DNA of 32,194 bases from Elusimicrobiota bacterium (GTDB lineage: Bacteria > Elusimicrobiota > Elusimicrobia > UBA1565 > UBA9628): NCBI GenBank assembly GCA_003151975.1, contig PLZD01000033.1, positions 1-32,194 on the forward strand, given 5' to 3'. Below, piece by piece: positions 1 through 32,194 of this stretch. The stretch's first letter is position 1. Every line of letters starts with the position of its first letter. Under the pieces are notes generated by a model. That model was not told the DNA's origin and searched no databases. It worked only from the letters and a program-made list of their open reading frames with translations. Both the position numbers and the translations under genes were made by a program.

Positions 1-387
1 GATCGGCTTGACCGGAATACGCAGGATGCCGTAATGGCGTTCCGGGTAGCCCCGCAACAGGTGCCGAATCTTCTTGAGTGGCATGAAGTGCTTGGTGTTG
101 AGATGGAGGATGACGGCCAGGCGCATGGTGTGCTCGGGGTGGAGGTAGTAGGACTTATGCCCCCCGATGTGAATCGGGGGCGGCAGCATCCGGTGGAGAA
201 AGGGCGAGTGGTAGAGCTGAAGATTTCGGCGCGTGATCTTGAAGCCGTAGAACTCCTTAATCAGCTCGATGAAGATTTCCGAATCGACCACGAATTCGGA
301 ATGACGCTCGAAGCGGAGAGACGAGTAGGCGTCGGTAAAGTCCAGCTTCGGCCGGTTGAGATAGTCTTCGCGGCGCAATGACTGCAT
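1..387 (-). CDS. MerR-like DNA-binding regulator (partial, runs off left edge)
   Basis: An open frame on the minus strand starts at ATG 387 and has no stop before the window edge, giving 129 codons. Residues about 35-115 resemble the winged-helix domain of the MerR family: a helix followed by ITRRNLQLYHS, an LPPP turn, a GGHKSYYL wing and then LKKIRHLL, which parallels the MerR pattern of arginine-leucine-tyrosine, RxTGxRxY and LxEIRxLL. The first 30 residues are an extra N-terminal segment. The effector-binding C-terminus lies outside the window, so the ligand cannot be inferred. The gene diverges from the DUF1016 gene on its right, and repeated GCATT/ATGCA motifs lie at its start. The MerR assignment rests on pattern resemblance only. 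Confidence 0.6.
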   Translation of the reverse strand, partial: MQSLRREDYLNRPKLDFTDAYSSLRFERHSEFVVDSEIFIELIKEFYGFKITRRNLQLYHSPFLHRMLPPPIHIGGHKSYYLHPEHTMRLAVILHLNTKHFMPLKKIRHLLRGYPERHYGILRIPVKPI

Positions 388-416
388 TCTATAAGCATTA
401 TGCATTAAGTATGCAA
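384..416. promoter_or_regulatory. AT-rich promoter/operator region with GCATT/ATGCA repeats
   Basis: Three GCATT motifs occur at about 384, 395 and 402, and TATGCAA ends near 416. Together they form overlapping direct and inverted copies of ATGCAT-like sequence right at the start of the minus-strand regulator. On the minus strand CATAAT, nine bases before the ATG, could be a -10 box. Autoregulation is an inference from position and from the habit of MerR-type proteins. Confidence 0.35.
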
Positions 417-550
417 TAAGTGTCAAGAGATTTGTTGGCGCGGCCCCGGCCGAGACAGGGCGCGTCAATTTTGTTAGACTCAGCAGTCACACAACCGCAA
501 CGCCCGCGCCAACCGGCCAGGGCGCTATTGCGTTGTCTGGCTAAACGACC

Positions 551-1690
551 ATGCCTTCGAGAAAGGACTCAAGAGCTGCCGTCAAGCGGACCGCCGCGTC
601 CGCGCCGCTGGCTTTGCCCGCCGGTTATCGGGACTTCCTTGAGGACATTAAGATCCGGATCAGGTCAACCCAGGTCAAGGCGGCGCTGTCGGCGAGCCGC
701 GAACTGATCGGCCTTTACTGGGACCTCGGCAGGTCCATAGTCGAGCGTCAGGAGCGGGAGGGTTGGGGCAAAGCGGTGGTCGAGCGGTTGGCCGCCGACC
801 TTCAAAAGGAGTTCCCTGGCATCGGCGGTTTTTCTGGCGGGAACCTTTGGCGCATGAGGGCTTTCTTCCTCGGCTACAGCGATGGGGCGAAGAAACTCGC
901 GCAGCCTGCGCGAGATTTGGCACGTCCAATTCTCGCGCAGCTTGCGCGAGAATTGACCGGCCGCGAGATACCCGCCGTCCTGGGACAAATTCCGTGGTTC
1001 CATAACGTCATCCTCGTTGAGAAGATCAAGGACCCTTTGGAACGGCTTTGGTACGCCCATCAGACCGTGGAGCACGGTTGGAGCCGCGATATCCTGGCCC
1101 ACCAGATCGAGTCCGGCCTCTACGAGCGCCAAGGCCAGGCCGTGACCAACTTTAAGAGGACGCTGCCAGCGCCCCAATCCGACTTGGCGCATCAAGCGAT
1201 TAAGGACCCCTACACTTTCGACTTCCTGACGTTGGCCGGCGACGCGCGCGAGAGGGAACTGGAAAAGGGTCTGGTCGATCATATCCAGCGGTTTCTGCTT
1301 GAGCTGGGCGTCGGCTTCGCCTTCGTCGGCCGCCAAGTCCACCTCGAAGTCGAAGGCGATGATTTCTACATTGACCTGCTCTTCTACCATCTGCGGCTGC
1401 GCTGCTACGTCGTGATCGAGTTGAAGAACGGACCGTTCAAACCGGAGTACGCGGGAAAGATGAATTTCTATCTCTCGGCCGTGGACGACAGGCTGAGGCA
1501 CAAGGACGACAACCCCTCGATAGGCATGATCCTCTGCCGATCGCGTAAGAAGCTCATCGCCGAATACGCTCTGCGAGATACCCACAAGCCCATCGGCGTG
1601 TCGGCATACAAGCTAACGAAAGCGCTGCCGAAAAAATTGAAGGGCACGCTACCCGCCATCAAGGACCTTGAGGCTGAGTTGGAGGGGTGA
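551..1690 (+). CDS. DUF1016/YhcG-family PDDEXK nuclease
   Basis: A 379-residue protein. The N-terminal DUF1016 helical region spans about residues 22-170, with the family motif ELIGLYWDLGRSIVERQ and later LERLWYAHQTVEHGWSRDIL. The C-terminal PDDEXK-type nuclease domain (about 205-350) shows VGRQVHLEV, FYIDLLFYH and VVIELKNGPFKPEYAGK; the D and E-x-K residues are the expected metal site. Proteins of this family are predicted nucleases, often found in restriction-modification or defence islands, but the cellular role is not settled. Between FFLGY and the IPWFHN motif an Ala/Arg-rich stretch (about 116-139) is encoded by two GC-rich palindromes and looks inserted. The start is ATG 551 with no clear Shine-Dalgarno. 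The stop overlaps the ribosome-binding region of the following lipoprotein gene. Confidence 0.9.
   Translation: MPSRKDSRAAVKRTAASAPLALPAGYRDFLEDIKIRIRSTQVKAALSASRELIGLYWDLGRSIVERQEREGWGKAVVERLAADLQKEFPGIGGFSGGNLWRMRAFFLGYSDGAKKLAQPARDLARPILAQLARELTGREIPAVLGQIPWFHNVILVEKIKDPLERLWYAHQTVEHGWSRDILAHQIESGLYERQGQAVTNFKRTLPAPQSDLAHQAIKDPYTFDFLTLAGDARERELEKGLVDHIQRFLLELGVGFAFVGRQVHLEVEGDDFYIDLLFYHLRLRCYVVIELKNGPFKPEYAGKMNFYLSAVDDRLRHKDDNPSIGMILCRSRKKLIAEYALRDTHKPIGVSAYKLTKALPKKLKGTLPAIKDLEAELEG
896..954. repeat. Two tandem palindromes inside the DUF1016 gene
   Basis: The first palindrome is 896-914, with 8-bp arms (CTCGCGCA/TGCGCGAG) around GCC. The second is 928-954, with perfect 12-bp arms (AATTCTCGCGCA/TGCGCGAGAATT) around GCT. 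Both share the core CTCGCGCA-N3-TGCGCGAG, so they look like two copies of one small mobile palindrome. They are read in frame and encode LAQPARDLARPILAQLAREL-like sequence. Confidence 0.75.
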
Positions 1691-1692
1691 AA

Positions 1693-3216
1693 GTGAAAAT
1701 CCGATCAATCGCAGTGCTGGCTATCTCTGCAATTTTCTTGTCTTCCTGTGCATCTGTAACTTACAGGCCTGACGCATCCAGCGAGGCAAATTCTCTGCGC
1801 CTAAGCGGCGGGTATGAAACACACCTCGCAAAAACATGGCCCGCGACTTCGTGGGTGACGCAAAAAACAGATTGGTCAAAAGAAGCGGTTCTGGCGGTTT
1901 GTTTCTATGTGTTTACCGTCCCGTATGACACGTTTTTTGGGTGGGCGATGAAAACGATATCCACCCCGTTTGATCTTCGCGTCAACGCACAGTTCATCGA
2001 TCAAAACGGGAGTCGAATCTCGGGATTCCCGTTGATGGTCGAACTTGAAGGCGTGGCTCAGAAGAACTTGGAGGCTGGGGAGTTGAGCGATTTTTCGTTT
2101 ACCGCTGATCCCCATGCGTTGCCGACGTCAACGTTTACCAAGGGCCTCACATTCCATTTCACGGACGATTGGCGCGCAACTCTGGCAGAAAAGGGAGAGG
2201 CTGTAGAGCTAAGTCCCGACACGATAAAGGCATTCCTGCAATGCCACGGAGGAGCGTGCCACTTCGAAGCGCAGGACCATAATCCTCTTAAAGACCTGAC
2301 ATTTAAAATTCAGCGTATTGAACACGTAGACGAGGCGCAAAAGGCTGCCTACGCAAAAAAGCTAGAGAAAGAAGCCGAGGCCGCGCGCGCGGAGGCCAAG
2401 AGGCAGCAGGAAGAGGAACAGGCGGAAGTGGAGCGACAGAAAGCAGAGGAACGTCGCATTGCCCGGCTAAGAAAAGACCTCTCTGCTGGGAAGCTGAGCT
2501 TCCATTCATTTACAGAAGCGCTGGATGAATTGAGGCCGATCATCCAGAACCCCGGCAATATTTTGTCTTTTGCCCAATCTCCCATGGCTTTCAAGGGCCA
2601 AGTCGTCAGTTTGAGCAGGATAAAAGTAGTCCAGGTCGCAGGGGACGGCCAGTTTCTCTTAGATATGTTTCCCGAACTTTCATACTCATACCCGGGTGCC
2701 AATACGACTGTTTTCGGGACCGCGTACAATTATTTCCCCCAAGCTTCCGATATCGTGGACGGTCAACTCGTCGGGGTTATCGGGGAAATCGTCGGAGCTA
2801 GGACTTATGCAACCGTCATGGGTGCGCAAAGAACGGTCCCGGAGATGAGAATCTATGCGATAGCCCCTTCGGATGAATCTGGTCGCATACGTGAGCCGGT
2901 AGCCCAAGAAGCCTCAAATCAAATCCCATCTTTGGAAATCTGCACGCACGAAAGTGGGGATGGCCCGTCCGCTAAATGCGACATCAGCGGCCCTTTAAAT
3001 CTTGGTCGAGAGAATCCGTGCGTCGGAAAAATTGATTCTGGCGACACGAGGGGCGGTGGAGACTTTGGCGCTCAGGGAAACCCCGCCAAGACCTGTGACG
3101 GCGGACAAAGCTTTCATTGCCGGAGAAACAAGTCAGTTACGAAAGGATGTGAAAAAAGAAACGCCGATTTTGGTGGCGGGTTCGGCACATTTGGCTGGCT
3201 CTGTTCTTGCAAGTGA
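1693..3216 (+). CDS. Lipoprotein with central charged coiled coil; probable frameshift near 3000
   Basis: A family I do not recognise. The chosen start is GTG 1693, because GGAGG at 1681-1685 sits seven bases before it; an in-frame GTG at 1687 is too close. The N-terminus is a lipoprotein signal ending in the lipobox LSSC (Cys at about residue 17), so the product should be anchored to a membrane outside the cytosol. Next comes a globular part (to about 210), a Glu/Ala/Arg/Lys-rich coiled coil (about 217-260) and a second globular part (about 280-400) with repeated VGVIGEIVGARTYATVM-like strands. After about residue 437 the predicted protein becomes rich in Gly and Cys and loses normal composition. 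The +1 frame from 3002 to 3238 reads as a more natural protein, suggesting a frameshift between about 2999 and 3010. Codon use and base composition are less GC-rich than in the right half of the window. Confidence 0.65.
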   Translation: MKIRSIAVLAISAIFLSSCASVTYRPDASSEANSLRLSGGYETHLAKTWPATSWVTQKTDWSKEAVLAVCFYVFTVPYDTFFGWAMKTISTPFDLRVNAQFIDQNGSRISGFPLMVELEGVAQKNLEAGELSDFSFTADPHALPTSTFTKGLTFHFTDDWRATLAEKGEAVELSPDTIKAFLQCHGGACHFEAQDHNPLKDLTFKIQRIEHVDEAQKAAYAKKLEKEAEAARAEAKRQQEEEQAEVERQKAEERRIARLRKDLSAGKLSFHSFTEALDELRPIIQNPGNILSFAQSPMAFKGQVVSLSRIKVVQVAGDGQFLLDMFPELSYSYPGANTTVFGTAYNYFPQASDIVDGQLVGVIGEIVGARTYATVMGAQRTVPEMRIYAIAPSDESGRIREPVAQEASNQIPSLEICTHESGDGPSAKCDISGPLNLGRENPCVGKIDSGDTRGGGDFGAQGNPAKTCDGGQSFHCRRNKSVTKGCEKRNADFGGGFGTFGWLCSCK

Positions 3217-3238
3217 CCAGAGGTTGCGCCCCCATTAG
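3002..3238 (+). pseudogene. Likely out-of-frame C-terminus of the preceding lipoprotein
   Basis: In the +1 frame relative to the lipoprotein, an open stretch begins just after TAA 2996-2998 and runs to TAG at 3238. It encodes a balanced sequence (VERIRASEKLILATRG, later PILVAGSAHLAGSVLAS) with no Cys/Gly excess. The annotated frame over the same bases gives a low-quality tail with six Cys residues. A single-base indel in the genome or assembly around 2999-3010 would join the two. It could also be chance. Confidence 0.4.
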
Positions 3239-3292
3239 GACCCATGACCACGAGAGAGAGAATTCGAGAGAGGGCGTACTATCTCTAAGACC

Positions 3293-5407
3293 ATGCTTCC
3301 TTTGAGAACAGGTCGAATACGAGTTGCTGCCCTTGGCGTGGCAGCTTTACTCGTATTGGGTTTGGTGTGGCATAGGCTCTATTCCAGAAATTCTCCAACA
3401 GGGGTGGCCGAGCGGTATCTATCAGCCCTAGAGGCCGGAAGGTTCAGTGAGGCCTATGAGTTGTTGGATGGCTCAAGCAAAAAATTTATAGATCTCTCAT
3501 CCTATGAAAAGTATCAAAGCCTCAGGAGGGGGACAGCATGGGGATTCGCGGCCATTTTGTTAGAGAGTACGGCTTCCGACCATGTCGTAGTCGGCTGGAA
3601 AGAGGTTCGAGGCGATGAGAGAACTGATGCGCATCTCGACCTAGTTTCAGATCGAGGAGTCTGGAGAATCGCTCACACAGGCACATTGCGTTCGAGGATG
3701 GGCGAACTGGAAAAGAGAGGCCAGGTTAAGGACCTCTTGGAAATTGTTGATGAAATACACCAGATCGCTCCTTGGGATGGTGAGACAGAAGGCCTCGGCA
3801 TAACGGTTTCAATTTATGCCGCAGGAGCAATGCATGCTGGTGTAGAGCGGCAGGAAGCAATACGCAAGGTTTTAGATGTGGCCCACGCCGCGGTCAAGCG
3901 GCTGCCGGGTGACTATCACGTACAAATGAGTCTGGGGTTAGTGCATAATGAAGTCGAATCGTATCAGGAGGCGGAGAGCGCATTTTCTCGCGCGCTAGAT
4001 TTAGCATCAAACCCGAAGGAACGAGCGAATGCACTCATAGAGCGCTCTATGATGAGGTTGGTACAAATGCACATCGCCGACGCGGTCTCCGATGCGAAGG
4101 AGGCTCTTAGACTTGCGCCGGACGATGATAGCGTTAGGAAAGCCGTGCCTAAGCTCATCCCTTTTGCCGCCCCACTTGGAGTCGATCTTCGCCTTCCTGT
4201 AATGGCAGCAAAGACAAGCCATTCTCCGGCGGAACAGCATCGCGATGGGCCCGAAAGTTCTGCGACGGAAGCCCACCCAGGGAATATTGCTTGGGTCCTT
4301 GTGGGGCTACTTTCTTTTATTGGCGTCATCGTGTTTTTCCGGGTGATGCGTCGTGGGGTTCCCACAAGCAATGACGGCCGAGTCACCAAGACAAAGGCAA
4401 CGCTGGTTTGGGCGGGGCTTATCGCTGGTGGGATATCGGCGACGGCCCTTTGGTACTGGAACTATACGAGGAGCCCGCAATATTCTTTCTGGATGGCGGC
4501 GAAGGCTGCCAAGCAGCACGACATAACTACGTTCGAAAGATACGCTGATGTCGATGGCATAACCAGTCGGTTGATTGATGAAATCATGGCGCAGACGACC
4601 AAGAACAGCAGTAGCCCGAAGGGACGCTGGGAACAGGTGGGAGAGGCTCTCGCCAAAGGTTTTGTGGGGATGATAAAGCCGCGCATGGTAGAGAGCGCGA
4701 AGGAGCAGATTGAACGCTGGATCGAGAAGGGCGAATTCGAGAATACGAATACGGCACCCGAGCGGCAATCTCCAACGATGCCGCTGAAGGATGTCTATGG
4801 GAAGATCGCCGGTGAAAAAGATGGCTTCCGGGGAATTCAATACGTAAAGAAAGACGGCAAGATTGCCTACGTCGGATTGGGTTTCTATCGCCAGGATTAC
4901 GATAAGATGCTCGTGCTGGATCTAAAGATGCGAGACAAGGGCGGTTACTGGCAAATCGCCGAGATCAGCAACTTTCCCGACCTGATCCGCCAGGTGAATG
5001 AATTGGAAGTGGCGCGAATAAAGAAACTAAATGCACCTACTATAGAGGCGATGGCCCGGGCATTGGTAATCCAGAAAATCTCGAAAAAAGGGAAGGCTAC
5101 CGACGCTTGGGGAGTTGGTAAAGTGGTCGCTTTCTCCGTTGACGCAATGAATACGGACCTTAAGGAGATTTCTGGCGTCCGATTGGCGATCAAGTCCGGA
5201 GATGGCAGGTTATTTGCCGTGAACACGATAGCCCCGCCGACGGGGTTGCCCCCTGGGAAAACCATGACTGTTTCATGGCAGCAGAGCGTTAACGCATTGG
5301 ATAAAGATTCAATGGAGCTTTATACGACCCCGCAGGAGAAGCTCGGGTTGACCGCAGAGATTCAATACATCAAGTTTGGCGACGGCAGCGAGTTGGAGCT
5401 CAAGTAG
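3293..5407 (+). CDS. Large membrane protein with TPR-like repeats and DUF2939-like domain
   Basis: A 704-residue protein. The order is: N-terminal membrane anchor (about 9-27), a DUF4878/NTF2-like module (about 33-130, with VAERYLSALEAGRFSEAYELL), TPR-like helices (about 140-275, with VHNEVESYQEAESAFSRAL and IADAVSDAKEALRLAPDD), a second membrane segment (about 330-350) and a third (about 372-392). The last is followed directly by RSPQYSFWMAAKAAKQHDI, which resembles the start of DUF2939 domains. The C-terminal 100 residues look like a beta-rich domain. No catalytic motif is visible. A TACTAT box lies 10 bases before the ATG, so the leader may be very short. Function unknown; probably an envelope protein with extracytoplasmic domains. 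Confidence 0.75.
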   Translation: MLPLRTGRIRVAALGVAALLVLGLVWHRLYSRNSPTGVAERYLSALEAGRFSEAYELLDGSSKKFIDLSSYEKYQSLRRGTAWGFAAILLESTASDHVVVGWKEVRGDERTDAHLDLVSDRGVWRIAHTGTLRSRMGELEKRGQVKDLLEIVDEIHQIAPWDGETEGLGITVSIYAAGAMHAGVERQEAIRKVLDVAHAAVKRLPGDYHVQMSLGLVHNEVESYQEAESAFSRALDLASNPKERANALIERSMMRLVQMHIADAVSDAKEALRLAPDDDSVRKAVPKLIPFAAPLGVDLRLPVMAAKTSHSPAEQHRDGPESSATEAHPGNIAWVLVGLLSFIGVIVFFRVMRRGVPTSNDGRVTKTKATLVWAGLIAGGISATALWYWNYTRSPQYSFWMAAKAAKQHDITTFERYADVDGITSRLIDEIMAQTTKNSSSPKGRWEQVGEALAKGFVGMIKPRMVESAKEQIERWIEKGEFENTNTAPERQSPTMPLKDVYGKIAGEKDGFRGIQYVKKDGKIAYVGLGFYRQDYDKMLVLDLKMRDKGGYWQIAEISNFPDLIRQVNELEVARIKKLNAPTIEAMARALVIQKISKKGKATDAWGVGKVVAFSVDAMNTDLKEISGVRLAIKSGDGRLFAVNTIAPPTGLPPGKTMTVSWQQSVNALDKDSMELYTTPQEKLGLTAEIQYIKFGDGSELELK

Positions 5408-5425
5408 TCCTCGTAATTTTGATTC

Positions 5426-6133
5426 ATGAACGATAAACAGCTGGACGGGGCGGTGGGTGCCCCCTGGTTTATTGTCAAGTTCGGAAAGGAGGAGCATCTA
5501 AATAATTTGCAAGCTGGCAAATTTCATTTGCGCTCTCTCCAGTGGTTTAGCACGCGCGAGGCGGCCGACCATCAGCGGGACACCAATGAAGGGGCTGCCC
5601 TATGGCTGAATCCTAATGAGAGTCAAATCCTCATCAACGGGCATAAATTCACAGCGGAAGGCGGCACGCTTAATGCATCGCTATCCTTCGATGGCCCGCA
5701 GCCCCATGTATTTTGCGCGAGCGTTATCCATCGAAAGGAGCCGATCCGGGAAGATCACAAGATTTTTGATGACAGGATGAAGGAGTTTGGGGAAGATTTC
5801 CTTGTGATTCTTAACATCGCGGAATTTTACGGCCGCTTAAAAAAAGCGCTCGCTTCCCTTCGAGCGAAAGGAGTCATCGAAGCCTTCTGCGCTGAAGATG
5901 TTCTCTACTTCGACGAAAGGGCCTACGACGGAGAGGTCGGTACCTTTCGGAAGTCCGACCGCTTTCAATGGCAAAAGGAGTGGCGCTTGGCGGTTACTGC
6001 AAAGGACCGAAAAGAGTTCTTCGAGTTTCAGACGGAATCCTTGAAGGACATCTCGTCTCTTGGAAAAACAAAAGACCTGATCAACCGAATCGATTCCAAC
6101 GAAGACGGGACCTACACTTTGCGGATATCCTAG
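5426..6133 (+). CDS. Conserved hypothetical soluble protein
   Basis: A 235-residue protein with no signal peptide or membrane segment. It opens with FIVKFGKEEHLNNLQAGKFH, then LRSLQWFSTREAADHQRDTNEG. This pattern of a short beta-strand, an 'is listed at the gate' helix and an aromatic-rich D-x-x-EG segment reminds me of uncharacterised proteins found singly in accessory regions. Near the C-terminus is QWQKEWRLAV, a WxxEWR-type motif also typical of that group. I cannot name a function. It starts 18 bases after the membrane-protein stop and could be co-transcribed, or read from a weak TAATTT six bases before the ATG. Confidence 0.6.
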   Translation: MNDKQLDGAVGAPWFIVKFGKEEHLNNLQAGKFHLRSLQWFSTREAADHQRDTNEGAALWLNPNESQILINGHKFTAEGGTLNASLSFDGPQPHVFCASVIHRKEPIREDHKIFDDRMKEFGEDFLVILNIAEFYGRLKKALASLRAKGVIEAFCAEDVLYFDERAYDGEVGTFRKSDRFQWQKEWRLAVTAKDRKEFFEFQTESLKDISSLGKTKDLINRIDSNEDGTYTLRIS

Positions 6134-6251
6134 ACTTGCGGCGCGCGGATCGCTTGGCCTCCCTCCACCGGTCTGCGTCGCCAACGGCGAGGCCTTCTAA
6201 CCGTGGGGAGCAGATAGAATCGTGCCCGGAAGGTTCTTTCTATTAAATGAC

Positions 6252-6304
6252 TCGGGCAGCCAGTTTTGACGCGCAGCGAACATGAGCCCTCCGAAAGGAG
6301 GGCT
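6252..6304. repeat. 53-bp repeat copy 1, ending in a GAAA-loop hairpin
   Basis: This copy matches 7092-7144 at a constant offset of 840 bp, with about five mismatches. It begins TCGGGCAGCCA and ends with the perfect hairpin AGCCCTCC-GAAA-GGAGGGCT (about 6284-6303), a GNRA-type tetraloop stem. No clean T-tract follows, so simple intrinsic termination is not assured. It lies between the 5426-6133 gene and the 6384-6920 gene. Confidence 0.75.
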
Positions 6305-6314
6305 CTCCTTCTGT

Positions 6315-6340
6315 TACAATACACCATGAGGAGCCCATGA
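6315..6340 (+). promoter_or_regulatory. Extended -10 element and tiny leader reading frame
   Basis: TGTTACAAT carries an extended -10 (TG-N-TACAAT, hexamer 6315-6320) five bases before ATG 6326. That ATG opens a 4-codon frame (MRSP, stop) overlapping by ATGA an ATG at 6337, which opens a 16-codon frame (MIRATRELFLHAGRKA). The second stop again overlaps by ATGA the ATG 6384 of the membrane-protein gene. This may be a leaderless, coupled leader, or chance. Confidence 0.35.
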
Positions 6341-6383
6341 TTCGTGCGACGAGAGAACTTTTTCTCCATGCTGGGCGAAAGGC

Positions 6384-6920
6384 ATGAATCTTCGCGAACT
6401 GCCTTTGGAGCAGCCGCAGCTGACCTTTACGCGCTTTGGTATTGGGGTCTTATGCTTGGTGTTGGGTGCGTCCGGCGGGATGTCGGCAGGAACGATATTG
6501 GAATCCCGTTACGTTGGGATTGCGGGCCTCGTCATCGGAGGAGCTTTAGGTTTTTTCATCGGTTGGACCTATCTCGGCGTCATGTTGGATAGCTATGGGA
6601 ACCGATCATACCTTTCGCTAGTCGAGAAAATGTCCGTGCCTGAATTGCGGCGTCACATCGCCATCCCAATGTGGAATACAGCGCACGACATCCTTTTGGT
6701 CGAATTGGCCAACCGTGGCGAGGATGTTGGAGCCTTTCTTCCGCAGGTTCTTCGCGCTCTTCAAGTTGATTATGGCCCAGACCGAATTTGGGGCTGGGAA
6801 ATCCTGCGGAACGTTTATCCGGATGTGGCAAAGCAGATTCAGGACTACAACCCGCGAGACCCATTGAAGGTCTGCGAGCAAAAGCTGGTAAAATTTCGCT
6901 CCTCAAAGACTCTTCAATAA
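6384..6920 (+). CDS. Small two-helix membrane protein with cytosolic helical domain
   Basis: A 178-residue protein of unrecognised family. Two hydrophobic helices (about 17-37, with GIGVLCLVLGASGGMSAG, and 44-66, with VGIAGLVIGGALGFFIGWTY) are rich in small residues, like Gly-zipper segments. The remaining about 110 residues are soluble and helical, with SVPELRRHIAIPMWNTAHDI. The Gly-rich pair could oligomerise, as in small membrane-active effectors, but nothing proves that. The gene sits between two direct repeats (6252-6304 and 7092-7144), so it may have arrived or duplicated as a cassette of about 840 bp. ATG 6384 was chosen because an ATGA overlap links it to a small upstream frame. Confidence 0.6.
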   Translation: MNLRELPLEQPQLTFTRFGIGVLCLVLGASGGMSAGTILESRYVGIAGLVIGGALGFFIGWTYLGVMLDSYGNRSYLSLVEKMSVPELRRHIAIPMWNTAHDILLVELANRGEDVGAFLPQVLRALQVDYGPDRIWGWEILRNVYPDVAKQIQDYNPRDPLKVCEQKLVKFRSSKTLQ

Positions 6921-6986
6921 GCATCCTGATTCACCCGGTGCAAAATGATTTGCCTGGCGCCGGTACCTAGAATTTTTGGACTGTCG

Positions 6987-7102
6987 GTTCGAGCAGCGTC
7001 CTACTCGGGGTGTGGACAATTTGGCAAAATTTCAGAACTGAGCAACGTAGCGGGGTTTTGAGCCCGAAGCCACGTTCTGATATTGTCGGTTTCGGGCAGC
7101 CA
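6987..7102. repeat. 116-bp intergenic repeat, copy A
   Basis: It runs from GTTCGAG to CGGGCAGCCA and aligns along its length with 8386-8500. Shared blocks are GTTCGAGYARCGTCCTAYTC at the left, AAAT..CA....TG.GCAA in the middle, and CASGTTCKRATAYTGYC then CGGGCAGCCA at the right. The equal length (116 and 115 bp) with scattered substitutions suggests one family of structured intergenic elements. The ends do not match integron attC core sites. Confidence 0.55.
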
Positions 7103-7144
7103 ATTTGGACGCACAGCGAACCTGAGCCCTCCGAAAGGAGGGCT
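7092..7144. repeat. 53-bp repeat copy 2 with GAAA-loop hairpin
   Basis: This is the second copy of the element at 6252-6304, ending in the same AGCCCTCC-GAAA-GGAGGGCT stem (about 7124-7143). It overlaps the right end of the longer 116-bp repeat. On the minus strand the hairpin lies a few bases beyond the stop of the 7151-8173 gene and could act as its 3' end signal, though no T-tract follows. Confidence 0.75.
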
Positions 7145-7150
7145 GGTGTT

Positions 7151-8173
7151 TTAGTAGGAATTCCAGGTATTCTGGCTGGAATCGGTATGGGTGCAGTTGA
7201 CCCATACGGACCCGAAATTGGCGTTGCCTTTGACATTATCGTAGAGCCAACCGCCCTCGTCGTTTGGATTGGATCCCAGGAGGACCGCCGAGCTGTCCTG
7301 ATGATGGCTTGAAGCCTTGGCAACGGGAATGCGGACCAGGTATTTTCCACCTTCCGTCAAGGCTGCCAAGTCCGACGGATACTGTCCATGCCTGTCCTCC
7401 TTGTAGATGGTCAAGGCGCTTCGGATTGCGCGCAGGCCCCCGATGGTCTCGCCTTCATTGTGTAGGTAGATCAGGTAAAACGCTTTCGGCACAATAATGA
7501 AAATCATGAACCCGAACAGGAAGACGAAAAGCCCTCCAACAACGATTCGTTTCAATGTTTGTGTGGATTTATTGGGTGGCGCGATCATGGCTGTTCCGGG
7601 CGGCCGCCTGAGCGAGCTCCGCGTCAGGATGACGACGGCCGGCAAGAGCCAGAGGATGGCCAGCGCGTAGAGCACCATCATCCCTTTCGGCGGGTTGTGG
7701 CCGAGGAAGAGGAGGACGGCGACCAGCCACATCGCGCAGAGAACCCAACCAAGGAGGGCGACGACTCTCCAGAGCCAGACCCACTTCCATGTGTTCATGC
7801 TGCACCAGTATATCCCGAGCGGTATGAACATGAACCGCGCGGTCGAGAAGGCGGCTGAGACGGCTGCGTCAAAGTCGATCTTCGTCCCGTCGGGCATCCA
7901 CATGGCGAGGAAGGCGGACAAGACGAGCAGGTAGCTGTAGATCCGGAGGGCCTTGTTTTCTGGTCCGACGGAGGAGCCGCGAAATATCCTCCGCGCCAGG
8001 TAGAACGGGAGAAGGAGCGGTGCGGCGATGACGAGGAGATACAAGAGGACGAGCATCGCTATGATTGTGGACACCCCCCACAAGGGAAGATGATACGGGT
8101 GGCCGAAAGCGACAAAAGGGGGGACGGACGTAGAGGACACTGGAGACGACGAGTGGGCGATCCAGTAGGTCAT
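7151..8173 (-). CDS. Polytopic membrane protein with C-terminal pseudopilin-like domain
   Basis: A 340-residue protein. The first about 240 residues hold roughly six hydrophobic helices, for example WGVSTIIAMLVLLYLLVIAA, YSYLLVLSAFLAMWM, VVALLGWVLCAMWLVAVLLF and IVVGGLFVFLFGFMIFIIV. The last about 100 residues look like the globular part of a type II/IV pseudopilin: ETIGGLRAIRSALTIYKEDR, HGQYPSDLAALTEGGKYL, IPVAKASSHHQDSSAV, NDEGGWLYDNV, and a terminal VWVNCTHTDSSQNTWNSY. Normal pseudopilins have a short leader, a prepilin peptidase site and one N-terminal helix. Here the last transmembrane helix stands where the pilin helix would be and no peptidase site is visible, so assembly into a pilus is doubtful. 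The pilin-like signature is the main lineage clue in the window. The start at 8173 is the longest option; later starts are possible. Confidence 0.75.
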   Translation of the reverse strand: MTYWIAHSSSPVSSTSVPPFVAFGHPYHLPLWGVSTIIAMLVLLYLLVIAAPLLLPFYLARRIFRGSSVGPENKALRIYSYLLVLSAFLAMWMPDGTKIDFDAAVSAAFSTARFMFIPLGIYWCSMNTWKWVWLWRVVALLGWVLCAMWLVAVLLFLGHNPPKGMMVLYALAILWLLPAVVILTRSSLRRPPGTAMIAPPNKSTQTLKRIVVGGLFVFLFGFMIFIIVPKAFYLIYLHNEGETIGGLRAIRSALTIYKEDRHGQYPSDLAALTEGGKYLVRIPVAKASSHHQDSSAVLLGSNPNDEGGWLYDNVKGNANFGSVWVNCTHTDSSQNTWNSY

Positions 8174-8190
8174 TCTAAGGCCAAGTGTAG

Positions 8191-8379
8191 CCCTGGAAGG
8201 AGTTGTTGTCCAGTGCTCTGGCCCTCAGTCCTAGGCCGCACGGCGTGGAAAAACTGGCCGGCCAAGAAAATCGCTACCGCATTCGAGTCGACGATTATTG
8301 GATTATTTATGTCGTCGCCGACGCCTCGCATGTGGTTACCATTGAGGTGATTGGCCATCGTCGCGAAGTCTATCGCTGA
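8191..8379 (+). pseudogene. Truncated RelE-type toxin remnant
   Basis: Reading in frame from 8191 to TGA 8377-8379 gives a sequence with the C-terminal pattern of RelE toxins: PRPHGVEKLAGQENRYRIR, VDDYWIIYVV and IEVIGHRREVYR at the end. A stop (TAG 8188-8190) lies just before the fragment, and the N-terminal 20 or so residues of a RelE protein are missing. No start codon or antitoxin gene is attached. The break coincides with the neighbouring divergent membrane-protein gene, so a rearrangement probably cut it. Confidence 0.75.
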
Positions 8380-8385
8380 CGGCGG

Positions 8386-8500
8386 GTTCGAGTAACGTCC
8401 TATTCCCGTGGTCAGTTTAGGGACGAAATGCCACTTTGCGCAATTGTAGTTCGTTTCCGGCGCCGGCCCAGGTTCGAATACTGCCAACGACGGGCAGCCA
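8386..8500. repeat. 115-bp intergenic repeat, copy B
   Basis: This is the counterpart of 6987-7102. It begins right after the RelE remnant and ends CGGGCAGCCA two bases before the antitoxin stop. After the core it continues with GACG, as the other two copies do. The GGTTCGAAT inside it looks like a tRNA T-loop, but no tRNA folds around it. Confidence 0.55.
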
Positions 8501-8502
8501 CT

Positions 8503-8790
8503 CTAGACGAATTTGATCTCAAGGCGCTTGTTGAAAGCCGCAGCGATCCTCTGCAAGGTCCTTAGCGTGACGCTGGGTCGAGCCGCACTCTCTAGTCTCG
8601 AGACCACTTCCTGACAGGTCTTGATCTTCCGGGCCAGCTCCGCCTGGGTCATATTGTTTTTCGCTCGCAGGCACGAAATCTCTGCGGCCAGCTTTGAGGG
8701 GAGTTCGTCCTCGTCCCAGGCCTTCCGGAACTCCGGATCGCGCATCTCTTCCTCAAGCCAGGCGTGAAATGAATTCCTTTTTTTCTTCAT
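8503..8790 (-). CDS. HigA-type antitoxin (XRE-family HTH)
   Basis: A 95-residue protein starting at ATG 8790, which overlaps the toxin stop by ATGA. The helix-turn-helix lies at about 38-92: LAAEISCLRAKNNMTQAELA, RKIKTCQEVVSRLES and LRTLQRIAAAFNKRLEIKF, the usual XRE/HigA layout. The N-terminal 35 residues (SFHAWLEEEMRDPEFRKAW) are the kind of charged helix that wraps the toxin in this family. The pair has the toxin-first order typical of HigBA. The protein would neutralise the toxin and repress the shared promoter at about 9150-9180. In-frame upstream starts would lie within the toxin gene and are less likely. Confidence 0.85.
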   Translation of the reverse strand: MKKKRNSFHAWLEEEMRDPEFRKAWDEDELPSKLAAEISCLRAKNNMTQAELARKIKTCQEVVSRLESAARPSVTLRTLQRIAAAFNKRLEIKFV

Positions 8791-9146
8791 GCTGCTTCTC
8801 CTCTGGACGACAACCATTCTTCTCTGCATCGATGGGCTCGGGCGATCTCCCGCAGATCAAGCTTCCACGTTTTCTTGCGAAAGCCGCTCGTTACAACGAT
8901 CGTGCGGCCCTCGATAAAATAAAGAAACCGATATTCTTCGTGCCTCACGGAAACTCTCAATTCCCTGATTGGACCTGAAACGACGTCAGCCATCGGCCGG
9001 AGAAGGTGCGGCCCACATTCCTCAAGCCTTGCAAGCCGGCGGGCTATCTTGCCTCTGGCCGTACCGTCTAGAGTCCTGATGAATTCCCGCGCGGGCTCGT
9101 CGCCGCGGTGTGTGGCGTAGAAGTCGAGTTCGTATTCCCCGGCCAT
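8787..9146 (-). CDS. HigB/RelE-family toxin (phage-derived Gp49-like)
   Basis: A 119-residue protein with the HigB-like layout: YELDFYATHRGDEPAREFIR, then RGKIARRLARLEECG, IRELRVSVRHEEYRFLYF and IVVTSGFRKKTWK. The arginines and the basic GFRKKT segment fit a RelE-fold mRNA interferase. It should cut mRNA on the ribosome when not bound by the antitoxin encoded downstream. Starting at ATG 9146, it is the first gene of a two-gene operon with a 4-bp overlap. The last about 20 residues (IARAHRCREEWLSSRGEAA) extend past the usual end. It lies next to a degraded RelE remnant, so this spot has held toxin-antitoxin modules more than once. Confidence 0.85.
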   Translation of the reverse strand: MAGEYELDFYATHRGDEPAREFIRTLDGTARGKIARRLARLEECGPHLLRPMADVVSGPIRELRVSVRHEEYRFLYFIEGRTIVVTSGFRKKTWKLDLREIARAHRCREEWLSSRGEAA

Positions 9147-9151
9147 TTAAG

Positions 9152-9178
9152 TGTATAGCAAAATTGTCATATTGTCAA
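9152..9178 (-). promoter_or_regulatory. Promoter and likely operator of the toxin-antitoxin pair
   Basis: On the minus strand TTGACA (9178-9173) is followed after 15 bases by TATACA (9157-9152), just before the toxin ATG at 9146. The direct repeat TGACAAT-ATGACAAT covers the -35 region and is a candidate antitoxin operator. The leader is only a few bases long. Confidence 0.6.
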
Positions 9179-9208
9179 TGGCCGCTAAAGGGCCTCAATA
9201 TACATACG

Positions 9209-9243
9209 ATTTGACCCCCGAAATTGTTCCAGTGGGGACAAAT
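9209..9243. repeat. Inverted repeat upstream of the DUF1648-like gene
   Basis: ATTTGACCCC (9209-9218) and GGGGACAAAT (9234-9243) pair at 9 of 10 positions around a 15-base loop. It may be a transposon-end remnant or a 3' signal. No transposase is nearby. Confidence 0.4.
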
Positions 9244-9262
9244 TGTTCAACCCGTTTCGTGC

Positions 9263-9277
9263 TAAAATTGAGGCGTG
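9263..9277 (+). promoter_or_regulatory. Extended -10 placed six bases before a GTG
   Basis: TGCTAAAAT carries the hexamer TAAAAT at 9263-9268, and GTG follows at 9275 after six bases, where transcription should begin. This GTG opens a 9-codon frame whose TGA (9302-9304) overlaps the GTG 9301 of the next gene. A nearly identical block, CGTTTCGTGCTAAAAT, stands before the gene at 9870. Confidence 0.5.
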
Positions 9278-9300
9278 AACCTAAATGTGATGACGTTCGC

Positions 9301-9798
9301 GTGAGCAGAAACGAGCTCGTCATGGCCCTCTTTCTCGCGGCTTTGCTCGCCAATATCGCGCAGGGCCTGATCTATTTCCTGCAGCTGCCCGATCCCGTCG
9401 CCGCGCACTTCAACGCGGCCGGCGTCGTCAATTCGTGGATGAGCCGGCGCGCCTTCGTCGGCTTCAAACTCGGCGTCTCTTTCTTCGTCGCGATCATGGT
9501 GCTGCTGCCCGCCATCGCTCTGCGCAAGACTCCCGACGCGAAGATCAACTTGCCCAATAAAGAGTATTGGCTCGCGCCGGAGCGGCGCGAGGAAACCTTC
9601 CATTATTTCGAGGCCTTCTTTTTGTGGTTTGGCGCGGCGACGCAGGTTCTTCTGCTCGATGTCTTTCACCAGGTCTTTCGCGTCAACATCGGCTTGGCCA
9701 AGACGCTCGAGCATCCGCGCGCGAGCTTGGCCTGCTACGTCGCGTTCTGTTTCGTCTGCGTCGCCCACATGCTGCGCCGCTTCTTGCGCCGCGAGTAG
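9301..9798 (+). CDS. DUF1648-like membrane protein
   Basis: The most likely start is GTG 9301, giving 165 residues; ATG 9322 is the next option. Extending to 9151 would add low-quality sequence lying across the toxin-antitoxin promoter, so it was rejected. The motif YFLQLPDPVAAHFNAAGVVN followed by WMSRRAF is the signature of DUF1648, found in SdpI-like and other small membrane proteins. Hydrophobic helices lie at about 4-24, 49-70, 104-125 and 140-155. SdpI-type proteins include immunity and signalling proteins, but the domain alone does not fix a role. It is probably made from the extended -10 element at 9263. Confidence 0.7.
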   Translation: MSRNELVMALFLAALLANIAQGLIYFLQLPDPVAAHFNAAGVVNSWMSRRAFVGFKLGVSFFVAIMVLLPAIALRKTPDAKINLPNKEYWLAPERREETFHYFEAFFLWFGAATQVLLLDVFHQVFRVNIGLAKTLEHPRASLACYVAFCFVCVAHMLRRFLRRE

Positions 9799-9857
9799 GT
9801 CTCTTGCCGGGACCGCCGGTGCCCCTTAGGGCTCATGGCGGCGCGGGCGTTTCGTGC

Positions 9858-9872
9858 TAAAATCGGCCTGTG
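9858..9872 (+). promoter_or_regulatory. Extended -10, apparent leaderless start of the 9870 gene
   Basis: TGCTAAAAT has its hexamer TAAAAT at 9858-9863, and six bases (CGGCCT) separate it from GTG 9870. This is the spacing at which RNA synthesis would begin at or next to the start codon. No Shine-Dalgarno can fit. Confidence 0.55.
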
Positions 9873-11303
9873 ATCCTTTTTTTCCTTGCGTTAGGGCTTT
9901 TCGTGGTCGGGCCGGCTTGCGCGATCGACGTCCGAACTCCAGTTGAATTCGTGGGGCCGCGGCTCCTTTCGTTGACGGTTCCCTTGACGCCGCCGCCGGC
10001 TGCGGCCGCGCTGCCGGACCTCTCCTCGGTCATTGATGCCGGAACGGTTCCTCAGCGCCTGGATTTAGCGCAGCCCGCCGGTCCCGGCCTTGCGCCGGAA
10101 GCGGCGCTCCCGGGGCTCGAGGCGCAAGTCAATGCGGAGGCTCGGCCTGACGCGGGCGCGGCGCGTCCGCCCGCCGAGACCGAGTCGTTCGGCGGCCAAC
10201 AACGCTTCGACGGCGTCGGCGCGATCGGCGCCGCTGCGGTCCAAGCGGATTCCGTTTCGTCCGGCTGGAGCCAGGGAACTTTCGAGTCCTCCGCCGGCGG
10301 CAAAATCGCCTTCAAGAGCCGCGACGGCGGCCCGGGTGCCGCGCGGGTCTACGCTGGCGGCCTTTCGCTCAACGAGAGCTTCGATCCGTTGTTTGCCGCC
10401 AAGCGCGAGCCGACGGGCCCCGAATATTTCATGTGGACGCGCGGCCATCCGCCCACGGACTTGACTCCGACGAAATCGCCGCTCGACGCCGACGCGCGGG
10501 ACCTCGCGCGCATGATCGTGCTGGCGGGCCAGGCGTCGCCGACCGGTAAGGTCGAGCTCGCCCTGCATTCGTTTGGCACGCTCGTGTTCCAGCGCATGGT
10601 GCAATTGCGCGCCGAGCCCGAGGTCAAGGACGCCCTGCGCCTTCTTGCCGGTTCGCGCGTCGTGCTTTTGCACGCCACCACGCACTATGAAGGAAGCGAG
10701 CGCAAGGCCGGGCCGGAATTTGAGCAAATGGGCATGGGCGCGCGCATGTTCGTCGACTGGCTCGACGGGACCGACGCGGCGGCGCGTCCCTGGGAAGAGG
10801 CCGCGAAATTCAATCCGCTGGCCGGCTTTTTGCTCGCGCAGTGGCGCGCTCAGCGCGAGCAGGCCTTGGCGCTGGCATCTAAAGGCGCCGCCGACATGAC
10901 GCGCCATGATCTCGCGGAGCCGTGGGATCCCGCGTACGATCACATCCGCAAGGAGCTCATCGCGGCGCTCGCGCGGGACTCCCGCGATCCGGGCTGGCAG
11001 GAGGCCTTGCTGCGCCGCTCTAGCGACATGTTCCGGCTGCAGATGACGAAGAAGGACGTCGACTTTATCCGGCGCTTAGGTCTCCGCCTCGACCTCGTGC
11101 ACGCCGTCGGGGACAAGCTGCTTAACTGGGCGAGCGCCAAGATGTTGTTCGAGCTGTTGGGCATCTCCGCGCCGGACCACGCGCCCGCGCCCGGGACCGT
11201 GCTGCGCGACCGCACCGGAAGGTTCTCGGCCCGGATCGTCAATGGCGATCACTACTTTCCGCTCAAGAAGCCGGGCGAGCTCGCCGACCTGCTCGACAAA
11301 TGA
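9870..11303 (+). CDS. Exported alpha/beta-hydrolase (lipase-like)
   Basis: A 477-residue protein starting at GTG 9870. Residues 1-18 (ILFFLALGLFVVGPACA) are a signal peptide, so the product is exported. A Pro/Ala-rich segment of about 120 residues precedes the catalytic region. LALHSFGTLVFQRM contains the probable nucleophile Ser234 in an H-S-F-G elbow. A later DLVHAVGDKLLNW gives a candidate acid (about residue 416), and VNGDHYFPL gives the likely catalytic His461. The arrangement fits a serine hydrolase of the lipase/esterase kind; the substrate is unknown. Its stop overlaps the next hydrolase start by ATGA, so the two are translationally coupled and probably act on related substrates. Confidence 0.75.
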   Translation: MILFFLALGLFVVGPACAIDVRTPVEFVGPRLLSLTVPLTPPPAAAALPDLSSVIDAGTVPQRLDLAQPAGPGLAPEAALPGLEAQVNAEARPDAGAARPPAETESFGGQQRFDGVGAIGAAAVQADSVSSGWSQGTFESSAGGKIAFKSRDGGPGAARVYAGGLSLNESFDPLFAAKREPTGPEYFMWTRGHPPTDLTPTKSPLDADARDLARMIVLAGQASPTGKVELALHSFGTLVFQRMVQLRAEPEVKDALRLLAGSRVVLLHATTHYEGSERKAGPEFEQMGMGARMFVDWLDGTDAAARPWEEAAKFNPLAGFLLAQWRAQREQALALASKGAADMTRHDLAEPWDPAYDHIRKELIAALARDSRDPGWQEALLRRSSDMFRLQMTKKDVDFIRRLGLRLDLVHAVGDKLLNWASAKMLFELLGISAPDHAPAPGTVLRDRTGRFSARIVNGDHYFPLKKPGELADLLDK

Positions 11304-12451
11304 AGCCCATTCGCGCATTCGGCATGAAGTTCGTCCTGCCCAAGCGACCGGCGCTGGCGGTCTCTGAGCTCGATGATCTCACGACTCGCGCCCAGCGCGA
11401 GGCCGGCACGGTGGCGCTCGACGCCCTGCATATCGCGCCCCCCCGCAAGTTCTGGACTCCTCTGCCGAAACCCGTCCCGGGGACCTTGATCGAGGGGACC
11501 TTGCCCGACGACCACCACGCGCGCTTTCTTCTGCGAATTCCCAAAGAATGGAACGGGCGCCTGGTCGTGGCGGCGGCCTCGGGCGTGACCGACGAGAAGA
11601 CCTACGACCTTTATTTTTCGGACTTCCTTCTCAGCCGCGGCTACGCCTTCGGCGCGACCGACAAGGGAGTGCGGCGCGCGGTGCTCGACGGCGATACGGT
11701 GCTCATGCCGCTGATCGCCGAGGCGAGCATCTCAAACTGGGCGGGACGCCTCGAGGCGCTGGCGGTTTTGGCGAAGTCCGAATTGAAATCTCGCCGCGGG
11801 CGGACTCCCGAGCGCACCTACGCGGTCGGCCTTTCCAACGGCGGCTACGTCGCGCGGCGCGCGGCCGAATCAGCCTCCGGGCTCTTCGACGGCGCGCTCG
11901 AGATCTCGGGCGTGCTCTGGCGCGCTGACACGGGAAACCTGCTTCGAGAACTTCCCCGGGCCCTGCGCGGCGAGCCCGGCGTGTTCCCGACCGCCGAGGG
12001 GCCGTGGGAGCCGCTGGCCGCGCTCTACAAGGACCTGTATTGGGAGGCGGTCTTGTACATGTTCATCGCCGACCTCGACCCCGAGTTCGGCGGCGACATC
12101 AAGGGCTACGATCTCGACGCGCGACCCGCCGCCGTGCGCGAGCGCATCCGCGCGTTCGAGAATACGGGCGACTTGAAGGTCCCGCTCGTCTCGATTTCCG
12201 GGAAGAGAGACTACTTGATCGGCTCCGAGGGCCACGCCGCGGCTTATCGAGAAATCGTGCGCGCGCGGGGAAAGGCGGATCTGCATCGTTTGATCCTCGT
12301 CGACGACGCCTCGCACATCGACACGAACAACGAGGCGTTCCCTTTCGTCGAGCCGTTGATGCCCAGGGCGCACGCTGAATTTGAAGCGCTCGTTGCCCTG
12401 GTCGAAGGCGAGCCCGCGGCTACTGCGCCGTCCAGCCGCCGTCCACGCTGA
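11300..12451 (+). CDS. Alpha/beta-hydrolase (tannase- or oligomer-hydrolase-like)
   Basis: A 383-residue protein starting at ATG 11300 inside the previous stop. Motifs include LLRIPKEWNGRLVVAAASG, the oxyanion region FLLSRGYAFGATDKG and the nucleophile elbow VGLSNGGYVARR with Ser179. Near the end, VDDASHIDTNN gives the catalytic His. The pattern of IPxxWNGRLVV plus FLLxRGYA resembles secreted esterases of the tannase/feruloyl esterase and 3-hydroxybutyrate-oligomer hydrolase groups. No clear signal peptide is visible. It converges with, and overlaps by 32 bases, a 3-hydroxybutyrate-dehydrogenase-like gene on the other strand. That makes a hydroxyalkanoate substrate attractive, but this is inference. 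Confidence 0.75.
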   Translation: MKPIRAFGMKFVLPKRPALAVSELDDLTTRAQREAGTVALDALHIAPPRKFWTPLPKPVPGTLIEGTLPDDHHARFLLRIPKEWNGRLVVAAASGVTDEKTYDLYFSDFLLSRGYAFGATDKGVRRAVLDGDTVLMPLIAEASISNWAGRLEALAVLAKSELKSRRGRTPERTYAVGLSNGGYVARRAAESASGLFDGALEISGVLWRADTGNLLRELPRALRGEPGVFPTAEGPWEPLAALYKDLYWEAVLYMFIADLDPEFGGDIKGYDLDARPAAVRERIRAFENTGDLKVPLVSISGKRDYLIGSEGHAAAYREIVRARGKADLHRLILVDDASHIDTNNEAFPFVEPLMPRAHAEFEALVALVEGEPAATAPSSRRPR

Positions 12452-13193
12452 TCGAACTGCCCCGGACCTGAGCGGCCGCCTCCGAACAAAGGAACACCGC
12501 GATGCCTCCGATCTGCTCGGGCGTGGCGAATTCCAAGGAGGGCTGCTTCTCGGCTAGCAGGCGCTTCTTGGCTTCTTCTTCAGAAATCTTCTCGCGCGCC
12601 GCCAGGGCGTCGATCTGCTTTTGCACCAGAGGCGTGAGCACCCAGCCCGGGCAGATCGCGTTGCAGGTGACGCCGGTGGCGGCCGTCTCGAGGGCCACGA
12701 CTTTCGTCAAGCCGATGAGCCCGTGCTTAGCCGCGACATAGGCCGCCTTGCCGACTGATGCGACGAGGCCGTGCGCGGAGGCGATGTTGACGATGCGCCC
12801 CCAGCCGCGTTTCTTCATGCCCGGCAAGGCCGCGCGAATGGTGTGGAAGCTTGAGGATAAGTTGATCGAGAGGACCTGATCCCATTTCTCGGCGGGGAAG
12901 TCCTCCACGGCGGCCACGTGCTGGATGCCCGCGTTGTTGACGAGGATGTCGACCGAGCCGAGTTCTTTTTCGGCGCGCGCGATCATCGCGGAGATCTCGC
13001 CCGGCTTGCTCATGTCGGCAGGATCATACAGCGTCCGGCCGCCGAAGCTTTTGCGAGCCGACTCGATCTCGGCTGCGTCGCCGAAGCCGTTGAGCACGAT
13101 GTCCGCGCCTTCCCGCGCGAGCGCGCGGGCCACCCCCAGGCCGATGCCGGAGGTCGAGCCCGTCACGACGGCGACCTTTCCTTTCAGATTCAT
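12420..13193 (-). CDS. D-3-hydroxybutyrate dehydrogenase-like SDR
   Basis: A 257-residue short-chain dehydrogenase that would oxidise 3-hydroxybutyrate to acetoacetate with NAD. The cofactor loop TGSTSGIG lies at 11-18, NNAG at 86-89, Asn111, and the catalytic Ser139-Tyr152-x3-Lys156. The lid segment [20 protein letters not shown] is typical of 3-hydroxybutyrate dehydrogenases, and the C-terminus [11 protein letters not shown] is canonical. The start at 13193 ([10 protein letters not shown]) is preferred over 13211 because an extended -10, TGGTAGAAT, lies between them, eight bases before the ATG; a leaderless or very short leader follows from that. It is divergent from dcd. Confidence 0.85.
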
Positions 13194-13201
13194 GCGAAAC
13201 G

Positions 13202-13248
13202 ATTCTACCATTGCGAGGGTTCCACACGCCGCCCGAATTTCTTATAAT
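13202..13248. promoter_or_regulatory. Divergent promoters of the SDR gene and dcd
   Basis: On the minus strand TGGTAGAAT (hexamer at 13207-13202) serves the SDR gene. On the plus strand TATAAT at 13243-13248 serves dcd, with a 24-base leader that includes GAGGAG before the ATG. The two -10 boxes are about 40 bp apart. Confidence 0.6.
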
Positions 13249-13272
13249 CTCGAACCTACTCGAGGAGCGCCA

Positions 13273-13836
13273 ATGCTGAAACCCGACAGCTGGATCCGCA
13301 AGATGTGCAAGGAGCACAAGATGATCGACCCGTTCGTCGATCGCCAGGACGGGCACGGCAAGATTTCCTACGGGCTGTCCTCCTACGGCTACGACATCCG
13401 CATCGCCGACGAGTACAAGATCTTCACCAACGTCTACGGCGCGATCATCGACCCCAAGGCCTTCGACTCCAAGGCCTTCGTCGACCACAAGGGCCCGACC
13501 TGCGTGGTGCCGCCCAACTCGTTCGCGCTCGCGCGCACCGTCGAGCGCTTCAAGATGCCGCGCAACGCCTTAGCGATTTGTCTGGGCAAGAGCACCTACG
13601 CGCGCTGCGGCATCATCGTCAACGTGACGCCGCTCGAGCCGACTTGGGAAGGCTACCTCACGCTCGAGATCTCCAACACCACGCCGCTTCCCGCGAAGGT
13701 CTACTCGGGCGAGGGCATCGCCCAGCTGTTGTTCTTCCAAGGCACGGAAGTCTGCGAGACGGCTTACGCCGACCGCAAGGGCAAGTACATGAACCAGGTC
13801 GGCGTCGTGCCTCCGCGCATACTACAGAAGCGCTAG
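13273..13836 (+). CDS. dcd: dCTP deaminase
   Basis: A 187-residue protein that deaminates dCTP to dUTP, the feeder for thymidylate synthesis. The family motifs are plain: [20 protein letters not shown] near the N-terminus, [19 protein letters not shown] (the serine, arginine and following glutamate of the nucleotide site), [18 protein letters not shown] and a C-terminal [10 protein letters not shown]. The length matches trimeric Dcd proteins. It has its own TATAAT box and a good GAGGAG Shine-Dalgarno. The following gene begins one base after its stop and is probably co-transcribed. Confidence 0.95.
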
Positions 13837-13837
13837 C

Positions 13838-14428
13838 ATGCTCGCAGCAGCGATCCTTGCCGCCGCTCTTTTGGCGCGAGCCGCGGACAACGACTACGGC
13901 CACAAAGCGCCCGCGCCTTCAGGCGCGGACGCGCGCTCCTCCGCCGCGCAACGCCAGGAGACGCTGAGTGAGTTGTGGCAGAGGCGCATCCTGCCGCCCG
14001 ATTCCTCGCGCTGGCAGCCCGAGGACATCGCGCTGCTCGAGCGCTTGCGCCGCGCGGAGGCCGCCGACGCCGTCAGGATGCTTCGGCGCCGCCTGCACGG
14101 GCTCAAGGACCTCGCCGTCGAGTATCGCCCCGTCGGCGGCACGGTGACCGAATGGCGCCTCACTAAGGAAGGCTTCACGCGGTATTTGTTCCTGCGCTCG
14201 CAGGACGCCCTCGACTATTTTGACGGCAAGGACATTCCCGCCAAGACCGCCTTCCAGCTGACCGATCTCGACGGCAAAAAACTCTTCGACAAGAGCGGCC
14301 TGCTGACCGAGGCGGGAGAGGCGGTCTACGACCGGGCGCAGGACGGCCTCGAAGCGCGCTGGAAGCTGCCCTCCGGCGAGATCGGCGGAAGCCGCCGCCG
14401 GCCGCCCGAGGCTGGAAAAAACCCTTGA
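13838..14428 (+). CDS. Small exported protein of unknown function
   Basis: A 196-residue protein, unrecognised. The N-terminus MLAAAILAAALLARAADN is a short signal peptide. The mature part is charged and helical to about residue 90, including IALLERLRRAEAADAVRMLR. It then becomes beta-like with VTEWRLTKEGFTRYLFLRSQ and FQLTDLDGKKLFDKSG, and ends in a basic Gly/Arg/Pro tail. It starts one base after dcd and most likely shares its transcript. No catalytic motif is visible. The rplM promoter overlaps its 3' end. Confidence 0.6.
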   Translation: MLAAAILAAALLARAADNDYGHKAPAPSGADARSSAAQRQETLSELWQRRILPPDSSRWQPEDIALLERLRRAEAADAVRMLRRRLHGLKDLAVEYRPVGGTVTEWRLTKEGFTRYLFLRSQDALDYFDGKDIPAKTAFQLTDLDGKKLFDKSGLLTEAGEAVYDRAQDGLEARWKLPSGEIGGSRRRPPEAGKNP

Positions 14429-14454
14429 TTCCTCGTCGGGGTATTTGATATCAT
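14425..14454 (+). promoter_or_regulatory. Probable promoter of rplM-rpsI
   Basis: TTGATT (14425-14430) and TATCAT (14449-14454) are separated by 18 bases. The remaining leader of about 55 bases contains CCGTTCTATAGACGG, which can form a small hairpin, and an AAGAAAAGGAAA purine run before the ATG. Feedback control by L13 is known in other bacteria but cannot be judged here. Confidence 0.4.
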
Positions 14455-14512
14455 TCATATCTGTTCCCGCAGGGCCGTTCTATAGACGGGCAAAACAGAA
14501 GAAAAGGAAACC

Positions 14513-14959
14513 ATGGCGCAGACCACTTATATACACAAGCCTCAGCAAGCCAACGCCGACAGGAAGTATCACTATATCGACGCCAAGGGCAAGGTCCTCG
14601 GCCGCTTTGCGACGCAGGCCGCCACCTACCTGCGCGGCAAGCACAAGCCGACCTACACCGATTTCGTCGATTGCGGTGATTTCGTGATCATCACCAACGC
14701 GAAGCAATTGGTGCTGACCGGCAACAAGATCAACCAGAAGTTCTACTTCAGCCACTCCGGCTACGCCGGCGGCGCGAAGACCACGCCGGTCGCGCGCGTG
14801 ATGGAGAGAGACCCCCGCAAGGTGGTCTACCTCGCCATCAAGCGCATGATCCGCAGCAATCGTCTGCGCGGAAAGCAGCTCGCGCGTCTCAAAATCTACC
14901 CGGGCGAGCGCACCAACGGCAATAAAGCCGTGAAGGCCGCCGCTCCCAAGGCTTCCTAA
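14513..14959 (+). CDS. rplM: 50S ribosomal protein L13
   Basis: A 148-residue protein of the large ribosomal subunit. Typical motifs are WYHID-like HYIDAKGKVLGRFATQAATY, LRGKHKPTYTDFVDCGDFVI, the KFYFSHSGYAGGAKT block and RVMERDPRKVVYLAIKRMI. The closing LKIYPGERTNG is also typical. It has a purine-rich Shine-Dalgarno (AGAAAAGGAAACC) and is followed by rpsI after one base, the near-universal bacterial L13-S9 pair. The short Ala/Lys tail is lineage-specific. Confidence 0.97.
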   Translation: MAQTTYIHKPQQANADRKYHYIDAKGKVLGRFATQAATYLRGKHKPTYTDFVDCGDFVIITNAKQLVLTGNKINQKFYFSHSGYAGGAKTTPVARVMERDPRKVVYLAIKRMIRSNRLRGKQLARLKIYPGERTNGNKAVKAAAPKAS

Positions 14960-14960
14960 A

Positions 14961-15365
14961 ATGACCAAAGAAAAGAACCACATCTGGGCCACCGGCCGCC
15001 GCAAGACCTCCGTCGCGCAGGTTCGCTTGATCCCCGGCGGCGAGGGCAAAGTCACCATCAATTCCAAGCCCGTCGAGGAGTACTTCCGCGGGACCGACCA
15101 TCAGAAGCGTGACGTCATGTCGCCGATCGTCGCCATCGAGGAAGCCAAAAAGTTCAATTACATCGTCAAGATCATCGGCGGCGGCATCTCCGGCCAGGCT
15201 GGAGCGGCCCGCCACGCGATCGCGCGCGCGCTCGTCAAGCTCGACGAGAAGAACCGCAAGCCGATGCGCGCCGAGGGTTTCTTGACCCGCGACCCGCGCA
15301 TGGTCGAGCGCAAGAAGTCGGGACAGCCGAAAGCCCGCAAACGGTTCCAGTACTCGAAGCGCTAG
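14961..15365 (+). CDS. rpsI: 30S ribosomal protein S9
   Basis: A 134-residue small-subunit protein. It shows ATGRRKTSVAQVRL, the central GGGISGQAGAARHAIARAL and the C-terminal GFLTRDPRMVERKKSGQPKA. The terminus FQYSKR is the conserved tail whose last residues contact P-site tRNA. It is co-transcribed with rplM and ends shortly before a strong intrinsic terminator. Confidence 0.97.
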   Translation: MTKEKNHIWATGRRKTSVAQVRLIPGGEGKVTINSKPVEEYFRGTDHQKRDVMSPIVAIEEAKKFNYIVKIIGGGISGQAGAARHAIARALVKLDEKNRKPMRAEGFLTRDPRMVERKKSGQPKARKRFQYSKR

Positions 15366-15384
15366 ACCGCATCCGCGCTCAGAA

Positions 15385-15425
15385 AACGGTCCCGTGCGCG
15401 CAACGCACGGGACCGTTCTATTTTG
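15385..15425 (+). terminator. Intrinsic terminator of rplM-rpsI
   Basis: Perfect 14-bp arms (AACGGTCCCGTGCG at 15385-15398, CGCACGGGACCGTT at 15404-15417) surround a CGCAA loop and are followed by CTATTTTG. It begins 20 bases after the rpsI stop. Confidence 0.9.
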
Positions 15426-15443
15426 TATCCTTCAATTAAGAGC

Positions 15444-15749
15444 ATGGAAAAGATCAAGATCCGGGGCTTGGCGCGCGTCGGTGCTTGGATTCTGGGTCTC
15501 TGGGGCGGCCTCGTCGCCTGCAAGGCCGTTTACGATCTGTTCTTCGGCGGCGAGCCCGAGGCCAATCTCTACGCGCCTCAGAAGTGGGCCTTCGTGACCC
15601 AAGAGCAGTGGCGGCGCTACGCGGGCTTCGAGCTCGTCTACGGCTTGAGCCTGCTCGCGCTGGCTTGGTATCTGATCAAACTCGGACGCCTCTTGCCGGT
15701 CACGATCTCGCGCGCCAAGCGCGGGCCCGAGTTCTCGCTGTTCGACTAA
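15444..15749 (+). CDS. Small two-helix membrane protein
   Basis: A 101-residue protein starting at ATG 15444 (MEKIKIRGLARV); a TTG at 15423 would only extend it into the terminator tail. Hydrophobic segments lie at about 10-33 (GAWILGLWGGLVACKAVYDL) and about 63-82 (GFELVYGLSLLALAWYLI). The loop between them contains YAPQKWAFVTQEQWRRY. Function unknown. Its stop codon forms part of the probable -10 element of asnB. Confidence 0.65.
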   Translation: MEKIKIRGLARVGAWILGLWGGLVACKAVYDLFFGGEPEANLYAPQKWAFVTQEQWRRYAGFELVYGLSLLALAWYLIKLGRLLPVTISRAKRGPEFSLFD

Positions 15750-15761
15750 ACTTCCAACATG
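15747..15761 (+). promoter_or_regulatory. Possible -10 with leaderless asnB start
   Basis: TAAACT (15747-15752) includes the stop of the previous gene and lies six bases before ATG 15759. No Shine-Dalgarno is present. The hexamer matches the consensus only 4 of 6, but the spacing equals that at 9858 and 18265. Confidence 0.35.
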
Positions 15762-17621
15762 TGCGGCATTTGCGGCGTCTTTAAGGCGGACATGACGGCG
15801 GCCGATCTTGCGCCGGTGCGCCGCATGCGCGAGCGCCTCGTCCATCGCGGGCCCGATGACGAGGGCGAATTTTTGGAGGGCCCCGCGGCGCTGGGCTTTC
15901 GCCGGCTCTCGATCCTCGACCTCGAGGGCGGCCACCAGCCCATGACGAGCGAGGACGGCAAGGTCGCGCTGGTCTTCAACGGCGAGATCTACAACCATCC
16001 CGAGCTCAAGGCGCGCCTCGAGTCAGACGGCGCGCGCTACCGAACTCGGACCGATACGGAGACGATACTCAAACTCTACGAGCGCGACGGCGTCAGCGCG
16101 TTCCGGCGCCTGGTCGGGATGTTCGCGGTCGCGATCTGGGACTCGCGCAAAAAAGAGTTCCTGCTCGCGCGTGATCCGCTGGGCATCAAGCCGGTCTATT
16201 ATTCCTTCGACGGCAAGACCCTGCTGTTCTCTTCCGAGCTGCGTTCACTGCTGGCCGGCGGCGTCGACGCGACGCTCGACCACGCCGGCGTGCTCGATTA
16301 TCTGGCCTACGGCAAGGTTCACGCGCCGCGCACCGTGATGCGCGACGCGCTGAAACTTCCGCCCGGGCACGTCCTGAGAATCGGCCGCGAGGGTCTGCGC
16401 CTCGAGCGTTACTGGACCCTGCCCAAGCGCCATGCCGGTCGGATTCCTGATCTTGACGAAGCCGTCGACCGTCTCGACGAGGTTCTCTCGGCTTCCGTCA
16501 AGGGCGCGATGCTTTCCGACGTGCCGGTCGGCGCTTTCCTGAGCGGCGGCGTCGATTCGACTTTGATCGCCTCCTACATGGTGCGTCATTCGGGAGCCTC
16601 CAAGGTCAAAACATTTTCGGTGGGCTTTGAAGGAGCCGCAAACGGCGTCGACGAGTCGGGCTTCGCGCGCGAGGCGGCGCGTCACCTCGGAACGGAACAT
16701 CACGAGCTCATGCTCAAGGCCTCGGTGCTCGACGATTTGCAGGACTCGATCGGGCTTTTGGACGAGCCGATCGGGGATTCGGCGATACTTCCGACTTACC
16801 TTCTTTCGAAATTCGCGCGCGAGTCCGTCAAAGTCGTCTTGACCGGCGAGGGAGCGGATGAGCTCTTTGCGGGCTACAACAGATACAAGGCGGCTTATAT
16901 TAACGAACGGCTCCGGGACCTGCCTGAATGGGGCCGGCGCCTGGCGGCGCCGGTTGCGCGTCGCCTCGGAAAGGGGAACGTGTTTAAAAACCTCCCTTAC
17001 GGCGACGCGCGCCAATGGGCGGAGGCTACTGCGTCGGCACGGCCGGAAGAATTGCGGGCGATCCTGTCGCAAGAATTTTGGGAGACGGCGCGTCAGCACG
17101 ACCATCTATCTTGGCTCAAGGATTACGGGTCGATGGATACTCTCAACGACGCTCTGGCGTTCGATCTCGGCACGGTCATGGTCGATTCTCTCCTGATGAA
17201 AGTCGACAAGTCTTCAATGCGCGCATCGCTCGAGGCGCGCGTGCCGTTCCTCAACACGCCCGTCGTGGAATTCGCCGCCGGTTTGCCGTCGAAGTTCAAG
17301 ATCCGCCACTTCAAGGGAAAGTATCTTCTGCGGCGCGTGGCGGAGAAGCACATGCCCAAGTCCCTGGCGTGGCGGCGCAAGCACGGCTTCATCGTGCCGT
17401 GGGAAAATTGGGTCCGCCGCCCGGACAACGCGAGCCTCGACGGCTTGCTCGTAAGTTCCACTTTCGCGCAAAGCGGCGTCTTCGACGTCGCTCGGCTCAA
17501 ACTTTTCCGCGCGGAACTCGTCCGCGGCAGCCGCGAGGTCGAGGCCGGGTTGTTCTTTCGCATCGCGATCCTCGGGCTTTGGCTCGAATCTCTCGAGCGC
17601 AAACCGGCGGCGGCGCGCTGA
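15759..17621 (+). CDS. asnB: Asparagine synthase (glutamine-hydrolysing)
   Basis: A 620-residue protein that makes asparagine from aspartate, ATP and glutamine. The N-terminal glutaminase domain (to about 210) has the nucleophile Cys2 (MCGICGVF), RGPDDEG, LSILDL and NGEIYNHPEL. The C-terminal synthetase domain has the pyrophosphate loop SGGVDS at 262-267 and TGEGADELFAGYNRY. Near the end, SSMRASLEARVPFLNTPVV and KYLLRRVAE are typical. Length and motifs fit bacterial AsnB. Members of the family also act in surface-sugar or peptide tailoring, and the methyltransferase starting one base downstream leaves that open. Confidence 0.93.
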   Translation: MCGICGVFKADMTAADLAPVRRMRERLVHRGPDDEGEFLEGPAALGFRRLSILDLEGGHQPMTSEDGKVALVFNGEIYNHPELKARLESDGARYRTRTDTETILKLYERDGVSAFRRLVGMFAVAIWDSRKKEFLLARDPLGIKPVYYSFDGKTLLFSSELRSLLAGGVDATLDHAGVLDYLAYGKVHAPRTVMRDALKLPPGHVLRIGREGLRLERYWTLPKRHAGRIPDLDEAVDRLDEVLSASVKGAMLSDVPVGAFLSGGVDSTLIASYMVRHSGASKVKTFSVGFEGAANGVDESGFAREAARHLGTEHHELMLKASVLDDLQDSIGLLDEPIGDSAILPTYLLSKFARESVKVVLTGEGADELFAGYNRYKAAYINERLRDLPEWGRRLAAPVARRLGKGNVFKNLPYGDARQWAEATASARPEELRAILSQEFWETARQHDHLSWLKDYGSMDTLNDALAFDLGTVMVDSLLMKVDKSSMRASLEARVPFLNTPVVEFAAGLPSKFKIRHFKGKYLLRRVAEKHMPKSLAWRRKHGFIVPWENWVRRPDNASLDGLLVSSTFAQSGVFDVARLKLFRAELVRGSREVEAGLFFRIAILGLWLESLERKPAAAR

Positions 17622-17622
17622 T

Positions 17623-18264
17623 ATGGGCATTTTCGATCCGATCCTTTTATGGTGGCACCGCGGCAAGGTCCGCGGCAAGATGGACCGCGTGTTCTCGCGC
17701 GGGCGCGATCCGTACGGCTACGACGGCCGCTCGGCGTATGAGACGCAGCGGTTGGACGCCATGGCGCAAGCCGTGGGCTTTCATCGCTTTGCGGACGCGC
17801 TCGAGGTCGGCTGCGCCGAGGGCGCCTTCACCGAGCGTCTGGCCGCCTGCGCCGACCGCTTGACGGCCGTGGACATTTCGACGGTGGCCCTCTCGCGCGC
17901 AAAGGAGCGCCTCAAGGGCAAGGCCGGCGTCGACTTCGTCGAGGCCGACGTGCGCGAATGGTCGCCGCCCGCGGGTCGCCGCTACGGCCTCATCGTGCTG
18001 GGCGACGTCCTTTATTACATCGACAAGCCGATGGTCCGCGACATTTTCGAGAAGACCTTTCCGCGGATCAGTTCGTGGCTGGAGCCCGGCGGCCGGCTGA
18101 TGCTGGCGCACGCTTTCGTGGGTCCAAAGGAGCTCGCCCACCGAACGGGCTTTCGCGAGCGCTTCGAGACGCAGGGCTTGAAGCTCGTGTCCGAGGCGCC
18201 GGTCGGCGCCGAAGCCGGTCCGGTCCGCTGCCTGATCTCCGTCCTGGAATCTGTTCGAAAATAG
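17623..18264 (+). CDS. Class I SAM-dependent methyltransferase (NodS-like)
   Basis: A 213-residue protein. The SAM-binding loop is ALEVGCAEGAFTERLA (about 64-79), followed by LTAVDISTVAL with the acidic ribose contact. FVEADVREW gives the adenine side, and YGLIVLGDVLYYID is the motif IV region. The sequence from FADALEVGC to DVLYYI most resembles NodS-type N-methyltransferases. The acceptor is unknown. The gene starts one base after asnB and should be co-transcribed and coupled, suggesting a joint role in modifying a small molecule or cell-surface compound. Confidence 0.8.
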   Translation: MGIFDPILLWWHRGKVRGKMDRVFSRGRDPYGYDGRSAYETQRLDAMAQAVGFHRFADALEVGCAEGAFTERLAACADRLTAVDISTVALSRAKERLKGKAGVDFVEADVREWSPPAGRRYGLIVLGDVLYYIDKPMVRDIFEKTFPRISSWLEPGGRLMLAHAFVGPKELAHRTGFRERFETQGLKLVSEAPVGAEAGPVRCLISVLESVRK

Positions 18265-18279
18265 TATACTCCCGCCGTG
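18265..18279 (+). promoter_or_regulatory. -10 box with leaderless GTG start
   Basis: TATACT (18265-18270) is followed by six bases (CCCGCC) and then GTG 18277, where transcription should begin. There is no Shine-Dalgarno. Confidence 0.55.
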
Positions 18280-18852
18280 TCCTGGCGTCGAGAAACGGCA
18301 CCGAAGGAGCTCCTTTCGCTGGCGGACGCCGCCGCCGAGTCGTGCCGGGCGGCAGCCCGCTATTTTCGCGAACCCTCCGAACCCGCCGCCGTCTCGACCA
18401 AGAGCCGCTCGCGTGCCCTGCTCGATGCGGTCGCCGCGTTGAAGGCTGTCCTTAAGGCGCGCCCGGCCTCGCCCGAGCGCGAGGATTGGCTCGCGGTGTC
18501 GAAATCCCTGGCCGAACTCGGCGAGAGCGCGGGCCGTGCCGTCGCGCAGGCCAAGCTTTATGAAGTGTCGCGCCAGCCGCGGCTGATCGCGATGGCGCAG
18601 GCGTTGAAGGAGGCCGCCGAAGAGCTCGCGGCGGCTTTGCGCCGGGGTTTGAGCGCCGAGCGCCTCGCGCTCGCCAAGCGCTTGGCGTCGAGCGCCGTCG
18701 AGGCGGCGCGCCGGGCGCGCGGGGATTCCCTGGCCGGTGCCGGGGTGGTCGAGGGACTCAAGGATCAAGAGATCGTGCGCCGCCTCCACGAGGCCGCGGG
18801 CGCCGTCCATGACGCGGCGGATCGTCTGGCCGAGGTCTTGTCCGTAAGATGA
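18277..18852 (+). CDS. Ala-rich helical protein of unknown function
   Basis: A 191-residue protein starting at GTG 18277, unrecognised. It is almost entirely helical and rich in Ala, Glu, Arg and Leu, with heptad-like stretches such as LLDAVAALKAVLKA, QALKEAAEELAAALRR and LAKRLASSAVEAARRAR. The N-terminal ELLSLADAAAESCRAAARYF suggests a four-helix-bundle fold, as in PhoU- or DUF47-like proteins, though I see no metal motif. No signal peptide or membrane helix is present. The 3' end overlaps the 5'-nucleotidase start by ATGA. Confidence 0.6.
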   Translation: MSWRRETAPKELLSLADAAAESCRAAARYFREPSEPAAVSTKSRSRALLDAVAALKAVLKARPASPEREDWLAVSKSLAELGESAGRAVAQAKLYEVSRQPRLIAMAQALKEAAEELAAALRRGLSAERLALAKRLASSAVEAARRARGDSLAGAGVVEGLKDQEIVRRLHEAAGAVHDAADRLAEVLSVR

Positions 18853-20390
18853 GAAACCTGGCGTCGGCCGCGATGCTTGTCGCGGCGCTGTGCGCCGCCG
18901 GCTCGGCAGAGAACATCACGCTCACGATCTATCACACGAGCGACATTCACGGCTGGATCATGTCGCGCGCCGCCGTTTGGAACAAGGAAGACCCTAAGCG
19001 CGTCGCGGGGGGATTTGCGGCGCTCTCCAGTCTCGTGCGGGCGACCCGAGGACAAAAGCTGCTGTTCGATTCCGGCGATTGGTTCCAAGGGACTCCCGAG
19101 GGCGCGCTCTCGCGCGGGCAGTCCGTCGTCGATTTGTTCAACGCGGCGGGCTTTGATGCGGTCCTCGTCGGCAACCACGATTTCGACTATGGTCAGGAAC
19201 GCCTTCGGGAACTCGTGACGGCGCTCAAGATGCCGGCGCTCGGCGCCAACATTCGCGACGCCAAGACGCACGCGCGCGTCGCTTGGCTCTCGCCCCCGCT
19301 CATCAAGAAAATCTCCGGCGTACGCGTCGGCATCTTCGGGCTGACTTATCCGGACATGAAGTCCATGGCCTTCGCCAAGAACATCGAGGGCCTCGAGTTC
19401 ACTCGCGCCGTCGACGAGGCCAGGCTGGCGGTGGAGGAACTTCGCAAGAAGGGTGCTACCGTCGTCATCGCGCTCACGCATTTGGGCTTCGAGTCTCCCG
19501 AGATGGGTCAGTTCGAGGGAGACCAGACCTTGGCGCGTGAGGTCCCGGGCATCGATGTCATCATGGGCGGCCACACGCACAAGTTCATCAAGGAGCCTCC
19601 CCGCGTCAACGGCGCGCTGATCACCGAGCCCGGCATAGGACTTACGGCCGTCGACAAGGTGACGCTCGAGATCGACCCGAAGACCAAGAGGGCCGTCTCG
19701 TCCAAGGGCGAGCTCGTGAACTTGTGGATCGACCGTACCGGCGAGGACCCGGGGATCCTGAAAACGGTTCGCGCCGACCAGGCGGAGGCCGACCGGGTCT
19801 TCAGCATGGTCATCGCGACCGCCGCCGAGACGCTCGACCGGAGCCGCGACTCAGAAAGCGCGATGGGAGACTGGTTCACCGACTGCGTGCGTGCGTGGTC
19901 CGGGGCGGACATCGGCTTCACGAACGGCGCCAGCATCCGCGGCGGCATCCCGGTCGGGCCCGTCACCTTGCGCACGATCTACAACATCATGCCCTACGAC
20001 AACCGCATGGTCAAGCTGACGATGACCGGCGCCCAGATTCAAGAGACGATCGACCACGGCGCGGGCCTGGGTTGGGAGATGCTTCAGGAATCGGGGGCCG
20101 AATTTTCCTACAATAGAGGCCGACCTGAGGGCCGCCGCATCTCGAAGCTTGAGATCGGAGGCAAGACGGTCGACCCGACGGCGTCGTACACTCTCGCGAC
20201 CAACGATTTTATCGTGAAGGGAGGGGAGAGCTTCACTTCGTTTAGTCGGGCCAAGCAGGAGTTCTCGGACGAGCTGGTGCGCGACGTGATCCGGCGCTGC
20301 GCCGAGAAGGACCGGCTGATTAAGGCCCCGCCGAGGGGCCGCATGATCTCGTTGGAGGACAACGGTGGTACTGAAAAACGCGCGCGCTAA
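18849..20390 (+). CDS. Exported 5'-nucleotidase / metallophosphatase (UshA-like)
   Basis: A 513-residue protein that should remove 5' phosphates from nucleotides outside the cytosol. Residues 1-20 are a signal peptide ending in GSA. The metallophosphatase domain shows IYHTSDIHGW (Asp32, His34), LLFDSGDWFQG (Asp77), VGNHDFDYG (Asn109, His110), IALTHLGFES and MGGHTHKF, which together give the two-metal site. The C-terminal 5'-nucleotidase domain has FTNGASIRGGIPVGPVTL and the nucleoside-stacking region YNIMPYDNRMVKLTMTG. It overlaps both neighbours, by 4 bases with the helical protein and 26 bases with the HAD phosphatase. Its place just before a deoxyribose-phosphate microcompartment operon suggests nucleotide salvage. 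Confidence 0.9.
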   Translation: MRNLASAAMLVAALCAAGSAENITLTIYHTSDIHGWIMSRAAVWNKEDPKRVAGGFAALSSLVRATRGQKLLFDSGDWFQGTPEGALSRGQSVVDLFNAAGFDAVLVGNHDFDYGQERLRELVTALKMPALGANIRDAKTHARVAWLSPPLIKKISGVRVGIFGLTYPDMKSMAFAKNIEGLEFTRAVDEARLAVEELRKKGATVVIALTHLGFESPEMGQFEGDQTLAREVPGIDVIMGGHTHKFIKEPPRVNGALITEPGIGLTAVDKVTLEIDPKTKRAVSSKGELVNLWIDRTGEDPGILKTVRADQAEADRVFSMVIATAAETLDRSRDSESAMGDWFTDCVRAWSGADIGFTNGASIRGGIPVGPVTLRTIYNIMPYDNRMVKLTMTGAQIQETIDHGAGLGWEMLQESGAEFSYNRGRPEGRRISKLEIGGKTVDPTASYTLATNDFIVKGGESFTSFSRAKQEFSDELVRDVIRRCAEKDRLIKAPPRGRMISLEDNGGTEKRAR

Positions 20391-20961
20391 AGTCGAGCAT
20401 TACTGGACCAACACCAAGAAATTCCTGGCCGCGATGAGCGTCTGGGGCCTCGTGTTCAGCGTGGTCACGATCACGCACCTGGGCGTCGCCTTCGACTACG
20501 ACGACACTCTGGTCAATTCGCAGGCGGCCTACAGCAAGGCGCTCGCCAATTCCCAGGAGGCATACTCCGAGGGGTTCTGGAACATCGTCAACACGAGCTA
20601 CGACCTCGAAAAGCCAAAGATCATCCCGTACTCCCTGGCTTGGGTTTTGCGAGTCTTCGGCTTCAGGATCGCCATCATCACGGCCCGGCCCGCGATCAAC
20701 GCCGAGGCCCTCAAGAAAGAATGGCGGCATCTCGTCTCGCGCGGCTACTTCATCTTCGCCAGCGACAAGACCGGCAAGGCGGGCATCCTGCAGAACGGGA
20801 ACTACGTGCTGTTCTTCGGCGATTCGGACTCGGATATTCAGGAAGCCAGGAGCGCGCGCGTCTTCCCGATCCGAATCCGCCGCAGCAAGAAATCTATCTA
20901 TAAAGAGGACTACAATCCAGGCTCGATGCACGAGCTGGTGATCCCGCTGTCTGAATATTGA
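20365..20961 (+). CDS. HAD phosphatase resembling class B acid phosphatase (AphA-like)
   Basis: A 198-residue protein starting at GTG 20365 inside the nucleotidase gene. The HAD motif I FDYDDTLVN (Asp44, Asp46) matches the DxDDT form of class B acid phosphatases. Motif II is IITARPA, and motif IV is LFFGDSDSDIQEARSA. The end, RIRRSKKSIYKEDYNPGSM then a terminal SEY, follows the AphA C-terminus closely. AphA-type enzymes dephosphorylate 3' and 5' nucleotides in the periplasm. Residues about 23-41 form a hydrophobic segment that could be an uncleaved signal or anchor. Being coupled to the 5'-nucleotidase, it probably serves the same salvage step. The promoter of the BMC operon begins inside its stop codon region. 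Confidence 0.8.
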   Translation: MVLKNARAKVEHYWTNTKKFLAAMSVWGLVFSVVTITHLGVAFDYDDTLVNSQAAYSKALANSQEAYSEGFWNIVNTSYDLEKPKIIPYSLAWVLRVFGFRIAIITARPAINAEALKKEWRHLVSRGYFIFASDKTGKAGILQNGNYVLFFGDSDSDIQEARSARVFPIRIRRSKKSIYKEDYNPGSMHELVIPLSEY

Positions 20962-20986
20962 CTTGGGGCGGTCAGTGCAGTAGAAT
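20958..20986 (+). promoter_or_regulatory. Promoter of the tpiA-BMC operon
   Basis: TTGACT (20958-20963) and TAGAAT (20981-20986) are separated by exactly 17 bases, the best sigma-70-like match in the window. Transcription should begin near 20993, leaving a leader of about 48 bases with an inverted repeat. Confidence 0.7.
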
Positions 20987-21010
20987 TGTTGTTGTCGCAG
21001 TAATAGGATT

Positions 21011-21027
21011 GTGGCCAAAATGGCCAC
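21011..21027. promoter_or_regulatory. Inverted repeat in the BMC operon leader
   Basis: GTGGCCA-AAA-TGGCCAC has perfect 7-bp arms and lies between the promoter and the tpiA start, about 18 bases downstream of the expected transcription start. It could be a repressor operator or an RNA hairpin. No regulator gene of the operon is in the window. Confidence 0.5.
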
Positions 21028-21040
21028 GGGTGGGTAAAAC

Positions 21041-21823
21041 ATGGCTTCTTCCCTGCGCAAGCCGCTGATTGCCGGTAATTGGAAGATGCACCTGACTCTG
21101 GCCGAGTCCGTCGCCTTGGCCAAGGCCGTCAAGGACGGCTCCGCCAACGCTCCCGGCGAGGTCGCCGTCTTCGCGCCCTTCACCGCGCTCTCGGTGGTCG
21201 CAGAAGTCCTCAAGGGCAGCCCAGTGCGCCTCGGCGCCCAGGACCTGCACTGGGAGACGCACGGCGCCTACACCGGCGAAGTTTCCGCCAATCAGATCAA
21301 AGACGTCGGCTGTCAGATGACGCTCATCGCCCACTCCGAGCGCCGCCGGCTGTTCCACGAGACCGACGAGAACGTCAACAAGAAGCTCAAAGCCGCTTTT
21401 GCTGCGGGCTTGGTCCCCGTGCTCTGCGTCGGCGAGACGCTCGAGGAGCGCGAAGCTCAGCGCACGTTCAAAGTTTTGCAGACGCAGTTAGAAGAGGGGC
21501 TGAAAGGCTTCGCGCCGGCGGCGCTCGCGCCGCTGGTCATCGCCTACGAGCCGGTCTGGGCGATCGGTACGGGCAAGACCGCCACGCCCGACCAGGCGCA
21601 GGAAGCGCACCTCTTCATTCGCAAGACTTGCGCGCGGCTTTACGGCGAGGCGTGGGCGTCCGGACTTCGCATCCTTTACGGCGGCTCGGTCACGCCCGAG
21701 AACGTCGACACGCTCATGGCCCAGCCCGACGTCGACGGAGCGTTGGTCGGAGGCGCGAGCCTCAAAGTCCCGGGGTTCATCCGCATCATTCAATTCCAAT
21801 TGCCGGCCGGAGCCAAGCGCTAG
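21041..21823 (+). CDS. tpiA: Triose-phosphate isomerase
   Basis: A 260-residue glycolytic enzyme interconverting glyceraldehyde 3-phosphate and dihydroxyacetone phosphate. It has AGNWKMHL (Asn and Lys of the active site), IAHSERRRLF (the catalytic His) and AYEPVWAIGTGKTA (the catalytic Glu and flexible loop). LYGGSV and GALVGGASL bind phosphate. It leads the BMC operon from the promoter at 20958, and its TAG shares one base with the GTG of pduL. Aldolase DeoC at the other end makes glyceraldehyde 3-phosphate, so this isomerase would feed that product into central metabolism. It may also be the cell's only TpiA. Confidence 0.96.
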   Translation: MASSLRKPLIAGNWKMHLTLAESVALAKAVKDGSANAPGEVAVFAPFTALSVVAEVLKGSPVRLGAQDLHWETHGAYTGEVSANQIKDVGCQMTLIAHSERRRLFHETDENVNKKLKAAFAAGLVPVLCVGETLEEREAQRTFKVLQTQLEEGLKGFAPAALAPLVIAYEPVWAIGTGKTATPDQAQEAHLFIRKTCARLYGEAWASGLRILYGGSVTPENVDTLMAQPDVDGALVGGASLKVPGFIRIIQFQLPAGAKR

Positions 21824-22446
21824 TGGACGCCGCCAAGCTCGCGCAGGAGATCGCCAAACGCATGGACCGCTCCAAGACTCCCATCCCCGTCGGCATCTCG
21901 AACAGGCATTGCCATCTCACGGAAGAGCACTTCAAGATTTTGTTCGGGGCGAGCGCCGAGCCCAAAAAGATCAAGGACATCAAGCAGCCCGGTTTCTGGG
22001 CCGCCGACGAGGTCATCGAGGTCAAGGGGCCGAAGGGCTCGATCAAGAAAGTGCGGCTCGTCGCTCCTTATCGCGCGAACACGCAGATCGAGCTGGCCTG
22101 GACCGACGCGCACGCCATCGGCGTCAAGCCTCCGGTGCGTGAGTCCGGCGACGTGAAAGGTTCTGCCGGCGCTTTGCTGATCGGCCCCGCGGGCCAAGTC
22201 GAGATCAAGGAAGGCGTCATCATCGCTTTGCGCCACGTGCATTTCGCCCCCGCGGAAGCCGCCGCGCTCGGCATCAAGAGCGGCGAGATGCTGCGCCTGC
22301 GCTGCGGCACGGGCGGGGGCCGCTCGACGGTCTTCGAGGACTGCATCGCGCGCGTCTCGGACAAATACTCTTTGGAGCTGCACCTCGACACCGACGAGTC
22401 GTACGCCGCCGGCGTCAAGAACGGAGATAACGCGTACATAGTGTAG
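21823..22446 (+). CDS. pduL: Phosphate propanoyltransferase / phosphotransacylase PduL
   Basis: A 207-residue enzyme converting acyl-CoA and phosphate into acyl phosphate, recycling CoA inside the compartment. It has the PduL zinc signatures GISNRHCHLTEEHF (His29, His31) and IALRHVHFAPAEA (His138, His140). GVKPPVRESGDVKGSAGALL and DTDESYAAGV are also family segments. The GTG start at 21823 overlaps the tpiA stop by one base. It yields an N-terminal amphipathic helix (DAAKLAQEIAKRM) like the encapsulation helix of Salmonella PduL, whereas ATG 21862 would lose it. The likely substrate is acetyl-CoA. Confidence 0.93.
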   Translation: MDAAKLAQEIAKRMDRSKTPIPVGISNRHCHLTEEHFKILFGASAEPKKIKDIKQPGFWAADEVIEVKGPKGSIKKVRLVAPYRANTQIELAWTDAHAIGVKPPVRESGDVKGSAGALLIGPAGQVEIKEGVIIALRHVHFAPAEAAALGIKSGEMLRLRCGTGGGRSTVFEDCIARVSDKYSLELHLDTDESYAAGVKNGDNAYIV

Positions 22447-22448
22447 GC

Positions 22449-22544
22449 GGTGTCAGACGTTGAATCTTTGTTTTGTTAAATCTTTTTGATGGGTTCGTGA
22501 GACTAAAAAGATTGAACATTTGAAAAGATTCAACGTCTGACACC
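22449..22544. repeat. 96-bp nested inverted repeat between pduL and the BMC-H gene
   Basis: Perfect 21-bp outer arms lie at 22449-22469 (GGTGTCAGACGTTGAATCTT plus T) and 22524-22544. Inside them 22475-22487 (GTTAAATCTTTTT) pairs with 22505-22517 at 12 of 13 positions. The element is AT-rich compared with the flanking genes, starts three bases after the pduL stop and ends 20 bases before the BMC-H ATG. It could be a MITE-like insertion, an RNA processing or stabilising hairpin, or an attenuator. No TA-rich target duplication is obvious. Confidence 0.85.
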
Positions 22545-22564
22545 ACGTCGAACAGGAGAAAACA

Positions 22565-22861
22565 ATGAACGCACTCGGAATGATCGAAACTCGGGGTCTG
22601 GTCGCCTGCATCGAGGCCGCCGACGCCGCCGTGAAAGCCGCCGACGTGAAGGTCGTGGGTTATGAAAAGGTGGGCACCGGTTTGGTTACCGTGCTCTTCC
22701 GCGGCGAAGTCGCCGCCTGCAAGGCTTCCTGCGACGCGGGCGCCGCCGCCGCTCAGAAAGTCGGCGAGCTCATCGCGGTGCACGTGATCCCGCAGCCGCA
22801 CCCGGACCTCGAAGGCAAGATGCCGATCTCCTTGCCCGAGCACCTCAACCGCAAGCGTTAG
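22565..22861 (+). CDS. BMC-H hexameric shell protein
   Basis: A 98-residue protein forming the hexagonal tiles of the compartment shell. The Pfam BMC signature is clear: [56 protein letters not shown] and [12 protein letters not shown]. The length matches PduA/EutM-type proteins. A good AGGAG stands seven or so bases before the ATG. The segment of pore-lining residues falls around KVGTGLV. It is the only BMC-H gene in the window, and a long hairpin just before it may set its high expression relative to the enzymes. Confidence 0.95.
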
Positions 22862-22874
22862 AGCGAGCGGGCAA

Positions 22875-23186
22875 ATGATTTTTGCTCGCGTGACGGGGAA
22901 CGTCGTCTGCACGCAGAAGGACGACAAGCTCGTCGGCTCGAAGCTCATGCTCGTTCAGCCGGTCGACCTGGCGAATCAGGCGAAGGGGAATCCCATCGTC
23001 GCCATCGACGCGGTCGGAGCCGGTGAGGGGGAATTGGTCCTGCTCGTTCAGGGCTCCTCCGCCCGCCAGACCACGAAGACCAAGGATAACCCGGTCGACG
23101 CGGTCATATTCGCGATCGTCGACACCGTGGAGCAGAACGGCAAGAACGTCTTCAAGAAGAGGACCGACGCCCATGCAAGCCGATGA
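22875..23186 (+). CDS. BMC-P pentameric shell vertex protein (EutN/CcmL family)
   Basis: A 103-residue protein that caps shell vertices as a pentamer. It has the EutN/CcmL pattern MIFARVTGNVVCTQKDDKL, GSKLMLVQPVDL, NPIVAIDAVGAGEGELVLLV and QGSSARQTT, with VDAVIFAIVD near the end. It starts 13 bases after the BMC-H stop, and its 3' end overlaps the aldehyde dehydrogenase start by 14 bases. It is one of three BMC-P genes in the operon, and the three differ at their C-termini. Confidence 0.93.
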   Translation: MIFARVTGNVVCTQKDDKLVGSKLMLVQPVDLANQAKGNPIVAIDAVGAGEGELVLLVQGSSARQTTKTKDNPVDAVIFAIVDTVEQNGKNVFKKRTDAHASR

Positions 23187-24606
23187 GATAGCGCGCATCG
23201 TCGGCGAGGTGCTCAAGCGCCTCGAGAGCTCCAACGAGCTGTCGGCCAAGATCGACGCGCCCGTCGCGTCCTGCTCGGGCGTCATCCACGCCAGCGTGGA
23301 CTTGGCGGTCAAGACCGCTCAAAGGGCGCAGGAAGTGTTCCAGAACCTGGGCCTCGAGAAGCGCCGCGAGATCATCAAGGCGATGCGCAAGGTCTCGATC
23401 GCCAACGCCGAGCGCATGGCCAAGATGGCCGTCGAGGAGACGGGCCTCGGGCGCGTGGCCGACAAGGTGCAGAAGAACCTCATCTGCGCGTTGAAGACTC
23501 CCGGCGTCGAGGACCTGCAGAGCAAGGCGTTCACGGGCGACAAGGGCCTGACCCTCGTCGAGTGGGGCCCGTACGGTGTTGTGGCTGCGATTACTCCCTC
23601 AACGAATCCTGTGGCCACGATCATCAATAACTCGATCTCGATTTTGGCGGCGGGCAACGCAGTGGTCTTCGCGCCGCACCCCGCGTCGGCCAAGTGCACC
23701 TCCGAGATGATGCGCTTGCTGTGCGACGCGATCGTCTCGGCGGGCGGGCCCGCGGGCCTGATCACGACGGTGGCCCCGGCCTCGCAGGAGATGACCAAGG
23801 CCTTGCTCGCTCACCCGGGCACGCGCGTCAACATGGTGACCGGCGGCCCCGCCATCGTCAAGGTGGCGATGACCGTCGGCAAGACCTGCAAGACGATCGC
23901 CGCCGGCCCCGGCAATCCGCCCGCCGTCGTCGACGAGACGGCCATTTTCCCGAAGTGCGCCTCCGACATCATCTTCGGCGCGTCTTTCGACAACAACGTT
24001 TTGTGCACGGCCGAGAAAGAGGTCATCGTGACGCGCGCGGCGCGCGAGCGGTTTCTGGCCGCGATGCGCTCGGATTCGCGCGCTTTCGAGCTTTCTCCCA
24101 CCCAAGTCGATCAGGTCGTCAAGCTCGTCATCAAAGAGGGCGGCAAGGGCTGCAAGGATCCTGTGCTCAACCGCGACTATGTCGGCAAGGACGCCGCCGT
24201 TATCGCCAAGGGCATCGGCCTGGAAGTCCCCGCGTCGACCCGCCTCTTGTGGGCTGAGGTCGGCAACGACCATCCTCTGGTCTGGACCGAGCAGTTGATG
24301 CCGCTTCTGCCGGTGACCGTGTCCGACGACGTCGATTCCGCCATCGAACTGGCTTACGCCGTCGAGGGCGAGAGCCACCACACGGCTTCGATGCACTCGA
24401 TGAACGTCGATCATCTGACGCGGATGGCGCGGCGCATGCAGTGCTCGATTTTCGTGAAGAACGCGCCGAACTTGTACGGACTGGGAATGGGCGAAGGCTA
24501 TGCCACCATGTCGATCGGAACGCCGACGGGCGACGGCCTGACCAAGGCGTCGCACTTCGCGCGGCCGCTGCAGTGCAGTCTCGTCGGATATTTTAGAATC
24601 GCCTGA
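23173..24606 (+). CDS. CoA-acylating aldehyde dehydrogenase (PduP/EutE-like)
   Basis: A 477-residue enzyme turning an aldehyde, NAD and CoA into acyl-CoA, here probably acetaldehyde to acetyl-CoA. ATG 23173 gives an N-terminal amphipathic helix (MQADEIARIVGEVLKRLESS), the encapsulation peptide of BMC enzymes, then a variable linker to about 35. The dehydrogenase core has GPYGVVAAITPSTNP, GNAVVFAPHP, VTGGPAIV and AGPGNPPAVVD. The catalytic Cys278 is in GASFDNNVLCTAEKEVIV. TLPTxTG-like GMGEGYATMSIGTPTGDGL closes it. This is the signature aldehyde-handling enzyme of the compartment. The start overlaps the BMC-P gene by 14 bases. Confidence 0.94.
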   Translation: MQADEIARIVGEVLKRLESSNELSAKIDAPVASCSGVIHASVDLAVKTAQRAQEVFQNLGLEKRREIIKAMRKVSIANAERMAKMAVEETGLGRVADKVQKNLICALKTPGVEDLQSKAFTGDKGLTLVEWGPYGVVAAITPSTNPVATIINNSISILAAGNAVVFAPHPASAKCTSEMMRLLCDAIVSAGGPAGLITTVAPASQEMTKALLAHPGTRVNMVTGGPAIVKVAMTVGKTCKTIAAGPGNPPAVVDETAIFPKCASDIIFGASFDNNVLCTAEKEVIVTRAARERFLAAMRSDSRAFELSPTQVDQVVKLVIKEGGKGCKDPVLNRDYVGKDAAVIAKGIGLEVPASTRLLWAEVGNDHPLVWTEQLMPLLPVTVSDDVDSAIELAYAVEGESHHTASMHSMNVDHLTRMARRMQCSIFVKNAPNLYGLGMGEGYATMSIGTPTGDGLTKASHFARPLQCSLVGYFRIA

Positions 24607-24614
24607 GGTAAAAC

Positions 24615-25166
24615 ATGCAAGCCAATATCGCCGTCGGATTTCTCGAGTCGAACTCGATCGCCAAGGGCATCGAGGCCACCGACGCCATGTGCAAGATGGC
24701 CAACATCAAGCTGGTCAAGACCGCCATCGTGGCCAAGGGCAAGTACATCATCATGATCTCGGGGCCCGTCGGCGAGGTCGAGTCCTCGATGCGCGCCGGC
24801 CGCGAGATATTGGGCAACGTCCTCATCGACGAGGTCTTGATCCGCAACGTGCACTCGCAGGTCTTGGCCGCGCTCGACAAGCGCGTCCCCGTCGAGAAGC
24901 TGGAAGCCGTCGGCATCATCGAGACTAAGGAAGCCATCGCGACAGTGCGCGCGGCCGACGCGGCGGCTAAGGCCGCGAGCGTGCATCTTTTGGAAGTAAA
25001 GACCGTGGTCGGCGGCGGCAAGGGCTACGTCACGATGACGGGAGAGGTCGGCGCCGTGCGGGTCGCGGTCGCGGCCGGCATCCAAGCTGTGCCCGAGAGC
25101 AATCGCATCAGCCACGTCGTCATCTCGCAGGCCGACGCTCAGCTGCTCGCGACGGTCGGAAAGTAA
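24615..25166 (+). CDS. BMC-T tandem-domain shell protein (PduT-like)
   Basis: A 183-residue trimeric shell protein with two fused BMC domains: residues 1-90 (AVGFLESNSIAKGIEATDAM, KLVKTAIVAKGKYIIMIS, GPVGEVESSMRAG) and 91-183 (EAVGIIETKEAIATVRAADA, KTVVGGGKGYVTMTGEVGAV). Overall it resembles PduT, whose Cys38 binds a 4Fe-4S cluster in the trimer pore. At the matching place this protein reads TAIVAKGKY with no Cys, so an iron-sulfur pore is unlikely. GAGG stands seven bases before the ATG, and the gene begins eight bases after the dehydrogenase stop. Confidence 0.9.
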   Translation: MQANIAVGFLESNSIAKGIEATDAMCKMANIKLVKTAIVAKGKYIIMISGPVGEVESSMRAGREILGNVLIDEVLIRNVHSQVLAALDKRVPVEKLEAVGIIETKEAIATVRAADAAAKAASVHLLEVKTVVGGGKGYVTMTGEVGAVRVAVAAGIQAVPESNRISHVVISQADAQLLATVGK

Positions 25167-25183
25167 CTGTTGCCGGCAACAGT
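25166..25183. promoter_or_regulatory. Perfect 18-bp palindrome before caspase 1
   Basis: ACTGTTGCCGGCAACAGT starts in the BMC-T stop codon and ends 20 bases before the caspase start. There is no T-tract, so an operator or processing site fits better than a terminator. Confidence 0.6.
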
Positions 25184-25203
25184 CTAAAAGCCTGGCACTG
25201 ACT

Positions 25204-27024
25204 TTGAAAAAGATCGCGTACGCGCTCGCCGCTCTGGTCCTCGCCGCGCCGGCCTCGGCGCGCAGCATTCATGTCGCAAAAGACGGCTCCGGCGTCTACA
25301 AAACGGTCTACGACGCGCTGACTCACGCGGCGGACGGCGACGAGCTCATCGCCGACGACATCGGGAAGGTCGGAGCGGCTATCCAGAAGGATGGAACGGA
25401 TTTCCTCATTAAGGGAATCGTCGCTGGTTCCGCCGCCGAAAAGGCGGGGCTCAAGGCCGGCGACAAGATCGTTCTCATTAACGATCGCGACATCGCGCGC
25501 ATGTCGGTGGAAGACGCGGTTCCCTTGATGCGCGGTAAGCCGGGGACGACGCTCAAGCTTCATATCCAAAAAGTCGGCGACGACGAGGCTCGCCCCGTCG
25601 AGATCGTGCGCCTGCCCTTGGTCATGCCGATCAGCGACCGGAAGTCCAAGATCACGGCCGCATTGACCTTGGGCGACAACGACGCGTACGCCAGGCTTTT
25701 GAAGGACTTCGCCGCCGGCGGAGACATGCGCGCTCAGCAGGAGCTGGCCTTCGATTATTACTACGGCGCTCCAGCGATGAACATCGAGAAGGATGAGCGC
25801 GAGGGCGCGCGCCTGGCCAAAGCGGCCGTCGACCACGGGGGCGGCAAGGAGATCCAGAGATTGTGGGGCTCGATGCTGACCGACGGCGTCGGCGTCGCCA
25901 AAGACCCCGAGAAGGGAGCGAAGTGGCTGCAGCGGGCGATGGACGCCGGCGACGCGTGGGCGACCTATCTTCTCGGGAGAAGCTACGAATACGGCCTCGG
26001 CGTGCCGCGCAGCACCAAAGAGGCATTGGCTTTGTACGAGAAGGCCGTCAAAGCCGGAGCGACTCCGACGGCTCAGGAAGCGCTCGACAAGCTGAAAGCC
26101 TCCCAGAATCAAACCGCCGCTCGTCCCGCGGCCGCTCAGTCCGCTCCGGCGCCCGCGCCTGCGCCGCAGGCCGCGCTTTCTCGCGAAGAGATCAAGCAGA
26201 TGATGTCCGAGGCCCTGCACGAGCAGGCCGCGCAAAAGCCGGCGGCGGAGACTCCCGCGGAGAAATCCTCCGAAGTCGACGCTCCGAATTATTCCAAGAA
26301 GACGCGGCCCGACGACCTAGCCGTCGTCATCGGCATCGAGAAATACCAGAATCTTCCCGCGGCGAGCTTCGCCGAACGCGACGCGACGGCCGTGCGCGCG
26401 CACTTGGTCGCGCTGGGGTATCCCGAGCGGAATATTTTTTCCTTGATAGGGCCGCAGGCCACCAAGTCCGCGTTCACCAAGGAGCTTGAGGCGCGGCTGA
26501 AAAAACTCGTCAAGCCCGACTCGACCGTTTTCGTCTACTACTCGGGCCACGGCGCGCCGGACCCTAAATCGGGCGCGGCGTACCTCGTACCCTACGACGG
26601 CGACCCGGAATTCCTCGACGAGACGGCGTACTCGCTGAAGCGGCTTTACGCGAAGCTCGGCGCGCTCAAGGCCAGGCGCGTGATCGTGGCGCTCGACTCG
26701 TGCTTCTCCGGCGCCGGCGGCCATTCGGTGCTGGCCAAGGGCGTGCGCCCTCTGGTTACCAGGATCGAGGCCGTCGAGCCCTCGGGCCCGGTCGCGGCGC
26801 TGACCGCGTCGTCCGGCGGAGAGATCTCGGGTGCCCTCGACGAGCAAGGCCACGGCTTGTTCACTTACTATTTCCTCAAGGGACTCAACGACGGCGACAT
26901 GACGCTCGGCGCGCTGCACGGCTACCTCAAGTCGCACGTGGAAGACGAAGCGCGCCGCCACAACCGCGATCAAACGCCCCAGCTTATCGGCGCGGGCGCG
27001 GGGGAGACGCCTCTCGACAAATGA
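25204..27024 (+). CDS. Exported caspase-like protease with PDZ and Sel1 repeats (caspase 1)
   Basis: A 606-residue protein starting at TTG 25204; no stronger start is near. A signal peptide (1-19, IAYALAALVLAAPASA) is followed by a PDZ-like domain (about 64-135, FLIKGIVAGSAAEKAGLKAG). Sel1-like repeats follow (about 175-285, with GARLAKAAVDHG, KGAKWLQRAMDAG and YLLGRSYEYGLGV). A Pro/Ala linker contains the helix SREEIKQMMSEALHE (326-340). The C14 caspase-like domain (about 370-600) carries His449 in YYSGHGAP and Cys500 in ALDSCFSGAGG. A protease that cuts after basic or acidic residues is expected from the family, but specificity is not readable here. It lies inside the BMC operon and overlaps rpiB by ATGA. 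Confidence 0.88.
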   Translation: MKKIAYALAALVLAAPASARSIHVAKDGSGVYKTVYDALTHAADGDELIADDIGKVGAAIQKDGTDFLIKGIVAGSAAEKAGLKAGDKIVLINDRDIARMSVEDAVPLMRGKPGTTLKLHIQKVGDDEARPVEIVRLPLVMPISDRKSKITAALTLGDNDAYARLLKDFAAGGDMRAQQELAFDYYYGAPAMNIEKDEREGARLAKAAVDHGGGKEIQRLWGSMLTDGVGVAKDPEKGAKWLQRAMDAGDAWATYLLGRSYEYGLGVPRSTKEALALYEKAVKAGATPTAQEALDKLKASQNQTAARPAAAQSAPAPAPAPQAALSREEIKQMMSEALHEQAAQKPAAETPAEKSSEVDAPNYSKKTRPDDLAVVIGIEKYQNLPAASFAERDATAVRAHLVALGYPERNIFSLIGPQATKSAFTKELEARLKKLVKPDSTVFVYYSGHGAPDPKSGAAYLVPYDGDPEFLDETAYSLKRLYAKLGALKARRVIVALDSCFSGAGGHSVLAKGVRPLVTRIEAVEPSGPVAALTASSGGEISGALDEQGHGLFTYYFLKGLNDGDMTLGALHGYLKSHVEDEARRHNRDQTPQLIGAGAGETPLDK

Positions 27025-27470
27025 AGATCGTCATCGGCTCGGACCACGGCGGATTTTCGGGCAAGGAGTTCTGCAAGAAGTGGCTGCAGAAAGCCGGCCA
27101 CGAGGTCGCCGACTTCGGCTGCTACTCGACCGACCCGGTGGATTATCCCGACATCGCCCAGCTCGTCGCGGAAGCCGTCGTGCGCCGCGAGTACGACAAG
27201 GGCGTCCTGCTTGACGGCTTCTCGGGCGCCGTGTGTCTCGCGGCCAACAAAGTCCCGGGCGCGCGCGCGGTCGCGGCCTACAACTCGGTCTCGGCGCGGT
27301 TTGCCGCCGCGCACGACGATTGCAACATCTTGTGCCTCGGCGGCAAGACGCACGGCGAGGTCGCGCTCGCTGAGATGCTCCAAGTTTTTTTCTCCACGCA
27401 GTACGAGGGCGGCCGGCACGACGGGCGGCTGGCGAAAATCACGGCCATCGAGAGGAAATACTCGCGATGA
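27021..27470 (+). CDS. rpiB: RpiB-family sugar-phosphate isomerase with altered active site
   Basis: A 149-residue LacA/RpiB-family protein. Family features are IGSDHGGFSGKEFCKKW, VDYPDIAQLVAEAV, LAANKVPGARAVAA, AHDDCNILCLGG and the C-terminal QYEGGRHDGRLAKI then TAIE. RpiB normally interconverts ribose 5-phosphate and ribulose 5-phosphate. The usual catalytic loop CGTGxG is here DGFSGAV (65-71): Asp65 replaces the Cys66 of E. coli RpiB, and the Glu used by the mycobacterial enzyme is absent. Cys72 lies nearby. The true substrate may therefore differ. It overlaps caspase 1 and caspase 2 by ATGA on each side, so it is translated together with the proteases. RpiB plus DeoC is the hallmark of SPU-type BMC loci. 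Confidence 0.88.
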   Translation: MKIVIGSDHGGFSGKEFCKKWLQKAGHEVADFGCYSTDPVDYPDIAQLVAEAVVRREYDKGVLLDGFSGAVCLAANKVPGARAVAAYNSVSARFAAAHDDCNILCLGGKTHGEVALAEMLQVFFSTQYEGGRHDGRLAKITAIERKYSR

Positions 27471-28933
27471 AAAGCTCCGTCTTCGTCGTGTTGGCCGTGT
27501 CCCCCATGCTTGCGGGCTGCGCTTCGACGATTTTGGTGGGGCCACCAGACCATATGATCGCGGCCCAGCGCATCACTGTGCCATCGGTCCAGCCCGGTGA
27601 GCCGACGTTCTGCATTGCCTCTTACGAAGGATCCTTGCTTGAACTCGACTATCAGTATTTGGCGTCAAGGAGGTTCCGGGATCTGAGGCTATTGACCCAT
27701 GAGCATCCGGATGGGGAGGCCTGCGAGGTCTTGCTCAAGTTGCGCGGCCTCAAGACCTTTTCGAGGGCGGCGCAGACAATCGGGGCCTATTCGGCGTTCA
27801 CGCAGGATCTTATTTGGGAGGGCTCGGCTGCTCCCAGTTTTTTCTCGAATGATGTTTCCGGGATACAACTTCTGGGGCCGCATTTGCGCCAAGAGTTCCA
27901 GCCGGGCAGCGAGGGGCTCGCGAAGCTAAAGGCAAGCCAAGCGCGAGGGCACCGGCCGACTGCCGAGGATATCGAGCATTTTGCTGGAAGCGGAATGATC
28001 TCAGAGAACGCTTGGCGTCCGAGCCTGGGTGTCTCGATAGCCAATGTTAGATTGGGCGGCGAGATGGATGAGGATGAGGCTGCTCCCGAATCTGCCCCCA
28101 TTTCGGTTCAAAATCTTCCCGAGAGACCGCGCAAGAGCAAGACCGAGTCGGAGCCCGTCGACGAGCAGGCCCAGGCGGACCAAGGCGCGCCCATCGCCCC
28201 TGACGTCGATGAGCCGCCGGCCGCGGCCGCAGCCAAGCCGCACGCCTACGCCGTCGTTATCGGCGTCAGCAAGTACCGGCACAAGCTGCCCGCCGCCGAT
28301 TTCGCCGACGCGGACGCCCAGTCCGTCGCGCGCTACTTGCGCGCGCTCGGCTATCAGGACGCCAACATCGCGACGTTGATCAACGACGAGGCTTCCAAGG
28401 GCGACTTTGAAAAATATTTCGAGCGCTGGCTGCCCAACCACGCCGACGCGGGCTCGGAGGTTTTCGTCTATTACTCCGGCCACGGCGCGCCCAACGTCAA
28501 GAACGGCGATGCTTATCTCGTGCCTTACGACGGAGATCCGACCTATATCGCTGAAACCGGCTATCCGCTCAAGAAAATGTACGAGCAGTTGGCCAAGCTC
28601 CCCGCGTCGAAAATCACCGTGGTCATGGATTCGTGCTTCTCGGGCGCGGGCGGGCGCTCGGTGATCGCGGCCGGCGCGCGGCCGCTGGTCACGGTCACGC
28701 AGTCGGTCATTCCGGCTAACATCACCGTCTTGGCGGCCTCGGCCGGCGACCAGATCTCAAACAGCTATCAGGATAAGGGCCACGGCCTGTTCACCTACTA
28801 TTTCCTCAAAGGGCTCAGAGAGAAGGGCGACGACATGCGGGCGGTCTACGAATTCCTCAAGCCCGAGGTCAGCGGCTACGCGCGCCGCGAACTCAACGCC
28901 GATCAGGACCCGCAGTGGAGGCAAGGAAAGTGA
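27467..28933 (+). CDS. Caspase-like lipoprotein (caspase 2)
   Basis: A 488-residue protein. A lipoprotein signal peptide ends in LAGC, with Cys18 the lipid attachment site, so the mature protein should sit on a membrane outside the cytosol. An N-terminal domain of unknown type (about 45-180) follows, with EPTFCIASYEGS, RRFRDLRLLTHEHP, YSAFTQDLIWEGSA and LKASQARGHRP. An acidic, Pro/Ala-rich linker runs to about 257. The caspase-like domain (about 259-480) has YAVVIGVSKYR, His339 in YYSGHGAP, YLVPYDGDPTYI and Cys390 in VMDSCFSGAGGRS. It overlaps rpiB by ATGA and the next lipoprotein by GTGA. It is a close relative of caspase 3 (29532), with the same domain order. Confidence 0.88.
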   Translation: MKSSVFVVLAVSPMLAGCASTILVGPPDHMIAAQRITVPSVQPGEPTFCIASYEGSLLELDYQYLASRRFRDLRLLTHEHPDGEACEVLLKLRGLKTFSRAAQTIGAYSAFTQDLIWEGSAAPSFFSNDVSGIQLLGPHLRQEFQPGSEGLAKLKASQARGHRPTAEDIEHFAGSGMISENAWRPSLGVSIANVRLGGEMDEDEAAPESAPISVQNLPERPRKSKTESEPVDEQAQADQGAPIAPDVDEPPAAAAAKPHAYAVVIGVSKYRHKLPAADFADADAQSVARYLRALGYQDANIATLINDEASKGDFEKYFERWLPNHADAGSEVFVYYSGHGAPNVKNGDAYLVPYDGDPTYIAETGYPLKKMYEQLAKLPASKITVVMDSCFSGAGGRSVIAAGARPLVTVTQSVIPANITVLAASAGDQISNSYQDKGHGLFTYYFLKGLREKGDDMRAVYEFLKPEVSGYARRELNADQDPQWRQGK

Positions 28934-29535
28934 GGAGCGCGACCTTGCTTTGGCCCGCGGCGCTTCTCGGCACGGCCGGGTGCTTTGGCGGCGGCGCCGT
29001 CGATCTGCGCTATCGCCCGAGCGGCACGGCCGTGTCTCTCTCCCACGAAGGCACGCCCGCGTTCTACATCGTCCGCGTCGACGAGCGCGCGGGAGGCATC
29101 GTGCTCGCGGCGGGCGAGCGGCCCAAGCTTCTGCTCAAGCGCCCGGTCCAGGAGTCGCTGCGCGAGGCGCTCACCGTCGAGCTCGGCCGCTTGGGGCTGC
29201 CGGCCGCCAAAGAGCTCGATAAGGCGGACGCGCGCCTCAGCGCGGCCATAGGCGGCGAGATCACCGATCAGTCCCGGAGCTACAGCGCGGCCGTGGGCCT
29301 CGTGCGCCTGACGATCAGCTTGTCCATTGAGGACCGTCGCGGCGCGCCGTTGTGGGAAGGAGAGCTCAAGGGCGTCGGCGACATCGCCAAGACAGGATCG
29401 GTCGCGGCGGCGGCCAACGCGGCTCTGGCCGACGCCATGGCGGGTCTCGGTCCTTTGCTTACTCAGGATAGGGTCGTCGCGCGGATTTTTTCTGCTAGGG
29501 CAGACCAGGAACCACATCGGAGGCAGGGACAATGA
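28930..29535 (+). CDS. YajG-like lipoprotein
   Basis: A 201-residue protein starting at GTG 28930, which overlaps the caspase 2 stop. The signal peptide ends in a lipobox-like GTAGC (Cys about 18). The mature domain resembles YajG/DUF-type outer-membrane lipoproteins: RPVQESLREALTVELGRLGL, then ADARLSAAIGGEITDQS and LTISLSIEDRRGAPLWEGEL, and ANAALADAMAGLGPLL. That alternation of a long helix and beta strands is all the evidence. Nothing catalytic is visible. It stands between two caspase lipoproteins, with 4-bp overlaps on both sides, and could be their partner, inhibitor or substrate. Confidence 0.65.
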   Translation: MRSATLLWPAALLGTAGCFGGGAVDLRYRPSGTAVSLSHEGTPAFYIVRVDERAGGIVLAAGERPKLLLKRPVQESLREALTVELGRLGLPAAKELDKADARLSAAIGGEITDQSRSYSAAVGLVRLTISLSIEDRRGAPLWEGELKGVGDIAKTGSVAAAANAALADAMAGLGPLLTQDRVVARIFSARADQEPHRRQGQ

Positions 29536-30995
29536 AGATCGAAAGAATCGCCGGCCTCGTTGCTCTCTCCGCACTGCCCTTGCTCGCGAGTTGCGCGGGC
29601 CCGATCTTGGTGGGACCTCCGGGACGGATAGCGGAGGTCCAGCCCATCCGATCTGGCCAGCCCTCTCCCAGCGAGCCGACGTTTTGCGTCGCCTCCTATG
29701 AGGGATCGACGTATGGTTGGGACATTTTCGACTTGGCGCAAACGAGGCATGATGCTGACGTTCGTTATCGGAGATTCCGCGATCTGCGGCTGCTGACTCG
29801 CGAACATCCGGAGGCTGATGCCTGCGATGTTCTGCTGAAGATTCGCGCCCACGGCACCGTCGCAACCTCGCCGATGGACCTCGAGGCCTATTCGGCGTTC
29901 ACTCAAGAACTTGTTTGGCAGGGCTCCGCGAAGAGTGGATTCTTCAGCGACGGCGGCGGCGTGGCTCTCCTGGCGCCGCACCTGCAGCGGGAGTTCCAGC
30001 CTAGCGGGAATGGATTCGCGCAGCTCAAAGCCAGCCAGGCGCGGGGGCATCGGCCCTCGGCGCAGGACATCGTGCGCTTCGCCGGCAGCGGTTTGGTTCC
30101 GGAGGCGGTTTCGAAGTCGGCGAAGTTTCTAAGCCTTAAGGGGGGCGGTGCGAGGGAAGGCGGCGAAGCGTTGCCGGCGGCCGCCGGCGCGTCCGAGGTC
30201 TCATCGGCGACCGCCCCTGAGCGTTCGAAGGCGCAGCAAAGTCCGCCCGCGGCATCCGATCTCGACGATCTTCCTGCCGCCGGGGCGGCCCAACCGCACC
30301 GCTACGCCGTCGTCGTCGGCATCGAGAAATACCGTGAGAAACTACCGAACGCCGATTTCGCCGAGAGCGACGCGAAGCTCACGGCCGAGTACTTCAAGCG
30401 TGTGCTCGGAATCCCGGACGAGAACCTGGCTTTGCTGGTCGGCGACCGCGCCACGCGCACCGACCTTGAAAAATATTTCGACCGCTGGCTGCCCAACCGC
30501 GTCGAGGCCGGCGACGAAGTCTTCGTCTATTTCTCGGGCCACGGCGCGCCCGATCCGGCCAAGGGCGACGCGTATCTGCTTCCGTACGACGGAGATCCGA
30601 CCTACATCGAGGAGACCGGCTATTCGCTCAAAAATTTGTATGCGCGCTTGGCCAAACTTCCGGCCAAGAGGATCGTCGTGGCGATGGACTCGTGCTTTTC
30701 CGGCGCCGGCGGGCGCTCGGTGCTGGCGCGCGGCGCGCGCCCGCTAGTCACCGTGAGCGCCGCCTCCGATGTCCCCGGCAAGCTCACCGTCATCGCGGCG
30801 TCCGCGGGCAACGAGATCTCGAATTCTTATGAGGAGAAGGGCCACGGCTTGTTCACCTATTTCTTCTTGAAGGGCCTCAAAGAGAAGGGCGCCGATTTCC
30901 GCGCGGTTTACGATTACCTGAAGCCTCAAGTCGCGCGCGAGGCGCGGCGGGGCTACAACGCCGATCAGACGCCGCAGTGGGCGGGCGGACAATGA
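29532..30995 (+). CDS. Caspase-like lipoprotein (caspase 3)
   Basis: A 487-residue paralogue of caspase 2. The lipobox LLASC puts lipid on Cys21. The same N-terminal domain follows (about 49-185): EPTFCVASYEGS, RRFRDLRLLTREHP, YSAFTQELVWQGSA, LKASQARGHRP. The linker is Ser/Ala/Pro-rich. The caspase domain (about 255-480) has YAVVVGIEKYRE, His337 in YFSGHGAP, YLLPYDGDPTYI and Cys388 in AMDSCFSGAGGRS, and ends in a NADQTPQW motif shared with caspase 2. The linkers of the two paralogues are unrelated, so they diverged there fastest. Start ATG 29532 overlaps the YajG-like stop, and its own stop overlaps the BMC-P start. This ties it directly to the compartment genes. Confidence 0.88.
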   Translation: MKIERIAGLVALSALPLLASCAGPILVGPPGRIAEVQPIRSGQPSPSEPTFCVASYEGSTYGWDIFDLAQTRHDADVRYRRFRDLRLLTREHPEADACDVLLKIRAHGTVATSPMDLEAYSAFTQELVWQGSAKSGFFSDGGGVALLAPHLQREFQPSGNGFAQLKASQARGHRPSAQDIVRFAGSGLVPEAVSKSAKFLSLKGGGAREGGEALPAAAGASEVSSATAPERSKAQQSPPAASDLDDLPAAGAAQPHRYAVVVGIEKYREKLPNADFAESDAKLTAEYFKRVLGIPDENLALLVGDRATRTDLEKYFDRWLPNRVEAGDEVFVYFSGHGAPDPAKGDAYLLPYDGDPTYIEETGYSLKNLYARLAKLPAKRIVVAMDSCFSGAGGRSVLARGARPLVTVSAASDVPGKLTVIAASAGNEISNSYEEKGHGLFTYFFLKGLKEKGADFRAVYDYLKPQVAREARRGYNADQTPQWAGGQ

Positions 30996-31276
30996 AGCTG
31001 GCCAAGGTCGTCGGTCGCGTCTTCTGCACGCGCCAGGATCCCGCCATGGACGGCAAGACGATGCTTTTGATCCAGCCGCTGCGCTGGGAGGACGAGGCGC
31101 CGGTCGGCGACCCGATCGTGGCCGTCGACGCGGTCGGGGCCGGTTCGTCCGAGAAGGTTTTTTGGGTCGCCTCGCGCGAGGCCGCCGTCGCGTTCAAAGA
31201 TGTCCCGCCCGTGGACGCGGCGATCGTCGGGATCGTCGAAGGACATCAAGTCAGGGAGTTCCGGTCGAAAGGCTGA
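30992..31276 (+). CDS. BMC-P pentameric shell protein, second copy
   Basis: A 94-residue EutN/CcmL-family protein starting at ATG 30992 inside the caspase 3 stop. It has KLAKVVGRVFCTRQDPAM, GKTMLLIQPLRW, VGDPIVAVDAVGAGSSEKVF and VDAAIVGIVEG. The sequence differs clearly from the first copy at 22875, so the vertices may be mixed or specialised. A start at 30977 would only extend it into the caspase gene. A 52-base gap follows before the third copy. Confidence 0.93.
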   Translation: MKLAKVVGRVFCTRQDPAMDGKTMLLIQPLRWEDEAPVGDPIVAVDAVGAGSSEKVFWVASREAAVAFKDVPPVDAAIVGIVEGHQVREFRSKG

Positions 31277-31328
31277 TCCATGAAGCCAGCGAGAGCGTTC
31301 GTAAAGGGCAGAAAAAGGTAAAATAGCC

Positions 31329-31625
31329 ATGTTCATCGCGGAAGTCGTGGGCAACGTTTGGGGCACCCGAAAAGCGCCTCAACTGGCGAACAAAAAGCTG
31401 CTGCTCGTGCGGCCTATCGACCCGCTGACGGAGAAGCCGTTGGGCGACGCGATGATGGCAGTCGACGCCGGGATCGGTTCGGGGCCGGGCAGCGTCGTGC
31501 TGGTGCTCGATGAGGGCGGCTCGGCGCGGACCGTGCTCGGCGACAAGGACGCGCCGGTGCGCACGATCATCGTGGGCATCGTGGATTCGGTGATTTCGGG
31601 CGGCAAGGTGAAAAAGTATGCGTGA
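31329..31625 (+). CDS. BMC-P pentameric shell protein, third copy
   Basis: A 98-residue EutN/CcmL-family protein: [58 protein letters not shown] and [16 protein letters not shown]. Its [12 protein letters not shown] type is the form often found next to aldehyde enzymes. TAAAAT lies four bases before the ATG, and an AAAAAGG run gives a possible Shine-Dalgarno. Its last eight bases overlap the deoC start. Confidence 0.93.
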
Positions 31626-32194
31626 ACAAGAGCTGCGAAAGATCGTCGAAGAGGTCGTAAGGACGCTGGCCGAGAAGGGATATTTGAAGGAGGGCGACTG
31701 CGGTTGCGACGCGCCCAAGAAAGGCTCGGGACCCATGGCCACCACGATAGGCTCGTCGGGAAAGATTTTCTCCGACGACTGGCAGCGCCCCAAATCCAAG
31801 ATTTCCCCTCAACCGTCCAGCGGGGAGCACGAGCACACGGGCGGGGCGTCCTGCCCGCAGTGCGAAAACGTCGCCAAACTCGGCGCCAACGACCTCAAGG
31901 CCATCGGCGCCGACCGCATCGCGGTCTGCAGCCCGACGAAGAAAGGCTCGACGGCCGCCAAGTTCGTGGATCACACTCTCTTGAAGCCCAATGCCACGCA
32001 GGAAGAGGTCGCCAAGCTCTGCGAGGAGGCCAAGGCTTTCTGCTTCGCCTCGGTCTGCATCAATCCCTCTTACGTTTCCTTCGCGGCCCAGCTGCTGCGC
32101 GGCTCGGGCGTGAAGGTCTGCACGGTCGTGGGCTTTCCTCTGGGCTCGACGACGCCGACGGTCAAGGCGATCGAGGCGCGCGACGCCATCGCCA
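31618..32194 (+). CDS. deoC: Deoxyribose-phosphate aldolase, BMC-targeted (partial, runs off right edge)
   Basis: An open frame of 192 codons from ATG 31618 without a stop. It should cleave 2-deoxy-D-ribose 5-phosphate to acetaldehyde and glyceraldehyde 3-phosphate. Residues 1-23 ([20 protein letters not shown]) form an amphipathic helix like BMC encapsulation peptides. A flexible linker holds two Cys pairs, DCGCD (28, 30) and CPQC (79, 82). The DeoC domain starts at about 115 with [20 protein letters not shown], then [14 protein letters not shown] and [15 protein letters not shown], the strand and phosphate-side motifs of the family. The Schiff-base lysine lies beyond the edge. This enzyme identifies the compartment as deoxyribose-phosphate based. 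Confidence 0.95.

Follow-up and report, generated by a model that had tools for sequence, protein, structure and literature searches.

Exported caspase homologs encoded within an SPU-type microcompartment operon of Elusimicrobiota

Organization of the locus

The window analyzed here (32,194 bases, from the first position of a contig of 35,205 bases) carries an SPU (DeoC/RpiB) microcompartment operon, which is standard for Elusimicrobiota (Table 1). SPU loci are defined by DeoC and RpiB together with shell genes (PMC4207490, PMC8217296); here the DeoC-type aldolase (TIGR00126) and RpiB (LacAB_rpiB) share a locus with BMC-H, BMC-T and BMC-P genes, an acylating aldehyde dehydrogenase (ALDH) and a PTAC-type phosphotransacylase, all recognized by Pfam. 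The full deoC gene scores 295.6 bits against the NCBIfam model TIGR00126 (cut-off 117.3), and DeoC, RpiB, acylating ALDH, PduL, TIM, BMC-H/T and three BMC-P proteins are all encoded in one locus. The function ascribed to SPU compartments is nucleic-acid catabolism (PMC8217296, PMC4207490), and from its genes the compartment described here is predicted to break down the sugar of DNA. A gene for an exported 5'-nucleotidase, adjacent in many relatives, forms the upstream exported arm of the operon, while a small zinc-ribbon-like gene, a BMC-H gene and a pilT-like gene lie 3' of deoC (the last two small assignments were made by eye). The N-terminal helix of the ALDH, also judged by eye, resembles an encapsulation peptide.

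Table 1. Genes of the microcompartment operon within the window
Feature	Position	Strand	Basis
5'-nucleotidase (Metallophos + 5_nucleotid_C), SPI-type signal peptide	18849..20390	+	Pfam, sequence
HAD-superfamily (acid phosphatase-like) protein	20389..20961	+	Pfam below curated cut-off; synteny
Triosephosphate isomerase (TIM)	21041..21823	+	Pfam
PduL phosphotransacylase	21817..22446	+	Pfam PTAC
BMC-H shell protein	22565..22861	+	Pfam
First BMC-P shell protein	22875..23186	+	Pfam EutN_CcmL
Acylating aldehyde dehydrogenase	23149..24606	+	Pfam Aldedh
BMC-T shell protein	24615..25166	+	Pfam, two BMC domains
CASP1: SPI signal, PDZ, Sel1 repeats, Peptidase_C14; TTG start; H449/C500	25204..27024	+	Pfam, sequence
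RpiB isomerase	27021..27470	+	Pfam; ATGA overlap with CASP1
CASP2: lipoprotein caspase, lipobox AGC, H339/C390	27467..28933	+	Pfam, sequence, model
Small lipoprotein, GTGA start	28930..29535	+	Sequence, fold match
CASP3: lipoprotein caspase, lipobox ASC, H337/C388	29532..30995	+	Pfam, sequence
Second BMC-P shell protein	30992..31276	+	Pfam; ATGA overlap with CASP3
Third BMC-P shell protein	31329..31625	+	Pfam
deoC with N-terminal extension, continuing beyond the window end to ~32610 of the contig	31618..32194	+	TIGR00126 on full gene

Published SPU loci (PMC4207490, PMC8217296) share this core, whereas the locus studied here has exported caspases and a small lipoprotein added between BMC-T and the second BMC-P. 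The inserted block has the composition proposed in the first-pass annotation, i.e. a secreted PDZ-Sel1-caspase, rpiB, a lipoprotein caspase, a small lipoprotein and another lipoprotein caspase, and all five junctions from CASP1 to BMC-P (into rpiB, CASP2, the lipoprotein, CASP3 and BMC-P) are indeed 4-nt NTGA overlaps, the one into the small lipoprotein being GTGA. Only at the upstream end is there no overlap, with a gap of ~37 bp between BMC-T and CASP1. Through overlapping start and stop codons the caspases are arranged as a single unit together with rpiB and one of the shell genes. Two start codons were revised: GTG 28930 fits best for the small lipoprotein (replacing 28915) and ATG 30992 for the second BMC-P (replacing 30977).

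Domain architecture, active site and fold of the encoded proteins

CASP1, CASP2 and CASP3 match Peptidase_C14 with 49.8, 68.1 and 54.8 bits, respectively (Pfam cut-off 21.4). Inspection of the sequences recovered the His-Cys dyads at exactly the residues reported earlier, accompanied by an Asp at position Cys-2 and by the Asp of an upstream FAxxDA motif. Export signals are predicted on all three proteins, of SPI type on CASP1 and as lipoboxes on CASP2 and CASP3; because of these signals we judged it unlikely that the caspases are cargo of the compartment. In the AlphaFold2 model of CASP2 the caspase fold spans residues 254-488, with matches at Z ~21-22 to metacaspase-4 and the paracaspase MALT1 (Z ~22 for 6w8s; Foldseek E-value to MALT1 7e-14). 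The likeness to metacaspase-4 and MALT1 is one of structure only, as the identity is 18-22% and both the domain partners and the location differ.

By analogy with metacaspases, acidic residues at the upstream Asp and Cys-2 positions predict a preference for Arg/Lys. The upstream Asp of the proteins studied here aligns by profile with the conserved metacaspase Asp, and judging from the two acidic residues CASP1-3 probably cleave after Arg/Lys, a preference also reported for orthocaspases (PMC6426788). With prokaryotic metacaspases and orthocaspases (PMC3501461, PMC6426788) they share the p20-type domain, the His-Cys dyad and the acidic active-site positions, as well as the occurrence of Sel1-type repeats as partner domains and of inactive variants. 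They differ from known metacaspases in appearing, by sequence, to be exported and lipidated, and in overlapping with shell genes. Elusimicrobia were listed among the phyla without metacaspases in a 2012 survey (PMC3501461). The EACC1-associated caspase family (NF047832) gives 74-80 bits, below the NCBIfam curated cut-off of 140.

A disordered linker with an SDxD-type motif at its end joins the N-terminal part to the protease domain. Of 100 linkers from the family, 79 have this motif, where shuffled sequences would lead one to expect 1.7; the contrast is descriptive only since the sequences are related. The motif is also found in caspases outside microcompartment operons and hence not BMC-specific. 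It resembles a caspase site, and we considered Asp-specific self-cleavage at the linker but downgraded this idea in view of the acidic residues predicted at S1 and of the presence of the motif in most sampled paralogs.

The small lipoprotein had been called YajG-like, an assignment we could not establish: the window protein has no Pfam match at E-values up to 1, and YajG/Lipoprotein_16 (PF03923) scores only with the domain of a relative, at 14.9 versus a cut-off of 25. Its predicted fold suggests small outer-membrane lipoproteins of the DUF330/PqiC, HpaA and LptE type (TM-scores 0.3-0.6, without a family match). Unlike these proteins, its domain is recurrently fused to caspases, a homologous domain being found N-terminally of a slot caspase in five genomes (G184, G194, G198, G213 and G214). 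These fusions tie the separate lipoprotein of the window to the caspases.

Phylogenetic distribution of the caspase slot

The BMC-bearing relatives of the source genome are Elusimicrobiota records. Of 235 genomes searched across the class, 118 have BMC genes, and we compared ~70 BMC loci as well as 45 named loci, the latter lying largely on the same contigs as the former. Almost all of the compared loci retain the core order TIM-PduL-H-P-ALDH-T-rpiB-P-P-deoC-H. Caspases within this core operon are confined to the interval from BMC-T to the second BMC-P, with intact copies in 14 genomes: 13 from genera g1, g3 and g5 of family f1 (G000, G194-G198, G202, G204, G208-G210, G213, G214) and a single member of family f3 (G184). 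Intact slot caspases are thus present in 13 of the family's 32 BMC-bearing genomes, where random placement would give 0.47; the comparison yields no p-value because the genomes are related by descent. On a short contig of G207 a caspase-rpiB-caspase arrangement is seen. The chromosome of G204 (CP096137.1, PMC9476967) is circular and complete, which excludes a binning error as the cause. In the relatives checked, 4-nt ATGA or GTGA overlaps occur at nearly every junction of the block, as in the window. Two junctions deviate: the one from BMC-T to CASP1, in both the window and G197, and the one into rpiB in G192, where the start is TTGA.

The first-pass annotation had suggested that a lack of caspase neighbors in related BMC loci, together with separate transcripts for the caspase block, would mark the arrangement as a chance insertion. 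Such neighbors are present, and since the pairing is kept in at least 14 genomes a chance insertion can be ruled out; the proposal that the caspases are built into an SPU-type operon is strengthened by the identical slot and overlaps across several genera and a second family. The slot caspases are under purifying selection, and selection maintains the arrangement in related species: a basic Nei-Gojobori count, made with few pairs, gave dN/dS values of 0.11-0.47 for the caspases, compared with 0.25 for BMC-T. The link is well supported as a gene association; its function we infer. In four genomes (G195, G201, G202 and G209) a dead caspase homolog that lost both the SGHG and DSC motifs precedes BMC-P; two pairs of inactive homologs gave dN/dS values of 0.17 and 0.5. 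Unlike known inactive metacaspases and orthocaspases, they have no Tyr/Ser swap. G192 encodes a CASP1-type PDZ-Sel1 protein without the protease domain.

Families f6, f8, f10, f11, f13 and f15 possess the same operon with no slot caspases and with few or no caspases overall, so the module seems to have been added later; it must also be dispensable for the microcompartment, as many relatives run the same one without it. Outside Elusimicrobiota, no caspases were found in the four SPU loci sampled (L205-L208). Consistent with the earlier remark that no link between caspases and BMCs had been described, we found none in the literature searched, where supplementary locus catalogs could hold unremarked caspases: in the main texts of PMC4207490 and PMC8217296 no mention of caspases in SPU loci was found, and the BMC catalog's main text contains neither caspase nor peptidase.

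Caspase repertoire and evolutionary history of the slot

The source genome encodes 27 caspases in 4.64 Mb, seemingly all with N-termini that, read by eye, look exported. Within this genome alone a caspase cluster at the locus is therefore unremarkable, and any role of the caspases need not be BMC-specific. In a tree of 39 rows, including 22 slot sequences, 18 of the latter fall into one clade (support 93/94) that spans two families, G184 included, and contains only two non-slot copies. CASP2 and the G213/G214 pair branch outside this clade, and CASP1 has a catalytic domain from a paralog lineage distinct from that of the relatives' slot caspases. A single origin of the slot caspases was rejected, even when CASP1 was left out of the clade (AU p 4e-5). 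According to this pattern the slot has seemingly been held for long and was also re-populated from the genome's own pool.

Such turnover and the sheer number of paralogs would be expected if the slot caspases were hitch-hikers, i.e. members of an expanding exported family that spread by duplication into insertion-tolerant operons, where their task, of a general kind at the envelope or in digestion, has nothing to do with the microcompartment and the position gives them nothing but expression. One slot-type copy indeed lies beside the his operon (hisI assigned by eye), and other caspases abut glnB/amtB, a PotC-like permease and further genes. Against this, the main clade is nearly exclusive to the slot, slot and overlaps are identical in relatives, the slot gene persists in four genomes even as a dead homolog, and most other caspases of the source genome or of sampled relatives stand alone. 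We consider hitch-hiking an unlikely explanation.

One caspase pair of the source genome (C2:39405-41438) is located inside a probable operon for reductive pyrimidine catabolism with the order PreA-like/NCS1 permease/dihydropyrimidinase/[caspase]/ALDH/aminotransferase, i.e. with a dihydroorotate/dihydropyrimidine dehydrogenase-type enzyme, an NCS1 nucleobase permease, a dihydropyrimidinase, an aldehyde dehydrogenase and a class-III aminotransferase. Genes of this operon flank caspases, at the same internal position, in seven genomes, namely the source genome and G195 (where part of the operon is off the contig), G196, G197, G201, G204 and G205. The nucleic-acid theme rests on two operons, because most other caspases of the genome lie outside such operons; it is unsupported as a rule for all caspases.

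Functional interpretation

Exported, active-looking caspases are carried by both of the operons that would catabolize components of nucleic acids, and we therefore favor a proteolytic arm outside the cell's cytoplasm. We tentatively propose, as the reading with the best though still not even chance, that the caspase module is a lineage-specific, co-expressed envelope-side arm for scavenging nucleoprotein or necromass. The operon would be switched on during scavenging of dead material rich in nucleic acids. CASP1 would act in the periplasm and CASP2 and CASP3 as membrane-anchored lipoproteins, aided by the small lipoprotein, all cutting proteins after Arg/Lys, e.g. basic nucleic-acid-binding proteins, and so exposing DNA and RNA. 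The exported 5'-nucleotidase would then yield nucleosides, and the cytosolic microcompartment would take on deoxyribose-5-phosphate and the acetaldehyde derived from it. The caspases would never be inside the compartment, the link being co-regulation of an outside arm with an inside arm. That some bacterial metacaspases degrade extracellular proteins has been speculated before (PMC4933709). Of the roles suggested in the first-pass annotation, acquisition of DNA-derived nutrients gains from this context of an exported 5'-nucleotidase and a caspase-bearing pyrimidine operon, while damage sensing and lysis control found no direct support. Several observations count against scavenging. Pure digestion leaves the four loci with a dead caspase homolog unexplained, and among the operon's genes none was recognized as that of a nuclease; the relatives that run the compartment without caspases and the limitation of the nucleic-acid theme to two operons weigh on the same side.

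The dead homologs, one pair of which has the low dN/dS value given above, would fit with sensor and processing proteases of the envelope, in which the PDZ/Sel1 and lipoprotein caspases, partnered by pseudo-caspases, sense an external or envelope signal and control a transporter or the operon by limited proteolysis. The PDZ and Sel1 domains agree with such a role, as does the SDxD motif just before the protease domain as a possible processing or switch site; yet that motif is also found in caspases outside BMC loci, and the slot contains no regulator, sigma factor or receptor, which leaves this explanation improbable. It is highly improbable that DNA is released for neighbors by regulated lysis or programmed death: caspase homologs are often discussed with programmed death and export would put them at the envelope, but the locus yielded no identifiable gene for a holin, lysin, gasdermin or toxin, the caspases are embedded in catabolic operons, and 27 copies fit a single suicide switch poorly.

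Taken further, and with more reserve, scavenging could define a type of microcompartment with a dedicated outside arm. Its caspases, exported, anchored in the membrane and specific for Arg/Lys, would be translated together with the shell and, jointly with the pyrimidine operon that also bears caspases, would serve to strip nucleoprotein from dead cells and consume it.

Conclusions

The function of bacterial caspases is largely open, and they have mostly been discussed as death or stress enzymes. Their stable link to a microcompartment through overlapping genes, and separately to pyrimidine catabolism, provides a concrete metabolic context in which that function can be tested. If the proposed interpretation is true, the operon of a cytosolic organelle would have envelope-side enzymes built into it, and these caspases would be enzymes of nutrient acquisition rather than of death.

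Caspase-like genes inside and outside the microcompartment operon

The genome that carries the window encodes 27 caspases, with N-termini that look exported when read by eye; across the family, the number per genome ranges from 0 to 27. In a sample comprising the window caspases (25204-30995) and about 100 paralogs, an SDxD motif is conserved in the disordered linker directly N-terminal to the caspase domain (79 of 100 sequences). A probable operon for reductive pyrimidine catabolism likewise has exported caspases among its genes, an arrangement conserved in seven genomes, and four BMC loci retain catalytically dead homologs, both motifs lost, directly 5' of BMC-P.

In the related genome G186, several secreted proteins are inserted between ALDH and BMC-T (locus L061, about 11900-19500), unlike the caspase insertion; thus, the BMC operon has also been entered by non-caspase genes.

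Genes 3' of deoC

The small zinc-ribbon-like gene that separates deoC from BMC-H is present in 36 related loci. The neighborhood of the pilT-like gene and the second BMC-H is shared by 31 loci, which belong to several families; this proximity possibly reflects a link to DNA uptake or twitching.

Features in the sampled loci (L numbers) and the source contig (C30)
Feature	Location	Context
Dead caspase homologs	L155:9101-10792; L149:5536-7227; L187:9017-10147; L195:9905-11026	
Caspases in pyrimidine catabolism operon	L211 (own genome, C2:32001-48000), 3861-15852; L231-L234; L148; L150	
Zinc-ribbon-like gene	C30, about 32613-32932 (L025)	
pilT-like gene	C30, about 33528-34622 (L025)	Beyond window end; directly after second BMC-H gene
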